Positions 1 to 64,000 of a DNA stretch of 64,000 nt are shown piece after piece. A model generated the notes under the pieces. The model did not search any database. It had not been told where the DNA came from and saw nothing but the letters and a program-made list of their open reading frames with translations. The translations under genes and the position numbers were made by a program. The DNA lies in NCBI GenBank assembly GCA_009917445.1, contig QZEE01000010.1:53150-117149 (forward strand), read 5' to 3'. The DNA is from a bacterium D16-76 (GTDB lineage Bacteria > Bacillota > Clostridia > Oscillospirales > Acutalibacteraceae). Numbering within the stretch: the first letter of the stretch is position 1; the number at the start of each line of letters is the position of its first letter.

Positions 1-1
1 C

Positions 2-1810
2 ATTGGCTACAGCACCTGCCATTGGTGCCACGTTATGGCCCGGGAGAGCTTCCAGGACAGGCAACTAGCCCAGCGGCTGAACCAGTGGTTTATCTGTGTC
101 AAGGTAGACCGGGAGGAACGGCCAGACGTAGACAGCGTCTACATGGCGGCCTGCCAAGCCTTTACCGGCAGCGGCGGCTGGCCGGCCAGCGTCTTTTTGA
201 CCCCAGAACGGGAGCCCTTCTTTGCGGGGACGTACTTCCCCCCGCACAGCCGGGACGGCATGGTGGGCCTGTGGGAGCTTTTGGGGTTCCTGCACGAAAA
301 GTGGCTGCGTGACCGCCCGTCCCTAATTAGCAACGCGAAAAAGACCGTCGCCCTGTTAAGCCAGACAGAAAAACGGGCAGGCAAGGCAGCAGCCGGCCTA
401 TTAGAAGAGGCGGTGCAGGGTTACAAGCAAAGCTTTGACCAAAAGCACGGGGGCTTTGGCGGCGCGCCCAAGTTCCCCTCGCCCCACAACCTGCTTTTCC
501 TGCTGGCCTATTCCCGCAGGCGCGGGGACAGGGAGTGCCTGGGCATAGCGGAAAAAACCCTGCGGCAAATGTACCGGGGCGGGCTGTTCGACCATATTGG
601 CGGCGGCTTCTGCCGGTACTCCACGGACAGCCGGTTTTTAACGCCGCACTTTGAAAAAATGCTGTACGACAACGCCCTGTTGACCCTGGCCTACTGCGAG
701 GCCTACGGGGACACAGGGGACCCACTCTACCGCCTGGCTGCCCAGCGCACGGCAGACTATGTGCTGCGGGAAATGGCTGCGCCCGCGGGGGGCTTCTACA
801 GCGCCCAGGACGCGGACAGCCAAGGGGAGGAAGGAAAGTATTACCTTTTTACGCCAGAGGAAGTGAACCGCACCCTGGGCCGGAAGGAGGGGGAGAGGTT
901 CAACCGGCACTTTGACATCACCCCCGGGGGGAATTTTGAAGGGAAAAGCATCCCAAACCTTCTGGGCAGCGACCCTTCGGACCGCTCCTTTGACAGCGGC
1001 CTGGAACAGCTTTACGCCTACCGCCGGGGCCGTCTGCCCCTGCACGTAGACGATAAAATCCTAACAGCCTGGAACGGCCTGATGATTGCCGCGCTGTGCC
1101 GGCTGTACCGGGCCAGCGGGGAGAAAAAATACCTGGACGCAGCCAAATCGGCAGACCGCTTCCTTTGGGAAAACCTGTGGGACGGGGCGGGCTTTGCCGT
1201 CAGCTTCCGGGCCAGGCAGCGGGGCGCGGCGGGTTTTCTGGACGATTACGCGGCCATGGTGTTTGCCCAGCTGGCCCTTTACGGCGCGGTGCTGGAACCG
1301 TCGTATTTGACCCGGGGGGAAGAGCTTTGCCAAGCGGCTGTCTCCAAGTTTTGGGAGGAGGGAAGCGGCGGGTTCACCCTGTACGGCAGCGGGAACGAAG
1401 AGCTGATCCTAAAACCCAAAGAGACCTACGACGGGGCTATGCCCAGCGGGAATTCCCTGATGGCGTGGGCCCTGGTGCGGCTGGGCCAGCTTACCGGCCA
1501 GGAAAAATATACCCGCCTGGCCAGCCGCCAGCTGGATTTCATGGCGGCAGGGGCCGAAAAGTACCCCACAGGCTATGGTATGTTCCTGCTGGCACTGCTG
1601 GACTATACAGACCCGCCGCCCAAAGTGACAGTGGTACTGAGCGGCGAATCCCCCAAAGAAAAGCTGGCGCTGGAAGCCCCGGCGGAAGCGGCCCTCACGG
1701 TGCGGGAGCCGAGCAGGGGCCGCCCCCTGAAAAATGGCCGCACCACCTATTATGTCTGTAAAGGGCGCCAGTGCCTGCCGCCCGTAAACGACCTGCGAGA
1801 CGTACTGTAA
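2..1810 (+). CDS. Thioredoxin-domain protein, YyaL/DUF255 family (5' end outside window)
   Basis: The reading frame is already open at the first bases and gives IGYSTCHWCHVM before the first ATG at 35, so the gene starts upstream of the window. About 602 residues are visible; full members of the family are roughly 670-690 residues, so some 70-80 N-terminal residues are missing. The CHWCH motif and following GGWPASVFLTPE and GTYFPP segments are typical of the DUF255 thioredoxin-fold domain. The rest is an alpha/alpha-barrel like N-acylglucosamine 2-epimerases and cellulase-type six-hairpin proteins, with the AQDADSQGEEGKYY segment near residue 260. The biochemical role of the family is poorly defined. 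A terminator hairpin follows 15 bases after the stop codon. Confidence 0.9.
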   Translation: MGYSTCHWCHVMARESFQDRQLAQRLNQWFICVKVDREERPDVDSVYMAACQAFTGSGGWPASVFLTPEREPFFAGTYFPPHSRDGMVGLWELLGFLHEKWLRDRPSLISNAKKTVALLSQTEKRAGKAAAGLLEEAVQGYKQSFDQKHGGFGGAPKFPSPHNLLFLLAYSRRRGDRECLGIAEKTLRQMYRGGLFDHIGGGFCRYSTDSRFLTPHFEKMLYDNALLTLAYCEAYGDTGDPLYRLAAQRTADYVLREMAAPAGGFYSAQDADSQGEEGKYYLFTPEEVNRTLGRKEGERFNRHFDITPGGNFEGKSIPNLLGSDPSDRSFDSGLEQLYAYRRGRLPLHVDDKILTAWNGLMIAALCRLYRASGEKKYLDAAKSADRFLWENLWDGAGFAVSFRARQRGAAGFLDDYAAMVFAQLALYGAVLEPSYLTRGEELCQAAVSKFWEEGSGGFTLYGSGNEELILKPKETYDGAMPSGNSLMAWALVRLGQLTGQEKYTRLASRQLDFMAAGAEKYPTGYGMFLLALLDYTDPPPKVTVVLSGESPKEKLALEAPAEAALTVREPSRGRPLKNGRTTYYVCKGRQCLPPVNDLRDVL

Positions 1811-1825
1811 AAACAAACAAAAAAA

Positions 1826-1864
1826 GCGTACCCCGCCAGACAAGGGAAGGGGTACGCATTTTTT
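1826..1864. terminator. Bidirectional intrinsic terminator
   Basis: A perfect 9-bp stem (GCGTACCCC, 1826-1834, with GGGGTACGC, 1849-1857) is flanked by an A run on the left and a T run on the right. It can therefore serve the plus-strand YyaL gene and the convergent minus-strand PHP gene. Confidence 0.85.
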
Positions 1865-1876
1865 ATAGGGCCCGCC

Positions 1877-2686
1877 TTACAAAAGCCAGCCAACGTCCAG
1901 CTCTAAGGGGGTTAGCTTTACATCGGGCTTTACCCTTTCCCCGTGGAAGTCGCTGCCGCCGGTGGTGCGCAGGTTGTACTTTTTTGCCAGCCCTAAATAA
2001 AACGCCTGCTGGGCCGGGGTGTGCTTGGGGTAGAAGCACTCCAAGGCGTCCAGGCCCCAGGAGGCCAGCTTTTTCACCAGCTCTTCCAGGGCGCTGTCTT
2101 CCAGCCGCAGCTGGTAGGGGTGGGCCAGCGCCGCCTTGCCCCCAGAGGCCCGGATGGCATCCAGGCCGTCCCGGGCGCTGAGCTTGAAAATTTTGACCTG
2201 GTGGTATTCCTCTGTGTCCAAATACCGGTCAAAGGCCTCCCGGTTCGACTGCACATAGCCCCGGCGCACCAAAGCCTGGGCAAAATGGGGCCTGCCGATC
2301 ACGCTGCCGCCTGCCAGCCCCTCCACTTCTTCCAGGGTGATGTCCAGCCCCTTGCGGCGCAAAAAATCTAAAAGCAGGAACTTCTTCTCCTCCCGCCCTT
2401 TCTGGAACCGCCCGCACAGGGCCCGCAGGGGGGCGGCCTCTTCCCCAAACCCATACCCCAGGATGTGGAAATTGCGGTATTCCGCGGCACTCATTTCTAC
2501 GCCCCGCAAGAGGCGCACCCCCAGGCGTTCCCCGGCCTGTGCAGCCTCGGCAAGCCCGTCTATGGTGTCGTGGTCTGTCAGCGCCAAAACCTCGATCCCC
2601 TTTTCCTTTGCCAGCCCCACCAGGGCTGCGGGGGCGTACTGCCCGTCCGAAGCGGCGCTGTGGGTGTGTAAATCTACTATAGCCAT
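1877..2686 (-). CDS. PHP-domain phosphoesterase (RNase AM/TrpH-like)
   Basis: A 269-residue protein with the complete PHP metal-ligand set: DLHTHSAASDG at the N-terminus, TDHD near residue 38, AHPYQL near residue 190 and GGSDFHG near residue 244. The length and motif order fit the YciV/TrpH group, which removes the 3' phosphate of nucleoside 3',5'-bisphosphates and acts as a 5'-3' exoribonuclease on short RNAs. The exact substrate here is inferred from family. It is cytoplasmic and convergent with the preceding gene. A role in recycling 3'-phosphonucleotides left by the neighbouring 3'-phospho-CDP-phosphoramidate pathway is conceivable but unproven. Confidence 0.85.
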   Translation of the reverse strand: MAIVDLHTHSAASDGQYAPAALVGLAKEKGIEVLALTDHDTIDGLAEAAQAGERLGVRLLRGVEMSAAEYRNFHILGYGFGEEAAPLRALCGRFQKGREEKKFLLLDFLRRKGLDITLEEVEGLAGGSVIGRPHFAQALVRRGYVQSNREAFDRYLDTEEYHQVKIFKLSARDGLDAIRASGGKAALAHPYQLRLEDSALEELVKKLASWGLDALECFYPKHTPAQQAFYLGLAKKYNLRTTGGSDFHGERVKPDVKLTPLELDVGWLL

Positions 2687-2900
2687 AGGGCCTCCGTTTT
2701 GCTTTTTTGGATTTTACCCCCCGCGCCCGGCAGGGGTACTGTTCCATTATAAAAAAATTTCCCGCAGGAATCAAGGGCTTTCAGGGCAAAAAGGCGGCTT
2801 TTTAACCCATGCAAAAGAGGGAACCAGCCTTTTGCCGCAAAGCCATGCGGTTTTCGCAGGGGATAAAAGCCTGCTTGCCCACGGCACAAACACAAGAGAA

Positions 2901-2938
2901 AAGGGGCAAAGCCCGCTGGATACAGGCTTTTGCCCCTT
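2901..2938 (-). terminator. Intrinsic terminator of the phosphoramidate operon
   Basis: On the minus strand, AAGGGGCAAAAGCC pairs with GGCTTTGCCCCTT (one bulged base) and is followed by TTCTCTTG. It lies 8 bases past the stop codon of the cytidylyltransferase gene, so it closes the operon. Confidence 0.7.
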
Positions 2939-2945
2939 ATGCCTT

Positions 2946-3677
2946 TCACAAATCCTTCATCTGTTCGTAGACATCAATGTCATTCTCAGAATCGCACTCC
3001 AACCAAAGCCAGCTTGTAGGGATGGCTTGGACAGGGTATCCCCGCCCCACCAGCTCTTGCAGCAGGGTGGTCATGTCCAGCTTGCCTACCGGTTTTGCCA
3101 GGGGCTCCTGGACGGTCTTCTCCACCCAGCCCCAGCTTTCCGGGGTAAAGCGCAGCAACCCCATAAACTGGCCCTGGATGTCCTCCCGTGTGCTGGGCTT
3201 CTTCCCAATCTCCACCAGCCGCCCGCCGCTGTCGGTGCGGAAGGTTTCCAAATCCTCCAAAGGGTTTTCCATGCGCGTTTCCCACAGCTCCCAAAAGCCT
3301 GTGTACGATGTAATAGCCAGCGGCGCGTCACAGTCCGCCAGCGCGCGGATAGCCAGGGGGGAAAAGACGATATCCGAATAACAGACGATGCAGGGCTCCT
3401 GTTTCAGCCATTCTTTTGCCATAGTCAGGGAGTAGAACATGTTGGTCTGTTCCCAGACCTCATTGTGGAAATAGGCCACCTCAGGCACCGTAAACATCCC
3501 GTTTTTATAGCCAGTCACAATGCCGACCTCTTTTTTAGCGATCCCCGCCTGCCCCAATGCTTCCAGGCAGCGGTCCAACAGTGTGCGGCCCTTTAGCATA
3601 CACATGCACTTGGGCCGGTCTTTTGTGCGTTCCCCCAGGCGGCTGCCCCGCCCGGCGGCCAAAATAATCACTTTCAC
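2946..3677 (-). CDS. LicC-like nucleotidyltransferase; probable CTP:phosphoglutamine cytidylyltransferase (Cj1416-like)
   Basis: A 243-residue protein with the sugar-nucleotidyltransferase signature ILAAGRGSRLG, followed by KDRPKCMCML as in LicC/phosphocholine cytidylyltransferases. The GTG start at 3677 shares a GTGA overlap with the stop of the upstream gene; a longer frame to 3971 merely overlaps that gene. In C. jejuni the homologue in the same gene set (Cj1416) joins CTP to N-phospho-L-glutamine to form CDP-L-glutamine. Assignment to that reaction instead of phosphocholine activation rests on the complete surrounding gene set, not on specificity residues. It is the last gene of the operon. 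Alternative: an ordinary phosphocholine or sugar cytidylyltransferase. Confidence 0.8.
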   Translation of the reverse strand: MKVIILAAGRGSRLGERTKDRPKCMCMLKGRTLLDRCLEALGQAGIAKKEVGIVTGYKNGMFTVPEVAYFHNEVWEQTNMFYSLTMAKEWLKQEPCIVCYSDIVFSPLAIRALADCDAPLAITSYTGFWELWETRMENPLEDLETFRTDSGGRLVEIGKKPSTREDIQGQFMGLLRFTPESWGWVEKTVQEPLAKPVGKLDMTTLLQELVGRGYPVQAIPTSWLWLECDSENDIDVYEQMKDL

Positions 3678-4258
3678 AGCTTCAACGCCTCCCGTATCCA
3701 TTGGATGTCCCGTTCCCGCAAGGGGCAGTACCGCTCCGGGTGCCACATGATCCCCCGCACCCAGGGGTATTCCTGGTGCGCAACAGACTCTAAAACCCCG
3801 TCCCCGCTCCAGGCTAAAGGGGTAAGCGGCGGGCGGCACTCCAAGGCCCCCCAGCCGTGGAAGCTGTTGACCTTGTCCCCATTGGAGAGCAGGTGTTCCA
3901 CCCGCACATGGCCCTCCACCCGCACCAGCGGCGTACCAAAGGTATGCAAAAGCATCTGCATGCCCCGGCAAACGCCCAGCAGGGGGACGCGGTTTTCCAG
4001 GGCAAATTGGATCAAAACCCCCTCGGCGTCGTCGCGCTCAGGGGCCTCCCCCAAATCGTTGCCGCCTGTAAGGATTATGCCGTCCGGCGGCATTTCATCT
4101 AGCATAGAGCGCACAGTCCCTGAGCGGTTGGGCAAAATCAGCGGCACAAAGCCGCAGGCCTCCGCCAGCACCGCCCACTCCTGGGACAGCGCGTCCCGGC
4201 GCTCGCCGATATTTTCTATAGTTTCTACCCGCTGGGTAAGCGCAACCTTTTTGCTCAT
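3674..4258 (-). CDS. Class I glutamine-amidotransferase-like hydrolase; probable gamma-glutamyl-CDP-amidate hydrolase (Cj1417-like)
   Basis: A 194-residue protein of the gamma-glutamyl-GABA hydrolase/PuuD family. The nucleophile elbow GVCRGMQ is near residue 98 and the catalytic His/Glu are in WHPERYCP near residue 174. It is shorter than PuuD (about 250 residues), like C. jejuni Cj1417, which hydrolyses CDP-L-glutamine to L-glutamate and cytidine diphosphoramidate. The start overlaps the preceding stop by four bases and its own end overlaps the next start, so translation is coupled. The biochemical role is inferred from family plus neighbours. Confidence 0.82.
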   Translation of the reverse strand: MSKKVALTQRVETIENIGERRDALSQEWAVLAEACGFVPLILPNRSGTVRSMLDEMPPDGIILTGGNDLGEAPERDDAEGVLIQFALENRVPLLGVCRGMQMLLHTFGTPLVRVEGHVRVEHLLSNGDKVNSFHGWGALECRPPLTPLAWSGDGVLESVAHQEYPWVRGIMWHPERYCPLRERDIQWIREALKL

Positions 4259-6549
4259 AATACCATCACCGTCCGGTTCCGGCCGTTTATTTCCAGCCGT
4301 TTTGCCGCCGCGTACCGGGCAAACTGCTTTTCCCCAACGCCTATCACAGCCGGCAGCCCGAACTCTGCCGCGCGGATAGCCATATGGGAATTGGCCCCGC
4401 CGTAAGCGGTAATAAACCCGGCGATTTTGTGGGAAAAGATCCAGTCATACCCCGGGTCGGCGCCGCGTATCAGCACAATCTTCCCTTCCAGCGGGCTGTC
4501 TGAGGGAAGCGGGACCGTTTCGGCGCGGCAGCTGTTTTGGGTGATAAAATTAGGGCTGCCGTCCAACAGGAAAAAGCTGTAGATCTGCCGCTCGTCCCAC
4601 AGCAGCGGCGGCAGGGTGATGCCGCCCGCCACCTGTTCCAAGGCCTTGCCGTCCTGGATAGACGCCCGCAGCACCTGCCCCAGGTCGGCAGTGCTGGAAT
4701 ACGCCTCGGTCACCCGCTGGATGGTCACATAGGACATTTCCTCCCGGTTGAGGCCATAGGGCTCACCCAGCTGGGCCAGCAGCTCCAGCGCGTCGGACAG
4801 CGTGTGCGTAAACACAAATTTCCCATATTCCCGGCCCTCAATAGCCTGCTGGATGAAACGGAAAAGGGACAGTACATCCGCTGAAAGCCGGTGTTCCTCC
4901 AGCATGTGCTGAAGCCTCTCCAGCTGTTCCAGCGAAAGTTTAAAGGCCCCTTCCTCCTGATGGCTTGCGCCGCCCTGGGTAAAGTCGAAATAGCGTTCCT
5001 GCCCCTGGTCGTAGCGGGGCGAGCAGATGTCGTAGGTGCCGGGCCGCAAATGGCCGTACCGGCCTAAAAAGTCCGCGGGCGGTATGTCGTGGAAATCCCG
5101 GGCGATATTTTTGCCCACGGTAGATAACCCGCCCATGTACTGGGCCCGTTCCTCTTCTGTCAGGACCCCCGTGGCCACCATAGAGCGCAAAAGCTCTACC
5201 GCAATAAACCCGGCCCGGGCCAGCCCCGCAAAAGGCAGGGTGCCGTAGCGCTTGCAATACTCTAAAAGCCAGTAGACCTTGTCCGCCGTTTCCAGCCGGC
5301 TTTCCATGATTTCCCGGTGCTTCTGCTGCAAAACCCTTATCTTCTCCGCGTCCCTGCGCCACAGCCCGTCTTCACAGATGATGTGGTTAGTCAAGCCCCG
5401 CAAAGCATCTATCAGGCATGCCCGCTCCTCCTCAGTAAACCCCGCCTGGCCCAAGACCTTCACACGTTCCCGCAGGTCAAAGGTATAGCAGGTAAAAGCA
5501 ATCTCAAACTCCACCTTGTCGTGGAACTGCGGGTTTTCCCGCAGGCGGGCCAAATAATATTCCGCCAGCTTTTCCGCCAAAGGCTCCGGCAGGGTCTTGG
5601 GCAAAAAGGAGTTAAAGCTCACCCGGGCGTCGATGTAGGGCAGGCCCTGGAAATCTACCATAAGGGGGAAGGAGCGCAGGTTGCGGTAGCCGTAATTGTC
5701 CCGCTGGTAGGCCCACACGCCGTTGGTGATGATCTCCTTGTACAAGCTCAGCGCCAGGGCCCGGGGCCGTATGCCGATCATCTCCGCCGGGTTCCAGTCC
5801 GGCATGACGCCATAGATGGTAGTCCCGCCGCACAAATCCGGGTGGGGCTGCATGGCGCTGCGCAGCTTTTTCTGAATCTGCCCCAGCTCCCGGGCCTGCT
5901 GCCCGCCGTCTTTCAGGGGGCAGCGCAGGACAAGGGGCCGGGCTTGCAGCAGGTATAATTCCCCTTGGGAAATAGCAAACTCAATATCCAGCAAGGGGGT
6001 GCCAAAAACCCCCTCCAGCTCCTGGCACAAGGCAATGACGCGGTCTAAAGGCTCTGGGGCCGGGTAGGGGGACTTCTTGAAATGGTAAAAAGTCTCCAAA
6101 TGCTCCCCGGTGCCGTCGGTCACCGAGCTGGTAGAGCCGGTAGAAGCGTCGTAATTTAAAATGTAATAATGGCCGCCGGTGTTGGGGTCCGCGGTAAAGG
6201 CCACGCCGCACAGCTCGACCTGGGCCAAAAAGGGCTGGATGAAAACCTGGTTTTCCGGGTCCGGGCCCATGGCTTCCACAACCCGCCTTACCGCCCGCCG
6301 CACTTCCTCTTCCCCGCACACATCGGGTATGGAGAGGAACTTGCCCGCGTTAGAGCTTTCCGCGGTGTCCTCGTTTTTCGCGCTGCTGCGCACAATAAGC
6401 CGCCGCCCCAGCAGCCCGCCCTCTTCTAGAAGCGGGATGCACTGCCCGGCGTCCTTTGCCGTAAAGCAGACCTGCGGCAGCACCTTCGCGCTGGCCAGCC
6501 GCCCGGCCAGCCCGCGCAGGGTGTCCGCTTTGCTTTTGAATGTTTGCAT
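4255..6549 (-). CDS. PEP-synthase-like phosphotransferase; probable L-glutamine kinase (Cj1418-like)
   Basis: A 764-residue protein from ATG 6549 (the frame extends 12 codons further but into the upstream gene). The N-terminal third is a PPDK-type ATP-grasp domain (LIVRSSAKNEDTAESS motif). The middle is specific to this subfamily and starts around MPDWNPAEMIGIRPRALA. The C-terminus carries the swivelling phosphohistidine domain, GGANSHMAIRAAEFG, with the phosphate-carrying His near residue 722. No PEP/pyruvate barrel is present, so it is not a PEP synthase. The C. jejuni homologue Cj1418 phosphorylates the side-chain amide nitrogen of L-glutamine using ATP, giving AMP and phosphate. This would be the committed step and the source of the phosphorus-nitrogen bond. 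Confidence 0.85.
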   Translation of the reverse strand: MQTFKSKADTLRGLAGRLASAKVLPQVCFTAKDAGQCIPLLEEGGLLGRRLIVRSSAKNEDTAESSNAGKFLSIPDVCGEEEVRRAVRRVVEAMGPDPENQVFIQPFLAQVELCGVAFTADPNTGGHYYILNYDASTGSTSSVTDGTGEHLETFYHFKKSPYPAPEPLDRVIALCQELEGVFGTPLLDIEFAISQGELYLLQARPLVLRCPLKDGGQQARELGQIQKKLRSAMQPHPDLCGGTTIYGVMPDWNPAEMIGIRPRALALSLYKEIITNGVWAYQRDNYGYRNLRSFPLMVDFQGLPYIDARVSFNSFLPKTLPEPLAEKLAEYYLARLRENPQFHDKVEFEIAFTCYTFDLRERVKVLGQAGFTEEERACLIDALRGLTNHIICEDGLWRRDAEKIRVLQQKHREIMESRLETADKVYWLLEYCKRYGTLPFAGLARAGFIAVELLRSMVATGVLTEEERAQYMGGLSTVGKNIARDFHDIPPADFLGRYGHLRPGTYDICSPRYDQGQERYFDFTQGGASHQEEGAFKLSLEQLERLQHMLEEHRLSADVLSLFRFIQQAIEGREYGKFVFTHTLSDALELLAQLGEPYGLNREEMSYVTIQRVTEAYSSTADLGQVLRASIQDGKALEQVAGGITLPPLLWDERQIYSFFLLDGSPNFITQNSCRAETVPLPSDSPLEGKIVLIRGADPGYDWIFSHKIAGFITAYGGANSHMAIRAAEFGLPAVIGVGEKQFARYAAAKRLEINGRNRTVMVL

Positions 6550-6553
6550 AGGG

Positions 6554-7327
6554 TCACCGCTTTGTAGAACGCACCGTGAACGCACGGGACAAGTAGGGGA
6601 CTACGACATGCTCCATGCCCTGGATTTTCCCCTCAATCATGTTCAAGACCTGCTCGAATAATTCGTCCCCGGCCTGCGCATGGATGTCGTTAACCGACCG
6701 CCAGGCGCCCATGTACCGCTCAGGGGTCATGACAGCCTCGTGGGGGCCCTCTACCAAGAACAGGTCCTCAAAAAAGCGTGTAGACAGCAGCTTGCTTTCC
6801 ATGTCCTGCATATTGGCCCGGGAGCCCGAGGACACCCGCTTCAAATGCGGCACCATTTCTTGGATCGAGTGCTCGATATCCATGTGGAACGGGCTGCTTT
6901 CCAGGTTCCGGGGGTTCCAAATCGCGGTAAAAAAGCCGCCCGGGCGTAGCACGCGGTGGAATTCTTCCAACGCCACCGGCGCGTCTGCCCAATGGAAGGA
7001 AGAGCCCATCAGCACCCAGTCCACGCAGTTGTCCGGCAGGTTTGTCACTTCCGCCAGCCCCTTCGACCACACAAATGTGTCCTTGCCCTCAAAAAGCTTT
7101 ATGCCTTCCGCACGCATAGCGTCATTGGGCTCCACAGCATACCCCCGCAGCCCAAGGCCCTCTAAATCCTGGGTGAGCTTGCCGGTACCAGCACCCACGT
7201 CCGCTACCTTCTCAATGGGGCCGTTCATGGATTCAATATACCCCTTCAGTACACGGAGTACTGTCTCCGAATAGCCGACCCGGTTCACATATTCTTTTGC
7301 GAGCTTTGTAAAATCGCCTAATTGCAT
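6554..7327 (-). CDS. Class I SAM-dependent methyltransferase (Cj1419/Cj1420-like)
   Basis: A 257-residue Rossmann methyltransferase. Motif I reads VADVGAGTGKLT (about residues 41-52), the acidic end of strand 2 is in YAVEPND, and the LRPGGFFTAIWNP post-III segment follows. Its place between the CysC-like kinase and the glutamine-kinase-like gene, with 1-4 base gaps, ties it to the phosphoramidate pathway. The C. jejuni set has two such methyltransferases (Cj1419, Cj1420), proposed to make the O-methyl group; only one is present here. The acceptor is therefore predicted to be a phosphoramidate oxygen, but the sequence alone shows only a small-molecule methyltransferase. Confidence 0.82.
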   Translation of the reverse strand: MQLGDFTKLAKEYVNRVGYSETVLRVLKGYIESMNGPIEKVADVGAGTGKLTQDLEGLGLRGYAVEPNDAMRAEGIKLFEGKDTFVWSKGLAEVTNLPDNCVDWVLMGSSFHWADAPVALEEFHRVLRPGGFFTAIWNPRNLESSPFHMDIEHSIQEMVPHLKRVSSGSRANMQDMESKLLSTRFFEDLFLVEGPHEAVMTPERYMGAWRSVNDIHAQAGDELFEQVLNMIEGKIQGMEHVVVPYLSRAFTVRSTKR

Positions 7328-7328
7328 A

Positions 7329-7829
7329 TTAATGCTTCCTCACTTTCCATAAAATATCCACTTGTTCTTCCGGTGTTTTGCTGCCGTCGTTCTCCAAAAC
7401 CAAATCCGGGCATTTGGGTTCTTCCACTTGGAAATGCACCCCCGCCACATCCGCTTCCCCCGTGCTGTACAGGCCCTTCTGATCCCGGCGGCGCAGGGTG
7501 CCCATAGACACCTTCACATACACCTCAAAATAGCCGGGAATATTCTCCCGGTTCCATTGCCGCACACGGTCAAACATAGAAATGGTGCAGCAAACCACCG
7601 TAAAGCCCTGCTTTGCCAATAATGCGCATAGCCGGGCGTTGCGCATAGCGCTTTTGCGGCGGTCCGATTCGCTGAACCCCAAATCGTCGCCAAAAACCTG
7701 CCGCAGCTCGTCGCCGTCTAAAAAGACAGCTGCCTCCCCAGCCTCCCGCAATTTTTCATACCACAGCCGCCCTATGGTGGTTTTGCCCGCCCCAGACAAG
7801 CCGGTAAGCCAATATACTTTTCCCTCCAT
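7329..7829 (-). CDS. CysC/APS-kinase-like kinase; probable cytidine diphosphoramidate kinase (Cj1415-like)
   Basis: A 166-residue P-loop kinase with GLSGAGKTT (about residues 10-18), LDGDELR and the RDQKGLYSTG segment characteristic of adenylylsulfate kinases. ATG 7829 was chosen over TTG 7835 because a GAGGG site sits seven bases upstream of it. No sulfate-activation partners (cysD, cysN, PAPS reductase) occur in the window. In C. jejuni, Cj1415 looks like an APS kinase but phosphorylates the 3'-OH of cytidine diphosphoramidate, yielding a PAPS-like donor. That role fits the neighbours better than sulfate activation. True APS kinase activity feeding the adjacent sulfotransferase-like protein is the main alternative. 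Confidence 0.82.
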   Translation of the reverse strand: MEGKVYWLTGLSGAGKTTIGRLWYEKLREAGEAAVFLDGDELRQVFGDDLGFSESDRRKSAMRNARLCALLAKQGFTVVCCTISMFDRVRQWNRENIPGYFEVYVKVSMGTLRRRDQKGLYSTGEADVAGVHFQVEEPKCPDLVLENDGSKTPEEQVDILWKVRKH

Positions 7830-7839
7830 AGCCAAGCCC

Positions 7840-9849
7840 TCAGTGGTATAGCGGCTGCTCTAAAAGCGCCGGGTCCAATTTCAGCAGCGGCATCATGTGC
7901 AGCTCCTGGGCGTGGTTGTTGATGAAGTGCAGGCCCCGCAGAAGGGTCTTGCCGGTTTTCAGGCGGTTTTCACGGTTGAGCTCCATAAGCCTTTCCGAAA
8001 GGATTTTCTGGACATCCTCCTCAGGGATATCCGAAAGGTCGATCCCCTCCGGCACTTCCAGCTTAGCCTTGACCTTTTTGGCGCTGGCCTCAATATAGTG
8101 GTCGATTGTGTCAAAATGGTTGCACAGCTCCTCTACCCGCGCTTCGTCAACAGGCTGGCCGTCATAATACTGAAAGTCATAGCCATAGGCCTCATAGGTA
8201 TCCCGCATAAAATATTCCATAAAGTAGCGCTCGCTGTCGCCCAAGAAATCCGGGTAAGTCTCATAAACAGCCCGGGGGTCAAAGCCTCTGGCGTCGCCCT
8301 TTAGGGACTCAGGGTCACGCTCGCCAAACATAGAGCAATAGGTCAGGCTTTCGGTGTAGGGCAGGTCTAAAAATTCCGCCAAAGCGGTAAAAGTAGCCTT
8401 GGGGTTCAGCTTCCCATCCTCAAACCGGGCCAGGACGCTGTCCTGGAACAGCCGGTCCTGCCAGTCGATCAGGTAGCTGCGGTTGAGCACACGTGAATTT
8501 ACATCATCCCCGATGAGCTTCTGTTCCTCTTCCTCTGGGTCCTCCCAGCTTGCCAGGGCGTTTTTCCACATATACCGCACACAGGCGGCGCTGCTGGTAG
8601 TAGGGCGGCGGAAAGGCGCTACGGATTTGATATATTTGAAATTCTTGAAAATGGGGGAATTCCGGATCTTCTCATACTCCCGGGAGTAGAGAATGGTCAG
8701 ATTCTGCTTGGGGTCCACCAGGATCTGGTAACCGATATATCCGAAGTGGGGGGAGAGCAGCAGCGCGGGCACGATCCGGGACGCGGGGTCTGTCGCCATG
8801 GTGCAGCGCTCGTCCCCCAGATACCCAGCTACCAGAATGTCTTTATCGGTCTGGTCTTTTAACAGATACAGTTCCCTCTGGATCCGGTTCACGGTTTCGG
8901 TAGATTTGGCAATCTGTGCCGTGCTATGGACCTTTTTCACGTTCTCTTTCCAAGTGTTAAGCCCTTCTTCCACCTTATCAAACATCTGGGCGGGAGCCGA
9001 AAGGATATTGGGATGCCCATCCAAAATCTCCGCAAAGAAGTTGATACAGTTGTGGGACTGAAGCTGGGACAGCCAAATCATACGCGTAACCTCCCGGATG
9101 CCCACAGGCTTTACCGGGTACTGGCTGTAGTCCATGCCAAAACGCTCTTTAAAATCAATGGGGTACTGGGCAACCTCATCGCCGATCAAAAAGACGATCT
9201 TCTCCTCTTCCAGCAGGGGCCGCACATTTAAGCACTGAAGGTAAGAGCAAAAGGCCCCCCAGTCCGTATAGTGGAGGTATAGGTGGTTTTCGCGGCCCAC
9301 ATAGTCGCTGCGGCGCACGTTGTCCCGCAGGTATTCCAGCTCGTACTGGGAGTACACGTCTGCCGCCAGGATGGGCTTTTCCAAATCTTTAAAAAAGTTG
9401 CGGCTGATGACAGGCCGCTTGATATCCGTAAACTCCCCGAATTCCCGCCGGCTGGGGAAGAAGGGGATGTAGCTGTCGTCACTGTAAGGGTAAAACTGGA
9501 TGGGCAGCTCCTCAAAGGGCAAAAAGTCTTTGCGGAACAAATAGGGGTAGCGTTTCAGCAGCTTTACGTTGCGTTCGTAACGGTTTTTCAGCTGTTTGAC
9601 GTTGGGCTCGTAAAAAGCCCCGGTCAGCAGGGCCAGGGTCTCTTCTTGGTAGAGGCCGCGGCGGTACAGGTTTAAAAAGCAGGTATACGGAACCTGGTAG
9701 CTGCCACCGGCCTGCAGGATGTAGACGGCAGCTTCCAGTTCCTCCTGGGGGGCCAGCCCCCCTTCGTGGACAGCCAGGGTGTAAGCCTGCAGGGCATCAT
9801 CCGCCTGGCCCAGCTCCGCCATGCGGCGGGCGATCTCCATTGCTTGCAT
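7840..9849 (-). CDS. Large sulfotransferase-like protein; candidate (methyl)phosphoramidate transferase acting on flagellin or its glycan
   Basis: A 669-residue protein with no recognised signal peptide or membrane segment. The C-terminal part has the sulfotransferase landmark LARFEDGKLNPKATF followed by LAEFLDLPYTES (about residues 490-520). The central NFFAEILDGHPNILSAP segment resembles the 5'-phosphosulfate-binding helix of sulfotransferases, though the usual GSGTT loop is not obvious. It sits between flagellin and the enzymes predicted to make 3'-phospho-CDP-phosphoramidate, a PAPS look-alike, so a sulfotransferase fold that uses this donor makes chemical sense. Cj1421/Cj1422 occupy the same place in C. 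jejuni. AGGAA lies 9 bases before ATG 9849. A true sulfotransferase or another flagellin glycan transferase is possible. Confidence 0.72.
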   Translation of the reverse strand: MQAMEIARRMAELGQADDALQAYTLAVHEGGLAPQEELEAAVYILQAGGSYQVPYTCFLNLYRRGLYQEETLALLTGAFYEPNVKQLKNRYERNVKLLKRYPYLFRKDFLPFEELPIQFYPYSDDSYIPFFPSRREFGEFTDIKRPVISRNFFKDLEKPILAADVYSQYELEYLRDNVRRSDYVGRENHLYLHYTDWGAFCSYLQCLNVRPLLEEEKIVFLIGDEVAQYPIDFKERFGMDYSQYPVKPVGIREVTRMIWLSQLQSHNCINFFAEILDGHPNILSAPAQMFDKVEEGLNTWKENVKKVHSTAQIAKSTETVNRIQRELYLLKDQTDKDILVAGYLGDERCTMATDPASRIVPALLLSPHFGYIGYQILVDPKQNLTILYSREYEKIRNSPIFKNFKYIKSVAPFRRPTTSSAACVRYMWKNALASWEDPEEEEQKLIGDDVNSRVLNRSYLIDWQDRLFQDSVLARFEDGKLNPKATFTALAEFLDLPYTESLTYCSMFGERDPESLKGDARGFDPRAVYETYPDFLGDSERYFMEYFMRDTYEAYGYDFQYYDGQPVDEARVEELCNHFDTIDHYIEASAKKVKAKLEVPEGIDLSDIPEEDVQKILSERLMELNRENRLKTGKTLLRGLHFINNHAQELHMMPLLKLDPALLEQPLYH

Positions 9850-9888
9850 AAAAACGGTTCCTTTCGTGTTTTTCCCAGGGGCCGCACC

Positions 9889-9922
9889 AAAAAAAGCGGG
9901 ACGGGCAAATCGCCCGCCCCGC
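9889..9922 (-). terminator. Intrinsic terminator after flagellin
   Basis: On the minus strand an 11-bp GC stem (arms 9912-9922 and 9896-9906, one G-U pair) is followed by seven T. It lies between flagellin and the transferase gene, so the downstream cassette would be reached by partial read-through or its own promoter, keeping its expression below that of flagellin. Confidence 0.85.
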
Positions 9923-9967
9923 CGTGTACAGCTTGGTGCCGGATTAAGAACAACTGTGCTATAGGGA

Positions 9968-12142
9968 TTAGCCCAACAGCTGCAGCACGCCCTGGGGCAC
10001 AGCGTTGGCCTGGGCCAGCATAGCCTGTGCGGACTGCACCAGGATGTTGTTCTTGGTGTAAGCCATCATCTCTTCGGCCACGTCGGTGTCGCGGATGGTG
10101 GACTCGGCGTCCTGGATGTTCTCGGCCATGACGCTCAGGTTGTTGGCGGTGTGCTCGAGACGGTTCTGGGTCGCGCCCAAATCGCCGCGGACGCCGGACA
10201 CCTGGTTGATAGCGTCACGGATGGTCTTGATAGCAGCGGAAGCCCCTTCGGGGTTGCTGATATTCAGGTCCGCGATGCCCAGGGCCCTGGTGTGCATGTC
10301 GCCGATCTTCACGCTCAGCTGGTTGTAGCTGTCGCTGGTATCGCCGATTTGCAGCTGCAGGCCTTCGCCGGTGATAACCGGGGCCTTAGAGTTCTCAACC
10401 GCCGCCTTGTCGGCCGTGGTGCCGGTCTTGGAGCGGATGGTGAGAATCTTCTTGTCCGCGTCGTCGCCGGTGCCGTTCTTCACATCCACCTCATAGTCGC
10501 TGCCCAGGGCTGTCTGAAGGTTAGCCAGGGCGTCGCCGTCCATGCTTACCTCAATGTTCTTGCCGTCGGCGGAAGGAGCGCCGGCCGTGCCCTTAACAAA
10601 GGTGTAAACCTTGCCGTCAATGTTCAGCTTGTTGCCGGCGGCAAGCTTGGTGGGGTCAACCGTAATGGCCACGCCAGCGCCCTTGTCGGCGGTAGCGGGG
10701 GCGGTCACCTTAATCTTGCTGGTCAGGTCCGCCTCGGTCTTCAGCTCCTTGCCCGCAGTAGTGGTCTTGCTGGTCTGCTCGAAGTGGATGGTGGTCTTGC
10801 CGCCCGCGCTGGAGGAGCCAATCTTCCACTTGCGGCCGTCCGCGGCGGCGAACTCCGCCTGATTACTTAGCTTGTCGGCGAGGATATGGACAAGCTCCGC
10901 GTCCGTCTTGCCGGCAGCCTTCTCGGCGGAGAGGTCGATGTTAAAGTCGCCTCCGGTGGGGGCAGTTGTCCCGGTCTGGACGGTGAACTTTTTGCCGTCA
11001 ATTTCAATGACAGTGCCGTCCTGAACCATAGCCTCCGTCAGCTCCAGGTCAATGCCGGCCATGCTGTCGGCCTTAAAGGCCTGGGCCTGGGTAACCTTGG
11101 TGGTCTCGTGGACCACGTCGCCCGTATAGGACTTGGCACCGATGACATCAGTCAGCTTCACGTTCATGCCCAGATCCTTGTTGATCTGCTCGGCTGCAGT
11201 AGCGTCAAACTCGTTGGTGGTGGCGCCGGGAGTGTCGGAGACCTCCGTGTAGTTAGCGGTACCGGCGCCCACGCCGGCCAGGGTCAGCTTGACGTTATCG
11301 CCGTCCACCGTAACCTCGTACACGTTGCTGCCGATCTTGATAGAGTCATTGGCGGCAGTGCCGGTTGCCGATGCGCCGGTGGTCTTGTCAACACCGTTGC
11401 TGCTTCCTACCATAGCGTCCTTCAAAGCAGTGGCAATATCGGCAGCGGAATAGCTGGTCTTACTAGTCAGGCTCGCAGTATAGGTGGTGCCGCCGATATC
11501 GAATTGCATGCTGACAGTATCAGAGGTGTTGGCAGCCTCCGCTGAAAGGGCGCTGATGTCAATAATAGCGCTGGCGTTTGTCTGGCTGTTGCCTTTTACT
11601 TCCAGGTGGGCGGTCCCGCCTTTCACAGTGCCCAGCAGGCCTTTCAGATCCACGGTGCCGTTGTGGCCTACCTGGCCGGCCACGTTCTCGAAGTTGGTGA
11701 ACGCGGTGGTGTTGATGCCAGCCTTGCCGTCCAGCAGCTTAATGCCGTTGAAGTTGGCGCTGTCGGCGATACGGTCGATTTCAGAACGGAGCTGGTTGAC
11801 TTCTTTCTGCAGGTTCAGGCGGTCCACTTCGTTGTCATAGGTGCCGTTAGCGGACTGGGTAGCCAGGTAGTCCATGCGGTTGAGCATGTCCTGAATCTCC
11901 TGCATAGCGCCCTCAGCGGTCTTCACCAGGGAGATGCCGTCCTTGACGTTCTTCTGGGCAGCGTTGAGGCCGGTGATCTGGGCACGCATTTTCTCCGAAA
12001 TGGCCAGGCCGGCGGCGTCGTCGCCAGCGCGGTTGATCTTGTAGCCGGAGCTGAGCTTTTCCAGGTTCTTAGACAGGGCGGACGTATTGGTGTTGTAGTT
12101 CCGGTAGGCGTTCATCGCCATAATGTTGTGTTGGATACGCAT
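9968..12142 (-). CDS. fliC: Flagellin
   Basis: A 724-residue flagellin. The conserved N-terminal D0/D1 helices (residues 1 to about 165; MRIQHNIMAMNAYRN, LSSGYKINRAGDDAAGLAIS) and C-terminal D1/D0 helices (about the last 125 residues, ending in NAVPQGVLQLLG) enclose a hypervariable surface domain of about 430 residues rich in Thr, Ser, Ala and Gly. That makes it much longer than the compact Bacillus Hag (about 300 residues). Ser/Thr-rich surface domains are the usual targets of flagellin O-glycosylation, in line with the modification genes downstream. The AAAGGAGA site 7 bases before the ATG overlaps a likely CsrA site. No fliS, fliW or other flagellar structural gene is in the window. Confidence 0.97.
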   Translation of the reverse strand: MRIQHNIMAMNAYRNYNTNTSALSKNLEKLSSGYKINRAGDDAAGLAISEKMRAQITGLNAAQKNVKDGISLVKTAEGAMQEIQDMLNRMDYLATQSANGTYDNEVDRLNLQKEVNQLRSEIDRIADSANFNGIKLLDGKAGINTTAFTNFENVAGQVGHNGTVDLKGLLGTVKGGTAHLEVKGNSQTNASAIIDISALSAEAANTSDTVSMQFDIGGTTYTASLTSKTSYSAADIATALKDAMVGSSNGVDKTTGASATGTAANDSIKIGSNVYEVTVDGDNVKLTLAGVGAGTANYTEVSDTPGATTNEFDATAAEQINKDLGMNVKLTDVIGAKSYTGDVVHETTKVTQAQAFKADSMAGIDLELTEAMVQDGTVIEIDGKKFTVQTGTTAPTGGDFNIDLSAEKAAGKTDAELVHILADKLSNQAEFAAADGRKWKIGSSSAGGKTTIHFEQTSKTTTAGKELKTEADLTSKIKVTAPATADKGAGVAITVDPTKLAAGNKLNIDGKVYTFVKGTAGAPSADGKNIEVSMDGDALANLQTALGSDYEVDVKNGTGDDADKKILTIRSKTGTTADKAAVENSKAPVITGEGLQLQIGDTSDSYNQLSVKIGDMHTRALGIADLNISNPEGASAAIKTIRDAINQVSGVRGDLGATQNRLEHTANNLSVMAENIQDAESTIRDTDVAEEMMAYTKNNILVQSAQAMLAQANAVPQGVLQLLG

Positions 12143-12149
12143 AATTTTT

Positions 12150-12199
12150 CTCCTTTATAATGATTTTGCGTAAACTTCGCCCAGGCGCTCCTCGCCGGG
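12150..12199 (-). promoter_or_regulatory. Flagellin leader with two candidate CsrA-binding sites
   Basis: In the leader RNA a short hairpin (12180-12199; CCCGGCG, loop AGGAG, CGCCTGGG with one bulge) presents AGGA in its loop, and a second GGA lies in the Shine-Dalgarno sequence AAAGGAG (12150-12156). The two GGA motifs are about 38 bases apart. In Bacillus subtilis, CsrA represses hag through paired GGA sites, one in the Shine-Dalgarno sequence. With csrA directly upstream here, the same control is likely. Confidence 0.6.
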
Positions 12200-12288
12200 T
12201 TCTGTTGTGTATGCGCTGCGCTTGCCGCGTCCGGTTCACGCCCGCGCAATGTATATTTCAACCAGCCTAGGACTGGCAGAAACCAAAG

Positions 12289-12534
12289 TTATTTGTGCAA
12301 CTCTTCCAGCCTTTTCGCATCCCGCCTTTTCTCAGACGGCGCTTTCGTGCGCTTCTCCCGCAGCCCCTCGGGCCGCTGGCCGGTGCGTTCCAGCACCTCC
12401 CCCCGCAGAATGGGCACATCCTTGGGGGCTTTCACGGCAACCAAAAACGAATCGCCGGACTTCTTAAAAACCTGTATGGCAATATCCTCGCCAATGGTGA
12501 GATATTCACCGGATTTGATCCTCAAAGTCAGCAT
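12289..12534 (-). CDS. csrA: Carbon storage regulator CsrA
   Basis: An 81-residue protein aligning along its first 55 residues with CsrA: MLTLRIKSGEYLTIGEDI at the N-terminus and VAVKAPKDVPILRGEVLER at residues 33-51, including the RNA-contacting R/E region of the last strand. A charged tail of about 28 residues (many Lys, Arg and Glu) extends beyond the usual 61-75 residues. CsrA dimers bind GGA motifs in leader RNA and block ribosome entry. The gene lies about 150 bases upstream of flagellin on the same strand, behind a GAGGAGG site. FliW, the usual antagonist in Firmicutes, is not in the window. Confidence 0.9.
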   Translation of the reverse strand: MLTLRIKSGEYLTIGEDIAIQVFKKSGDSFLVAVKAPKDVPILRGEVLERTGQRPEGLREKRTKAPSEKRRDAKRLEELHK

Positions 12535-12563
12535 GGGGTTCCCTCCTCATGGTAAGCCGGGCT

Positions 12564-13001
12564 TTATTCCTCCTGTGCGGCCTGTGCGGCCTTCCGCGCC
12601 GCGTCGTAAAAAGTGGTGCGGGCCATCCCGCAGGACTTGGCGGCTTCTTCCAGGGTCATCCGTTTCCCCCGCCACGCCCCCACGGCATCCATAAAATTCT
12701 CCGGCAGGGGCTTCGCTCGGGGCCCAAAGTGCACCCCCTTGGCCTTAGCCTTGGCGATGCCTTCGGCCTGCTTCCTGCGGCGTTTTTCCCGCAGGCTCTG
12801 CTGGGTAGCCGCCAAGAAGAGCTCCGACACAAAGCCGCTCAAAAGCTCCTGGCTGTGCTCCGGGTCCCGCCGGGCAATATCCGATACCAGGTTCTGTGCT
12901 AATTCAGAAAGCAGTTCCGGCAAAGGCGCAGCCGCCGCAACATTTTCGGGGTCAAGGGAAAAACCACGCTGTATATAGTTGTTTTCAGCCGCTTTTTTCA
13001 T
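12564..13001 (-). CDS. Resolvase-like DNA-binding protein lacking the catalytic domain
   Basis: A 145-residue protein. The second half (about residues 70-140) resembles the C-terminus of small serine recombinases: REKRRRKQAEGIAKAKAKGV, then a PLPENF linker and a helix-turn-helix segment MTLEEAAKSCGMARTTFYDA. The first 70 residues are an acidic helical region with no catalytic Ser motif and no resolvase fold signature. It is therefore unlikely to cut DNA and looks like a recombinase C-terminus recruited as a regulator. It lies 29 bases upstream of csrA and two genes from flagellin, suggesting a role in flagellar gene control. A truncated recombinase remnant is the alternative, but the intact frame and clean spacing argue for function. 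Confidence 0.6.
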   Translation of the reverse strand: MKKAAENNYIQRGFSLDPENVAAAAPLPELLSELAQNLVSDIARRDPEHSQELLSGFVSELFLAATQQSLREKRRRKQAEGIAKAKAKGVHFGPRAKPLPENFMDAVGAWRGKRMTLEEAAKSCGMARTTFYDAARKAAQAAQEE

Positions 13002-13279
13002 TCCCTTCCCCTCTGTTCGAAAAAGTATAAATTACCGATGCGTCACTTTTTTGGTGCGTTTTTGTCCTTACACACAAGATATCGGACTTTTTCTGAAAAA
13101 GATAAGCCCAAATCCGAAAAAAACTTCATTTCGTAAATCTATAGGTTTTCAAGTGGATTTTTTGTACGCAGCGGCCTTACTCTTATAAAAGGGTGCGCCG
13201 TTAAGTTTTTATTCCCCTCCCAGCCCGATGGACTGGATAAAGCAGCCCCGCCCCCGTCAATCCCATCAAAGCCGAAAAA
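13002..13279. other. Intergenic AT-rich stretch
   Basis: No gene was found. The AT-rich part (about 13010-13200) probably holds the promoter for the minus-strand regulator-csrA-flagellin genes. A CCGATAT sequence resembling the sigma-28 -10 element lies at 13079-13085 on the minus strand, but no matching TAAA -35 element was found at the right distance. Confidence 0.4.
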
Positions 13280-13330
13280 AACCACCTGCCTCATCCAGCC
13301 CCTTTTGGGGAGGAAACAAGGCAGGTGGTT
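13280..13330 (-). terminator. Intrinsic terminator downstream of sodC
   Basis: Outer arms AACCACCTGCCT (13280-13291) and AGGCAGGTGGTT (13319-13330) are perfectly complementary and enclose an inner CCCCTTTTGGGG hairpin. On the minus strand the stem is followed by a T run, so it serves sodC, 85 bases upstream. Confidence 0.75.
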
Positions 13331-13415
13331 CATTTTCAGGGCTTCCATAGTTAAAACTGCCGGTAATACCGCCGGATAGATAAAGGATGCCGGGGGGGGA
13401 CCTCTAAGTAAGCGC

Positions 13416-13931
13416 CTACGCCCCTCCCGCCGCCCTATGCACCGCCCCGCAGGCAATTTTCTCACCCGACCCGCCGGATGGCTGTGTAGTAAAATCGTCC
13501 GGCTGGCTGTGTATAATGACCACCCTGCCGATTATATCCTCCACCAAAAAGCGGTCTGTCAAAAACGCCGATACCGCAAGGCCGTTGTTCCCAAACAGCG
13601 GCGGCAGGTCCCCGGCGTGATAAGGGTGCCCGCACCCGCCCGGGTTGAAGTGCCCCATAGCGTGGGGGAAAGGCTCCCCCGCCTGCCCGCCGCAGTCTGC
13701 CCCCTGATGGATATGGAACCCGAAAACCTGCCCCTGGCAGGGGCCCTCCGGCTTAGGCAGGCCGGTTATTTCCGCGTAGACCACCACGCCCTCATCTGTC
13801 TGATAAAACCGTACCCAGCCGCCTATGCCGGAAAACCCCTCCCCGCCCGCAACCCGGGCCTCAGCCTGGGGGCTGCCGCGCAAAACCGGGAGAAGATGGG
13901 GGATAGGCTGTCTATGGGATAAATGGCTCAT
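13416..13931 (-). CDS. sodC: Cu/Zn-type superoxide dismutase family protein
   Basis: A 171-residue protein with the complete ligand pattern of Cu/Zn superoxide dismutase: FHIH (H73, H75), HFNP (H94), H102, HAGDLP (H105, D108) and IIHSQPDD (H141), plus Cys80 and Cys161 placed for the stabilising disulfide. The electrostatic and Zn loops are intact (GGCGHPYHAGDLPPLFG), so catalysis is plausible. Bacterial SodC is normally exported, but no signal peptide is visible, so this form is probably cytoplasmic. It is an unusual enzyme for a presumed strict anaerobe. It is transcribed alone with a clear terminator. Confidence 0.9.
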   Translation of the reverse strand: MSHLSHRQPIPHLLPVLRGSPQAEARVAGGEGFSGIGGWVRFYQTDEGVVVYAEITGLPKPEGPCQGQVFGFHIHQGADCGGQAGEPFPHAMGHFNPGGCGHPYHAGDLPPLFGNNGLAVSAFLTDRFLVEDIIGRVVIIHSQPDDFTTQPSGGSGEKIACGAVHRAAGGA

Positions 13932-14013
13932 GTATACCGCCCCTTCCAGGAAAATATTTTATAAAGCATCCTATGCAGGCAAGGGGTGCCGTGCCATGAA
14001 AATACAACCCCAC

Positions 14014-14049
14014 AAAAAAGCCCCCAGAGACAACCGTCCCCCGGGGCTT
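14014..14049 (-). terminator. Intrinsic terminator of the mtaB-GNAT-ogt operon
   Basis: On the minus strand, AAGCCCC (revcomp of 14043-14049) pairs with GGGGCTT near 14018-14024 and is followed by a T run, 51 bases past the ogt stop codon. Confidence 0.6.
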
Positions 14050-14099
14050 CCCTTATGTAAAAATGTAAAAATCCGATTTCCTCACCCACCCAAAACATT

Positions 14100-14573
14100 T
14101 CACCCCAACCCCGGCCCCCAGGCCCCTTCCAGTTCCAGCAAAAACCGTTTAGCCTCCAGGCCGCCGCCATAGCCGGTCAATCCCCCATCCTTCCCAATGA
14201 CCCGGTGGCACGGGATCAAAATAGAAAGGGGGTTGTTGTGGTTGGCCATCCCCGCGGCCCGGCAGGCCTTTGGGGACCCAGCCATTTCCGCCACCTGCTG
14301 GTAATTCCGCGTTTCCCCATAGGGTATGCTTTGCAGGGCCTGCCATACCCGCATCTGGAAGGCTGTCCCCTTAGGCGCCAGCGGCAGGTCAAAGGCCCGC
14401 CGCCCCTTAGCAAAGTATTCCTCCAGCTGCCGTTTGGCCTCTTCCAGCAGGGGCGAGGCCTCCTCCTGGGCCCCTAAAAGCCCCACGCGCCCAAAAAGGA
14501 GATGGCTCAACGCCTCCCCCTCCTGGGCCAGCGTCAATACCCCAACCGGGCTTTGCATATACAGCACCTTCAC
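14100..14573 (-). CDS. ogt: Methylated-DNA--protein-cysteine methyltransferase
   Basis: A 157-residue suicide repair protein that takes alkyl groups from O6-alkylguanine onto its own Cys. The active site IPCHRVIGKDGGLTGYGGG lies near residues 120-138, the helix-turn-helix region FQMRVWQALQSIPYGETRNY near 71-90 and the Asn hinge at MANHNNPL. The GTG start at 14573 overlaps the stop of the upstream GNAT gene (GTGA); the longer frame to 14642 just overlaps that gene. Length and single-domain layout fit Ogt/AGT, with no AdaA regulatory domain. Confidence 0.95.
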   Translation of the reverse strand: MKVLYMQSPVGVLTLAQEGEALSHLLFGRVGLLGAQEEASPLLEEAKRQLEEYFAKGRRAFDLPLAPKGTAFQMRVWQALQSIPYGETRNYQQVAEMAGSPKACRAAGMANHNNPLSILIPCHRVIGKDGGLTGYGGGLEAKRFLLELEGAWGPGLG

Positions 14574-14833
14574 GCCAGGTCCTCCTGGGGATGCTTCTCC
14601 AGCCACCCCGCCGCGTAAGAGCACGTGGCCCGCAGCTTCCACCCCTGGGCCCTTATGGCCTCCACGGCCTCCCGCATTAGCAGGCCGGCCACCCCCTGGC
14701 CCCGCAGGCTCTCATGTACAAAGGTGTGGTCAATGACCGCCACCCCGTCCTCTTCCGGGAACGTCACCTGGCAAAGCAGCGTCCCATCGTCCCCCACAGC
14801 AAAAATCTGGTTCCTTTCCCTCTGCAATTCCAC
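14570..14833 (-). CDS. Small GNAT N-acetyltransferase (YjdJ-like)
   Basis: An 87-residue protein of the short single-domain GNAT type. The acetyl-CoA loop is in VHESLRGQGVAGLLM, and the last part CSYAAGWLEKHP matches the SYA..WL..HPE motif of the YjdJ/GTLF3B group. The GTG start at 14833 lies 8 bases after a GGGAGG site and shares one base with the mtaB stop; the frame extends upstream but lacks a better start. The substrate is unknown. It is translationally coupled to mtaB upstream and ogt downstream. Confidence 0.82.
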   Translation of the reverse strand: MELQRERNQIFAVGDDGTLLCQVTFPEEDGVAVIDHTFVHESLRGQGVAGLLMREAVEAIRAQGWKLRATCSYAAGWLEKHPQEDLA

Positions 14834-16152
14834 TAAAAAACCTCCCTTTCTTTTTCTTCTGGATTCGCCAGCTCCCCCGTACATCCATCCCCCAGCAGGC
14901 CCGTAAGCTTTACCGGCCGCACCTGCCCCTGCAGCGGCTTGCCCCAGGCAGCCCGCACCGGGGTATACTGGGGCGTATACCCCTCATAGACGTTCTTCTC
15001 CACCTCCCGCTCAAACAGGACCGGGTACACCTGCCCTACCTGCCCCTGGTAATAGGCACGCTGGCAGGCCTCTGTGCAGGCGATCATTTCCCGGCTGCGT
15101 GCTTCCTTCACAGCATGAGATACCTGGCCAGGCGCGTCATAGGCCTTTGTGCCGGGCCTGCGGGAGTAGGCAAACACATGCACCTTCGCAAAGCCTATGC
15201 CCTTTACAAAATCCAGGGATTCCCGGAACTCCTCCTCCGTCTCCCCGGCAAAGCCCACCATTACGTCCGTAGTGATGGCGCACCCCGGGAACCACCTGCG
15301 CAGCCCCTCCACGATCCCCCGGTACTCCTCTGGTGTGTAATGCCGGTTCATGCGCCGGAGGGTAGCCCCGCACCCGCTTTGCAGCGAAAGATGGAACTGG
15401 GGGCACAGCTTCCCTTGGGCGGCAAACCGTTTCAAGGTTTCCTCCGTCAGCTTCTCCGGCTCCAAAGACCCCAGCCGTACCCGGCATATGCCCTCCACCC
15501 CGCACACCGCCTCCACAGCGTCGCACAGGTCCAGGCCCATATCCTGCCCATAAGCCGGCAGGTTTATACCTGTCAGCACGATTTCCTTATACCCGTTCCC
15601 CGCCAGGGCCCGGGCCTCTGCCACCATGTCCCCCAAAGGCTTAGACCGCACCCGCCCCCGGGCATAAGGGATAATGCAGTACGAGCAAAACCGGTTGCAC
15701 CCATCCTCGATCTTTAAAAAAGCCCGGGTGCGCCCCCGCAGCCCCTTAGCCTGCATGGGCTCAAAAGGCTCCCCGGCCTCATGGGGCAAAACCGCCACCA
15801 CCCGCTGCCCCGCGGCCTTATACTCCCAGATCTTCTCCGCCAGCATCCCCCGGTTTACCGTGCCCAGCACCACGTCCGCGTCCCCAAAAGCCCCGGCCTC
15901 TTCCGGGAAAGCCTGGGGCCAGCACCCGGTCAACACGCCGATGGCCCCGGGGTTGTCCTTTTTGGCCCGGCGCATGGCCTGCCGGGCCTTCTGGTCGCTT
16001 TGGGCCGTTACCGTGCAGGAGTTCACCACCACCACGTCGGCCGCCTCCCCCTCCTTTGCCTGTGAGAACCCCGCCCCTTCCAGCTGTTCCCACATAACCT
16101 CCGTCTCATACTGGTTCACCTTGCACCCCAGCGTCACAAACCGTACCGTCAT
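14833..16152 (-). CDS. mtaB: tRNA (t6A37) methylthiotransferase MtaB
   Basis: A 439-residue radical SAM methylthiotransferase. The N-terminal UPF0004 domain has the three cluster cysteines in LGCKVNQYE, NSCTVTAQS and LTGCWPQAF. The radical SAM cluster motif is CNRFCSYCIIPYARGRVRS (near residue 152). A TRAM-like segment ends the protein. The KVNQYE motif separates MtaB from MiaB (which has QMN) and RimO. The enzyme converts t6A37 to ms2t6A37 in tRNAs decoding ANN codons, using two 4Fe-4S clusters. It heads the mtaB-GNAT-ogt operon. Confidence 0.95.
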   Translation of the reverse strand: MTVRFVTLGCKVNQYETEVMWEQLEGAGFSQAKEGEAADVVVVNSCTVTAQSDQKARQAMRRAKKDNPGAIGVLTGCWPQAFPEEAGAFGDADVVLGTVNRGMLAEKIWEYKAAGQRVVAVLPHEAGEPFEPMQAKGLRGRTRAFLKIEDGCNRFCSYCIIPYARGRVRSKPLGDMVAEARALAGNGYKEIVLTGINLPAYGQDMGLDLCDAVEAVCGVEGICRVRLGSLEPEKLTEETLKRFAAQGKLCPQFHLSLQSGCGATLRRMNRHYTPEEYRGIVEGLRRWFPGCAITTDVMVGFAGETEEEFRESLDFVKGIGFAKVHVFAYSRRPGTKAYDAPGQVSHAVKEARSREMIACTEACQRAYYQGQVGQVYPVLFEREVEKNVYEGYTPQYTPVRAAWGKPLQGQVRPVKLTGLLGDGCTGELANPEEKEREVF

Positions 16153-16200
16153 ATGCGCCCTCCTGTCTGTTTCCTGCCCCTATTATACTGTATCCGCGCC

Positions 16201-16228
16201 AAAAAGAAAAGGCCCCTTTCAGGGCCTT
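16201..16228 (-). terminator. Intrinsic terminator of the sigma/anti-sigma operon
   Basis: On the minus strand AAGGCCCTGAAAGGGGCCTT is followed by TTCTTTTT, directly past the anti-sigma gene. Confidence 0.8.
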
Positions 16229-16232
16229 GCTC

Positions 16233-17069
16233 TTATTCCTGGTCAAACAGATCCCCTTTTATCAAGCTGGAAGGCTCCAGGCTTTCCGGCCTTTCCCAAA
16301 TCCTAACGCCTTCCTCTTTCAAAATCGCGCGCACATCGTCCCTGGGCACATTGCCATCCAACCCGCTGTACACGTCATAGTCGGAAAGATAATATACCTC
16401 CGAGATAAAACATCCCATCGCCTCTTCTGGCGGATACTGGCCGCGGCCTGCAAACTCTGCCAGCTGATCAGCCCATGCAAACCAGTCCATAAAGATCGTG
16501 CGCACATGGGAGTCCTCCCCCTGGTATTTAGGCCCAATCCCCAGACTGCCCTTCACAAAATCCCACACAGTAGCCCGCTGGGCCATAAGCATCACCCATT
16601 TGTTGCCCTTCCTGTCCATGGGCAGCACCTTCATCTCCAAAACGCTGGGGGGGTAATTCGTCTTGACCCTCACCTTCAGCGCCCCCCACACTTCCGTAGA
16701 CGCAACTTGTTTTACCGCCGTGTCTTTTTCAAACCGGGCCGATTCAATATTCTCCACCGGTATGTCCACCGTAGCCGTATTCATCCACATGCCCAGCCCC
16801 GCGCCGCCGCCCACGCACAGCAGCAGCACGCACACCGCGATAAAAACATACCTTAGCCGCATCTTTTTTTTGACTTGCCGCAGGGCCGCCGCCTCTAAAG
16901 AACAAGCCGGCGCGCCTTCCCCCGGCGCGTCCCCCAGGGCATGGTAGACCCCCTGGCAGGCTTCGCAGTCTTTCAGGTGCTCTTCTACCGCGTCGCAGCT
17001 TTCTGGTGCGCACACCTGGTCGTGGTACAGCGGCAGCAGGTCCCGTACTAAAGCGCATGGCAGCTTCAT
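16233..17069 (-). CDS. Membrane anti-sigma factor with zinc-finger (zf-HC2) domain
   Basis: A 278-residue protein. The N-terminus has the anti-sigma zinc motif HLKDCEAC (H-x3-C-x2-C, about residues 31-38). One transmembrane helix (YVFIAVCVLLLCVGGGAGLG) lies near residues 74-93. The remaining 180 residues are probably extracytoplasmic. Such proteins hold their cognate sigma factor at the membrane until a signal triggers release. It overlaps the upstream ECF sigma gene by four bases (ATGA), the usual arrangement for a cognate pair. The outer domain has no family I recognise, so the signal is unknown. Confidence 0.85.
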   Translation of the reverse strand: MKLPCALVRDLLPLYHDQVCAPESCDAVEEHLKDCEACQGVYHALGDAPGEGAPACSLEAAALRQVKKKMRLRYVFIAVCVLLLCVGGGAGLGMWMNTATVDIPVENIESARFEKDTAVKQVASTEVWGALKVRVKTNYPPSVLEMKVLPMDRKGNKWVMLMAQRATVWDFVKGSLGIGPKYQGEDSHVRTIFMDWFAWADQLAEFAGRGQYPPEEAMGCFISEVYYLSDYDVYSGLDGNVPRDDVRAILKEEGVRIWERPESLEPSSLIKGDLFDQE

Positions 17070-17536
17070 TCCAATTCCTCCTTGATTTTCAGTTTCGCCC
17101 GGTGGTACGTGACCCGGGCCCAGCTTTCCGTTTTGCCAAACAGCCCGGCAATCTGGGCAAAGGGCAGCTCCCCCAAAGCCCGCAGCCAGAACACCTCCCG
17201 GTAAGGCTCGTCCAGCCGGTGCAGCACCCGGTGTATGGCCATAGCCTGTTCCTGGTCGGCAAAGCGGCCCTCCATGTCAAAAGCGTCCGGGGCCTCTGGG
17301 GGCATGTCCCCCCGGCGCCTGCGCTTTTCCAACAGGGAGTAGTAGGTGTTCCTGGCAATCTGGCACAGCCAGGTGCCCATGCCGCACTCCCCCCGGAAAG
17401 ACCCCAGCTTCCGCAAAGCCCGGAAAAAAGCCTCCTGGGTGACTTCCTCCGCCAAAGCCTGGTCGTGGCTCAGCCGCAGCACGTACCCGTACACCGTGTC
17501 AAAATATTCCCTATACACCCTGTCAAACTCCTGCAC
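17066..17536 (-). CDS. ECF-type RNA polymerase sigma factor
   Basis: A 156-residue sigma-70 family protein. Region 2 (about residues 5-70) includes YVLRLSHDQALAEEVTQEAF and GTWLCQIARN. Region 4 (about 100-150) carries the helix-turn-helix LPFAQIAGLFGKTESWARVT. Regions 1 and 3 are absent, as in extracytoplasmic-function sigma factors. It is coupled to the membrane anti-sigma gene downstream. No -35/-10 autoregulatory element was identified with confidence. Confidence 0.93.
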   Translation of the reverse strand: MQEFDRVYREYFDTVYGYVLRLSHDQALAEEVTQEAFFRALRKLGSFRGECGMGTWLCQIARNTYYSLLEKRRRRGDMPPEAPDAFDMEGRFADQEQAMAIHRVLHRLDEPYREVFWLRALGELPFAQIAGLFGKTESWARVTYHRAKLKIKEELE

Positions 17537-17676
17537 CCTCTCACCTCCTTACACCCATTAGACTCCCCAACTGCCCATCCGTTACAAAAAACGCCAAAAA
17601 AACCCCCGTGCCGGCTGGCAGGGTTTCTTTGCCCCTGGCAGGGATTGAGAAGCGTCCCCCAACCCCCGCCAAAAGC

Positions 17677-17710
17677 CCAAAAGGGCCAGCGCCCAAAAAG
17701 CGCCGGCCCT
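17677..17710 (-). terminator. Intrinsic terminator of the lemA-TPM operon
   Basis: On the minus strand AGGGCCGGCGC (17700-17710) pairs with GCGCTGGCCCT (17682-17692, one G-U pair) and is followed by TTTTGGGCTTTT, 16 bases past the TPM gene. Confidence 0.75.
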
Positions 17711-17726
17711 TAGCCTGTATAAGATT

Positions 17727-18710
17727 TCAGTGCCGCCCCGCGCCGCCGCCGTGGGTGCCGCCACCGCCGGTGAACCCACCACCGCCGCCGAAGCCCCCGC
17801 CAGAACGGCCGCTGCCAAACCCGCCGGTGCGGCCGCCTCCGCTAAAGCCGCCAAACCCGCCTGGCCTGTGGCCGCCGGGCCGGTGCCCGGGCCCGCCAAA
17901 GCCCCCAGGGGGCGGGGGCGCCCGCCAGCCAGGGTGCCGGGTACCCCGGCCCATCATGTTGCCCAGCATCATGCCGGCCCAGAAGTTGCCGCCACCGCCG
18001 CCACCGCCATAAGGGGGGCCGCCCCGTCCCCCGCGGCCGCTGAGGGCCCGGACAACCACGATTACCACCACCATGACAATGACCACGCGGATCAAATTGG
18101 AAATAACCCCCATAAAGCGCCGCCAAGGGCTGGCGTTCTGGCTATAGTGGGGGCCCTGGTCCTCAGCCTCTTGGGCGTGGGTGTACTGGTCCTCGTAATG
18201 CTCGTAATAGTCCTCTACCTCGTCCACGACCTCTTCAAAGAACTTCTCCACGCCCTCGTCATACTGCCCGGCGGCAAAGTCCTCTTCCAAATACTCGTCC
18301 AGCAAATCCCGGAACTTTGCCGCGTCAAAGTAATCCTCCAGCCCATAGCCTGAGGTGGCATAGTAATTGTCCTCCCCAATGGCCAGCACCAGCAAAATGC
18401 CGTTGTCCCGCTGGGACGACCCAATGCCCCATTCAGTAAACAGGTCGTAGGCATAGTCGTCAATGTCCTGCCCGCCCAGGAAATCCACCGCCACAATGAC
18501 CACCTGTGCGCCGTATTCCTCAAAGAGCTTTTCGTTCTCCTTAATGATCTCCCGCTCGGTCTCGCTGCTGAGCACGCCGGCCTCATCCAGCACATACAGG
18601 TTTTGGGGCCTTTGGGGTATAGCCGCCCAAGCGGGCACAGCCGCCCACAAAACCAGGCAGGCCGCCCACACCGCCGAAAGGGCCCACCGGCCCAGCCGTT
18701 TCCTTGTCAT
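17727..18710 (-). CDS. TPM-domain (YgcG-like) envelope protein with glycine-rich tail
   Basis: A 327-residue protein. A signal peptide covers residues 1-29 (cleavage after AVPAWAA). The TPM domain spans about residues 36-175 and includes YVLDEAGVLSSETEREI and RDNGILLVLAIGED. One transmembrane segment (VVIVMVVVIVVV) lies near residues 213-224, followed by a roughly 100-residue Gly/Pro/His/Arg-rich low-complexity tail. The family is membrane-anchored and often paired with LemA, as here. A specific biochemical role is not established; phosphatase activity or membrane-protein quality control has been suggested for TPM domains. The 3' part has extreme GC content because of the glycine codons. Confidence 0.85.
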   Translation of the reverse strand: MTRKRLGRWALSAVWAACLVLWAAVPAWAAIPQRPQNLYVLDEAGVLSSETEREIIKENEKLFEEYGAQVVIVAVDFLGGQDIDDYAYDLFTEWGIGSSQRDNGILLVLAIGEDNYYATSGYGLEDYFDAAKFRDLLDEYLEEDFAAGQYDEGVEKFFEEVVDEVEDYYEHYEDQYTHAQEAEDQGPHYSQNASPWRRFMGVISNLIRVVIVMVVVIVVVRALSGRGGRGGPPYGGGGGGGNFWAGMMLGNMMGRGTRHPGWRAPPPPGGFGGPGHRPGGHRPGGFGGFSGGGRTGGFGSGRSGGGFGGGGGFTGGGGTHGGGAGRH

Positions 18711-18741
18711 TGCGCCAACTCTCCTTCCCGGGCCCTTCCTA

Positions 18742-19497
18742 TCAGGGCCGCTCCAACGCGCCTTCCACCGTTTCCTCTATGTTGTCGGCCCAGGCCTCTA
18801 CCTGGTCTTCTACTTGTTCCGCAAAGGCTTCCGCCATATCCTCCTCGGGCACCTGGACCTGTTGGGCCTGTTCCAGCGCTTCGCCGGCGCTGTCCTCCAC
18901 AACATAAGCCGTGTCCACAACACCGTGCTCGTCAAAAGGTACAAGCTCCTTGACCCCCGTAAAATTCCGCAGGATATTCACCGGGAAGACCTGCAGCCGG
19001 CTGTTAAATTCCCGTGCCGCGTCGTTATAGCTGCTGCGCTCGATCTTATCCTGCTCCGACTGCATCTGGGCGATCATCTGGGCCGGGTACTTCCGGTCCT
19101 TTTCGTCCAGGGGGATTTTTTCCAGCTCCGCCGCCAAAGCCTCTGCCGCCGCGCCCATTTCCGCATTGGTGGCCCCTACCCAGTAGAAGGTGTCGTCATA
19201 GGCATTTTCGCTGGCCTGCACCTGGTATTCCAGCTCTTCTACATAAGGGCCCAGCTCCGAGTGGGCCTCGGTATACTTCCGCGCCACGGTAAGCAGGTTG
19301 TGGGCGGCTTCCCGGCGCTTATCCAGCCCGTCGTAAATGGCGTACCCCGCGTTGTCATAATAATAGGCGCCCTCGGCTTCCTCCCGCAGACCTTCCAGGG
19401 AGTGGGCCACGCCCATAGGCATAGCGGCCAAAATAAGCCCTGTCATAATGGCCGCGCCCAAAATGTTCCTTTTTTTCAGCTTTTTCCCGACCTTCAT
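18742..19497 (-). CDS. LemA family protein
   Basis: A 251-residue protein with an N-terminal membrane anchor (residues about 12-32) and a helical body. The family signature falls at SSYNDAAREFNSRLQVFPV, then NILRNFTGVKELVPF (about residues 152-185). An acidic tail follows, rich in Glu, Ala and Gln. LemA proteins are anchored to the inner membrane with most of the chain outside. Their function is unknown, but co-occurrence with TPM-domain proteins is widespread and repeated here 31 bases downstream. Confidence 0.85.
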   Translation of the reverse strand: MKVGKKLKKRNILGAAIMTGLILAAMPMGVAHSLEGLREEAEGAYYYDNAGYAIYDGLDKRREAAHNLLTVARKYTEAHSELGPYVEELEYQVQASENAYDDTFYWVGATNAEMGAAAEALAAELEKIPLDEKDRKYPAQMIAQMQSEQDKIERSSYNDAAREFNSRLQVFPVNILRNFTGVKELVPFDEHGVVDTAYVVEDSAGEALEQAQQVQVPEEDMAEAFAEQVEDQVEAWADNIEETVEGALERP

Positions 19498-19580
19498 CCC
19501 GCAAAACCTCCCTATGCTTTCTATATTCTATGATAGCGGAACAAGCCCACAAAAACCCGGCCATATTCTTACAAGTTTCT

Positions 19581-20768
19581 TTAGCTTTGCTCCCCTGGCA
19601 GGATGTGCCGGGCCTCTGCCTGCCCCAAAGCCTCTTCCAGCAGGGCCGGCCCGTCCACAGCCTTTTCCCCGTCCTCCACAAAGTGCAGGATGGGCTTGGT
19701 ACGGGGGTGCTTGGGGGTGAAAATGGTGCAGCAGTCCTCGTAAGGCTCGATGGAGATGTCATAGGTGCCGATGCGGCTGGCGATTTTCACAATCTCCGAC
19801 TTGTCCGACCCAATCAGCGGCCGGAAAACCGGCATCTCCGCCACGGCGTCGGTGCAGGCAATGGCCTGCATGGTCTGGCTGGCCACTTGGCCCAGGCTCT
19901 CCCCGGTAATCAGCGCCCCGCAGCCCTCCTGCCTGGCCACCTCCTGGGCGGCCCGCAGCATGAACCGGCGCAGGATCACCGTGTGCAGCTCTTCCGGGCA
20001 CTTGTCCCGTATTTCTTCCTGCAAACGGGTCAGGTTCACCGTCACCATTTTGATGCGCCCGGCGTATTCGCTTACCTTGCGCAGCAGCCGCACCACCTTG
20101 TCATGGGCCAATTCGCTTGTATAAGGCGGGCTGGCAAAGTGGACGGCCGTAAGCTCTACCCCCCGCTTGGCCATCATCCAGGCGGCCACCGGGCTGTCCA
20201 GGCCCCCGCTGATCAGCACAAGCCCCTTGCCCCCGGTACCCACCGGTATGCCCCCGGCCCCGGGCCTGGCGCTGCCGTGTACATAAGCCCCGGTTTCCCG
20301 CACCTCTACCCACACGGTCAAATCCGGCTCATGTACGTTTACCCGCAGGTGGGGGTACTGCCCCAGCAGGTAGCCCCCCACCTCTACCGCGATTTCCGGC
20401 GAAGTGAAGGGGAATTTTTTATCGCTGCGTTTGCACTCCACTTTAAAGGTCCGGGCGTCCTCCAAGTCTTCCCGCAGGTAAGACGCCGCCTTTTCGCAGA
20501 TTTTCCCCAGCTCCTTTTCCGCCTCCCCGGCCCGGGTATACGCCACCACCCCAAAGACCTTCCCGCAGCGCTCTTCCGCCAGGTCCATATCCGCGTCCCC
20601 GTCCTGGGGCTCTATATATACCGTAGACTGCCGGGCGTGTACAGAGAACGCCCCCGCTTCCCGCAGCCTGCGCCGCACATTCTGGATCAGCACATCCTCA
20701 AAAGCCCGCCGGTTCAGCCCCTTTAGGGCGATTTCCCCAAGCTTCAGCAAAATAATTTCTTTTTCCAT
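19581..20768 (-). CDS. thiI: tRNA 4-thiouridine synthase ThiI
   Basis: A 395-residue protein from ATG 20768; the longer frame to 20864 runs into a palindromic repeat. It has an N-terminal ferredoxin-like plus THUMP region (residues 1 to about 165) and a PP-loop ATP-pyrophosphatase domain with LISGGLDSPVAAWMM near residue 185. No C-terminal rhodanese domain is present, as in many Gram-positive ThiI proteins. It adenylates U8 of tRNA and inserts sulfur, and in some bacteria also feeds thiazole synthesis. A cysteine desulfurase gene lies two genes upstream on the same strand and is the probable sulfur donor. Confidence 0.95.
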   Translation of the reverse strand: MEKEIILLKLGEIALKGLNRRAFEDVLIQNVRRRLREAGAFSVHARQSTVYIEPQDGDADMDLAEERCGKVFGVVAYTRAGEAEKELGKICEKAASYLREDLEDARTFKVECKRSDKKFPFTSPEIAVEVGGYLLGQYPHLRVNVHEPDLTVWVEVRETGAYVHGSARPGAGGIPVGTGGKGLVLISGGLDSPVAAWMMAKRGVELTAVHFASPPYTSELAHDKVVRLLRKVSEYAGRIKMVTVNLTRLQEEIRDKCPEELHTVILRRFMLRAAQEVARQEGCGALITGESLGQVASQTMQAIACTDAVAEMPVFRPLIGSDKSEIVKIASRIGTYDISIEPYEDCCTIFTPKHPRTKPILHFVEDGEKAVDGPALLEEALGQAEARHILPGEQS

Positions 20769-21093
20769 AATATAGTACACGCTCCCACGTTTGTTTTGCC
20801 TCCGGCGGCAAGGGGCTTTGCCCCTTGACCCCACCAAAGGGGATTGTCCCCTTTGGAATCCCACGCTTCGCTTCCTTTGGCGGTTTCCTGGGCTGTTCGG
20901 GTGGTTTTACCGGCTGCACAGTCGAAAAGTTACGGAAGGGTTACAAAACGCCCCCCAAAAACAGGAAATGTTTCAAATTGTTTACAAAACAGCGGTTTCT
21001 TGCATTTTTTCGTCGATTTTTGGAGAAAAACCGACCCGTTCCGCCAGGGGATCAAGGCGAGTTGATCCATATAAAATGTAGCAGCCTGCCCCT
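20769..21093. other. Intergenic region with paired palindromic repeat
   Basis: No gene. It holds a GC-rich repeat (described separately) and an AT-rich stretch (about 20930-21080) without a clear promoter. Confidence 0.5.
20809..20876. repeat. Dispersed double-hairpin repeat, copy 1
   Basis: Two adjacent hairpins (AAGGGGCTTTGCCCCTT; then CCAAAGGGGA with TCCCCTTTGG) are followed by the tail CCCACGCTTCGCTTC. The same layout and identical tail recur at 30149-30218, with different but internally complementary stems. This compensatory variation indicates selection on the RNA or DNA hairpins. Confidence 0.6.
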
Positions 21094-21570
21094 TTAGCCC
21101 ACCCTTTTCAGCATGATCAGGCAGGGGTTTTCCTCGTCCCGCATCTCGGTCAACGTGACCAAGGGCTCGAACCCCATCCCCCTGTAAAACCGGCGGGTAG
21201 ATTCATACGGGGCAAAATCCACCTTGTCGCTCAGGGTTTTCACCATGACGTACCGGCACCCCTTTTCGGCAAAATACGCCTCTGCCGCCAAATAAAGGCC
21301 ACGGCCTACGCCCTGGCGGTGCAGCCCGGGCGCGACGCCCATTACCACAAGGTCGCCGGTGTGCCCGTAGTGCACCGTGCCGGCCAAAATGCCCAGCGGC
21401 GTCCCGTCCCGCTGGACGGCTGCCCACAGCGGCAGCCCCCGCACTTCCTCTACATACTCCGCCAGGCTCTCCGGGTTCCCGAACCACTCCGGCAGGCTTT
21501 CCAGCACCGCCCGGGTGTAAGCGGCGCGGCGGTCTGCGTCCTCTATTTTTTCGACCTTCCAGCCCTCCAA
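21094..21570 (-). CDS. GNAT family N-acetyltransferase
   Basis: A 158-residue acetyltransferase. Motif A is VVMGVAPGLHRQGVGRGLY (about residues 73-91), with the Q/RxxGxG/A acetyl-CoA loop. STRRFYRGMGFEPL near the C-terminus is the usual GNAT strand-7 motif. A TTG at 21570 follows an AGGAG site with 8-base spacing; a GTG at 21579 overlapping the desulfurase stop is the alternative but sits on top of the Shine-Dalgarno sequence. The substrate is unknown. It is coupled to the cysteine desulfurase gene. Confidence 0.82.
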   Translation of the reverse strand: MEGWKVEKIEDADRRAAYTRAVLESLPEWFGNPESLAEYVEEVRGLPLWAAVQRDGTPLGILAGTVHYGHTGDLVVMGVAPGLHRQGVGRGLYLAAEAYFAEKGCRYVMVKTLSDKVDFAPYESTRRFYRGMGFEPLVTLTEMRDEENPCLIMLKRVG

Positions 21571-21575
21571 AGGCT

Positions 21576-22709
21576 TCACTCCTTTTGCAAGCTTTTCAGG
21601 CCCTCTTTCAGCGCGGCCAACAGCGCCTCTACGTCCTCTATAGTAGAAAAACGCGAGAAGCTTACCCGCAGCGCCGAGGCGATTTGCTCTTTTGGCAGGC
21701 CCATGGCCGCCAGTACGTGGCTGGGCTTGGCCTTGCCGCAGGCCGACCCGGCGGACACATACACCCCCCGCTGGGCCAGGAAATGAAGCATAGTTTCCGC
21801 CCGCACCGTGCCCGCCGAAAAATTCACCATGTAGGGCAGGCCGTCTTCTGGGCTGTGTACCGTGGCTTCGGGGATTTCCCGCAGCCCGGTTATGAGCGAA
21901 TCCCGCAAAAGCCCGACCGATTCCAGGGCCTGGGCCGGCGGGGGCAGCAGCTTGGCCGCTTGGGCAAAGGCCCCGATCAAAGGCAGGCTTTCTGTGCCGG
22001 GGCGCAGGGCCCGCTCTTGCCCGCCGCCAAAGCTGCGGGGCAGCAGGCGGGCGCCTTTTTTGATGTACAGGGCCCCTACGCCCTTGGGGCCGTGTATTTT
22101 GTGGGCGCTGAGGGTGCACAGGTCTACACCCCATTTGGCCGGGGAAAAGCGGATTTTCCCAAAGGTCTGTACAGCGTCGGTGTGCAGCAGCGCCGGGGCC
22201 TTTCTCCGCTTGATGGCCCGGGCCAGCTCTTCTACGGGCTGGCGGGCCCCGGTTTCGTTGTTTACGGCCATGACGCTTACCAGCACCGTGTCCCCGTCGA
22301 TTTCTTCGGCCAGGGCCTCTAAGGGCACCCGGCCGTCCCCCTGGGGCTTTACGTAGGCCACCCGGAAGCCCTGGCGTTCCAGCTCTTGCATGGCGCCCAG
22401 CACCGAATCATGCTCTATGGCGGTGGTGACGATTTTGTCCCCCAGCCGCCGGCGGGCCTGGGCCGCGCCCAATATGGCCAGGTTGTTGCCCTCGGTGCCG
22501 CCGCCGGTGAACACCAGCTCTTGGGGGGCCGCGCCCAGCTTTCCGGCTATAGCCTCCCGGGATTCTTCCAGCGCCTGCCGCGCCCGGAAGCCCCGGGTAT
22601 GCAGCGATGACGGGTTGCCGAATTCCTCCACCATCAGCGCCTGGGCCCGCTCGGCGGCCTCTGGCAGCACCGGGGTGGTGGCGGCGTTGTCTAGGTAATG
22701 CTCTGCCAT
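21576..22709 (-). CDS. Cysteine desulfurase (NifS/IscS family)
   Basis: A 377-residue PLP enzyme. YLDNAATTP is at the N-terminus, the substrate-pocket AIEHDSVL near residue 97, the PLP-binding Lys in SAHKIHGPKGVG near residue 200, and the persulfide Cys in SAGSACGKAKPSH near residue 320. The short active-site loop around that Cys (SACGKA) fits the group II/NifS-like type. It releases sulfur from L-cysteine for thiolation and Fe-S assembly. Its proximity to thiI points to tRNA 4-thiouridine as one outlet. ATG 22709 follows an AGGAGG site. Confidence 0.95.
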   Translation of the reverse strand: MAEHYLDNAATTPVLPEAAERAQALMVEEFGNPSSLHTRGFRARQALEESREAIAGKLGAAPQELVFTGGGTEGNNLAILGAAQARRRLGDKIVTTAIEHDSVLGAMQELERQGFRVAYVKPQGDGRVPLEALAEEIDGDTVLVSVMAVNNETGARQPVEELARAIKRRKAPALLHTDAVQTFGKIRFSPAKWGVDLCTLSAHKIHGPKGVGALYIKKGARLLPRSFGGGQERALRPGTESLPLIGAFAQAAKLLPPPAQALESVGLLRDSLITGLREIPEATVHSPEDGLPYMVNFSAGTVRAETMLHFLAQRGVYVSAGSACGKAKPSHVLAAMGLPKEQIASALRVSFSRFSTIEDVEALLAALKEGLKSLQKE

Positions 22710-22785
22710 GTCCGTTCCTCCTAAGGCTTTGGGGGTGGCCCAAGGCCTGCTTCTTGTCTTATGGCTTGGCCTTTTTAAAACGGCC

Positions 22786-23814
22786 TTACGGGGTTTTGCG
22801 GTAGCCGGTTGCGAAATCTACCTGGTTGCGCAGGGGCTTGCCCTGTAGGAAATGGCCCAGGTTTTCGGCCATGATGTTGACGATGCGCTCGTGGGTCTCT
22901 TTTAAATGGTAGAAGCCGGAGATGTGGGGAGTCACCACAGCCGTGGGGATTTGCCACAGCCGGTGGCCGGGGGGCAGGGGCTCCGGCTCGGTTACGTCCA
23001 GGCCCGCGCCGGAGAGGGCGCCGGTTTCCAGGGCGTCGCACAGGGCGTCGGTGTCTACGATGTAGCCCCGGCCTACGTTGAGCAAGACCGCGCCGGGCTT
23101 CATGCTTTGCAGGCGCTTGCGGTCCAGCAGGTTCCGGGTGGCTTCGGTGCCGGGCAGGGTGACGGCTACCACGTCGGCTTGGGGGAGGATCTCGTCTAAT
23201 TCGCCGATCAAGCGGACTTCATCGGCGTAGTCGGGCTTTTTGGCGTCTGTGCGCCGCACGCCGATGACTTTGGCCCCTAGGGCCTTGCAGCGCTTGCCGA
23301 ATTCGCCGCCGATGTCGCCCATGCCCAGCACCAGCACTGTGCTGCCGTAGATGGAGGTGACAGCGCCACGGCTCTGCCATGTTTCCTCGTGCTGCTGGTC
23401 CCGGTATAGCTCCAGCTTTTTCATGATGCTTAGCAGCATGGCCAGCATGTGCTCGGAGATGGCCAGGCCGTAAGCGCCGGTGGCGTTGGTGAGCAGGGTG
23501 CCCCCGGCCAGTACGCCGGGTTTTATGTATTCTTCTACCCCGGCGCTGTTGGTCTGCATCCAGCGCAGGTTTTCGCCGCCGTGGAGCAGGGTGCTTTTTA
23601 CATTGCCTAAAAGGATGTGGGCCCAGTCGATGTCCTCTTGGGTGACAGGCTCGGTTTCCAATAGGTTTTGGAAGGGCAGGCTGGCCCCCACCAGGGAGGG
23701 CAGGGCCGCCCCCTGGCGGAAGCGAAATTGGCAGCCTGGGGCGGCGGCCTGTAATTTTTCGGCGTGGGCGGGCTCGACAGGGATGGTGACCAGGATATGC
23801 AGGTTGTTTTCCAT
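22786..23814 (-). CDS. D-2-hydroxyacid dehydrogenase
   Basis: A 342-residue NAD(P)-dependent oxidoreductase. The nucleotide-binding fold motif VLVLGMGDIGGEFGKR is near residues 150-165. Catalytic Arg is in LLNVGRGYIVDT, Glu in GLDVTEPEPLP and His in VTPHISGFYH, in the order typical of the D-isomer-specific family. It starts at ATG 23814; the frame continues upstream only because the unknown gene overlaps it in another frame. The substrate cannot be told from sequence (pyruvate/hydroxypyruvate/glyoxylate-type acids). It follows the unknown gene with a 2-base gap, so they are co-transcribed. Confidence 0.92.
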   Translation of the reverse strand: MENNLHILVTIPVEPAHAEKLQAAAPGCQFRFRQGAALPSLVGASLPFQNLLETEPVTQEDIDWAHILLGNVKSTLLHGGENLRWMQTNSAGVEEYIKPGVLAGGTLLTNATGAYGLAISEHMLAMLLSIMKKLELYRDQQHEETWQSRGAVTSIYGSTVLVLGMGDIGGEFGKRCKALGAKVIGVRRTDAKKPDYADEVRLIGELDEILPQADVVAVTLPGTEATRNLLDRKRLQSMKPGAVLLNVGRGYIVDTDALCDALETGALSGAGLDVTEPEPLPPGHRLWQIPTAVVTPHISGFYHLKETHERIVNIMAENLGHFLQGKPLRNQVDFATGYRKTP

Positions 23815-23816
23815 TT

Positions 23817-24971
23817 TTAATTGCCTCCTTGTGGGGTTTCTTCTGGTTGTGGGCCCTGGGCCAAAATGGACAGGGCGGTTTGCAGGTCCTGCGGGCTGGG
23901 GTTTAGGATCTCGGCCCGGCAGGCCATGCCGCAGATGCGGCGGGGGCCGTCCCCCAGCAGCACCCGGACGTTGTGGGCGCAGGTGCATTTGCGCTGGGGG
24001 AACTTGGAATCGAACCAGGCGCCCAGGGCGGGCTGCTGGCTGTGCAGGCGGGCGCTTACCTGGGCGATTTTTTCGGGGGAGCCGAAGTAGAGGCACAGGG
24101 TAAAGGCATCGAGGTCGGCGTAAAAGCCGGCGGCGCACCGGCCCTCTTTGCGGTATTCCCCTTTCCATTGGGAGCCCCAGGTGATCTCCCGCAGGGGCTT
24201 GACGTAGAGCTTCATGCCCTGGGCGGTCATGGCGCTGTGCAGGGTGCGGGCGGCCTGGGCTACGGCTGGGGTAAGGGTGGCGAAAATGTCCCCGGCGGCG
24301 GGGGCCCCCCGCAGGGCGGCCCGGTAATCGGCCCGCAGGTAGTTCATGTAGCGGTATTTGCTTTCGGGGGCTTTGCACAGGGCCCAGAGGCCGTAGAGCA
24401 TTTTGGGGAAGTCCCGGCAGGTGATGTAGACGGCTTGGGGCTCGGGGCGTTCATCCAGGCCCAGGGCCTGCAGGCGCTGGAAGCGGGGGGCGTTTTCCCC
24501 CTGGAGATGGGGCCACTCCATAGCGGCGCGGGCTTCCTGCCATTGGGCGGGGGTTAGGGACAGCACGCCTTTTTCCAGGGCGTGGGCCCGGGCGCCCAGC
24601 TGGTACAAATAGGCCGCGTAAAAGCGGATGGCCTGTTGGAAGCGGTTCCGCAGGCGGCTTTCCTTGGGGTCGGTTTGGTGGGGGTTCTCGGCGGGCTCTT
24701 CTATGGGAGGGCGGGATTGGATGTATTCGTCGTACTCCCCCTGGGGGATGAGGAAAAAGGCGGGGTCGCTGTACATTTCGCCGTACAGGCCCTTGATAAA
24801 AGCGTAAAACTGGCGTTGGCCCTCGGCCATGTCGGAGAGGGCGTGTTCGCCTTCTGGGATGGCTTCGTGGAATGGGGCCAGCATGCGCAGGCAATGGAGG
24901 ATGGAACGCCGGGGGGCGTCATCTTTGGGTGGTGTGGGGCGGCCCCACAATACAGCTTCTCTTCCAGGCAT
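23817..24971 (-). CDS. Uncharacterised 384-residue protein
   Basis: No family recognised. It is a soluble protein with no signal peptide or membrane helix. Residues 1-190 are mainly helical and rich in Ala, Arg and Gln. The C-terminal third is more beta-like and ends in a cluster of cysteines: CTCAHN near residue 325 and RRICGMACR near 343-351, a spacing that could hold a metal. It starts at ATG 24971 with AGGAGG 9 bases upstream. It sits in a two-gene operon with the D-2-hydroxyacid dehydrogenase, so a role tied to that substrate is possible. Confidence 0.7.
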   Translation of the reverse strand: MPGREAVLWGRPTPPKDDAPRRSILHCLRMLAPFHEAIPEGEHALSDMAEGQRQFYAFIKGLYGEMYSDPAFFLIPQGEYDEYIQSRPPIEEPAENPHQTDPKESRLRNRFQQAIRFYAAYLYQLGARAHALEKGVLSLTPAQWQEARAAMEWPHLQGENAPRFQRLQALGLDERPEPQAVYITCRDFPKMLYGLWALCKAPESKYRYMNYLRADYRAALRGAPAAGDIFATLTPAVAQAARTLHSAMTAQGMKLYVKPLREITWGSQWKGEYRKEGRCAAGFYADLDAFTLCLYFGSPEKIAQVSARLHSQQPALGAWFDSKFPQRKCTCAHNVRVLLGDGPRRICGMACRAEILNPSPQDLQTALSILAQGPQPEETPQGGN

Positions 24972-25507
24972 AAGGGAATACCTCCTTTTCTTTCCCCCGC
25001 GGATGTTAGGGGGGGACTAAGAATCCCTTCATTTCAGATCCTTTTCTTTTTTCCAGACCAGTTTACCACAAAACTTGCCGGCTGTCTATGCAAATCCCAT
25101 GAACTTGCGGAGGAGGGTTTTGTTTAATAAGGGGGAAAGCGGGGGGATGGGGGTGGTTTTTCGGGGGGGATTGGCGGAAATATACAGAAATAGAGAGGGG
25201 CGGCGTCCTGTTTTTATGGGAGTGCCGAAAGGGCGTGATAGCGCGGTCCAGGTGCGTTAGGCACCTGGCGGGTTCTCAGGGCAGGGCCCTGAGTGGGGGT
25301 TGGGGCAAGGCCCCAAGGTCTTGCCGTAGGGGGCGGCCTTTGCCCCCGGAGGCTCTATAGGCGTGAGCCGGGGTTTGGGGCGGGAGCCCCAAGGTCTTAA
25401 ATCCCCCATAAAAAGGGGCAGGCGGGTTTTCGCTATTTATATATGTAATGGGTGTAATGGGGAGATGGGCGCGCCTTTGAGAAGCGGGCCTATTTTTCAG
25501 GATAGAT
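24972..25507. other. Intergenic region with hairpin array
   Basis: No convincing gene in the long gap before the surface-glycan operon. The 61-codon frame at 25075-25260 lacks codon bias or homology. The left part holds the promoter region for the minus-strand unknown gene; the right part holds the hairpin array and then a clear plus-strand promoter. Confidence 0.5.
25248..25397. repeat. Array of five adjacent GC-rich palindromes
   Basis: In 150 bases there are five hairpins in succession: CCAGGTGC...GCACCTGG, TCAGGGC...GCCCTGA, TTGGGGC...GCCCCAA, GGGGGC...GCCCCC and TTGGGGC...GCCCCAA. The third and fifth share the extension GCCCCAAGGTCTT, so they are direct repeats of one unit. Confidence 0.65.
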
Positions 25508-25536
25508 TTGCAAAACCAGCACGAAGCGTGTATAAT
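25508..25536 (+). promoter_or_regulatory. Promoter of the surface-glycan operon
   Basis: TTGCAA (25508-25513), a 17-base spacer and a perfect TATAAT (25531-25536), 64 bases before the glycosyltransferase start. This is a standard housekeeping-sigma promoter. Confidence 0.8.
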
Positions 25537-25600
25537 AGTAGCACCTGTCCCCATCCTAAATTTTGACGTACAGCGCGTGTCGGCGCAAAGGAGGCACCGT

Positions 25601-26575
25601 ATGCCTAAAATCAGTGTGATCGTACCGGTATACAATGTGGAGAAATATGTGGAAAAATGCCTGCGCTCTGTTTTAGGGCAAAGCTTTGGAGATTTCGAGC
25701 TTTTGGTTGTGGACGATGGCTCGCCGGACGGCAGCGGGGCTATTTGCGACCGGTTGGCCCAGGAGGACCCCCGGGTGCGGGTGGTGCACCAGGAGAACCA
25801 GGGCCTGGGCGGCGCCCGGAATACGGGCATAAAGGAAGCGGCGGGGCAATGGCTGCTTTTTGTAGACAGCGACGACTGGCTGGAGCCCCAGACCCTGGAA
25901 CGCACCTATGAGGCCGCGGAAAAGCACGGGGCGGATATGGTTATGTTCGCTTTCCAGTCGGTAGACGAGGAGGGCCGGGTGCTGCGCACCTTTGCGCCGC
26001 CGGTGGCCCAGGACAAGCCCCTTTCTGCTGAGGAATGGTGGGACATGCTGTTTAACGCCCCCTGTGCCTGGAACAAGCTGTACAGGGCCGATCTGTTTGA
26101 AAAGACCGGGGCCCTGTTCCCCCCGCGGGTGTGGTATGAGGACGTGCGGACGACCCCCAAGCTGGCCGCGGCCTGCGGGCGGGTGGTGTATACCGGGTAT
26201 GTGGGGTATAATTATTTGCAGCGGGCGGGCTCGATTATGGCGAACCTGAACCTGGAGAGGAACATTGAGATTTTAGAGGCCTTTGACGATTTGCTGGGGT
26301 ATTTCAGGGAAAAGGGCCTTTTTGAGCGGTATAAGGACGAGCTGTGCTACATGACCTTTTTGCACACGTACCTGGAAGCCTCGGTGCGGATCATCCGCAG
26401 CGACCGGAAAAGCGCGCTGCTGCCGAAATTCCGGCGGTACGCGGAGGAGGCTTTCCCGGATTTCCGGTCCAGCAAATATATGGGCAAGCTGGGGGCCAAG
26501 CGGCGGCTTTTGTTCCGGCTGCTGGAAATGAAGCAGTATTGGCTGATTGACCTGCTGTTTAAGGTGCGGGGCTGA
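25601..26575 (+). CDS. Family 2 glycosyltransferase
   Basis: A 324-residue GT-A enzyme with SVIVPVYNVEKYVEKCL at the N-terminus, VDDGSPDGS near residue 40 and the metal-binding DSDDW near residue 90. Start ATG 25601 follows AAAGGAGG with 7-base spacing; the frame open from 25508 has no support. It transfers a sugar from a nucleotide donor; the acceptor is probably the lipid-linked intermediate handled by the flippase and sugar transferase that follow. First gene of the operon. Confidence 0.92.
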   Translation: MPKISVIVPVYNVEKYVEKCLRSVLGQSFGDFELLVVDDGSPDGSGAICDRLAQEDPRVRVVHQENQGLGGARNTGIKEAAGQWLLFVDSDDWLEPQTLERTYEAAEKHGADMVMFAFQSVDEEGRVLRTFAPPVAQDKPLSAEEWWDMLFNAPCAWNKLYRADLFEKTGALFPPRVWYEDVRTTPKLAAACGRVVYTGYVGYNYLQRAGSIMANLNLERNIEILEAFDDLLGYFREKGLFERYKDELCYMTFLHTYLEASVRIIRSDRKSALLPKFRRYAEEAFPDFRSSKYMGKLGAKRRLLFRLLEMKQYWLIDLLFKVRG

Positions 26576-26586
26576 GGGGGGAGTTT

Positions 26587-27855
26587 ATGGGTTTAAAAGA
26601 AAAATGGCAGAACCGCACCCGCCACAGCCTGCTGGAAAACACGGTGATGCTGTATATTCTGCAGTTTTCCACCATGGCCCTGGGCTTTTTTACCCAGGGG
26701 TTCCAGGTGCGGGTGCTGGGCATGGAGAAGGTGGGGGCCTTGGGCGCGGCGGCCTATGCCACCAATTTTTTCCAGATGCTGATTGATTTTGGGTTTATCC
26801 TGTCGGCTACGGCTAAAATCTCCCAGCGGCGGGAGGACAAGGGGGAGCTGGGGCATATCCTCTCCTGCGTCATAGCGGCCAAGGGGCTGTTTATGGCGGT
26901 GTCCTTTGGGGTGCTGCTGGGGTTTATTGCCCCGGCCCTTACGGGGGAGGGGGAACTGCAGGTATATGTGTATTACCTGCTGTCGGTGTGCCTGGGGTCC
27001 CTTTTGCCGGACTTTATGTACCGGGGGCTGGAACAGATGGGGCCTATTACCGCCCGGGCGGTGAGCATAAAGACCTTTGCCGCGGTGATGATCTTCCTGT
27101 TTCTGCGGCAGCCGGGGGACTATTACATGGTGCCCCTGTTTACGGCCATAGGCAACGGGGGGGCCCTGGTGTTTGTGTACTGGCACCTGTTTAAAAAGGT
27201 GGGGGTAAGGTTCTGCCCCATAAGGCCCTGGGACGTGTGGGAGGAAATGAAGGAATCTTCCCAGTTTTTCCTGTCAAAAGTGGCGGGGTCCATTAACGTG
27301 AGCCTGAGCGGTGTGATTTTGAAGGCTGTGGCCGGGGAGACGGTAACCGGCCTTTACACCAACGCCGACCGGGTCATCAGCGTGGCAAGGGCGGGCATGT
27401 CGCCCATAGCGGACAGCCTGTACCCCCATATTATGAAGAACCGGAATTTCGCCATTGTGAAAAAGGCGCTGGTGCTGGTGTACCCGGTGATTTTGCTGGG
27501 GTGCGCCCTGGTGTTTATTTTCGCTGAGCCCCTGCTGGTTTTGTGGCTGGGGCCTGAGGGGAAGGATGTGGCCGCGCCCCTGCGGCTGATGATCCCGGCG
27601 GCGGTGTTTACCTTCCCCAGCTATGTGCTGGGGCACCCTACCCTGGGGGCCATGGGGCTGATTAAATATGCCAACATATCGGTGGTTTTCGGCACGGCGG
27701 TGTACCTGCTGGGGCTGGGGGCGGCTTACTTTACCGTGGGCGTGAGCCTTACCTCGGCCAGCGTGCTGGCAAGCCTTACCGAGTTTTCCATCCTGGTGTT
27801 CCGGATAGCGGTCATTATCAGGCACCGGCAGATTTTGAAGGATGGGGCTGTGTGA
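26587..27855 (+). CDS. Wzx-type polysaccharide/lipid-linked oligosaccharide flippase
   Basis: A 422-residue integral membrane protein with about 12 hydrophobic helices in the MATE/MOP-type pattern. The N-terminal NTVMLYILQFSTMALGF and VLGMEKVGALGAAAYATNFF segments match polysaccharide biosynthesis flippases. It would flip undecaprenyl-linked repeat units outward. It starts 11 bases after the glycosyltransferase stop, with GAGGGGGGAG as the ribosome site. The context (glycosyltransferase, priming transferase, epimerase, LTA-synthase-like enzyme) supports a wall-polymer or capsule role. Confidence 0.9.
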   Translation: MGLKEKWQNRTRHSLLENTVMLYILQFSTMALGFFTQGFQVRVLGMEKVGALGAAAYATNFFQMLIDFGFILSATAKISQRREDKGELGHILSCVIAAKGLFMAVSFGVLLGFIAPALTGEGELQVYVYYLLSVCLGSLLPDFMYRGLEQMGPITARAVSIKTFAAVMIFLFLRQPGDYYMVPLFTAIGNGGALVFVYWHLFKKVGVRFCPIRPWDVWEEMKESSQFFLSKVAGSINVSLSGVILKAVAGETVTGLYTNADRVISVARAGMSPIADSLYPHIMKNRNFAIVKKALVLVYPVILLGCALVFIFAEPLLVLWLGPEGKDVAAPLRLMIPAAVFTFPSYVLGHPTLGAMGLIKYANISVVFGTAVYLLGLGAAYFTVGVSLTSASVLASLTEFSILVFRIAVIIRHRQILKDGAV

Positions 27856-27922
27856 TATGTGGTACCGGCCTGTGGGGGAAGCACTACAGGTAGAGTTTTC
27901 CAGAAGTAAAAGGTGGAAGTTT

Positions 27923-27951
27923 TTGCTTTTTGCGAGCCTATCTGCTATAAT
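27923..27951 (+). promoter_or_regulatory. Internal promoter before the priming sugar transferase
   Basis: TTGCTT (27923-27928), 17-base spacer, TATAAT (27946-27951) with an extended TGC directly before the -10. The 146-base gap to the previous gene supports a separate transcription start. Confidence 0.7.
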
Positions 27952-28001
27952 GGGGGCAAAAGTGCGGGGCGTAAAGCCTGGCCCGGTTGGGGGATTTTGC
28001 C

Positions 28002-29384
28002 ATGCATATGATTAAAAAACTGAAAAGGACCGTTGTCTTTATTATGAAGCTGGCGCTGTTTGCGTCGCTGTTTGGGATATTCTTCGGGATTTTTGGGATC
28101 AACAACCCCTGGCTGTTTGACCTGTCCCGGACCACCGGCGTTACCACGGTCACCTTTATTGTCATGGGCATTGCCTTGATGTCGGTTTATGGGGGGTACT
28201 CCATCGGCACCCAGAAGTCTAAGCCCATTGTGCACTCTATGGCCCTGGCCACGGTGATTACGGACCTGGTGACCCATTTGCAGCTGTCCATTATGAACAC
28301 CAGCCAGTTTAACAACGACCACTTTGTTTATGAGACGCCCCATCTGCTTTTGCTGGTCATGTTTTTGCAGATCGTGGTGATCATCCTTTTCACCTATTTC
28401 GGCAACTTCATCTATTTTTCTTTAGAGCCCCCGGAGAAGTGCTGCGTGGTGTCCTCCTCCCGGGAGAGCCTGGGGAGCATCATCCCTAAGGTGGAGCGGT
28501 TTAAGAAGCAGTACCAGATCCGGGAGATCGTGCGGTATGACTCCCCCAAGGTGCTGGATGTCATAAGCCGGAACGACACGGTGTTTTTGTACGACGTGCC
28601 TACCCGGGAACGCACCAGCCTGATCGACTTTTGCTACCAGACCCAGAAGAACATCTATTATAATTTTGAGATGATCGACGTGGTGAGCCAGGGGGCCCGG
28701 TATGTGAACCTGGACGACAAATCTTTGGTGATGCACATTGCCAAGGACCTGACCATGGAACAGCGTATTGTGAAAAGGCTGATGGATATTTCCATCTCCC
28801 TGCTGGCGCTGGTGGTTAGCAGCCCCATTATGCTGGCCTGTGCCGTGGCTATTAAGGCTGAGGACGGGGGCAAGGTCTTTTATAAGCAGAAGCGGCTGAC
28901 CAAGTATGGACGGGTGTTCCAGGTGTATAAGTTCCGCACCATGAAAGAGGAAAACTCGGTGCACAAGTCGGTGACCGAAAACGACGACCGCATTACCAAG
29001 GTAGGGGGCATCCTGCGGAAGTTCCGCGTAGACGAGCTGCCCCAGATGCTGAACATCTTAAAGGGCGACATGACTGTGGTGGGGCCCCGGCCGGAAATGC
29101 TGGAAAACGTGGAGAAGTACACCGAGGAGCTGCCGGAGTTTTCTTACCGCCTGCGCATGAAGGCGGGGTTAACGGGGCTTGCGCAGATATCGGGCAAGTA
29201 CAATACCTCGCCTAAGGACAAGCTGGTGATGGACCTGATGTATATTGAGAATTACAGCATCTGGCAGGATTTGAAGCTGATTTTCCAGACCATTACCGTG
29301 TTTTTGAAGGCTTCGGAGAGCACGGAGGCCTTTGGCAAGGAAGAGCTTTACGACTTTGACAGCGAAGAGGACGGCAAAAAGTAA
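28002..29384 (+). CDS. Polyprenyl glycosylphosphotransferase (priming sugar transferase)
   Basis: A 460-residue protein of the WbaP/WcaJ type. Four N-terminal membrane helices (residues about 10-135) precede a cytoplasmic segment. The C-terminal bacterial sugar transferase domain (from about residue 260) contains KRLMDISISLLALVVSSP, YKFRTMKEEN, RKFRVDELPQMLNILKGDM and VGPRPEM. It moves a sugar-1-phosphate onto undecaprenyl phosphate, the first step of surface polysaccharide synthesis. Start ATG 28002 has GGGGG 8 bases upstream; the TTG at 27987 is less likely. Confidence 0.93.
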   Translation: MHMIKKLKRTVVFIMKLALFASLFGIFFGIFGINNPWLFDLSRTTGVTTVTFIVMGIALMSVYGGYSIGTQKSKPIVHSMALATVITDLVTHLQLSIMNTSQFNNDHFVYETPHLLLLVMFLQIVVIILFTYFGNFIYFSLEPPEKCCVVSSSRESLGSIIPKVERFKKQYQIREIVRYDSPKVLDVISRNDTVFLYDVPTRERTSLIDFCYQTQKNIYYNFEMIDVVSQGARYVNLDDKSLVMHIAKDLTMEQRIVKRLMDISISLLALVVSSPIMLACAVAIKAEDGGKVFYKQKRLTKYGRVFQVYKFRTMKEENSVHKSVTENDDRITKVGGILRKFRVDELPQMLNILKGDMTVVGPRPEMLENVEKYTEELPEFSYRLRMKAGLTGLAQISGKYNTSPKDKLVMDLMYIENYSIWQDLKLIFQTITVFLKASESTEAFGKEELYDFDSEEDGKK

Positions 29385-29396
29385 GGAGGCGCGCCC

Positions 29397-30110
29397 ATGG
29401 AAGAATATTTGCGCCGGGTGTACCCCGGCTCTGGGGAGGAATTTTTAAGGAAGGCCGAGGCCGCCCTGCTGGAAGGCAGGCGCATGTTCGTGGTGACGGC
29501 TAACCCGGAAATCTTGATGGCGGCGGGCCGCGGCGGGGAGGCCCGCTCCCTGCTTTTGTCAGAGGAGGCGGAAATCGTCCCGGACGGCATCAGCGTGGTG
29601 AAGGCCATGGGCATGCTGGGCCTGCCGGTTACCGAGCGCATAACCGGTGTGGACTTGGCGGACAAGCTCCTGCACACCGCCGGGCGCGCGGGGAAAAGCG
29701 TGTACCTGCTGGGCGCGAAGGAAGAGGTTGTCTCGGCCCTGGCAAGGAAACTGAAGGCCCACTACCCTTCTATGACGCTGCGCTACCACAACGGCTACGA
29801 CGGCCACAAGGACGCCATTATGAAGGAGGTTTCCACCCTGGCCCCGGATCTGCTTTTGGTAGGTTTGGGCGTCCCTGCCCAGGAGCTCTTGCTGTACCGC
29901 CACCTGCAGGAGTTTAGGAAGGGCGTGCTTATGGGCGTGGGCGGGTCTTTTGACGTGCTCAGCGGCATGAAGCGGCGGGCCCCGGTTGCCTTTCAGAAGA
30001 CCAACACCGAGTGGCTGTACCGCATTGCCCGGGAGCCTTCGCGCCTTAAGCGCTTTTGGCGCAGCAACGTGAAGTTTCTGGGCGAGGTGCGCAAGGCCGC
30101 CAGGAAATGA
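29397..30110 (+). CDS. WecG/TagA/CpsF family glycosyltransferase
   Basis: A 237-residue GT26 enzyme with TANPEILMAA near residue 35, the IVPDGISVVKAM segment containing the catalytic Asp near residue 63, and PDLLLVGLGVPAQE near residue 150. TagA adds N-acetylmannosamine to GlcNAc-PP-undecaprenol, which needs UDP-ManNAc. The next gene encodes the UDP-GlcNAc 2-epimerase that makes that donor. The chemistry is therefore coherent with a teichoic-acid-like linkage unit. A terminator follows. Confidence 0.9.
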   Translation: MEEYLRRVYPGSGEEFLRKAEAALLEGRRMFVVTANPEILMAAGRGGEARSLLLSEEAEIVPDGISVVKAMGMLGLPVTERITGVDLADKLLHTAGRAGKSVYLLGAKEEVVSALARKLKAHYPSMTLRYHNGYDGHKDAIMKEVSTLAPDLLLVGLGVPAQELLLYRHLQEFRKGVLMGVGGSFDVLSGMKRRAPVAFQKTNTEWLYRIAREPSRLKRFWRSNVKFLGEVRKAARK

Positions 30111-30115
30111 GCCTC

Positions 30116-30138
30116 GGCCCCTCTTCGGGGCCTTTTTT
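30116..30138 (+). terminator. Intrinsic terminator
   Basis: GGCCCC (30116-30121) pairs with GGGGCC (30127-30132), followed by six T, directly after the TagA-like gene. Confidence 0.8.
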
Positions 30139-30148
30139 CGTTGGCCTG

Positions 30149-30218
30149 CGGCAAGGCCGTGGGGCGCTGCCCCACACCCTGCCAGGGGGCCATGCCCCCT
30201 GGACCCCACGCTTCGCTT
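30149..30218. repeat. Dispersed double-hairpin repeat, copy 2
   Basis: Two adjacent hairpins (GTGGGGC...GCCCCAC and CCAGGGGGC...GCCCCCTGG) are followed by CCCCACGCTTCGCTTC, the same layout and tail as at 20809-20876. Confidence 0.6.
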
Positions 30219-30346
30219 CTCGCGGGCGGGGTGGCTTCTTTTGGAAGGGTTGGGGGCCGCGGCGGGAGGTTGTAAGGAAAATGTAAAAGAATTGTAGACA
30301 TGAAATTGAGGACACACGAATATACTGGTAAGAAAGGTGGATGGGT

Positions 30347-31462
30347 ATGGAGAAGATTAGGGTATTGTCTGTTTTTGGCACCAGGCCGGAGACGGTGAAG
30401 ATGGCCCCGCTGGTAAAGGAATTGGCCCGGCGGGAGGAATTGGAGAGCTTGGTTTGCGTGACCGCTCAGCACCGGCAGATGCTGGACCAGGTGCTGCATG
30501 CTTTTGACATTACACCGGATTTTGATTTGGACATTATGCAGAAGGGGCAGACGCTTTCGGACATTACGGCCCGGGTGCTGAAGGGGCTGGAGGGTGTGTG
30601 GAAAGAGGCGAAGCCCCATATTGTGCTGGTGCATGGGGACACGACCACGACCTTTGCCGGGGCTTTGGCGGCTTATTATGCCCAGGTGGCGGTGGGCCAT
30701 GTGGAGGCCGGGCTGCGCACGGGGGACAAGTATTCGCCTTTCCCGGAGGAGATGAACCGGCAGATGGTGGGGTGCATGGCGGATTTGCACTTTGCCCCTA
30801 CGGAATTGAGCCGCCAGAACCTTTTGCGGGAAGGGAAGAGGCCCGAAAGCATTGTGGTGACAGGCAACACGGCCATTGATGCGTTGGCTACTACGGTGCG
30901 GGAGGATTATACCGACGGGCTGTTGGAATGGGCTGAGGGGTCCAGGCTGATTGTGCTGACGGCCCACCGCCGGGAAAACCTGGGGGCGCCGATGCATAGG
31001 ATGTTCCGGGCGATACGGCGCATTGTGGAGGAGTTTCCGGATGTGAAGATGGTGTACCCAGTACATTTGAACCCCTTGGTGCAGGAGGCGGCGCAGGAGG
31101 AATTGGCTGGGTGCGGCCGCATACGGCTGGTAGAGCCTTTGGAGATTGTGGAGTTCCACAATTTGCTGGCGCGGTGCACCTTGATTTTGACGGACAGCGG
31201 CGGCATACAGGAGGAAGCGCCTTCTTTGGGCAAGCCGGTCATTGTGCTGCGGGATACTACCGAAAGGCCCGAGGGCATTGCCGCCGGGACGCTGAGGCTG
31301 GCGGGGACCGAGGAAGGGACTATTTATGCTATGGTGCGGGAGCTTTTGACCGACAAGGACGAATATGCCCGCATGGCCCAGGCCCAGAACCCCTATGGGG
31401 ACGGCAAGGCCAGCTGCCGTATTGCGAATGCGATTACGGCGTATTTTAAGGACAGGCTATAA
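30347..31462 (+). CDS. wecB: UDP-N-acetylglucosamine 2-epimerase (non-hydrolysing)
   Basis: A 371-residue enzyme with VLSVFGTRPETVKMAPL at the N-terminus, VTAQHRQMLDQ near residue 38, VHGDTTTTFAG near 94, VEAGLRTGD near 117 and LTDSGGIQEEAP near 284. These are the signature segments of WecB/MnaA. It interconverts UDP-GlcNAc and UDP-ManNAc, the donor for the TagA-like transferase next door. ATG 30347 was chosen over ATG 30341 because AAAGGTGG lies 6 bases before it and abuts the earlier ATG. Confidence 0.95.
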   Translation: MEKIRVLSVFGTRPETVKMAPLVKELARREELESLVCVTAQHRQMLDQVLHAFDITPDFDLDIMQKGQTLSDITARVLKGLEGVWKEAKPHIVLVHGDTTTTFAGALAAYYAQVAVGHVEAGLRTGDKYSPFPEEMNRQMVGCMADLHFAPTELSRQNLLREGKRPESIVVTGNTAIDALATTVREDYTDGLLEWAEGSRLIVLTAHRRENLGAPMHRMFRAIRRIVEEFPDVKMVYPVHLNPLVQEAAQEELAGCGRIRLVEPLEIVEFHNLLARCTLILTDSGGIQEEAPSLGKPVIVLRDTTERPEGIAAGTLRLAGTEEGTIYAMVRELLTDKDEYARMAQAQNPYGDGKASCRIANAITAYFKDRL

Positions 31463-31492
31463 AGATTGAAGATATAAGAGGGAAAACGGCCT

Positions 31493-33580
31493 ATGGAGTG
31501 GAAACGGTGGAAGGACAAGGCGGCCCCCCTGCCCCGGGAAGGGCGGCAGGGGGAGTTTATTGGCAAGAGCCCCTGGGGCGTAGAGCTGGCCTTGGGCCGG
31601 TGGCACGTATGGATGGCCGGGCTGTTGCTGCTGGCGGCAGGGGCTTTTTTCCTGCTGGAAAAGTTTAAGGGGGACGAGCAGTCCGGCGACCAGGTGCATA
31701 TGTACGGCTGGTATGCCGCAGGGTACGTGCTGCTGACTTTAGCGGGCGTGGCCCTGTGCCTGGTGGAATTCCGCATACCGCACAAGTGGCGGCGGGCCTT
31801 TGGGTGGGGCATGCTGGCCCTGGCCCCTATGGGCACCTTTGTGGCGGTGGACCTGATTAACAGCACCCGCATACTTTCGTTCCCGCTGCGCAAGGCCTTT
31901 GCCAATTATTTGTGCTATTTGATGGTGTTTGCCTGCCTGTATGCTTTGTGCAGGCGGGTGTGGGTGACGGTGTTTTTAGGCGGGGCGGCGTTTTTGACCT
32001 TTGGCATTGCCAATTATTTTGTGGTGCAGTTTCGGGGGCAGCCTATTTTGCCTTGGGACATCAGCTCGGTGGGCACGGCTATGGCGGTGTCGGGGGGGTA
32101 TGAGTACACCCCTACCCAGCAGATGGCCTTGGCGGTTATGGCGTTTATTTGTGTGACGGTGTTTAGCGCCAAGGTGGGCCCCCAGGGGCGGGGCACGGGC
32201 ACCAGGCGGTTCCGCATGGCAGAACGGCTTTGCGCGGTGTGCATGTCTATTGGGCTGTTTTTCCTTTTGTTCCCGGCTAACATTTTGGCGGGCATGGGTA
32301 TTTCGGTGTGGGCATGGAACCAGAAGGTGAGCTCGGAGCTGACCGGCATTGTGGCGGGGTTTTTCGCCAACGTGCAGTTTGTTATGGTGGAGAAGCCTGA
32401 GGGCTATTCCCCGGAGGCGGTGGCGGCTTTGGGGGAACAGGTCCGGGGGCAGGGGGCCCCTGCCCCTTTGGGCAGGCCCCAGGGCCTGCCCACCATCGTG
32501 GCCATTATGAACGAATCTATGACGGATTTCTCCCAGGTGGGGGAGCTGGGGTTCCAGCCGGACAACCTGCCCTTTATCCATTCCCTGCAAAGCTCGGGGC
32601 AGATGGTGTGGGGCACGGCGTATTCCTCGGTGTACGGGGGCAACACCTGCAACAGCGAATATGAGTTTTTGACCGGGAACACCACGGCTTTCCTGCCGGT
32701 AAGCAGTAAGCCTTACCAGCAGTACATAGACCATGAGCAGCAGGGCCTGCCCTCTATTTTGAAAAGCTATGGCTACCGCTGTTTGGCGGTGCACCCGGGC
32801 AAGCGGTCTGCCTGGCAGCGGGACGAGGCTTACCCTTATTTGGGGTTTGACGAGTTTAAGGATGCCTCCCAGTTTGACGTGCCCCGCCGGTATGAGCACG
32901 GGCTTACCAGCGACCGGTCCTGCTATGACCAGGTGGTGTATGAGTATGAGAACCGGGGGGAGGAGCCGCTGTTCCTTTTCAACGTGACCATACAGAACCA
33001 CGGGGGCTATGAGGACGAGGACTTTGAGACCACGGTGCAGGTGGAGGGCAGCCCGGGGAAATACCCCCAGGCCGAGCAGTATTTGAGCTTGACGAAGAAG
33101 TCGGACACGGCCCTGAAATACCTGCTGGATTATTTTGCCGGCCAGGAAGACCCGGTGGTGGTGCTTTTCTTTGGGGACCATTGGCCCAATTTGGAGCCGG
33201 GCTTTGTGGACAGCCTGTTGGGTACGGACAGCGACGCTATGGACATTGAGACCATGATGCGCAAGTATGAGGTGCCTTTCTTTATTTGGGCCAACTACCC
33301 GCTGGACGGGGAGGAGATAGAGGGCGTGAGCTTGAACTACCTTTCTGGCCTGCTGCTGCGGGCGGCGGGGCTGGAGGGCACGGTGTATACGGAATTTTTG
33401 GAGGGCATGAGGCAGTCTTTGCCGGTGGTGACGGCGGTGGGGATTATAGACAAGGATGGGAAGGTCTATAAGAACGGGGACGCTACGCCTTATGACAAGC
33501 TGCTTAACGATTATGCTATGCTGCAGTATAACCACGCTTTTGAGGACGAGGGACGGCAGGAGAAGTGGTTTGCCCGGTAG
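31493..33580 (+). CDS. LTA-synthase-like membrane phosphoglycerol transferase
   Basis: A 695-residue protein. About five to six membrane helices (residues roughly 38-280) precede an extracellular sulfatase-fold domain (about 330-690). The nucleophile Thr is in GGNTCNSEYEFLTG; metal ligands are in IVAIMNESMTD and VLFFGDHWPN. This matches LtaS/OpgB-type enzymes, which transfer glycerol phosphate from phosphatidylglycerol to a glycolipid or glycan. Its place in the glycan operon suggests it decorates the polymer made by the upstream genes; lipoteichoic acid synthesis is the alternative. A CTGGGGC/GCCCCAG hairpin lies just past the stop. Confidence 0.9.
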   Translation: MEWKRWKDKAAPLPREGRQGEFIGKSPWGVELALGRWHVWMAGLLLLAAGAFFLLEKFKGDEQSGDQVHMYGWYAAGYVLLTLAGVALCLVEFRIPHKWRRAFGWGMLALAPMGTFVAVDLINSTRILSFPLRKAFANYLCYLMVFACLYALCRRVWVTVFLGGAAFLTFGIANYFVVQFRGQPILPWDISSVGTAMAVSGGYEYTPTQQMALAVMAFICVTVFSAKVGPQGRGTGTRRFRMAERLCAVCMSIGLFFLLFPANILAGMGISVWAWNQKVSSELTGIVAGFFANVQFVMVEKPEGYSPEAVAALGEQVRGQGAPAPLGRPQGLPTIVAIMNESMTDFSQVGELGFQPDNLPFIHSLQSSGQMVWGTAYSSVYGGNTCNSEYEFLTGNTTAFLPVSSKPYQQYIDHEQQGLPSILKSYGYRCLAVHPGKRSAWQRDEAYPYLGFDEFKDASQFDVPRRYEHGLTSDRSCYDQVVYEYENRGEEPLFLFNVTIQNHGGYEDEDFETTVQVEGSPGKYPQAEQYLSLTKKSDTALKYLLDYFAGQEDPVVVLFFGDHWPNLEPGFVDSLLGTDSDAMDIETMMRKYEVPFFIWANYPLDGEEIEGVSLNYLSGLLLRAAGLEGTVYTEFLEGMRQSLPVVTAVGIIDKDGKVYKNGDATPYDKLLNDYAMLQYNHAFEDEGRQEKWFAR

Positions 33581-33737
33581 GGGGATTCTGGGGCACTGCC
33601 CCAGGCCTGGCCCAAAATTTGCGCTGCGTAACCAAAGAATACAGCCTTTAGAAATCTGGAAATTCCAGCACAAAAGTAAGAAAAATGTCAGTGGGCTTTC
33701 GCAACAAGGCATCTGGCGCCCTATGGCGGGCCAGCCC

Positions 33738-34934
33738 TTAATACCCCTTGTCTTTGAACAGCCATACAAGCCTTCGGGCCGCTTCTTCTGTGTCCTGGGG
33801 ATTGCCGAAGGTAGAGAAGCGGAAAAACCCTTTTCCACAGGCCCCGAAGCCCTCGCCGGGGGTGCCAACCACCTGGACCTCTTCTAACAGGTAATCAAAA
33901 AGCTGCCACCCCGTCATACCGCCAGGGCATTTTAACCAAATGTAAGGGGCGTTTTTCCCGCCGCAGTACCATAGGCCCAGTTCATTGGCCGCACGCATAA
34001 AGACCTTGGCATTGTTTTTATATATTTGCAGGTTTTGCCGGATCTGCCGTTGGCCTTCCTCTGTAAAGACCGCCGCGCCGCCTTTTTGCAGGATGTAAGA
34101 TACGCCATTGGTCTTTGTGGTGCGGTTGCGTACCCACATGGCGTGCAAATCCATACCGCCGCGCTGGAGGCCTTTCGGCAAAATGGTATAGCCTAATCTT
34201 GTGCCTGTAAAGCCTGCCGTCTTGCTTAAGGAACATATCTCAATGGCACAGGTGCGGGCTCCTTCCAGCTCAAAAATGCTGCGGGGCAGGGCGGGGTCCT
34301 CAATGAAGGCCTCATAGGCTGCGTCAAAAAGGATGAGGGCCTCTTTTTCATTGGCATAATCTACCCAGGCTTGCAGCTGTTCTTTAGAAAAAACCGCGCC
34401 AGTGGGATTGTTTGGCGAACAGATGTAGAGGATGTCCCCTTCCAGACGGTCGTCTGGCTGCGGTAAAAAGCCGTTTTCCTCCCCCGCCGCCAGATGCACG
34501 ATTTTACGTCCAGCCATAAGATTGGCATCCACATAAGCGGGGTAGGCCGGTTCCATAACCAGAGCCGTGCTGCTGCGGTCAAACAGATCAAGGATGTCGC
34601 CTAATTCATCGCTGGCCCCGCTGCTGACAAAGACCTCGTCTGCGTCCAACGGGACGCCGCGTTTTTGATAATGGGCCGCAATAGCCTCCCGCAGAAAGGG
34701 GGCACCGCATTCGGGCATGTAACCGTGGAAGCGTTCTTTTACCCCTTGGTCCTCTACTCCCTGGTGCAAGGCTTCGATCACGGCGTCGCACAGGGGCAGG
34801 GAAACGTCCCCGATGCCCATCCGGTACAGCTTTGCATCTGGATGGGCTTCCAAATAGGCTTGGATTTTCTGGGCAATGTTATAAAACAGATAAGAGTCTT
34901 GCAAGTCCCCATAGCATTTGTTTGGCTTCAGCAT
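33738..34934 (-). CDS. dapL: LL-diaminopimelate aminotransferase
   Basis: A 398-residue PLP aminotransferase. MGIGDVSLPLCDAVIEAL near the N-terminus and FHGYMPECGAPFLREAIA near residue 70 are characteristic of DapL. ICSPNNPTGAVF lies near residue 168, and the PLP Lys is in SLSKTAGFTGTRLGY near residue 237. It converts tetrahydrodipicolinate directly to LL-diaminopimelate with glutamate as amino donor, bypassing succinylated or acetylated intermediates. The start overlaps the end of dapF by 7 bases. It is the last gene of the glutamine-centred operon. Confidence 0.95.
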   Translation of the reverse strand: MLKPNKCYGDLQDSYLFYNIAQKIQAYLEAHPDAKLYRMGIGDVSLPLCDAVIEALHQGVEDQGVKERFHGYMPECGAPFLREAIAAHYQKRGVPLDADEVFVSSGASDELGDILDLFDRSSTALVMEPAYPAYVDANLMAGRKIVHLAAGEENGFLPQPDDRLEGDILYICSPNNPTGAVFSKEQLQAWVDYANEKEALILFDAAYEAFIEDPALPRSIFELEGARTCAIEICSLSKTAGFTGTRLGYTILPKGLQRGGMDLHAMWVRNRTTKTNGVSYILQKGGAAVFTEEGQRQIRQNLQIYKNNAKVFMRAANELGLWYCGGKNAPYIWLKCPGGMTGWQLFDYLLEEVQVVGTPGEGFGACGKGFFRFSTFGNPQDTEEAARRLVWLFKDKGY

Positions 34935-35722
34935 AGTTCCATCTCCCCCTCATATACCGTCACCGCCGGGCCGGTCATGACCACGGCGCCCTGTTCGTTT
35001 ATCTCGATTTGCAGCGTACCCCCATCCAGTTCCACAAGGACCGGACGGCCTTTAGGGCAATGGCCCATAGCGGCGGCAGCTGCCACACAAGCGCAAGCCC
35101 CAGTGCCGCAGGCCAGGGTAATCCCGCTGCCCCGTTCCCAGACGCGCATACGCAGCCGACCGGGCCCCAACACCTGGACGAATTCTACGTTGACCCCGCC
35201 GGGGAAAGCGGGATGGCGTTCGATCCAGGGGCCGAGGGTGGACAGAGGGGCAGCGGCCATGTCTTCTACAAAGAGCACCGCATGGGGGTTTCCCATATCC
35301 ACAGGCGTACAGGTAATAGGCGCGCCATCCAGGGAAAGGGATAGGGCATCCCCCACCTGGGCCGTACCCATATCCACCGCCGCGCCGACAGCCTTCCCGT
35401 TTTCGATTTGCAGGGCCAGGGTGCGCAGGCCCGCCAGCGTCTCAATGGTCAGGCGGGTCTTGGGGGTGAGGCCCTTGTCGTATACATATTTGCCCACACA
35501 GCGGATCCCGTTGCCGCACATATTGGCCTCGCTGCCATCAGCGTTGAAGATGCGCATTTTGAAATCGGCCGCCTTAGAGGGGCTGATCCAGATCATCCCA
35601 TCGGCCCCGGCGCCGAAGTGGCGGTCGGAAAGCTTCTGGGAGAGGGCCTGCGGGTTTTGCGGTTCGCCGTAGACATAAAGGTAGTCATTGCCTAAACCGT
35701 GCATTTTTGTAAAATGGAGCAT
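34928..35722 (-). CDS. dapF: Diaminopimelate epimerase
   Basis: A 264-residue epimerase with both catalytic cysteines: MCGNGIRC (near residue 74) and LACGTGACAC (near residue 207). The FTKMHGLGNDYL N-terminus and MGNPHAVLFVED segment are typical. It turns the LL-diaminopimelate made by DapL into the meso form for lysine and peptidoglycan. The gene starts 2 bases after pyrG ends, so it is translationally coupled to CTP synthase. Confidence 0.96.
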   Translation of the reverse strand: MLHFTKMHGLGNDYLYVYGEPQNPQALSQKLSDRHFGAGADGMIWISPSKAADFKMRIFNADGSEANMCGNGIRCVGKYVYDKGLTPKTRLTIETLAGLRTLALQIENGKAVGAAVDMGTAQVGDALSLSLDGAPITCTPVDMGNPHAVLFVEDMAAAPLSTLGPWIERHPAFPGGVNVEFVQVLGPGRLRMRVWERGSGITLACGTGACACVAAAAAMGHCPKGRPVLVELDGGTLQIEINEQGAVVMTGPAVTVYEGEMELC

Positions 35723-35724
35723 GT

Positions 35725-37377
<1,653 letters not shown>

Positions 37378-38961
37378 TTAATGCCCGCTTTCTCCATAAT
37401 TCCCCAGCACCCGGGCCGAGGGGTCGTTTACGCCGCAGCCTTCCCAATCCCGGTTTGGCATCCAAAAATCCTGTATCATTTCACCCTGTCCAGGATAATA
37501 TTTTTCAAAAAGCTCCCGGTACAGCAGGCTCTCTTTTGTAAAGGGTGTGCCATGCCGGTATGCCCGCCGCCTTTCTTCCCATTCCCTGTCTGTATAGCGC
37601 CCTTCGGCGTATTCCTTTAAGTCTTCTACCATGCTATGCCCCACCGCGTCGGAAAACGCTGCTTTCTGCCGCCAAAGGATGTTTTCCGGCAATAACCCCT
37701 CCCCTTCAAAGGCTTTGCGCAGCAGATACTTCCCTATGCCGTAGGTGTTCATTTTCAGATTAGGGTCGATGCCCATTACATACTGCACAAAGGCCAGGTC
37801 TCCAAAGGGCACCCGCGCTTCCAGGGAGTTGACGGAGATACAGCGGTCAGCCCGCAAAACATCGTACATATATAGCTCCCTCACGCGTTTTTCCGCTTCT
37901 TTCTGGAAGGCTTCCGCGCTTGGGGCATAGTCTGTATATTTGTAGCCAAAAAGTTCATCACTGATCTCCCCGGTCAGCAGCACCCGCAGGCCTGTCGTCT
38001 CGTGGATGGCTTTGCAGCATAAATACATCCCGATGCTGGCCCGGATGGTGGTAATATCCCAGGTGCCCAGCAGCGCAACGACTTCCTCAAGAGAGCCTAA
38101 CACCTGTTCCCTTGTCATGATAACCTCGGTGTGGTCCGCGCCGATGAAATCAGCCGCCTGCCGGGCGTATTGCAGATCGATGGCATCGGAATCCATCCCA
38201 ATGGCAAAGGTTTGGATGGGCTTCTTCATAAGCCTTGCCGCTATGGCGCACACCAGACTGCTGTCCAGCCCGCCGGAGAGAAGGAAGCCTACTGGCGCGT
38301 CCGCGTCCAGCCGCTTTTCTACAGCCTTTATCAGGCGGTCGTGTATACCCTGGCAGATTTCTTCCACAGGCCCTGTATGGAGGACAGGGGCGGAAGCCGG
38401 GTCGGCGTACCGCACAAACTCGCCCTGGGCGTAGTAATGCCCCGGCGGGAAAGGCTTGATCTTCCCGCACAGGCCCAGCAAGTCCTTTGCCTCGCTGGCA
38501 AAAGCCATAGAACCGTCTGGTAAGGCCCCGTAAAATAGGGGCCGGATGCCGATGGGGTCCCTGGCACAGATGAAATCACCCTTTTCGCCATCGTATAAGA
38601 TCATAGCAAACTCCGCGTCCAGCCGGGCAAACATATCTAAGCCATACTCTCGGTAAAGGGGCAGCAGCAGCTCGCAATCTGAACCGCTTTGAAAGCGGTA
38701 GCCTTTTCCCTCCAGCATGGCCTTGGCCTCCCGGAAGCCGTACAGCTCCCCGTTGCATACGCAGGCCGTTTCGCCCAGGCAGAAGGGCTGCATGCCGCTT
38801 TCCTCCAGCCCCATAACAGCCAGGCGCTGGAACCCCAGGTAGCCTGGGCCCACCTCCTGCACCCGTTCCCTGTCCGGCCCCCTGGAGCGGGTGCGGGAAA
38901 AACATTCCCGTAAAGTTTCTTTGCTTATCCCCCGGCGGGTAACCCCTATGATTGCGCACAT
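37378..38961 (-). CDS. asnB: Asparagine synthase (glutamine-hydrolysing)
   Basis: A 527-residue enzyme. Cys2 at the N-terminus (MCAIIGV) is the class II glutaminase nucleophile, with RSRGPDRER and VCNGELYGFREA completing that domain. The synthetase domain carries the PP-loop FLLSGGLDSSLV near residue 235 and an aspartyl-AMP region with GEISDELFGYKYTDYAP near 310. It makes asparagine from aspartate, ATP and glutamine. It lies 12 bases downstream of purF. Confidence 0.95.
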   Translation of the reverse strand: MCAIIGVTRRGISKETLRECFSRTRSRGPDRERVQEVGPGYLGFQRLAVMGLEESGMQPFCLGETACVCNGELYGFREAKAMLEGKGYRFQSGSDCELLLPLYREYGLDMFARLDAEFAMILYDGEKGDFICARDPIGIRPLFYGALPDGSMAFASEAKDLLGLCGKIKPFPPGHYYAQGEFVRYADPASAPVLHTGPVEEICQGIHDRLIKAVEKRLDADAPVGFLLSGGLDSSLVCAIAARLMKKPIQTFAIGMDSDAIDLQYARQAADFIGADHTEVIMTREQVLGSLEEVVALLGTWDITTIRASIGMYLCCKAIHETTGLRVLLTGEISDELFGYKYTDYAPSAEAFQKEAEKRVRELYMYDVLRADRCISVNSLEARVPFGDLAFVQYVMGIDPNLKMNTYGIGKYLLRKAFEGEGLLPENILWRQKAAFSDAVGHSMVEDLKEYAEGRYTDREWEERRRAYRHGTPFTKESLLYRELFEKYYPGQGEMIQDFWMPNRDWEGCGVNDPSARVLGNYGESGH

Positions 38962-38973
38962 ATCCTTTCCTCC

Positions 38974-40401
38974 TTATCCTTTGATTTTCCCCTCGAACCG
39001 CGCCTTTTCTCCGTGGGCCGGGGTTGCCGTCGGGTAGCCGCCGCCAAAACACGCCAGGCACACCTTGCCGTCTGCGGCGTAGGCTTTAGTGTGCTCTAAG
39101 CTTAAATAGCCTAAGCTGTCCGCGCCGATCTGTTCCCCAATTTCCTTGATGCTGAACTGGCTGGCAATAAGCGCGCCCGGGCTGTCGATGTTTGTGCCGT
39201 ACCAACAGGGCGACACAAAAGGCGGGGCGCTCACCCGCATATGGATTTCTTTGGCCCCGGCCTGGCGCAGCAGGGCGATAATGCGCCGGCAGGTGGTGCC
39301 CCGCACGATGCTGTCGTCAATGAGCACTACCCTTTTCCCCGTTACAGCCGAACGTATGGGGTTGAGCTTTAAGTTGACCGCGGCTTCCCGCAGGGCTTGG
39401 TTCGGCGCAATGAAAGTCCGGGCAATGTATTTGTTTTTGGTGAACCCCATGGCATAGGGGATACCGCTTTCCCGCGCATAGCCAATGGCGGCGTCCAGCC
39501 CGGAATCCGGTACGCCAATAACCACATCCGCATCCACAGGATGTTCCTGGGCCAGCCAGGCACCGGCTTTTTGGCGGGCCAGGCTGACGCTTACACCGTC
39601 CAGTACGGAATCGGGGCGGGAAAAATAAATATATTCAAAGGCGCATAAGGTCTTGGGGGACTTGCTGCAGTGCCGCTTATCGCTGTGGACGCCTTCCTTG
39701 CTTACCGTCACCACTTCGCCCGGCAAAAGATCCCGGACGAAAACCGCCCCGGCAGCGTCCAGGGCGCAGGTCTCCGATGCGAACAGCAGGGCGCCGTCGG
39801 GGCGTTTGCCCATGCACAGGGGCCTGAAGCCGTTGGGGTCACGGGCTGCCATAAGCTTGCGGGACGAACAGATTACCAGCGAGTAGGCCCCCACCAGATG
39901 CTCCATAGCCCGGCACACAGCCTCTTCGATGCTGCTGCAGCGGAGGCGCTCCCGCACAATAAGATGGGCGATCACCTCTGAATCCGTCGTTGTATGGAAA
40001 ATGGAACCCTGTTCTTCTAAAAACGTGCGTAATTCATAGGCATTGACCAAGTTGCCGTTATGGCACAGGGCCATACGCCCCTTATGGTGGTTAACGAGCA
40101 GGGGCTGCGCGTTGCGCCTGCTGTCGGCCCCGGTGGTGGCGTACCGCACATGGCCCACCGCCATGCTGCCATGCCCCAATCCCGCCAACCGCGCCGGCGT
40201 GAAAATCTCGCTGACTAACCCCGTTTCCCGGCAGGCGGTAAAGCAGCCCTGGTCATTGAGGACAATGCCCGCGCTTTCCTGCCCCCGGTGCTGCAGGGCA
40301 AACAGCCCGTAGTAACAAAGCGCGGCCAAGTCTGTTTTAACCGGGGCGTAGGCCCCGAACACGCCGCATTCTTCATGCAGGGCATCCTGCTTTGATTCCA
40401 T
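38974..40401 (-). CDS. purF: Amidophosphoribosyltransferase
   Basis: A 475-residue enzyme from ATG 40401 (AAGGAGGGG upstream); the frame runs further but over the intergenic gap. The propeptide-like stretch before ECGVFGAY suggests processing to expose the catalytic Cys of the class II glutaminase (HEECGVFGAY, Cys near residue 12). The PRPP-binding motif VVLIDDSIVRGTT lies near residue 355 and cysteines for a 4Fe-4S cluster follow (CFGGGYP near the C-terminus), as in Bacillus PurF. It catalyses the first committed step of purine synthesis. No purine riboswitch was seen in the 76-base gap upstream, consistent with nitrogen-linked control. Confidence 0.95.
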   Translation of the reverse strand: MESKQDALHEECGVFGAYAPVKTDLAALCYYGLFALQHRGQESAGIVLNDQGCFTACRETGLVSEIFTPARLAGLGHGSMAVGHVRYATTGADSRRNAQPLLVNHHKGRMALCHNGNLVNAYELRTFLEEQGSIFHTTTDSEVIAHLIVRERLRCSSIEEAVCRAMEHLVGAYSLVICSSRKLMAARDPNGFRPLCMGKRPDGALLFASETCALDAAGAVFVRDLLPGEVVTVSKEGVHSDKRHCSKSPKTLCAFEYIYFSRPDSVLDGVSVSLARQKAGAWLAQEHPVDADVVIGVPDSGLDAAIGYARESGIPYAMGFTKNKYIARTFIAPNQALREAAVNLKLNPIRSAVTGKRVVLIDDSIVRGTTCRRIIALLRQAGAKEIHMRVSAPPFVSPCWYGTNIDSPGALIASQFSIKEIGEQIGADSLGYLSLEHTKAYAADGKVCLACFGGGYPTATPAHGEKARFEGKIKG

Positions 40402-40477
40402 CTTGATCCCCTCCTTCCAAAAGCCAAAGCGGGGGCAGCCGTAAAACCGCCCCACAGGCTTGTGGCCGATATTGCTT

Positions 40478-42205
40478 TTATCCCTTATCCTGCAAGGCTG
40501 CAAAGCCTTCCTCTCCGGTGCGGACTTTGACGATGTTCTCCACATTATAGATAAAAATTTTCCCATCGCCGATATGGCCGGTATACAGGGCTTTTTTTGC
40601 TGTCGCAATCACGTCCTGGACAGGGACAGCGCTGACCACGATACTCACCTGTACCTTAGGCAAAAGGCTTGTCTCTACCGCTACGCCGCGGTAATATTCA
40701 GGCTTGCCCTTCTGGACGCCGCACCCCATGACATGGGAGACTGTCATACCGGTAATGCCCAGCTTGGACATAGCTTCCTTGAGGGCATAAAGGCGTTCCT
40801 CTTTACAAACAATGTCGATTTTGGTGAATTTCCCCTCTGCGGGGCTTTCCGAAGCGGGCGCCCAATCTGCGGGCAGAATCTCTGCGGGAGATGTGGCGCC
40901 GGCCGCCGGTACGAGGCTGTCTTCCAAGGCAAAACCGCTATAGCTGTCCACTGCCGGGGCGAAATCCGCATAGGCACTGGGCAGGCCGTGCTCGCTTGCG
41001 TCCAAACCGCGGAGTTCCTCTTCGATGCTGGCCCGCAGGCCTACCGTCCTTTTCATGATTTGGAATGTGAGCACCATAGCGGCTGCCGCATAAGCCGACA
41101 CGGTGGCAACACCCAAAAGCTGTATGCCCAACAAGGAGGCGCTGCCAGTATATAGCAGCCCGGAAAGCCCTGCTGGGGCTGACGGCGCGGCCAGCAGCCC
41201 CACCGCCAGGGTGCCCCAGATACCGTTCGCCATGTGCACCCCTACCGCGCCCACTGGGTCGTCAATATGCAGCTTCAGGTCAAGTGCCTCAACGACCACT
41301 ACCACCAGGATGCCCGAAACAACCCCTACAATTGCCGCGCCAACCGCGTCCAGGGCGTCGCATCCGGCTGTGATGCCCACCAGGCCTGCCAGGGACGCGT
41401 TTAAGCACATGGACACGTCCGGCTTGCCGTTTTTAACCCATGTAAAGACCATCGTGGTGCAGGTTGCCACGGAAGGGGCAATGGTGGTGGTGAGGAAAAT
41501 AGCGGACAGTTCTGTAGCCGTGGTGGCTGCCGCGCCGTTAAAGCCGTACCAGCCCAGCCACAGGATAAACACCCCCAAAGCCCCTAAGGGGATCGAATGA
41601 CCGGGGATTGCGTTGACCTTCACCACTTTCCCGCTTGCGTCTTTAACATATTTGCCGGTACGCGGCCCTAAAATCACAGCGCCGACTAAGGCTGCGATGC
41701 CGCCCACCATATGGATGGCACAGGATCCGGCGTAATCATGGAAGCCAATTTGGGAAAGCCAGCCGCCGCCCCAGATCCAATGGGCTTCAATGGGGTACAC
41801 CAGCAGGGAGATGACGCCAGAGTAAACGCAGTAGGAAGAAAACTTTGTACGCTCGGCCATGGCGCCGGAAACAATAGTAGCGGTGGTAGCGCAGAATACT
41901 AGGTTAAATACGAAATAGGAGGCGTCTGTAAATCCCTCTTGGGGCGCGGCGATAAAATCGCTGAAGTGGATGAATAAATCCAAATTAGGCAGGCCGATAA
42001 GGCCAAAGAGAGCGTCTTCCCCCATCATCAATGTGTATCCCAGCAACGAAAACACAACGGTGCCGATACAAAAATCCATCAGGTTCTTCATGATGATATT
42101 CCCGGCGTTCTTCGCCCGGGTAAAGCCTGTCTCTACCATGGCAAACCCTGCCTGCATCCAGAACACAAGGGCCGCACCGATCAAAAACCAAAATTCTACC
42201 GTCAT
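40478..42205 (-). CDS. amt: Ammonium transporter fused to a P-II signalling domain
   Basis: A 575-residue fusion. Residues 1 to about 395 form an 11-helix Amt channel, including the pore segments GGIAALVGA and LGWYGFNG. After a Pro/Ala/Glu-rich linker (about 395-460), residues 462-575 are a complete P-II protein: TKIDIVCKEERLYALKEAM, T-loop KGKPEYYRGVAVET, and IGDGKIFIYNVENIVKVRTG. Normally GlnK is separate and binds AmtB to block it when nitrogen is ample. Here regulator and channel are tethered, so gating should be intramolecular. The T-loop keeps a Tyr at the position uridylylated in proteobacteria, though no GlnD is in the window. Confidence 0.93.
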   Translation of the reverse strand: MTVEFWFLIGAALVFWMQAGFAMVETGFTRAKNAGNIIMKNLMDFCIGTVVFSLLGYTLMMGEDALFGLIGLPNLDLFIHFSDFIAAPQEGFTDASYFVFNLVFCATTATIVSGAMAERTKFSSYCVYSGVISLLVYPIEAHWIWGGGWLSQIGFHDYAGSCAIHMVGGIAALVGAVILGPRTGKYVKDASGKVVKVNAIPGHSIPLGALGVFILWLGWYGFNGAAATTATELSAIFLTTTIAPSVATCTTMVFTWVKNGKPDVSMCLNASLAGLVGITAGCDALDAVGAAIVGVVSGILVVVVVEALDLKLHIDDPVGAVGVHMANGIWGTLAVGLLAAPSAPAGLSGLLYTGSASLLGIQLLGVATVSAYAAAAMVLTFQIMKRTVGLRASIEEELRGLDASEHGLPSAYADFAPAVDSYSGFALEDSLVPAAGATSPAEILPADWAPASESPAEGKFTKIDIVCKEERLYALKEAMSKLGITGMTVSHVMGCGVQKGKPEYYRGVAVETSLLPKVQVSIVVSAVPVQDVIATAKKALYTGHIGDGKIFIYNVENIVKVRTGEEGFAALQDKG

Positions 42206-42229
42206 TTCCTTTCACCTCTCAAGCATTTT

Positions 42230-44332
42230 TCACACCCCGAACAGTAAATCCCCATATGTGGGGAACGGCCAGTCTTTTTGGCCAACCATAGACTCGGCTT
42301 TATCGCAGGGCTTCCGCAGGGCCTCCATGGCCGGGATGACCTCCCCTTTTACAAAGAGCGCCTGGGCGGTTACATCCGCGGCTTTCTCCAGCGCGGCAAG
42401 CTTTTCCGAAAGGGCCTCCGCCGCTTGGTCAATCTCATCCAAAAGCCCGGAAATCGCGGCGCTGGCTTTCTTCTCATAGCCGCTCACAAGGCCTGGATCA
42501 ACTTTGGCCTTGTCGGCCATAGCCGCTGCCAGACATCCGGCGTACCGCTGCACAGCGGGCAGAATCTCCCGCCTGGCCATGTCCTCCATGGTCAGCGCCT
42601 CTATCTTGACCGTGCGGGTGTAGTTCTCCAGTTGGATCTCATAGCGGGAACGCAATTCGCCCTCTGTAAAGACCCCGTTCTTCAGCAGCATTTCCATATT
42701 CCCCTTGTCCAGCAGGTGCGCCATGGCGTCAGGCGTTGTGGGCAGGTTTAAAAGGCCGCGCTTTTCCACAGCTTCTTCTATCCATTGGCCATCGTAGCCG
42801 TTCCCATTAAAGAGGATGCGCTTGTGGGAGATGATGGTTTCTTTTATCAATCCGTGCAGGACGGCGTCAAAATCGCCGGCCCCTTCCAGAATGTCGGCAA
42901 ACTGCCGGAGGGCTTCCGCCACTGCCGCGTTGAGCATGATGTTGGCACAGGCGATAGAATCCCCGGACCCCACCATGCGGAACTCGAACTTATTGCCTGT
43001 AAAAGCAAAGGGGCTGGTACGGTTGCGGTCGGTAGTGTCCTGGGTGATGCGGGGCAAGGCGTCCACACCCAGCTTCATCTTTTTCTGGGCCGCCCCCTCA
43101 TAGGGGCTGTCCATCTCGATAGCTTCCAGGATGGCCGAAAGCTCGTCACCCAGGAAGATGGAGACCACGGCGGGGGGCGCTTCGTTTGCCCCCAGGCGGT
43201 GGTCATTGCCCGCGGTGGCCACGCTTAAACGCAGCAGGCTCTGGTATTCGTCTACCGCCTTGATGACCGCCACCAGGAACAGCAGGAACTGGGCGTTCTC
43301 GTAAGGGGTCTCGCCTGGAGAGAGAAGGTTTATCCCGGTGTCTGTTGCCATAGACCAGTTGTTGTGTTTGCCGCTGCCGTTTACCCCGGCAAAGGGCTTT
43401 TCGTGCAGCAGGCACACCAGGCCATGCCTGCGGGCCACCTTCTTCATAATCTCCATAGTCAGCTGGTTGTGGTCGGTAGCCACGTTGGTACTGGCGTAAA
43501 TGGGCGCCAGCTCGTGCTGGGCAGGGGCGACCTCGTTATGCTCGGTTTTCGCCAGGATGCCCAGCTTCCACAGCTCTTCGTTGAGGTCATCCATATACGC
43601 CTGCACCCGGGGCTTGATGGAGCCAAAATAGTGGTCTTCCAGCTCCTGGCCTTTGGGTGGGTTTGCCCCAAACAGCGTGCGGCCTGTATAAATCAAATCC
43701 TTGCGCTTAAGGTACATGTCCCGGTCCACCAGGAAGTATTCCTGCTCTGGGCCCACATGGGTGATGACGCGGCTGGCCGCTGTGTTGCCGAACAGCCGCA
43801 GGATACGCAGGGCCTGTTTATTTAAGGCTTCCATGCTGCGCAGGAGAGGCGTTTTTTTATCTAAGGCTTCCCCGCTGTAGGAACAGAACGCGGTGGGGAT
43901 GCACAACGTCTTATCTTTAATAAAAGCAAAGCTGGTGGGGTCCCATGCGGTGTAGCCCCGGGCCTCAAAGGTCGCCCGCAGGCCGCCGGAAGGGAAGGAG
44001 GAGGCATCCGGTTCGCCGCGGATGAGTTCTTTCCCGGAAAATTCCATAATAACCCGGCCGCCGGGAGCGGGGGTGATGAAAGAGTCATGCTTCTCCGCGG
44101 TGATGCCTGTCAACGGCTGGAACCAGTGGGTAAAGTGGGTGGCCCCGTTCTCTACAGCCCAAGTACACATAGCGGCGGCCACGGCGTTTGCCAAGGATAA
44201 ATCCAGCCGGGCGCCCCGCCGGATAGTCTGCTTTAAAGAACGGTATACTTCTGGGGTCAGGCGGGCGCGCATGGCCTGTTCATCGAAAACTTTGCTGGCG
44301 AAAAAATCCGGCACATGATATGGGGTCTGCAT
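42230..44332 (-). CDS. glnN: Glutamine synthetase type III
   Basis: A 700-residue GSIII, much longer than type I (about 440-470). Recognisable segments are [20 protein letters not shown] near residue 65, [10 protein letters not shown] near residue 200, [15 protein letters not shown] near residue 275 (metal-ligand Glu residues) and [14 protein letters not shown] near residue 325. Together these mark an active GSIII. It forms glutamine from glutamate, ammonia and ATP. It is the first gene of the long minus-strand operon, behind a promoter and a leader terminator. Confidence 0.97.
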
Positions 44333-44365
44333 AGCTCATCTCTCCTTTTAGGGAATAGGTTTTCT

Positions 44366-44430
44366 AAAAACGAAGAGAGACAACGGCGTCTGCGGGGAGC
44401 TTTCCCGTAGACGCCGTTGTCTCTCAACGC
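44366..44430 (-). promoter_or_regulatory. Transcription attenuator in the glnN leader
   Basis: Directly after the promoter, the leader RNA can form a 22-bp terminator stem (17 bp, one A-C mismatch, 4 bp; outer arm GAGAGACAACGGCGTCT) followed by TTCGTTTTT. A competing small hairpin, CGTTG-AGAGA-CAACG (44416-44430), uses the first 11 bases of the terminator's 5' arm. If it forms, only an upper stem with loop AAAGCT remains, detached from the T run. Both loops have A at position 1 and G at position 4, as in ANTAR-bound RNA motifs, though the first loop is 5 not 6 bases. Confidence 0.65.
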
Positions 44431-44435
44431 CGACT

Positions 44436-44464
44436 AGCATACACTCATTTTTGCAAGTTGTCAA
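44436..44464 (-). promoter_or_regulatory. Promoter of the glnN operon
   Basis: On the minus strand: TTGACA (44459-44464), 17-base spacer, TATGCT (44436-44441). It is about 100 bases upstream of glnN. Confidence 0.8.
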
Positions 44465-44540
44465 GTTGTTTTATGCATTTTTGTTTATATAAACAGTTTT
44501 TAAGGCGGAACTCCGAAAAACATTACTGCTATATGCAAGG

Positions 44541-44570
44541 TTGACAAACTCAAATTGCATATCGTATAAT
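44541..44570 (+). promoter_or_regulatory. Promoter of the glutamate synthase operon
   Basis: TTGACA (44541-44546), 18-base spacer, TATAAT (44565-44570). Both hexamers are perfect; it diverges from the glnN promoter 76 bases away. Confidence 0.85.
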
Positions 44571-44577
44571 AAGAGGC

Positions 44578-44625
44578 AAGGACAAAGGCGTTCGTGGAAT
44601 ACGTCTTTATGTCCTTTTTTATTTT
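44578..44625 (+). promoter_or_regulatory. Transcription attenuator in the glutamate synthase leader
   Basis: The transcript begins almost directly with a 14-bp terminator stem (AAGGAC with GTCCTT; AAAGGCGT with ACGTCTTT, one G-U pair and a 2-base bulge) followed by TTTTATTTT, all before the ribosome site GGGAGGG of the first gene. Full expression therefore requires antitermination; the ANTAR protein encoded at the end of the operon is the obvious candidate. Confidence 0.65.
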
Positions 44626-44640
44626 GGGAGGGATTTATCT

Positions 44641-45744
44641 ATGATACGACCGGAGCTTTTTGAAGGGCAAGTCCGCATCCCTTCCGGCTGCGCTATTTCA
44701 GCGGTGATCTCGCGGGAGGGGCGGCTTATCAGCGGCCAAGCCATTGTGGACAGTATGCGCCCCATGCATGAGCGGTCAAACGGATTGGGGGGCGGGTTTG
44801 CGGGGTACGGCATTTATCCCGAATATAAAGATTTCTTTGCCCTGCACATCTTCTATGATACGGATGAGGCCCGTGCCGCCGTTGAAGCCCATCTGCGCGC
44901 GGTGCTGGAGATTGTCCGGGCAGAGAACATCCCCACCCGCAAGCACCCGGCTATCACGGCCGAGCCTTTTATCTGGCGCTATTTCGTGGCCCCCCTGCGG
45001 TCGGTGCTGCATAGCTGCCAGCAGGATGAGGAGGAATTCATTGCCCGCCTGGCCATGCGCGTCAATACAAGCTATCCGGGGGCATACGTGTTCTCCAGCG
45101 GGAAAAATATGGGCGTGTTCAAGGCCGTGGGCTACCCCGAAGACGTAGGCGAATTCTACCGCCTGGAAGAATACAGCGGCTACTGCTGGACTGCCCACGG
45201 CCGCTATCCCACGAACACCCCCGGCTGGTGGGGCGGGGCGCACCCTTTTGCGCTGCTGGACAGGAGCATTGTCCATAACGGCGAGATTTCTTCTTACGAC
45301 TGCAACCGCCGCACTATCGAGATGTATGGCTACAAATGCACCCTGCAAACGGATACAGAGGTCATCACCTATATTGCCGACTTTTTACAACGCAAGCAGG
45401 GGCTTACATTAGAAGAAATAGCCTCGGTAATCGCGGCGCCCTTCTGGTCTACTATAGAGCGGCAGCCGGAAGGCAAAAGCCGGGAGTTGGCGTATCTGCG
45501 CACGGTCTACTCCAGTTTGCTGATAACCGGGCCGTTCTCCATTATTTTGGGCTTTCGCGGCGGGCTGATGGCCCTGAACGACCGCCTGAAATTACGCAGC
45601 ATGGTGGTGGGCGAAAAAGATGACAAGGTCTACATAGCCAGTGAAGAAGCGGCTATCCGCGCAGTGGAGCCAAACGCGGAAAATATCTGGGCCCCGGCGG
45701 GGGGCCAGCCCGTGGTAGTGCGGGTGCGGGAGGGGGCATATTAA
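44641..45744 (+). CDS. Glutamate synthase, glutaminase subunit (GltB N-terminal type)
   Basis: A 367-residue class II glutamine amidotransferase. Processing before Cys17 (IPSGCAISAV) would expose the N-terminal nucleophile. AHGRYPTNTPGWWGGAHPFA and LLDRSIVHNGEISSYDCN are typical of the glutamate synthase glutaminase domain. In most bacteria this is the first domain of a 1500-residue GltB; here it is a separate protein, as in archaeal-type split glutamate synthases. It provides ammonia to the FMN subunit encoded next. Transcription starts at the attenuated promoter upstream. Confidence 0.9.
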   Translation: MIRPELFEGQVRIPSGCAISAVISREGRLISGQAIVDSMRPMHERSNGLGGGFAGYGIYPEYKDFFALHIFYDTDEARAAVEAHLRAVLEIVRAENIPTRKHPAITAEPFIWRYFVAPLRSVLHSCQQDEEEFIARLAMRVNTSYPGAYVFSSGKNMGVFKAVGYPEDVGEFYRLEEYSGYCWTAHGRYPTNTPGWWGGAHPFALLDRSIVHNGEISSYDCNRRTIEMYGYKCTLQTDTEVITYIADFLQRKQGLTLEEIASVIAAPFWSTIERQPEGKSRELAYLRTVYSSLLITGPFSIILGFRGGLMALNDRLKLRSMVVGEKDDKVYIASEEAAIRAVEPNAENIWAPAGGQPVVVRVREGAY

Positions 45745-45746
45745 AA

Positions 45747-47246
45747 ATGGGGCAATGGGAAGTTTATCCGGAATTTGAAGTGGTGCGCAGCAGCGCCCGC
45801 TGTACAAAATGTTTGGGCTGTGTGGCCCAATGCGCTAACGGGGTGCATCAATACGACGGGGCGCAGCTAACCTGCGACAGCGCCAAGTGTGTGGACTGCC
45901 ACCGCTGTGTAGCTATGTGCCCCGCCCGGGCTCTGAAAATCGTAAAGGCGGACTGTGCCCTGCGGGAAAACAGCAACTGGGACAGCCAGACTATCAAAGA
46001 GATCTTTAAGCAGGCCCAAAGCGGCGGCGTCCTCTTAAGCAGCATGGGCACGCCAAAGCCCTATCCTGTCTATTGGGACAAGCTGCTGCTCAATGCCAGC
46101 CAGGTGACCAACCCCTCCATTGACCCCTTGCGGGAGCCCATGGAGACCCGCGTCTGTCTGGGCAAGAAACCGGGCAGGCCCCAGCGCGGGCCGGACGGCC
46201 GCTTTACCTGTGAGCTGCCGCCCCAACTGAAGCTTGCTATGCCCATGCTGTTTTCAGCCATGAGTTACGGCTCTGTCAGTTATAACGCCCACGAGGCCCT
46301 GGCCCGGGCGGCAGAGGAACTGGGCGTCTACTATAACACCGGCGAAGGCGGCCTGCATGAAGATTTTTACGCTTACAGCCCTAATACCATTGTGCAGGTG
46401 GCGTCAGGGCGGTTTGGGGTGCACGAAGGGTACTTAAACGCCGGGGCGGCCATTGAAATCAAGATGGGGCAGGGGGCCAAGCCGGGCATTGGCGGGCATC
46501 TGCCCGGGACAAAGGTAGGGGCCGACATTTCCCGTACCCGCATGATACCCGAGGGCAGCGATGCTATCTCCCCGGCCCCCCATCACGATATTTATTCCAT
46601 TGAGGACCTGCGCCAGCTGGTGTATTCCTTAAAGCAGTCCACCCATCACAAAAAGCCAATCATCGTGAAGGTGGCGGCTGTGCACAACATTGCGGCTATT
46701 GCCAGCGGCATTGCCCGCAGCGGCGCAGACATTATCGCCATAGACGGCTTCCGGGGCGGTACAGGCGCCGCCCCCACCCGAATCCGGGACAACGTGGGCA
46801 TCCCCATTGAGCTGGCCCTGGCGGCGGTAGACCAACGCCTGCGGGACGAGGGGATTCGGAACCAGGTAGGCATCATTGCCGGAGGGAGCATACGCTCCTC
46901 GGCAGATGTGGCTAAAGCTATCGCCCTGGGCGCGGATGCGGTTTATATTGCAACAGCGGCGCTGCTGGCGCTGGGCTGCCATCTGTGCCGTACCTGCCAG
47001 ACGGGTATGTGCAACTGGGGCATTGCCACCCAAAGGCCGGAACTGGTGGCCCGTTTAGACCCCAAGGAGGGGGCGAAACGCCTGGTAAACCTTATGACCG
47101 CCTGGAACCACGAGATCATGGAAATGCTGGGCGGCATGGGAATCAATTCCATAGAAGCCCTGCGGGGCAACCGTTTGATGCTGCGGGGCATTGGGCTAAC
47201 GGCAAAGGAATTGGAGATTTTGGGCGTAGCCCACGCGGGGGAATGA
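45747..47246 (+). CDS. Glutamate synthase, FMN/Fe-S subunit with N-terminal ferredoxin domain
   Basis: A 499-residue protein. The N-terminal domain has two 4Fe-4S motifs: CTKCLGCVAQCANGV and CVDCHRCVAMCPARA. The glutamate synthase FMN domain follows from about residue 140: GTGAAPTRIRDNVGIP near 335, IIAGGSIRSSADVAKAIALG near 375 and the cluster cysteines CHLCRTCQTGMCNWGIATQ near 412. It reduces 2-iminoglutarate to glutamate. The fused ferredoxin domain suggests electrons come from ferredoxin or a soluble partner instead of GltD, which is absent here. Confidence 0.93.
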   Translation: MGQWEVYPEFEVVRSSARCTKCLGCVAQCANGVHQYDGAQLTCDSAKCVDCHRCVAMCPARALKIVKADCALRENSNWDSQTIKEIFKQAQSGGVLLSSMGTPKPYPVYWDKLLLNASQVTNPSIDPLREPMETRVCLGKKPGRPQRGPDGRFTCELPPQLKLAMPMLFSAMSYGSVSYNAHEALARAAEELGVYYNTGEGGLHEDFYAYSPNTIVQVASGRFGVHEGYLNAGAAIEIKMGQGAKPGIGGHLPGTKVGADISRTRMIPEGSDAISPAPHHDIYSIEDLRQLVYSLKQSTHHKKPIIVKVAAVHNIAAIASGIARSGADIIAIDGFRGGTGAAPTRIRDNVGIPIELALAAVDQRLRDEGIRNQVGIIAGGSIRSSADVAKAIALGADAVYIATAALLALGCHLCRTCQTGMCNWGIATQRPELVARLDPKEGAKRLVNLMTAWNHEIMEMLGGMGINSIEALRGNRLMLRGIGLTAKELEILGVAHAGE

Positions 47247-47277
47247 TCCCTGCGCAAAGTAAAGGAGGCGTGGTATA

Positions 47278-48000
47278 ATGGCCTATAAAATAGAGGCCCA
47301 AGGCTTAGACGCGGCCGGGCTGGGCAGGCAGATCCAGGCGCACCCTGGCCCGGTAGAGGTCGTGGGATGCCTGGGGCAGCGGTTTATTGGGGCAGGGATG
47401 CAAAGAAAGAAAATTCGTGTTACCGGCATACCAGGGAATGCCCTGGGGGCCTACCTTAACGGCGGTGAGATAGAAGTGTGCGCAAACGCCCAAGACGCTG
47501 TAGGCGACACCATGAATGACGGCACCATTGTAATCCACGGGGATGTGGGCGACACGGTAGGATACGCCATGCGGGGCGGGGAAATCTATGTGGAAGGCTC
47601 GGCGGGCTACCGGGCTGGGGTGCATATGAAGGAGTACCAGGACAAGGTGCCGGTAATGGTCATCGGCGGCCGGGCCGGCAGCTTCCTGGGGGAGTACCAG
47701 GCGGGCGGGGTGATCCTGGTGCTGGGGCTGACGGGTTCGGGCCCTATTGCCGGGAACTTCCCCTGTGCGGGCATGCATGGCGGCAAGGTGCTGCTGCGGT
47801 GCCGCCCGGAAGAACTCCTTTTCCCCGGCCAGGTGACGGCCCTCCCGGCATCTGCCCAAGACCTGGATGCCGTGCGGCCATATTTAGAAGAATTCTGCCG
47901 CCGCTTCGGCAAAGACCTGTCGGTTATTTTAAACGCCCCCTTTACCCTGGCGGTCCCGGACAGCCGGAATCCGTACCGGCAGATGTATGTAGCCAATTGA
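47278..48000 (+). CDS. Glutamate synthase, GXGXG beta-helix subunit (GltB C-terminal type)
   Basis: A 240-residue protein formed by the GXGXG repeat domain of glutamate synthase: GAGMQRKKIRVTGIPGNALG, then DTMNDGTIVIHGDVGDTVGY and MRGGEIYVEGSAGYRAGVHM. This domain normally holds the ammonia channel together at the C-terminus of GltB. AAAGGAGG precedes the ATG. It completes the three-gene split enzyme. Confidence 0.9.
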   Translation: MAYKIEAQGLDAAGLGRQIQAHPGPVEVVGCLGQRFIGAGMQRKKIRVTGIPGNALGAYLNGGEIEVCANAQDAVGDTMNDGTIVIHGDVGDTVGYAMRGGEIYVEGSAGYRAGVHMKEYQDKVPVMVIGGRAGSFLGEYQAGGVILVLGLTGSGPIAGNFPCAGMHGGKVLLRCRPEELLFPGQVTALPASAQDLDAVRPYLEEFCRRFGKDLSVILNAPFTLAVPDSRNPYRQMYVAN

Positions 48001-48013
48001 CAGGAGGATGCCT

Positions 48014-48793
48014 ATGGAATTTACCCAAGACGATGTATTGTGTTATGTGAAAAGCGAAGATGTGAAATTTATCCGTTTGGCGTTCTGTGATACCGAAGGG
48101 CGCCAGAAGAACCTGGCTATCATGCCGGAGACGCTTTCCCGGGCGTTCTCCCAAGGCATTCCGGTAGATGGCCGCGCGTTGCCGGGTTTTGGAACAGGGC
48201 CTGTGTTTTTGCGCCCAGACCCCAAGACTTTGCTGCAAATGCCCTGGCGGCCCCAGCACGGGCGGGTGGTGCATATGTTCTGCGATCTGCTGACCCTGGA
48301 CGGTACGCCCCACCCCCAGGACGTCCGGTGGCAGCTGAAAGAACTCACACAGCAGATGGAGTGTACTGTAGCGGCAGAGATGCTTTTTGCCCTGTACAAA
48401 CTGGATGAGCAGGGCCGCCCCACAGCTGAGCCCCAGGACGAAGCGGGGTATCTGGACATAGCCCCCACAGACCGCGGGGAGAATGTGCGCCGGGCCATCT
48501 GCCTAACCCTGGAGCAGATGGGCATCCAGCCGGAAAGCTCCCACCACGGGGCGGGGCCGGGCAGGAACCTGATCCGCTACCAGGGCGCGGGCCCTTTAAA
48601 GGCCGCGGACAACATGGTAACGTTTCAGGCGGTGGTACGCACAATGGCAGACCAGAATGGGCTTTTTGCAGAATTCCCCCATCCTCCCCGGCTCTTCATA
48701 ACCCAGGGGGCTAACGTGCGGGAAGCCGTGCCCCAAAAGGGCTGGCAGAACCCGTACCGGCTCATGGCAGCTCTGGTAGGAGGGCAGGTGTAA
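48014..48793 (+). CDS. Truncated, catalytically dead glutamine-synthetase-like protein
   Basis: A 259-residue protein aligning with the first 60 percent of type I glutamine synthetase (about 444 residues). The N-terminal beta-grasp has VDGRALPGFG, and the catalytic barrel begins with LYKLDEQGRPT, GYLDIAPTDRGENVRR and ADNMVTFQAVVRTMA. The metal-binding glutamates are largely lost: E122 remains, but its partner is L124, and the second pair is replaced by G179 and L186 (SHHGAGPGRNLI instead of the usual SHHEVAPGQHEI). The last 180 residues are missing. It is intact as a frame, has AGGAGG 6 bases before the ATG, and sits between glutamate synthase and the ANTAR regulator, so a sensor role is likely. 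Confidence 0.85.
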   Translation: MEFTQDDVLCYVKSEDVKFIRLAFCDTEGRQKNLAIMPETLSRAFSQGIPVDGRALPGFGTGPVFLRPDPKTLLQMPWRPQHGRVVHMFCDLLTLDGTPHPQDVRWQLKELTQQMECTVAAEMLFALYKLDEQGRPTAEPQDEAGYLDIAPTDRGENVRRAICLTLEQMGIQPESSHHGAGPGRNLIRYQGAGPLKAADNMVTFQAVVRTMADQNGLFAEFPHPPRLFITQGANVREAVPQKGWQNPYRLMAALVGGQV

Positions 48794-48797
48794 GCAT

Positions 48798-49385
48798 ATG
48801 ATATTCGAACCGGAGCCTTACAGTGTACTTATTGTTTCCCCAGGCGACCGCTTCCGGGAAAGCCTGTCCCCCCTTCTGCCGCCAGGTTCCTTTAACCCGG
48901 TTTGTGTTGCCCGCAGCTGTGCTGAAGCAAGGCGGAAGCTGCTGGAGCGGGGGTTCGATTTGGTTCTTATCAATTCCCCCCTGCCCGATGGCCCGGGCCT
49001 GCCTTTAGCGGAGGATCTGTGCGCCGAAACAGAAGCCGGGGTGCTGCTGTTGGTTCCGGCGGGGATCTACGAGGAAACTGCTGCCCAAGCCCAGCAGAGC
49101 GGGGCAATCACACTGCACAAACCCAGCAGCCGGTTGCTGGCTTCACACAGCCTGCAAGCCCTCTGCGCTATGCGGGAACGGCTGCGGGCACGGAGCCGCA
49201 GGCAGGTTACGGTAGAAGAGAAGATCCGGGAGCTGCAGCTGGTTGACCGGGCTAAGTGGGTTTTGATAGAAAAGAATGGCTTTACAGAGCCGGAAGCCCA
49301 CAGGGCCTTAGAGCGCATGGCAATGGAACAGCGCATAACCAAGATGCAGGCTGCGCAGCAGGTAGTGGGGGGAGGATCAATTTGA
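48798..49385 (+). CDS. ANTAR-domain RNA-binding antiterminator with pseudo-receiver domain
   Basis: A 195-residue protein. Residues 1 to about 120 fold like a response-regulator receiver (YSVLIVSPGD at strand 1, FDLVLINSPLPDG at strand 3), but the phospho-acceptor Asp is replaced (LIN instead of LxD) and the acidic pocket is incomplete. Residues about 137-190 form an ANTAR domain: VEEKIRELQLVDRAKWVLIE, then FTEPEAHRALERMAMEQR. ANTAR proteins bind paired RNA hairpins and prevent terminator formation. In clostridia such proteins (NitR type) accompany glutamine synthetase genes. Lacking the Asp, this one may instead be switched by a partner such as the adjacent glutamine-synthetase-like protein. 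Confidence 0.88.
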   Translation: MIFEPEPYSVLIVSPGDRFRESLSPLLPPGSFNPVCVARSCAEARRKLLERGFDLVLINSPLPDGPGLPLAEDLCAETEAGVLLLVPAGIYEETAAQAQQSGAITLHKPSSRLLASHSLQALCAMRERLRARSRRQVTVEEKIRELQLVDRAKWVLIEKNGFTEPEAHRALERMAMEQRITKMQAAQQVVGGGSI

Positions 49386-49443
49386 AAGGGCAACATGACG
49401 AGGTGGGCCGCATTTTGCGGACCACCTCAAAATCTGCGTTGGT

Positions 49444-49524
49444 TAACATACACAAATACTTCAGCACGTCAGCGGTATTCCGTGCAAGCCGGCTGATGGG
49501 TTTGGTAATAATCATATCGATTCT
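49444..49524 (-). pseudogene. Serine recombinase remnant
   Basis: A minus-strand frame reads MIITKPISRLARNTADVLKY, matching the catalytic-domain segment (IxTKSISRFARN) of large serine recombinases. Only about 27 residues are left; both sides are unrelated. It abuts the stop codon of the truncated radical SAM gene, marking a recombination scar. Confidence 0.7.
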
Positions 49525-50092
49525 ACCATTTAATCATCTTATTGAATTCGTCGTGCTGCCCATTACCTTTCCCAGCCAGCCCGGTCATATAGACAAAGTA
49601 ATATTCGATACTGGCCTCGTCCAGCTTGCGGCACTGCTCCAATATATCGTCGGCGGTATAACCCTTGTTTGCCCGCGAGAGGGTGGCATCATCTCCGCTC
49701 TCCGTGCCGATACTCAGCCCATTGATGCCCATGGCCCGCAGTTTGTTTAGCTGCCAGACTTCCTTGTTTTTGATGTCCCGGATACTGGCAAACATGGCGA
49801 TGGACTGGCACTTAATGAGATACTCGCGAACGGTCAGGGCGCGCAGCTTGAGGTTCTCATAGCTCATGGCGAAGGGGTTCGCGCCAGTGAGGAACACCCG
49901 CCGGGCGTTGGGCTGATAGTTCTTGATTTCCGCCAAATCCTTCTCAAATTCATCCATGGGGGACAGCCGGGATTTCTCGTTTTTGTGGAGACTGCAGAAG
50001 GTGCATTTGTTGTGTGTGCAGCCAGAGGTCGCCTGCAAAATGACGGACTGGGATTCATACGGCGGACGCCATGTTCTTCCTGTGAAATGCAT
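49523..50092 (-). CDS. Radical SAM protein, C-terminally truncated
   Basis: A 189-residue protein with the radical SAM cluster motif CTHNKCTFC near residue 25 and the same plan as its 299-residue neighbour upstream (TWRPPYESQS, FLTGANPFAM, GINGLSIGTESGDD). It stops after KGNGQHDEFNKMIKW, missing about 100 C-terminal residues. The missing part coincides with the serine recombinase remnant, so truncation by a past insertion is likely. The Elp3-like barrel is incomplete, so activity is doubtful. It starts 11 bases after the full-length paralogue. Confidence 0.75.
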   Translation of the reverse strand: MHFTGRTWRPPYESQSVILQATSGCTHNKCTFCSLHKNEKSRLSPMDEFEKDLAEIKNYQPNARRVFLTGANPFAMSYENLKLRALTVREYLIKCQSIAMFASIRDIKNKEVWQLNKLRAMGINGLSIGTESGDDATLSRANKGYTADDILEQCRKLDEASIEYYFVYMTGLAGKGNGQHDEFNKMIKW

Positions 50093-50103
50093 GAGAATCC
50101 CCC

Positions 50104-51003
50104 TTACAGGTGACGAAGATTTTTGCGGTAATCCCGCAGCTTTTCTTCGCCTACGGTGTCAATAATCTTGTCGATTGCCGCTACCAAAGCGGCTTTATCT
50201 TGGGGTAGCGTGCCGTGAAGCTGAAACGCATTGGAGGCCCCCAGCGCGGCAAACTGCGTGGGAATATCAAGAGATTCAATCAGGGTGCGGATTTCCCGGT
50301 ACTTCTCTACTTCGCTTTCCTCTTGCCAGTTGCCCCGCTGGATCTCCTGGTAGAGTTCGGAGTCTGGATAGATGGTAAGCATATTGGCACCGATGAGTTG
50401 TGGGTGCAGCTGATTGCACACAGCGGCGGTAGCTTTTGCGCTGATTTCGCCCCGGCTCACGCCAGATATGCCCACCAGATAGAAAAAGTTATAGCGGATA
50501 CCTGCCCTGTCCAGCCGGGCGCACTGCTCCACAATGTCAGCGGTGGCGTAGCCTTTGTTCATAAAGCGCAGGGCCTCATCATCGCCGGTTTCAATACCGA
50601 TGGTCAGACTGTCAAATCCCGCCTGGGCCAGCGTGGTCAGGTCACTGTCAGACTTTAAGGTTACATCGGTAATCCGCGCAAAACAGCCAATGGTTTTCAC
50701 CGTGGGTACATATTTGCGGATAAGTTCTGCGGTAGCAAGTAATCGCTCTGTTTTCAGCACAAATGGGTTTGCGCCGGTGAGAAAGGCTCGATTAAACTGA
50801 AAGCCGTGCCACTGTTTCAGCGTGTCGGCAACCTCCTGTAAATCGCACTCGATATCTTCGAGCGGTGACATTCTGAACTTGAACGGCAGGTCGTTGTAGA
50901 GTGTACAGAACTTGCACTTGTGATGGGTACAGCCCGCCGTGACTTCCAGCAGCAGCGAGGACGCTTCATAGGGTGGACGCCAGATAGTTCCGGTAAATTT
51001 CAT
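50104..51003 (-). CDS. Radical SAM protein
   Basis: A 299-residue protein with the 4Fe-4S/SAM motif CTHHKCKFC near residue 25, then FLTGANPFVL, FDSLTIGIETGDDEALRFM and a C-terminal region absent from its truncated neighbour. It resembles the B12-independent coproporphyrinogen-dehydrogenase/Elp3-like radical SAM group of unknown substrate. ATG 51003 was chosen because AAGGAGG lies 8 bases upstream; ATG 51027 lacks one. It diverges from the HxlR regulator with a shared control region containing a palindrome. Confidence 0.85.
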   Translation of the reverse strand: MKFTGTIWRPPYEASSLLLEVTAGCTHHKCKFCTLYNDLPFKFRMSPLEDIECDLQEVADTLKQWHGFQFNRAFLTGANPFVLKTERLLATAELIRKYVPTVKTIGCFARITDVTLKSDSDLTTLAQAGFDSLTIGIETGDDEALRFMNKGYATADIVEQCARLDRAGIRYNFFYLVGISGVSRGEISAKATAAVCNQLHPQLIGANMLTIYPDSELYQEIQRGNWQEESEVEKYREIRTLIESLDIPTQFAALGASNAFQLHGTLPQDKAALVAAIDKIIDTVGEEKLRDYRKNLRHL

Positions 51004-51061
51004 GGGGATAACCTCCTTCGTTTTCATCCATTATAGCCCGATACGGGATAAATTCAAGTAC

Positions 51062-51080
51062 GGTACTTTTTTGTAGTACC
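51062..51080. promoter_or_regulatory. Palindromic operator for the HxlR regulator
   Basis: GGTACT (51062-51067), 7 bases, AGTACC (51075-51080). HxlR-family members such as YodB recognise TACT-spacer-AGTA palindromes. It abuts the -35 box of the plus-strand promoter, a position fitting autorepression and control of the divergent radical SAM genes. Confidence 0.6.
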
Positions 51081-51109
51081 TTGATTCGTGCGGCGCTATG
51101 CGTTATAAT
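51081..51109 (+). promoter_or_regulatory. Promoter of the HxlR gene
   Basis: TTGATT (51081-51086), 17-base spacer, TATAAT (51104-51109), 22 bases before the start codon. Confidence 0.75.
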
Positions 51110-51131
51110 GTTAACAAAGAGGTGTTGTCCT

Positions 51132-51467
51132 ATGAGAAAAACGGAGCAGGCCGTGGAGCGCTGCAAGACTATGTCTACGTTGCAAAAGATATTGGGCGGC
51201 AAGTGGAAACTGGAAATTCTTTACTATATCGCTTTTCACGATATCCGGCGGTTCGGCGCGCTGCGGCGGCAGTTGGGGGAGATTACGGAATCGTCGCTGA
51301 CGAAGCAGCTGCGGGAGCTGGAGGCGGATGGGTTCCTTATCCGGCATGATTTTCACGAGGTGCCGCCCAGGGTGGAGTATACGCTGACGGAGTTGGGCAA
51401 AAGCTTTATGGATGTGATTGCCTACATGAAAAACTGGGGCGATGCAAATTTGCCAGAGAACAAGTGA
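51132..51467 (+). CDS. HxlR-family winged-helix regulator
   Basis: A 111-residue DNA-binding protein with the family core ILGGKWKLEILYYIAF, RFGALRRQLGEITESSLTKQ and LEADGFLIRHDFHEVPPRVE. A Cys near residue 11 lies where redox- or quinone-sensing members (YodB, HypR) have theirs. ATG 51132 has AGAGGTG upstream; the frame starting at 51081 overlaps the promoter. It probably represses itself and the divergent radical SAM pair. Confidence 0.9.
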   Translation: MRKTEQAVERCKTMSTLQKILGGKWKLEILYYIAFHDIRRFGALRRQLGEITESSLTKQLRELEADGFLIRHDFHEVPPRVEYTLTELGKSFMDVIAYMKNWGDANLPENK

Positions 51468-51482
51468 TAAGGGGATGTGGTT

Positions 51483-51806
51483 GTGGAAGAGCGGAGATTC
51501 ACAAAACAGGACTGGAAACTTTTCAAGGAAAAATTACCTGGCTGGCAGGAAGCCTACATGGATAAGCTCAACTGTGAATACATGGAGATATTAAACGGAG
51601 AAGGTAATCCGTCTGATAAGTTTTGGCACTTGGAAAAGCGCATAAAAGATGATAAGCGAAGCCCGGGCGTTCAACTACAGTTGACCCGGACTGATATGGT
51701 TTGGAATATTATTGCGCTGATAAACAATGAGGTTATTTCCTTGGAAGATTTGGATGGGTTTAGTGATACGCTTAAAGAAACCGTTGACCGCATTTTAAGT
51801 TTATAG
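51483..51806 (+). CDS. Small uncharacterised protein
   Basis: A 107-residue acidic, helical, soluble protein without recognised domain, rich in Trp, Lys and Glu (FTKQDWKLFKEKLPGWQEAY). GTG 51483 has AAGGGG 8 bases upstream; GTG 51477 is an alternative. It follows the HxlR gene by 15 bases and is probably co-transcribed. Its lower GC content compared with the rest of the window hints at transfer. Confidence 0.65.
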   Translation: MEERRFTKQDWKLFKEKLPGWQEAYMDKLNCEYMEILNGEGNPSDKFWHLEKRIKDDKRSPGVQLQLTRTDMVWNIIALINNEVISLEDLDGFSDTLKETVDRILSL

Positions 51807-52291
51807 CGAATGCTTAATCAGGTTGATTGTATGTGTATTTTTCTTTTTTGACCTTGCCCATACCGCTCCAAAACCTGTGATTCTGAGGCTTGCCAAAACT
51901 GGCCCCATGCTGGCCCAACATGGCCTGCGCCATGGCTGAACCGCGTTTTCCCGACCCAGCGCCCCGCACCCCACAACACGGGGCCGTACAGGGGCCCTCA
52001 GGGGCCGACAGGCGGTGGTGAGTGGCACAGAAAAAGTGCACCGCGATTTGCGATGCACTCAGGTCTGGTATTCTTTTTTAATAGCGGTCATTTTGAATAT
52101 TGATACCGACGGTTTGAAACTTATTCCGGCGATGATTTGCTCAAGGGTGGCAGTTATATTGGTGGCAGCTTGGTCAGATGCTGGGGTTGATTCAGCCTTT
52201 ATTATGATAGTCTGCTGTGCAGGCTCTGAGTCTGGAGGTGCTGTCTGGCACCCGTTAACGCTCACTAAGAGGACTGTGGTCAGGAGGGCTG
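51807..52291. other. Non-coding stretch between HxlR operon and IS remnant
   Basis: No gene is supported. A GC-rich segment (about 51880-52030) contrasts with AT-rich flanks and looks like foreign debris. A minus-strand frame at 52059-52310 has a lipobox-like LLVSVNGC segment, but no usable ribosome site. Confidence 0.4.
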
Positions 52292-52502
52292 TTAGGGCCT
52301 GTTCACACAAAAAGGAATGTAATAAAAGAATGGAATTACGAAAAGAACAATGGGACTATGATAAAGAACTGTACAAGCAGCGCAACCGGGTTGAGAGACT
52401 TTCCCGCCGCGTTTTCACGCGCTTTGACATGCTTGACCTCATCTTTTTGGCGTTTATCTATTTTGCTATTATACTTGATGCGCTTATGTGAACACAACCT
52501 AA
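52292..52502. mobile_element. IS5-family (IS427-like) internally deleted element
   Basis: Imperfect terminal inverted repeats, 15 of 19 bases identical (52292-52310 and 52484-52502; shared core TGTTCACA), bound a 0.2-kb segment. A TA duplication may lie at the ends (TA then GG on the left, CC then TA on the right). Inside is only the transposase C-terminus, so this is a MITE-like, non-autonomous derivative. Confidence 0.65.
52330..52491 (+). pseudogene. IS427-like transposase C-terminal fragment
   Basis: Fifty-three residues reading YDKELYKQRNRVERLSRRVF and TRFDMLDLIFLAFIYFAIIL, the typical end of IS5/IS427 transposases. A short internal stretch (the F-x-RLK-x-FR part between ERL and RRVF) is missing, as is the rest of the enzyme. 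Confidence 0.75.
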
Positions 52503-52726
52503 AACACACGCCCCGCCAGCTTTTGATGCTTTATTGATGATATCCAAATTTTTGCAGCTAAGAAACAGACGGTTTCGTCTCCATATACAGCGAGTTCTTG
52601 AGTGATAAGGGCAACCAACTCTGTGAGGGTAACATAAAATTTGAAATAAGTCAAGCAGCTTTTACCCATCAAAATCTGCACCGCGAAACAAAGAATATCA
52701 ATTTTTCAGAATATGGATTTGAAGTT

Positions 52727-52867
52727 TCAGTGACAGCCACGGCAGTTTCCGCAATCGCCATTGCAGCCTTTGCCGGACTTGCGGGACTTGCGCAGGGAAC
52801 GGACTGCCAGGGCTGCGGCTGCTGCCAATATCGCTATGACAATAAGATTTCCCAATATAGCAGGCAT
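52727..52867 (-). CDS. FeoB-associated Cys-rich membrane protein
   Basis: A 46-residue microprotein read directly from the sequence: start ATG 52867, stop TGA 52727-52729. An N-terminal hydrophobic helix (LGNLIVIAILAAAAALAV) is followed by a basic stretch and a Cys-rich tail (GKGCNGDCGNCRGCH). This is the classic FeoB-associated type, the last gene of feo operons in Firmicutes. A role in capturing or handling ferrous iron at the membrane is presumed. The gene lies 20 bases after feoB. Confidence 0.85.
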   Translation of the reverse strand: MPAILGNLIVIAILAAAAALAVRSLRKSRKSGKGCNGDCGNCRGCH

Positions 52868-52887
52868 GGTCTAAGTCTCCCTTCTGC

Positions 52888-55275
52888 TTATTTTGAGGCC
52901 GCAGCCACAGAACTCAGGCTTTGCGACTTCCCTTCGCCTTGATAGCCCTTGCGCACCAACAGATAGATTATGGCGGCCAGGGCAGCCAAGGCAACCACCG
53001 TCCACAGGCCAAAGCCCACTGTGCCGGTAAGCAGCCCGCCGATCTGGTAGACAATCAGGGAGATTACATAGGCAAAGCCGCACATATAGCCAATAGCGGC
53101 GCAGGTCCATTTCGCGTTGTTCATTTCCCGCTTGATAGCGCCCATAGCCGCGAAGCAGGGGGCGCATAGCAGGTTGAACACCATAAAGGAGTATGCGGAT
53201 GCGGCGGTGAAAGCCATGGCGACATTGGCAATCAAGTCGCCGGGGTAGAACACCTGCATGGTGCTGACCACTTCCTCTTTGGCAATCAGCCCTGTGATGG
53301 TGGCCACAGCCGCCTGCCATGTGCCGAAGCCCAGGGGGGCAAAAATCACAGCGATTACACTGCCCACTGCGGCCAGCAGGGAAGCGTTGCTGTCCTCTAC
53401 CCAGCCAAAGCCGCCGTCCGTAAAGCCAAAGCTGCTGAGGAACCAAAGGATGATGGTGGATAGAAGGATGATGGTGCCAGCCCGCTTGATAAAGGACCAG
53501 CCCCGCTCCCACATGGAGCGCAGGACGTTGCTGGCAGAGGGCGCGTGATAGGCGGGCAGCTCCATGACAAAGGGGGCGGGCTCCCCGGCAAAGGCTTTGA
53601 ATTTTTTCAGCATAATGCCGGAAACCACCACAGCGGCTATGCCGATAAAGTAGGCAGAGGTGGTAACCAGGGCAGAGCCGCCAAACAGCGCCCCGGCAAA
53701 CAGGGCAATGATGGGCATCTTTGCCCCGCAGGGGATGAAGCCGGTAGTCATAATGGTCATTTTACGGTCCCGGTCTTGTTCAATAGTGCGGGAGGCCATA
53801 ATACCAGGAACGCCGCAGCCGGTGGCCACCAGCATGGGTATGAAGCTTTTGCCGCTCAACCCAAAGCGGCGGAAAACGCGGTCCATGATGAAGGCGACCC
53901 GGGCCATGTAGCCCACATCCTCCAGGATAGCAAGCAGCAGGAACAGCACCAGCATCTGGGGCACAAAGCCCAGAACAGCGCCTACGCCGCCCACAATACC
54001 ATCCAGAACCAGGGAGGCCAGCACCCCGCTGACCCCCATGGCGTCCAGCAGGTTTTCGGCCAAGACGGGCAGGCCGGGGACATATGTCCCATAGCTGGCG
54101 GGGTCAGGCTCCTCCACCGTAAGGGCCTCGGCATAGCTTTCCTCTGTTACTTTTAGGGTGCTGACTTCACCGGCATCGGCGTCATAGAGGTATGCCACAG
54201 GGTCCCCGCCCTCGTATGCCTCTATGATGGCGGAAGCCTCCTCAAACGCACCGGACGCCTCGTCATAGCCATCTGCATCCGAGCCGGAAAAGGGTAGGAA
54301 CCAGCCGTCCCCAAACAGGCCGTCGTTGGCCCAATCGGTGGCGGCAGTACCGATGGAGACGCTCCAGCCGCCCATGGCAAGGGCGTACACCAGGAACATG
54401 ACAGCCACAAAGATGGGCAGGGCCAGGATGCGGTTGGTAACAACCTGGTCAATTTTGTCCGAAACGGACAAGCTGTGCTTTGCAGCCTTTTTTCGCACGG
54501 CCTTAGACACCACGCCGTTGATGTAAGAATACCGCTGGTTGGTGACGATGCTTTCCGCGTCGTCGTCCATTTCCCGCTCGCAGTCCGCGATATGTTCTTC
54601 CAGGTGTACTTTCAGGTCGGAGGGGAGGTTCAATTCCTCCATAACCTTCTCGTCCCGTTCAAAAATCTTAATGGCATACCAGCGCAGATAGCCGTCCGTT
54701 ACCTTGCCCTGAATAGATTCCTCAATATGGGCCAGGGCGTGTTCTACGCTGCCGGTGAACACATGGGGCAGCTCCCCAGCCTGCTTCTTCTGCGCCAGCT
54801 CCACAGCCTTTTCCGCAGCGGCCATGCCGCCCTCGCCCTTGAGTGCACTCATCTCCACCACTTCACAGCCCAGGGCACTGCCCAGCTTGGCAAGGTCAAT
54901 GGTGTCGCCGTTCTTCCGCACCAGGTCTATCATGTTTACCGCCACCACTACAGGCAGGCCCAGTTCAATCAATTGAGTGGTAAGATAAAGGTTGCGCTCA
55001 ATATTGGTGCCGTCCACGATATTGAGGATAGCGTCTGGCTTCTCCTTTACAAGATACGACCGGGCTACTACCTCCTCCAAAGTGTATGGGGACAGGGAGT
55101 AGATGCCAGGCAGGTCCTGAATGACCACAGCCTTGTGGCCCTTCAGCTTGCCCTCCTTTTTCTCTACCGTTACCCCCGGCCAGTTTCCCACATACTGGCT
55201 GGAGCCTGTGAGGGCATTGAACAGAGTGGTCTTGCCGCAGTTTGGATTGCCAGCTAACGCAATTTTGATATCCAT
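52888..55275 (-). CDS. feoB: Ferrous iron transporter FeoB
   Basis: A 795-residue membrane protein from ATG 55275 (AAGGAGA upstream). The N-terminal G domain has ALAGNPNCGKTTLFN (G1), DLPGIYSL (G3) and VNMIDL (G4). A helical GDI region precedes the membrane part with paired Gate motifs. A roughly 90-residue acidic loop, rich in Asp, Glu, Ala and Tyr, sits between the first and second membrane segments, as in clostridial FeoB. It imports Fe2+ under anoxic conditions. It is transcribed with two feoA genes and a Cys-rich microprotein. Confidence 0.97.
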   Translation of the reverse strand: MDIKIALAGNPNCGKTTLFNALTGSSQYVGNWPGVTVEKKEGKLKGHKAVVIQDLPGIYSLSPYTLEEVVARSYLVKEKPDAILNIVDGTNIERNLYLTTQLIELGLPVVVAVNMIDLVRKNGDTIDLAKLGSALGCEVVEMSALKGEGGMAAAEKAVELAQKKQAGELPHVFTGSVEHALAHIEESIQGKVTDGYLRWYAIKIFERDEKVMEELNLPSDLKVHLEEHIADCEREMDDDAESIVTNQRYSYINGVVSKAVRKKAAKHSLSVSDKIDQVVTNRILALPIFVAVMFLVYALAMGGWSVSIGTAATDWANDGLFGDGWFLPFSGSDADGYDEASGAFEEASAIIEAYEGGDPVAYLYDADAGEVSTLKVTEESYAEALTVEEPDPASYGTYVPGLPVLAENLLDAMGVSGVLASLVLDGIVGGVGAVLGFVPQMLVLFLLLAILEDVGYMARVAFIMDRVFRRFGLSGKSFIPMLVATGCGVPGIMASRTIEQDRDRKMTIMTTGFIPCGAKMPIIALFAGALFGGSALVTTSAYFIGIAAVVVSGIMLKKFKAFAGEPAPFVMELPAYHAPSASNVLRSMWERGWSFIKRAGTIILLSTIILWFLSSFGFTDGGFGWVEDSNASLLAAVGSVIAVIFAPLGFGTWQAAVATITGLIAKEEVVSTMQVFYPGDLIANVAMAFTAASAYSFMVFNLLCAPCFAAMGAIKREMNNAKWTCAAIGYMCGFAYVISLIVYQIGGLLTGTVGFGLWTVVALAALAAIIYLLVRKGYQGEGKSQSLSSVAAASK

Positions 55276-55349
55276 TTGATGGTCTCCTTCCATGTATTAG
55301 TCTTATCTAACTCAAGGCGCAAATAATAGCGGCCTTCCGCCGCGCTGGC

Positions 55350-55571
55350 TTATTGGACTTCGACCATCTCCGCGTCGCCCTTGCGGACCGACAGCTCATA
55401 GCCTCGGACGTTCAACTCCATCGGGTCGCCCAGGGGAGCTACCTTTCGCACGAAAATCTCTACACCTTTGGTGATGCCCATATCCATAATGCGGCGTTTC
55501 ACCGGGCCTTCTCCGTGGATCCGCGCCACAACCGCCGTTTCACCCACCTTAACATCCTTCAGCGTTTTCAT
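55350..55571 (-). CDS. feoA: FeoA protein (second copy in operon)
   Basis: A 73-residue SH3-like FeoA: VKVGETAVVARIHGEGPVKR, DMGITKGVEIFVRKVAPLGD, then a C-terminal LSVRKGDAEMVEV strand. FeoA binds FeoB and supports iron uptake. It lies between the other feoA and feoB. Confidence 0.93.
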   Translation of the reverse strand: MKTLKDVKVGETAVVARIHGEGPVKRRIMDMGITKGVEIFVRKVAPLGDPMELNVRGYELSVRKGDAEMVEVQ

Positions 55572-55602
55572 ATCGCCCTTCCTCCTTTTCTATAATTAAT
55601 TC

Positions 55603-55815
55603 TTAGACCATAATCCGGTTTGCCATCGTTTTATCCAGCGCAATCCGGCTGTCCTTCACCTGCACGATAATGTTTCCTCCCATCTCGCTGACTACCGTTA
55701 CATCGCTGTCTACCACAAAGCCCAGCTCTGCCAAATGCTGGCGCACTTCATCCCTTCCGGAGATTTTGCGGATAGTAATGTTCTCTCCGACCTTTGCCAT
55801 TGTAAGCGGCATCAT
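55603..55815 (-). CDS. feoA: FeoA family protein (first gene of the feo operon)
   Basis: A 70-residue SH3-like protein of the same family but diverged from its neighbour: VGENITIRKISGRDEVRQHL, ELGFVVDSDVTVVSEMGG and IIVQVKDSRIALDKTMANRI. Tandem feoA genes are common in clostridia. AAGGAGG precedes the ATG. It is the first gene behind the palindrome-flanked promoter. Confidence 0.92.
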   Translation of the reverse strand: MMPLTMAKVGENITIRKISGRDEVRQHLAELGFVVDSDVTVVSEMGGNIIVQVKDSRIALDKTMANRIMV

Positions 55816-55837
55816 TTCTTCACCTCCTTAGCAAATC

Positions 55838-55855
55838 GGTTAGCATGCGCTAACC
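55838..55855 (-). promoter_or_regulatory. Iron-box-like operator, downstream of feo promoter
   Basis: GGTTAG, 6 bases, CTAACC. The half-sites resemble DtxR/IdeR-type metalloregulator boxes (TTAGGTTAG...CTAACCTAA). It lies 3' of the -10 box in the transcribed leader, where a bound repressor would block transcription. Confidence 0.6.
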
Positions 55856-55869
55856 TTTGGGGTGACTTC

Positions 55870-55898
55870 AGTTTACCACTACTAACTTCCATTGTCAA
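55870..55898 (-). promoter_or_regulatory. feo operon promoter
   Basis: On the minus strand: TTGACA (55893-55898), 17-base spacer, TAAACT (55870-55875). Confidence 0.75.
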
Positions 55899-55925
55899 GA
55901 CCGTGTGAAGAAAAAATTGGCTTTT

Positions 55926-55943
55926 AGTTAGAAAACACTAACT
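55926..55943 (-). promoter_or_regulatory. Iron-box-like operator, upstream of feo promoter
   Basis: AGTTAG, 6 bases, CTAACT: the same half-site (GTTAG/CTAAC) and spacing as the site at 55838-55855. The two copies bracket the promoter. Confidence 0.55.
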
Positions 55944-56037
55944 TACTGCGCGGCACGGACCCCATGAATTGCCGAATAGCACAAAAAATTACTGGCTGAC
56001 AAGGCGTCCGGATGGACGCTCCCCCCGCTGCCGGGCC

Positions 56038-56066
56038 TTGCGCTGGGCGGGGGTTTGTGCTATACT
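56038..56066 (+). promoter_or_regulatory. Promoter of the GNAT gene
   Basis: TTGCGC (56038-56043), 17-base spacer, TATACT (56061-56066), 41 bases before the start codon. Confidence 0.55.
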
Positions 56067-56106
56067 GGTAGGCAAATCAGAATAAAGATGAGGAGCGGTG
56101 GAGAGT

Positions 56107-56682
56107 ATGGCAAAAGTGGCGGTTCGGCGGATAAACGAGTGGGACGGGCCTTCTATGCTGAAAATTTACGCCCCATATGTGGGCACCCCTTTGGCGCCGG
56201 AAGCGGTGCTGCCGGATTTGCAGGATTATGTCCGGAGGATCGACACGTATACTTATGGGCTGGGTTGGCTGCTGTGTGAGATCGACTCGACCCCGGCAGG
56301 CTTTTGCCACTTGACAGAAAACCGCCGGGACCCGGAGAATTTGTTCTCGGTGGAGTTTCAGTTGTATGTAAAGGGGGAGTACCAGCGCATAGGCGTGGGC
56401 CGGGCCCTGTGGACCCTGATGCGGGATATGATGGAGCTGGGCAACCGCCGGGAAGTACTGGCCCGGGTGGGCCTGCCGAACGAAGAGGGCAAAGCCTTTT
56501 TTGGGGCTATGGGTTTTGCCTGTGCTGGGGAGGAGCAGGAGGAAGGCCGGCAGGTGCAGGTTATGCGTTATAATCTGGCTCCGGTGGATCCGCAGGCTGT
56601 TAAGCCTACCAAGCCTTATTTGCTGCTGAACCATGAGTATGAGGCGGCGCGGGAAAATGCTGCTTTGCTGGTGCGGGCTTGA
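56107..56682 (+). CDS. GNAT family N-acetyltransferase
   Basis: A 191-residue acetyltransferase. VRRINEWDGPSMLKIYAPYV at the N-terminus, YVKGEYQRIGVGRALWTLM (acetyl-CoA loop, about residues 92-110) and KAFFGAMGFACAGEE resemble the phosphinothricin/MnaT-like acetyltransferases. ATG 56107 was chosen; an upstream GTG at 56098 is possible. The C-terminal 30 residues are extra. Substrate unknown. Single gene with its own promoter. Confidence 0.85.
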   Translation: MAKVAVRRINEWDGPSMLKIYAPYVGTPLAPEAVLPDLQDYVRRIDTYTYGLGWLLCEIDSTPAGFCHLTENRRDPENLFSVEFQLYVKGEYQRIGVGRALWTLMRDMMELGNRREVLARVGLPNEEGKAFFGAMGFACAGEEQEEGRQVQVMRYNLAPVDPQAVKPTKPYLLLNHEYEAARENAALLVRA

Positions 56683-56763
56683 GGGTAAAACGCCATGGTA
56701 CAAAAATGAATATGGGGAAGGTTGGAAAGCCGCATAAACACTGTGTTTTGCGGCTTTTTCTGT

Positions 56764-57115
56764 GCGGCAAGGGAGCGGGCTGCGGTGCTTTTCTCCACCC
56801 ATATCCTTTCAGATGAAGGGCGTATCTGTAACGAGGCCGCTTTTTTGCACGACGGGGAAATTGCCATGCGGAATTACGGCAGGGCTGAGAAACAAGTGGC
56901 CCTGTAATGGGTTTCTGGTGGAAACGGAACAGGAAGGGGCTGCCGGTACGCTTAGGGAGACATTTGACAAGTTCCAGTATGCGTGGCAAAATATCCTTGC
57001 TTTTCATGGCAGCGAAGAGCGTTTTTTCCATTTTGCAATCCGTTGCGGAAAACAAAATTGCATACAGAAAGTGGTACCCACACTGGAATCGCTGTTTTTG
57101 GAGGTGGCAAAATGA
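56764..57115 (+). pseudogene. ABC transporter ATP-binding protein, frameshifted 3' remnant
   Basis: One frame gives AAVLFSTHILSDEGRICNEA and FLHDGEIAM, the segment after Walker B of ABC-2-type ATPases. The next frame continues with LVETEQEGAAGTLRETF and ends in TLESLFLEVAK, the usual C-terminus. The Walker A and signature motifs are absent, so the gene is dead, with a 5' deletion and at least one frameshift near 56905. Confidence 0.75.
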
Positions 57116-57156
57116 AGCCGCTGCTGGCTTTTTTATTAAGCGGTTCAGATTTTTAG
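57112..57156 (+). pseudogene. ABC-2 permease, 5' stub
   Basis: Fourteen residues (MKPLLAFLLSGSDF, then a stop). The ATGA overlap with the ATPase remnant and the MKPLLAF beginning match an ABC-2 permease cut off early. Confidence 0.5.
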
Positions 57157-57427
57157 GGGGAGTGTGCGGGAGTGTCCAAAACAAGTATTTTAAAAAGTGG
57201 GGAAACACAAAAGTTTCGTCCATTCGTGAAACGAATGGATCACCTTCTTCAAAGTGTGGGCAAACGCTGCGCGTTAGCGTTGCTTTGGGGTTTTTAGGGG
57301 GGCGAGGGTTGCCAGAGGCAAAACGTTTGCGCCCCGAGCCGACCGGGCCGGCTGGCGAGACTCAAAGCCCCTAAAGCGTCGGAGGCATAAAACGCGCCTT
57401 TGGACACGCCCCAAGTGTGCCCTTTCC
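57157..57427. other. Intergenic debris after broken ABC operon
   Basis: No gene. It includes a small hairpin (TCCATTCG...CGAATGGA, about 57219-57240) and a GC-rich region with partial palindromes (about 57290-57380). Confidence 0.4.
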
Positions 57428-57457
57428 TTGACACACTATTAACCGCTATGCTATAAT
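57428..57457 (+). promoter_or_regulatory. Promoter of the MFS transporter gene
   Basis: TTGACA (57428-57433), 18-base spacer, TATAAT (57452-57457), about 180 bases before the transporter start. Confidence 0.85.
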
Positions 57458-57488
57458 TTAGTGAAAAATTTGTCACCGGGAGGACAGC

Positions 57489-57542
57489 ATGCAAAACATT
57501 TCCTTGCCGCTCTGCATTGCGGCGGCTCCATGCAAGGCTTGA
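57489..57542 (+). CDS. Leader peptide before MFS transporter
   Basis: A 17-codon reading frame (MQNISLPLCIAAAPCKA) starts 5 bases after a perfect GGGAGG site within the long leader and ends inside a strong RNA hairpin. Peptides of this size in the leaders of efflux and ribosome-protection genes sense translation-blocking drugs by ribosome stalling. It is too short for statistical gene calling; the evidence is the ribosome site, position and overlap with hairpins. Confidence 0.6.
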   Translation: MQNISLPLCIAAAPCKA

Positions 57543-57558
57543 GGACATTGCATGGAGC
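57525..57558 (+). promoter_or_regulatory. Candidate attenuator hairpin in MFS leader
   Basis: GCTCCATGCA (57525-57534) and TGCATGGAGC (57549-57558) form a perfect 10-bp stem whose loop contains the stop codon of the leader peptide. A wider GAGGAC...GTCCTC pairing (57541-57546 with a site near 57587-57592) would be mutually exclusive with it. Confidence 0.6.
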
Positions 57559-57639
57559 ATAGAGGCTAGGGGCCTGCCCCCTGTTCGTCCTCAGGCTTTG
57601 CTTATTTCGTTTTATTACAATCAAAAGGAGCAAAGCCAA

Positions 57640-58953
57640 ATGAAAAAATATAAATCCCTAAAACCTTACTTATTGTTGTGGGGCACCCAGTCTCTTTCGT
57701 CTTTAGGCAGCGCCATGACCGGCTATGCCCTGATTTTGTGGCTCTACCGGCAGAGCGGCTCTGCGTTGGAGACAGCGATGCTCTCTATCTGCTCTTACGC
57801 GCCTTATGTGCTTGTGAGCATTTTTGCCGGGGCGCTTAGCGACCGGTGGGACAAAAAACGCACGATGCTGGTGTGCGACCTGCTGGCCGCCGTCAGCACA
57901 GTTTTGGTGCTGGTCTTGCTGAAAAACGGCTTGTTGGTACCGTGGCACATATATGTACTCAATGCTGTGAACGGCCTGATGAACACGATGCAGCAGCCGG
58001 CCAGCGATGTAGCGGCTACGCTGCTGGTCCCCCCAGAATACTACCAGAAGACCAGCGGCCTGCGGTCCTTTTCGTCGTCGCTGAACACCATTTTGCACCC
58101 GGTAATCGCCTCGGCGCTGTTCGGGTTTTTCGGCATGGGGATGGTGATCGCCGTCGATTTAGCCACCTTTGCCATTGCTTTTGCCACCCTTTTGTTCTTT
58201 ATCCATATCCCGGAGATTTCCGATGGGGACAACCCCCGGGAGAACCTGTTGGCGGCGGCAAAATCCGGGCTGCACTGGCTGCGGGCCAACCGGTTGATTA
58301 TGAACCTTATCCTCTTTTTGGCCTTTATCAATCTGGTGGCCTCGGCTTATAATGCCGCGTTACCTGCCATGCTGCTCAGCCGCGAAAATGGCGGCGAAAC
58401 GGTGCTAGGGCTGGTGAATGCCGTAACCGGCACCGCATCCCTGGTGGGCGGGGTGATTGCCACCCTGCTGCCCATGCCGAAAAACCGGGTGCGGGTTATC
58501 TGCGGCGCTTTGATGGTGTCTATGGGTACAGAAAATTTTTTGCTGGCCTTTGGGCGCACACCGTGGGTATGGTGTGCCGGCGCTGTTTTTGGCTGGCTGC
58601 TGATTCCCTTGATGAACGCCAATATGGACGTTGTTTTCCGCTCCACAATCCCCGTGGACATGCAGGGGCGGGTCTATTCTTGCCGCAATACATTGCAGTT
58701 TTTCACCATACCGCTGGGCTATTTTCTGGGCGGGCTGCTGGTGGACCGGGTTTTTGAACCGCTGATGGCCGCTGTTTCTTCGGGCAGCCTCCTGGCTTTC
58801 CTGTTTGGCTCGGGGAAAGGTTCCGGCGCGGCGGCGCTGTTCTTTGTGCTGGGGCTGGCCGGGGTTTTGGTCTGCCTGGCTTTTTACTGTGTTTTGCGGA
58901 AAGACCATTGGGTTGAGCCAAATGTCCAAGCTTCGGGTAAGCAGGGGATGTGA
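57640..58953 (+). CDS. MFS efflux transporter (macrolide-efflux-like)
   Basis: A 437-residue 12-helix transporter. The first helix region reads LLLWGTQSLSSLGSAMTGYA, and the loop 2-3 motif GALSDRWDKKRTMLVCDLL is the MFS motif A. Overall plan and N-terminus resemble the MFS_3/MefA-type drug exporters, though drug specificity cannot be read from sequence. ATG 57640 has AAAAGGAG upstream; earlier in-frame codons belong to the leader. Its leader with a short peptide and alternative hairpins suggests inducible expression by a ribosome-acting compound. Confidence 0.88.
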   Translation: MKKYKSLKPYLLLWGTQSLSSLGSAMTGYALILWLYRQSGSALETAMLSICSYAPYVLVSIFAGALSDRWDKKRTMLVCDLLAAVSTVLVLVLLKNGLLVPWHIYVLNAVNGLMNTMQQPASDVAATLLVPPEYYQKTSGLRSFSSSLNTILHPVIASALFGFFGMGMVIAVDLATFAIAFATLLFFIHIPEISDGDNPRENLLAAAKSGLHWLRANRLIMNLILFLAFINLVASAYNAALPAMLLSRENGGETVLGLVNAVTGTASLVGGVIATLLPMPKNRVRVICGALMVSMGTENFLLAFGRTPWVWCAGAVFGWLLIPLMNANMDVVFRSTIPVDMQGRVYSCRNTLQFFTIPLGYFLGGLLVDRVFEPLMAAVSSGSLLAFLFGSGKGSGAAALFFVLGLAGVLVCLAFYCVLRKDHWVEPNVQASGKQGM

Positions 58954-59055
58954 ATATTTCGAAGAACGGGATATTTTTTAAATTCTTTGTTAAGCAGAGC
59001 TGGTCTTGAGGGGTGAGCCGACAGCAGGTTAGGCGGAGTCCTTCTGCACCAGCCA

Positions 59056-59092
59056 AAGCGCCGTAGACGTGGGTGTCTGCGGCGCTTGTTTT
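59056..59092 (+). terminator. Intrinsic terminator of the MFS gene
   Basis: AAGCGCCGTAGAC (59056-59068) pairs with GTCTGCGGCGCTT (59075-59087) and is followed by GTTTTT. Confidence 0.8.
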
Positions 59093-59239
59093 TGTGGATA
59101 TTCGAGCGGTTGACTTCTCCTTTCCCCCCGCCACATCATTTCGCGCCAAATCTGTACTGCCGCTCTTTATACGGCAGTATAGATTTTTGCAAATGTCTTT
59201 GCAACGGTGTGCCAGCAGGCGAAACGGAATCCTCCCCCT

Positions 59240-59267
59240 TTGCAATGTACCAAAATCATGCTATAAT
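59240..59267 (+). promoter_or_regulatory. Promoter of the nucleoside hydrolase operon
   Basis: TTGCAA (59240-59245), 16-base spacer, TATAAT (59262-59267) with an extended TGC before the -10. Confidence 0.7.
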
Positions 59268-59296
59268 GATGGAAAACCATTAGGAGGGACGACCAA

Positions 59297-60193
59297 ATGT
59301 CTGAATTTATGAAACGGCAGATCCTGATTGACACCGACCTGGGAGACGATGTGGATGATGCCGCCGCGCTGATTATGGCGCTTAACTCGCCGGAGCTGGA
59401 TATTATTGGCATTACTACCGTGTATCAGGACACCCTTGCGCGCGCCGAAATGGTTTCCGAGTTGTGCGGGATGTATGGCCGGACGGACATCCCTGTGTGC
59501 CCTGGCTTTGGCCTGCCCCTGATCGAGCGGCCAAACATGGCGGCCAAGCCGGTGCAGTATGATATACTGTCCAAAAAGCGCCCTGTGGCCCGGGAATGTG
59601 ACGGGGCGGAATTTATTTTGCGGGCGGTCCAGGAGAATCCGGGTGTGACGGTCGTGGCAATGGGGGCTATGACGAACCTGGCTGCCGCGTTCCACCGCGC
59701 GCCGGATATCATGAAAAGCGTACCCATCCTTGCTATGGGCGGCGTTTTTGACAGCGGCCTGCCGGAGTGGAACATCCAGTGCGACCCCGAAGCGGCCCGC
59801 ATCGTGACAGACCTTTCGGGGCACCTAACCATGTTCGGGCTTGATGTGACCAAATACTGCCGTATTGAAAATGCCCTTTTGGATGAAATTTGCCTGCCAG
59901 AAAATGAAAACCTCCAATACTTTATGCAAGGGGTTAGGATTTTCCAAAAAGATATGGGCTACCCGGTCACGCTGCACGACGCGCTTTTGATTGCCTACCT
60001 GCTTGACCCGGCTGTAGTGGAGCTGGCTCAAGGCGATTTTACTGTGGAGCTTTCCGGCAGCAGCACGCGCGGCGCCATGGTTTCACAGCTGAATCCTTAT
60101 GAGATCGAGCCTGCCTGTAAGAAGAATTTTCATTATGCACGGAAAATCCATGCGAAACGGTTCCGCGAAATCGTACGGGAACGGCTCCGCTGA
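59297..60193 (+). CDS. Inosine/uridine-preferring nucleoside hydrolase family protein
   Basis: A 298-residue N-ribohydrolase with the calcium-binding DTDLGDDVDDAAAL motif near residues 12-25. VVAMGAMTNLAAAF near 118, ILAMGGVF near 143 and PVTLHDALLIAYLLDP near 222 provide the remaining ligands and the catalytic His. It splits nucleosides into base and ribose. TAGGAGGG precedes the ATG. It is followed 18 bases later by a PfkB-type kinase, a natural partner for phosphorylating the released ribose. Confidence 0.93.
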   Translation: MSEFMKRQILIDTDLGDDVDDAAALIMALNSPELDIIGITTVYQDTLARAEMVSELCGMYGRTDIPVCPGFGLPLIERPNMAAKPVQYDILSKKRPVARECDGAEFILRAVQENPGVTVVAMGAMTNLAAAFHRAPDIMKSVPILAMGGVFDSGLPEWNIQCDPEAARIVTDLSGHLTMFGLDVTKYCRIENALLDEICLPENENLQYFMQGVRIFQKDMGYPVTLHDALLIAYLLDPAVVELAQGDFTVELSGSSTRGAMVSQLNPYEIEPACKKNFHYARKIHAKRFREIVRERLR

Positions 60194-60211
60194 CGGACAA
60201 GGGGTACCTTT

Positions 60212-61099
60212 ATGCGTATTCTGAATTTTGGCTCGCTGAATATCGACTATGTATACTCCGTAGGACATATCGTCGCGCCTGGGGAGACGATTGCTTCATC
60301 TGGGCGCAAGGTGTTCTACGGCGGCAAGGGGTTCAACCAGTCTGTTGCGGTTAGCCAGGCTGGGGTCCCAGTGTTTCATGCCGGGCAGGTCGGGCCGGAC
60401 GGTGGCGGGATTTTAGCGGAATGTGGTAAGTACGGTGTTGACACCCTGTATATCCGGAAATCCGACGAGGAGACCGGCCATACCTTTATCCAGGTAGACG
60501 AAAAGGGCCAGAACAGCATAGTCCTTTTCGGCGGCAGCAACCGCTCTATTCGTGTAGAGCATATGGACTGGGTGCTGTCGCAATTCGACGCGGGGGATGT
60601 TGTAATCCTGCAAAATGAGATCAACGGCCTGGACTATATTATCGGCCAGGCCGCTAAGCGCGGCCTTACGGTTATCCTGAACCCCTCCCCCTGCGACCAG
60701 GCTATTGCCAGTTGTGATCTTTCCAAGGTGGGCTGGCTCGTCCTCAACGAAGTGGAAGGCGAACAGATAACAGGCGAGCGGGAAGGCCAGGCTATTCTGC
60801 GGGCTCTTGCGGGCCGTTTCCCACAGACTTGCCTTGTGTTGACCCTTGGGAGTGAGGGTGCTTTTTGCTGGGATGGGGATAGGACGATTTATCAGCCCTG
60901 TTTTAAGGTCAAGCCGGTAGATACTACGGCTGCTGGGGATACCTTTCTGGGGTACTTTGTAGCGGGGCTTGCGCAGGGCCTGCCCTTGGAGCGCTCGATG
61001 GAACGGGCTGCCGCCGCGGCGGCTATTGCTATAACCCGGCAGGGGGCCGCGCCGTCTATTCCTAATCGTGGGGAGGTGGAATTGTTTTTGATGGGGTAA
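60212..61099 (+). CDS. PfkB-family sugar kinase, probable ribokinase
   Basis: A 295-residue kinase. The N-terminal LNFGSLNIDYVYSV and GGKGFNQSVAVSQAG segments and the C-terminal DTTAAGDTFLGYFVAGL (catalytic Asp, anion hole) are PfkB signatures. Ribokinase-type DTTGAGD is changed to DTTAAGD, as in many ribokinases. Coupling to a nucleoside hydrolase suggests ribose (or nucleoside) as substrate. The last coding gene before the decayed mobile region. Confidence 0.9.
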   Translation: MRILNFGSLNIDYVYSVGHIVAPGETIASSGRKVFYGGKGFNQSVAVSQAGVPVFHAGQVGPDGGGILAECGKYGVDTLYIRKSDEETGHTFIQVDEKGQNSIVLFGGSNRSIRVEHMDWVLSQFDAGDVVILQNEINGLDYIIGQAAKRGLTVILNPSPCDQAIASCDLSKVGWLVLNEVEGEQITGEREGQAILRALAGRFPQTCLVLTLGSEGAFCWDGDRTIYQPCFKVKPVDTTAAGDTFLGYFVAGLAQGLPLERSMERAAAAAAIAITRQGAAPSIPNRGEVELFLMG

Positions 61100-61176
61100 T
61101 GGGGGCCTTCTTGTGCTTGCCCGTTCATAGCTCAGCACTTCCTTGAGGCCGGCGACGGCCCGAAGAAAAAGGGGTG

Positions 61177-61656
61177 TCAAAATAGGGATTTGCGTCCATC
61201 GTACTTTGGTGTGGCGGAAATAGGGATGTGGTCTACCCGCAAAAGCCCCTCGTCCTCGGTGCAGAACACCCAGTTCCGGTCGCCCATGCGGTGCCAGTAG
61301 TTGGTGGAGACCCACCACTGCCCCTTATGAGGATGGCGGCGCTTGGCCCATCGCCACAGCAGTTCGTAGAGGATGTAGTCGATATGGGCAGAGGCTTCGC
61401 TGGCACAGACCGATTGATGGTAATTCGTCCATCCGCGAATCTGCTGGTTCAGCTTTTCAATCAGGACTTCCTGTTTCCAAGCCTTGCCACGCCCGAGAAT
61501 CGTCTCGTACAGGGCGGATTTAAGGGCTTTCAGCGCTTTCTTGGACGGCTTGACAATGAGCTTTCCCTTGAATTTGCGGAATGTCCAGCCCAGCATGTCA
61601 AAGCCGTCGTCGAAGTGGGTGATGACCGTCTTTTCTTCGGACAGATCCAGCCCCAT
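61177..61656 (-). pseudogene. Group II intron reverse transcriptase/maturase, C-terminal fragment
   Basis: 160 residues reading EKTVITHFDDGFDMLGWTFR, QQIRGWTNYHQSVCASEA and LLWRWAKRRHPHKGQWW, the thumb and maturase (X) domains of LtrA-type proteins. The polymerase domain upstream and any HNH domain downstream are missing, so it is non-functional. The region is decayed and no intron boundaries were found. Confidence 0.85.
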
Positions 61657-61952
61657 TACAGGGCGGGCGTTCGCTTTTTATCCCGTCCCTCTACCCTCTG
61701 CGCCATTTCTTCCCCTTACGAGGTCGATACCTCCGCATTTCTGCAAAGGAGCGCATAGGGCTTACCTACCTTCCGCGTAACAAATAATTGTGTGCGTTTT
61801 AGGAGCCATCTTTGAGCCGGGAGGATTTGTGTCCATTTGCTGTGATGTTCCGAAAGCCCTCACAGCCGCCTCCGCACCTTTTTGTTTAAGCGTATCCGCC
61901 TGATTTCGCTTATTCGCTGTAACGACCCTTGCAATGGTTCGCTTTGCGTTCT
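61657..61952. other. Unassigned mobile-element debris
   Basis: An open minus-strand frame (61762-62016) has no recognisable family. The stretch joins the maturase fragment to the transposase remnant and probably contains both element ends, which could not be placed. Confidence 0.35.
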
Positions 61953-62689
61953 CTATGACGCACTTATCCTGGCAGTACGGCCGAGTTGGGCTCTCAGCTT
62001 TCCCGCGTTGTCCCACAGGCTTCCCACCCCGCCGTTACCAGCGGCGCAGGCTGTGGTAGGATTACCCCAAATGGATAGGGCCGCTTTTTTAGGCAATTTG
62101 TTACGCGGCCTCGTGTCGCACTCCGGTATCTGCCTCCAACATAGTTTCTGCCTTGACATGGACATGAGAATCCTTGAATAGTTGAAAATCATGCCTCTTT
62201 CCGTTAGAAAATGCCAGTGCAAGGTTTTCTCCGGTTTGAAGGCTGACAAGCAGCTGTGTTTTCCGTGTGTGTTGCTTTTTCTTTCCGGAATAGTATCGCT
62301 TTTGCTTTTTTTAGGTCGTTCAATGGGCGATTTCGTTGCGTCAACCAGAATCACCTCATGCTCGGCATCGCTTTTCAGCGGCGTTTTCCGTCCTGGCAGC
62401 GAAAATGTACCGCCACGGATCAGTGTGCCTTCCACCCACTTGATCCCTCGGTAGATATTGCTTTCCGCTATTTCATAACTGGCCGCTATATGAGCATAGG
62501 TACGGTGTACTCCAGGGGGGTTAACAGCAGATCCTCTATGCTCAGCTTTGGTGTCCCCCCACGGCGCCGGTGCTTTTCCGCATATCCTTTTCGCAGAATT
62601 TCTACCATCTTGTCAAATGTTGCCCGCTTTACCCCGGTAATTCTCCGAAATCTTGTGTTTGAATATTCCGCTACCTTTTCGTATTTCAT
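61953..62689 (-). pseudogene. IS5-family transposase, frameshifted
   Basis: The start MKYEKVAEYSNTRFRRITGV and VKRATFDKMVEILRKGY (from 62689) is the N-terminal helix-turn-helix of an IS5-type transposase. After PLEY the reading continues in another frame with AHIAASYEIAESNIYRGIKW, then EVILVDATKSPIERPKK with the first DDE-type Asp. Later parts are scrambled by further frameshifts. At least two frame changes make it inactive. Confidence 0.8.
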
Positions 62690-62706
62690 GCCTCTATTTT
62701 ATCGCA

Positions 62707-63000
62707 CTATTTCATTTTCGCAAGAGGTATAATGGCGTTGCGGTCCAGGCGGGAAAGGTCTTTGACGATGACGCAGTTGGTTTTGCCCTCCCTGATGTCT
62801 GCCATCATCTCCTGGAACGCGGGACGGTCGAACAAAATACCGCTGTAACCGTCGTCCACCTTCTCGGCCACCAATTTAATATCCGGGTGGGATGATACGA
62901 AATCCTCCACCAGTTTCTTTTGGTTCGTGATGCTGTCGCTCTCCGCGCTGTGGTCATCCGTGTAGGAAAGCTGCAGGTAGGCAGTCGCTAAAAATTGCAT
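62707..63000 (-). pseudogene. Large serine recombinase, N-terminal fragment
   Basis: About 97 residues from ATG 63000 (AAAGGAG upstream): ATAYLQLSYTDDHSAESDS with the catalytic Ser, DGYSGILFDRPAFQEMM, and VIVKDLSRLDRN. It stops where the IS5-like transposase begins, so the IS probably interrupted the integrase of an older element. The DNA-binding and zinc-ribbon parts are not found. Confidence 0.8.
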
Positions 63001-63125
63001 GAAAAAATCACTCCTTTGAGTTTGCAGACTTCCCCGCGAAATCAAAGAGTGGTTCGGATTTGCCATATTCGATTCTTTTTCCGCATTCGGTATAGCACAC
63101 AGCTTTCGGGAAAGTCAACGGTTTT

Positions 63126-63442
63126 TTACAGTGAAATTTGTTTTAAGTATTCCTCCAGTGTGGGGCCGTCCTTGGCAAAGCGGGCGTGGATGGTAAATGG
63201 CCCGCATTTGAAGCAGTAGCGCAGCTTTTTCCCGCCGGGGTGGGCGTTGTACTTTTTGCGAATGACCCGGGCATAGCGCAGGCTGCGCCGGTCTGTAGTA
63301 AAATCAACTTTGGCAAGCTGGGCAATGTCAAAGGGGTCAACCGCGTCACAAAGGTGTAATCGTCGATTTCCGTTTCGGAGGTCTTGAGGAACAGCGCCAT
63401 ACCCGCAATCATGCCGGATTTCAGGGACGATTGGGAACCGTG
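63126..63442 (-). pseudogene. Decayed mobile-element gene
   Basis: The end of one frame reads DPFDIAQLAKVDFTTDRR and ends in FAKDGPTLEEYLKQISL; a second frame supplies a plausible earlier part (MALFLKTSETEIDDYTFV). This suggests one gene with a frameshift near 63350. The family is not recognised; small proteins with similar ends occur in integrative elements. Confidence 0.35.
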
Positions 63443-63745
63443 CTACGCCCCAGCCATCAACTCCAGCATACGGGAAAAGGCAAGCCTGCCCAGCAGCTTG
63501 CAAGCACTTTTGGCGGCCCGTGTGGGAATGATTTCATAGGCTGCGTTTGTGGGCTTGTCCAAGGCCCAGGTAAAACCTGCGTCCGAAATGTGCTTGTCGA
63601 TGTCCAGCACGGCAACATCCGCGCCCGATTCCAGAAGGGCCTTTACCTCGCTGGCAAGTTTAAGGTGCCCTTTTGCCCTGTCCAGCTTGAAGTACATCTT
63701 AACCTTCTGGGCATATGTAAGGCCCGTGTATACCAGACACGGCAC
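63443..63745 (-). CDS. Uncharacterised 100-residue protein of mobile region
   Basis: A soluble Lys/Ala/Leu-rich protein (KVKMYFKLDRAKGHLKLASE, ESGADVAVLDIDKHISDAGF) without a family I recognise. No good ribosome site is visible at 63745, and it is flanked by pseudogenes, so it may be a fragment. The sequence has ordinary codon structure, so it was probably once translated. Confidence 0.35.
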   Translation of the reverse strand: MPCLVYTGLTYAQKVKMYFKLDRAKGHLKLASEVKALLESGADVAVLDIDKHISDAGFTWALDKPTNAAYEIIPTRAAKSACKLLGRLAFSRMLELMAGA

Positions 63746-63759
63746 AATGACAGATAGCG

Positions 63760-64000
63760 TGGAAGATAGCGTCCATCACATAATAGATGTTTTCATTTTC
63801 GGGCTTAATCCGGCCAACCGTGTATAAGTGACGGTTTAACTCCGACCCATGGCTTGTGCTGGCCATGGATATGATTTTTGCCACCAGCTCTCTGCTTTTT
63901 TTGCGGTAATAAATTTAGAACCCTCTACAGCGTCAACCAGCAGCTTCAGCTCTGGGAGTTGGAATCTGCTGTCGGTAAAGTAGTACCGGTTGGGCCTGCC
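63760..64000 (-). pseudogene. WYL-domain regulator, frameshifted, runs off the window
   Basis: From the window edge one frame reads NRYYFTDSRFQLPELKLLVD and AVEGSKFIT; the adjacent frame continues SRELVAKIISMASTSHGSEL, VGRIKPENENIYYVMDAIFH. This is the HTH-to-WYL linker region of WYL transcriptional regulators. The frame change falls in a run of seven T (plus strand 63896-63902); eight would restore it. The WYL domain itself is replaced by unrelated sequence. Confidence 0.65.

What the first reader, a model, noticed from the sequence alone, without database searches (positions are those of the whole stretch)
2946..9849. Complete phosphoramidate (MeOPN-type) biosynthesis cassette directly downstream of flagellin
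Seen: six contiguous minus-strand genes whose families and lengths are sulfotransferase-like (669 aa), CysC-like (166), SAM methyltransferase (257), PEP-synthase-like with phosphohistidine domain (764), class I amidotransferase-like hydrolase (194) and LicC-like (243). Known: C. jejuni Cj1415-Cj1418 make 3'-phospho-CDP-phosphoramidate from glutamine, CTP and ATP, with Cj1419/1420 and Cj1421/1422 for methylation and transfer to capsule. Gene order matches except that the kinase has moved. Inference: this Gram-positive anaerobe decorates flagellin or its glycan with (O-methyl) phosphoramidate. I know of no described flagellin phosphoramidate.
Basis: partly seen in the sequence, partly recalled or inferred. 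Interest (0 to 1): 0.95.

Follow-up and report, generated by a model that had tools for sequence, protein, structure and literature searches.

The report
Flagellin cassette predicted to add phosphoramidate
Directly behind a flagellin gene of a gut-type bacterium lies a set of genes predicted to build an unusual phosphorus-nitrogen group, known from the Campylobacter capsule, and likely to attach it to the flagellum with an enzyme of predicted sulfotransferase shape; in 23 of 26 loci examined this enzyme's gene lies behind a flagellin gene, often next to genes apparently for other chemistries such as activated sulfate.

Summary
The six minus-strand genes at 2946-9849 are real and intact, 118 bp behind flagellin. 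Four fit the 3'-phospho-CDP-phosphoramidate pathway known from the C. jejuni capsule: glutamine-kinase-type, gamma-glutamyl-CDP-amidate-hydrolase-type, LicC-like cytidylyltransferase and CysC-like kinase; a methyltransferase accompanies them. In 80 glutamine-kinase loci of many phyla, hydrolase and cytidylyltransferase are each present in 76. The 669-aa protein (T669) matches no Pfam or NCBIfam family, but its predicted structure has a sulfotransferase domain. T669 homologues lie behind flagellin in 23 of 26 loci (the rest hold 2, 2 and 230 upstream bases) and are followed by a CysC-like kinase in 24 of 26. The further genes change: glutamine kinase, ATP sulfurylase, or ribitol/erythritol- or glycerol-phosphate-type cytidylyltransferases. 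A donor-loop residue tracks this (I/V/T in 6 of 6 phosphoramidate loci, G in 17 of 17 others). A PHP phosphoesterase gene (1877-2686) probably belongs too. Independently, the glutamine-kinase gene lies between flgL and fliC in 6 of 6 Pseudomonas-type loci. Best reading: a modular flagellin-modification system, here loaded with (methyl) phosphoramidate. Chemistry, acceptor and direct similarity to C. jejuni proteins are untested.

The parts
9968..12142 (-). flagellin (724 aa), presumed carrier of the modification
   Evidence: Flagellin_N 2.2e-42 and Flagellin_C 1.1e-26; one of 5 Flagellin_N genes in this genome
9895..9923 (-). intrinsic-terminator-like hairpin between fliC and the cassette
   Evidence: 13-pair stem, 10 G-C pairs, followed by a T run
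7840..9849 (-). T669: predicted flagellin (glycan or protein) transferase, predicted sulfotransferase fold from about residue 250 on
7329..7829 (-). CysC-like kinase, predicted cytidine-diphosphoramidate 3'-kinase
   Evidence: NF004041 180.4 bits (cut-off 127), apsK 117.4 (cut-off 138.7); groups with kinases of other glutamine-kinase loci of its family
6554..7327 (-). SAM methyltransferase, predicted O-methylation of the phosphoramidate or its carrier
   Evidence: Methyltransf_11 8.5e-15; a homologue of 60 bits or more in 63 of 80 glutamine-kinase loci, in a broad superfamily
4255..6549 (-). glutamine-kinase-type enzyme (PPDK_N + phosphohistidine domain)
   Evidence: NF004508 907 bits, cut-off 501; His722 and ATP-site residues invariant in 26 aligned sequences
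3674..4258 (-). gamma-glutamyl-CDP-amidate-hydrolase-type enzyme (class I amidotransferase fold, Cys97/His173/Glu175)
   Evidence: best NCBIfam NF045546, 94.7 bits, below its cut-off of 250; motifs located
2946..3677 (-). LicC-like CTP nucleotidyltransferase, predicted N-phosphoglutamine cytidylyltransferase
   Evidence: NTP_transf_3 1.3e-15; homologue near the kinase in 76 of 80 loci
1877..2686 (-). PHP phosphoesterase, predicted recycler of the 3',5'-bisphosphonucleotide left after transfer
   Evidence: best NCBIfam NF041577 3',5'-nucleoside bisphosphate phosphatase, 179 bits, cut-off 400, with RNase RNM close behind at 173; downstream on the same strand in 12 of 26 T669 loci; own promoter-like site 2774-2746

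Best explanation
This is a gene cassette behind flagellin that is predicted to make 3'-phospho-CDP-phosphoramidate and likely moves its phosphoramidate group onto that flagellin, or onto its glycan, with an enzyme of predicted sulfotransferase fold. Steps, all inferred from families and known C. jejuni chemistry: glutamine + ATP gives N-phosphoglutamine; + CTP gives CDP-glutamine; hydrolysis gives glutamate and CDP-phosphoramidate; the CysC-like kinase adds a 3'-phosphate, so that the donor resembles PAPS; T669 transfers phosphoramidate and releases 3'-phospho-CMP; the PHP enzyme dephosphorylates that; the methyltransferase O-methylates. Shown here: the genes, their families, the fold prediction, and the comparative pattern in which T669 stays behind flagellin while the donor genes after the kinase change.
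For: Gene set and families. Core in 80 loci across many phyla: hydrolase 76 of 80, cytidylyltransferase 76 of 80, CysC-like kinase 68 of 80, all three with the glutamine kinase in 65 of 80. Hydrolases of four other loci, three of them from other lineages, also match NF045546 best, all below cut-off. T669 has a predicted sulfotransferase fold; human tyrosylprotein sulfotransferases come first. T669 lies behind flagellin in 23 of 26 loci; the other three hold 2, 2 and 230 bases upstream; a CysC-like kinase follows in 24 of 26. Two further T669 paralogues of the same genome sit behind two other flagellins. Swapped donor genes at the same place: ATP sulfurylase over a curated cut-off (L106; also L112 by Pfam), ribitol/erythritol-phosphate-type and glycerol-phosphate-type cytidylyltransferases, these below their cut-offs. 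Kinase classes follow the donor: 5 changes against 16.4 in shuffles. Loop residue 269 is I/V/T in 6 of 6 phosphoramidate loci and G in 17 of 17 others, although the six T669s are not one clade (AU p 3.8e-7); one further non-phosphoramidate locus (L137) has G as predicted. In Pseudomonas-type loci the glutamine-kinase gene lies between flgL and fliC, 6 of 6. Sulfotransfer_3 matches near the glutamine kinase also in Paenibacillus (over the cut-off) and, below it, in Anaerotruncus and L013.
Against: No biochemistry. Hydrolase and PHP fall below their curated cut-offs, and the PHP protein scores almost as well as RNase RNM. NF004508 is named only 'hypothetical protein'; that it is the Cj1418 family is recalled. 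C. jejuni Cj1415-Cj1422 sequences were not obtained. A terminator-like hairpin lies between fliC and T669. T669 lacks the canonical sulfotransferase donor-loop motif (HNCIN in place of the recalled [KR]SGT[TS]). Four of the six Pseudomonas-type loci have only a distant CysC-like kinase (85-96 bits) on the other strand, and these group next to the ATP-sulfurylase-linked kinases. Residue 269 is one of five positions that separate the sets, and the sets differ by only two forced changes on the tree. A wall-polymer-type gene set lies about 14 kb upstream of fliC and could be an alternative acceptor system. Most of the other glutamine-kinase loci show no flagellin in the stretch held.
Confidence: 0.7

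Rival explanations
1. The cassette makes phosphoramidate for a wall-associated or capsular polymer, and its place behind flagellin is incidental.
For: Known phosphoramidate in C. jejuni is on capsule (PMC9561416 passages). Wall-polymer-type genes (Polysacc_synt, Bac_transf, UDP-GlcNAc 2-epimerase, sulfatase-family) lie at 26.6-33.6 kb of the window. Most of the other 80 glutamine-kinase loci show no flagellin in the stretch held.
Against: T669 homologues lie behind flagellin in 23 of 26 loci, the other three at contig edges, including two paralogues in the same genome with other donor genes. The wall-polymer genes are on the other strand and far away.
Confidence: 0.15
2. The operon is a sulfation system: the CysC-like enzyme is a true APS kinase and T669 transfers sulfate from PAPS.
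For: Predicted sulfotransferase fold; APS_kinase Pfam family; sister T669 cassettes carry ATP sulfurylase. The apsK cut-off does not discriminate: the ATP-sulfurylase-linked kinase of L106 misses it too (123.6 of 138.7).
Against: No ATP sulfurylase in this cassette. The window kinase fits NF004041 far better than apsK (180.4 against 117.4 bits), whereas the L106 kinase fits APS kinase models better than NF004041 (125.2 and 123.6 against 101.5); the two ATP-sulfurylase-linked kinases form their own branch (100, long) away from the window's. Three contiguous enzymes for CDP-phosphoramidate would be left unexplained; loop residue 269 differs from that of the sulfate-type T669.
Confidence: 0.05
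3. The glutamine-kinase route makes a different P-N or CDP-amide compound here, for example a CDP-glutamine-derived group retained as phosphoglutamine, transferred to flagellin.
For: The hydrolase is below the curated equivalog cut-off (94.7 of 250 bits), so its specificity could differ; sister cassettes transfer other CDP-linked groups by inference.
Against: Cys, His and Glu of the amidotransferase fold are in place; NF045546 is its best NCBIfam match here and for four other loci.
Confidence: 0.08

Closest known systems
O-methyl phosphoramidate pathway of the Campylobacter jejuni capsule (Cj1415-Cj1422)
   Same: Same four enzyme types plus methyltransferase in one contiguous block; the known pathway starts with N-phosphorylation of glutamine and passes through 3'-phospho-5'-cytidine diphosphoramidate (PMC6429109 passages). 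Gene order as recalled matches apart from the kinase.
   Different: Linked to flagellin instead of capsule; the transferase is a flagellin-associated T669 of predicted sulfotransferase fold; a PHP phosphoesterase may be added; host is of the Oscillospiraceae type. Similarity of T669 to Cj1421/Cj1422 was not tested.
Type A flagellin glycan of Clostridioides difficile and b-type glycan of Pseudomonas aeruginosa PAO1
   Same: Phosphorus-linked group on flagellin made by a dedicated gene cluster (abstract of PMC11833859; abstract start of PMC8861647 in the listing).
   Different: Those carry a sugar with a phosphodiester-linked methylated threonine; no glutamine kinase, CysC-like kinase or sulfotransferase-fold protein is named in what I read of them. 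No glycosyltransferase family matched in the window cassette.
Sulfotransferases, tyrosylprotein type first (human TPST1/2)
   Different: About 11% identity; by Z tied with bacterial curacin-type and olefin-synthase sulfotransferase domains (12.7, 12.6), so a protein acceptor does not follow; canonical donor-loop motif absent; extra N-terminal part; predicted donor is a cytidine and not an adenosine nucleotide.

Membership tests
CDP-phosphoramidate (MeOPN) biosynthesis pathway | PEP-synthase-like glutamine kinase with phosphohistidine domain | tested here: met
   PPDK_N and PEP-utilizers; NF004508 907 bits over cut-off 501; His722 invariant in 26 sequences. That NF004508 holds Cj1418 is recalled.
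CDP-phosphoramidate (MeOPN) biosynthesis pathway | gamma-glutamyl-CDP-amidate hydrolase | tested here: inconclusive
   NF045546 is the best family but 94.7 bits lies below its equivalog cut-off of 250
CDP-phosphoramidate (MeOPN) biosynthesis pathway | CTP nucleotidyltransferase and CysC-like nucleotide 3'-kinase in the same gene block | tested here: met
   NTP_transf_3 and NF004041 over cut-off; both near the glutamine kinase across loci, 76 and 68 of 80
CDP-phosphoramidate (MeOPN) biosynthesis pathway | direct sequence similarity to Cj1415-Cj1418 | not tested
   no C. jejuni sequence was among the loci fetched or the proteins listed with names
CDP-phosphoramidate (MeOPN) biosynthesis pathway | enzyme activities and phosphoramidate product | not testable with these tools
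   needs biochemistry, 31P NMR or mass spectrometry
PAPS-dependent sulfotransferases | sulfotransferase fold | tested here: met
PAPS-dependent sulfotransferases | canonical 5'-phosphosulfate loop [KR]SGT[TS] (motif recalled) | tested here: not met
   aligned loop reads HNCIN in the window and HNG(G/I/V/T)x in the homologues
Adenylyl-sulfate kinase (CysC) | curated apsK model TIGR00455 cut-off | tested here: not met
   117.4 bits against a cut-off of 138.7; NF004041 fits better, 180.4 against 127. Weak test: the ATP-sulfurylase-linked kinase of L106 misses the apsK cut-off too (123.6).
Type A / b-type phosphodiester flagellin glycan | glycosyltransferase in the cassette beside flagellin | tested here: not met
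   none of the six cassette proteins matched a glycosyltransferase family in Pfam; T669 matched none at all
3',5'-nucleoside bisphosphate phosphatase (PHP) | curated model NF041577 cut-off | tested here: inconclusive
   best match of the 269-aa protein but 179 bits against a cut-off of 400, RNase RNM at 173

The most novel reading that the evidence does not exclude
T669 heads a modular flagellin-decoration system built on one rule: any small group activated as a nucleotide is given a 3'-phosphate by a CysC-like kinase and is then moved to flagellin by a sulfotransferase-fold enzyme, so that sulfate, phosphoramidate and phospho-polyols (ribitol/erythritol- or glycerol-phosphate type) are interchangeable plug-in chemistries behind different flagellin genes, even within one genome, with possible direct attachment to the protein as in tyrosine sulfation.
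Probability: 0.5. Interest if true: 0.88.

Novelty: new variant of a known kind. Interest (0 to 1): 0.82.

Why it matters
Phosphoramidate is a rare biological group, and the work read here places it on Campylobacter capsule; one review calls the glutamine kinase C. jejuni-specific (PMC9561416 passage), which contradicts at the level of gene family. If right, phosphoramidate is also a flagellin modification in gut Bacillota and, by the same gene logic, in Pseudomonas. It would give a function to a large unnamed protein family (1753 of 7997 scored candidates passed E 0.001), propose that a subfamily annotated as adenylyl-sulfate kinase consists partly of CDP-linked 3'-kinases, and make testable the idea that 3'-phosphonucleotide donors beyond PAPS are a general currency for surface modification. 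Flagellin is an immune target in the gut, so its chemistry bears on host recognition and on phages that bind flagella.

Tried and rejected
PDB sequence searches: T669 found nothing up to E 1; the hydrolase found general class I amidotransferases and PuuD-type hydrolases. NF004508 at E 1e-50 was met only in the window's own genome: 1 of 300 family genomes and 1 of 398 phylum genomes; relatives came from genome contigs. T669 was found in 6 of 300 family genomes, 9 of 29 genus genomes, 3 of 5 genomes of a second genus and 1 of 391 class genomes, the own one. The class search, meant as an independent test of the loop-residue prediction noted, therefore gave no new locus; a search of 16 genomes holding glutamine-kinase loci gave one, which agreed.

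Rows left out of counts: L111 (T669 cut short) and L112 (fragment without the loop) are in the 26 loci but not in the 23 rows; L111 has G at 269. The distant T669-like proteins of two glutamine-kinase loci, L004 and L011 (about 120-150 bits), are in neither set; their aligned loops differ altogether and have no G at that column. In 120 listed homologues of unknown neighbourhood the loop was GGD in 90, I or V type in 26 and not matched in 4. In one search, 50 of the 80 loci were searched for flagellin. In one search the glutamine-kinase set was 69 rows (68 of 80 loci and the window), two of all rows being poorly filled.

Maf-type flagellin glycosyltransferase (PF01973) was not found in the own genome, which does not exclude other glycosyltransferases. 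Plasmids and phages: 21 plasmid records (15 listed, 27-50% identity) and 1 unannotated phage record (34%), not followed. The scan found 14 terminator-like sites against 13.3 by chance, so only the strongest hairpin is used, and 8 promoter-like sites against 4.0.

Papers: 'phosphoramidate' with 'flagellin' gave 66 papers, 20 listed; 'glutamine kinase' + 'phosphoramidate' + 'flagell' gave 3, of which PMC6429109's flagell passages are irrelevant; 'MeOPN' + 'transferase' + 'sulfotransferase' gave 0; 'flagellin' + 'sulfotransferase' + 'glycosylation island' gave 0; 'flagellin' + 'sulfotransferase' + 'sulfation' gave 34, 12 listed, with archaeal work on Halobacterium glycoproteins and archaellins but no title or abstract start about sulfated bacterial flagellin. 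PMC2674064 (clostridial flagellar glycosylation island, passages) has the word only in its references; PMC11419355 (passages) has it for C. jejuni and in references; a find in PMC13317340 had none.
Full report
Observation. The six genes at 2946-9849 are present as described, all on the minus strand and nearly abutting, 118 bases behind a 724-aa flagellin gene. The window lies in an assembly of 3.78 Mb; the named loci nearest to its glutamine-kinase gene are Oscillospiraceae such as Oscillibacter and Flavonifractor. Pfam and NCBIfam give APS kinase, methyltransferase, PEP-synthase-type kinase with phosphohistidine domain, class I amidotransferase-type hydrolase and MobA/LicC-type nucleotidyltransferase; the 669-aa protein (T669) has no family. 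The amidotransferase-type protein matches the curated gamma-glutamyl-CDP-amidate hydrolase model best, though below its cut-off (94.7 of 250 bits), and the 764-aa protein matches NF004508 well above its cut-off (907 against 501).

Pathway. In these 80, the hydrolase is found in 76, the cytidylyltransferase in 76, the CysC-like kinase in 68 and a methyltransferase in 63, at 60 bits or more; several of those lacking a partner are short or cut contigs. They include Bacillota, Pseudomonadota, Acidobacteriota, Verrucomicrobia and Treponema. Phosphohistidine and ATP-site residues of the kinase are invariant in 26 aligned sequences, and the hydrolase has its Cys, His and Glu. In the literature, the C. 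jejuni capsule pathway starts with N-phosphorylation of glutamine and passes through 3'-phospho-5'-cytidine diphosphoramidate (PMC6429109, passages). The correspondence of individual genes to Cj1415-Cj1418 is recalled, not computed: no C. jejuni sequence was among the fetched loci.

Comparative test. T669 loci were collected from the own genome, its genus and a second genus, and from the glutamine-kinase loci. Among 26 loci examined together, flagellin lies upstream on the same strand within 550 bases in 23; the three others hold only 2, 2 and 230 bases upstream. A CysC-like kinase follows on the same strand in 24 of 26 (not in L111, where T669 is cut short, nor in L127; in L126 one gene intervenes). 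The further genes differ: glutamine-kinase set (window, L005, L006, L008, L009, L010; 6 of 26); ATP sulfurylase (L106, L112; 2, L106 over a curated cut-off); IspD-like cytidylyltransferases (L100, L101, L104, L105, L107, L109, L110, L122-L125; 11, in L100 best matched as ribitol-phosphate-type and in L101 as methylerythritol-phosphate-type, both below cut-off); a glycerol-phosphate-type cytidylyltransferase domain (L126; 1, below cut-off); or nothing assigned (L108, L111, L121, L127, L128, L137; 6). Two of these are paralogous cassettes behind other flagellins of the same genome. The ATP-sulfurylase cases are informative because they give the group a recognisable donor, PAPS, and so argue that T669 enzymes use 3'-phosphorylated nucleotides in general.

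Trees. The kinase tree of 86 rows needs 5 changes for the five donor labels against a shuffled mean of 16.4 (quick method, several long branches). The window's kinase sits with those of seven other glutamine-kinase loci of its kind, including L006 (95). The two ATP-sulfurylase-linked kinases form their own long branch (100), placed next to the kinases of L035 and four Pseudomonas-type loci, so the glutamine-kinase-linked kinases are not one group. Family ranking agrees in part: NF004041 is the best model for the window's kinase and for those of L045, L034, L100, L101 and L121, while the L106 kinase fits APS kinase models best; no kinase among these, L106 included, reaches the apsK cut-off. In the T669 tree of 23 rows, the six glutamine-kinase-linked T669s are not one clade (AU p 3.8e-7): L006 falls among sulfate-, cytidylyltransferase- and unassigned-type T669s, so donor module and T669 appear to have exchanged partners. 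At residue 269, in the loop aligned with the donor-binding loop of sulfotransferases, all six are I, V or T while all 17 others are G. Five of the 669 positions (10, 269, 287, 345, 385) separate the two sets completely, against a mean of 0.13 (maximum 3) for 300 random splits; random splits ignore relatedness, so this overstates the strength. I noted the prediction before looking for further loci; one new locus was found, with no glutamine kinase in the 9.3 kb held downstream, and it has G.

Independent flagellar link. In six Pseudomonas-type loci (L045, L054, L065-L068) flgL lies just before the glutamine-kinase gene, and the flagellin hit on the same contig lies about 10-14 kb from it on the other side, 6 of 6; FlgL was confirmed by curated models in the three tested. 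In four of them (L054, L065, L066, L068) the only CysC-like kinase in the stretch is distant and on the other strand, so their set may be incomplete. Chitinibacter (L044) has flagellin about 10 kb downstream in the held stretch, and Chitiniphilus (L053) probably likewise, the contig assignment resting on scaffold numbering. One Lachnospiraceae locus (L030) has flagellin about 2.8 kb upstream. Most other loci of the 80 show no flagellin in the stretch held, so phosphoramidate is not always flagellar.

Recycling gene. The PHP gene at 1877-2686 matches the 3',5'-nucleoside bisphosphate phosphatase model best (179 bits, cut-off 400), with RNase RNM close behind (173), and has solved PHP relatives. 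Homologues lie within about 6 kb downstream of T669 on its strand in 12 of the 26 T669 loci, of glutamine-kinase, sulfate, cytidylyltransferase and unassigned types, and in 15 of 101 loci overall. Removal of the 3',5'-bisphosphonucleotide left after transfer is the natural role, by inference. It has its own promoter-like site.

Limits. No activity is shown. The acceptor is open: the TPST-like fold and the lack of a recognised glycosyltransferase family in the cassette hint at direct protein modification, while the sister cassettes with sugar genes leave a glycan acceptor possible. The terminator-like hairpin between fliC and T669 means that the modification genes may be expressed by read-through or from another promoter.

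Noticed in passing
window 35725-48793: Dense block of glutamine and CTP metabolism genes (CTP synthase, asparagine synthase, amidotransferases, type III glutamine synthetase, glutamate synthase, a further glutamine synthetase) in the same window as a cassette that would consume glutamine and CTP; possibly coincidence.
   Followed up: partly
window 26587-33580: Plus-strand polysaccharide gene set (flippase, bacterial sugar transferase, UDP-GlcNAc 2-epimerase, sulfatase-family enzyme), possibly a wall polymer; alternative acceptor system for phosphoramidate.
   Followed up: partly
L100, L101, L125 upstream of flagellin: An ORF that by eye looks like a serine recombinase lies upstream of these flagellin-T669 cassettes, and several such contigs end inside or beside the cassette, which may mean exchange or switching between flagellin cassettes.
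   Followed up: no
L104 and L105 (same genome): Two flagellin-T669-kinase contigs break at the same point inside an IspD-like gene, with 66-100% ungapped identity per 100 bases over the first 1.2 kb, as if two flagellin modules share or recombine with one donor module.
   Followed up: partly
L121, L128, L137: CysC-like kinase in a longer reading frame (about 380 to 480 aa); in L121 the second half weakly matches a methyltransferase model, so a kinase-methyltransferase fusion is likely there.
   Followed up: partly
L034 2799-5567: Paenibacillus kobensis: AMP-binding enzyme fused to a Sulfotransfer_3 domain directly before the glutamine kinase, a candidate phosphoramidate transferase.
   Followed up: no
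L126: Flagellin-T669 locus with a glycerol-3-phosphate cytidylyltransferase-like domain fused to an oxidoreductase-like domain, and an FkbM-type methyltransferase between T669 and the kinase.
   Followed up: partly
MT837632.1 829-2994: Unannotated 9.5 kb 'Bacteriophage sp.' record from human faeces encodes a distant glutamine-kinase-like protein (34% identity).
   Followed up: no
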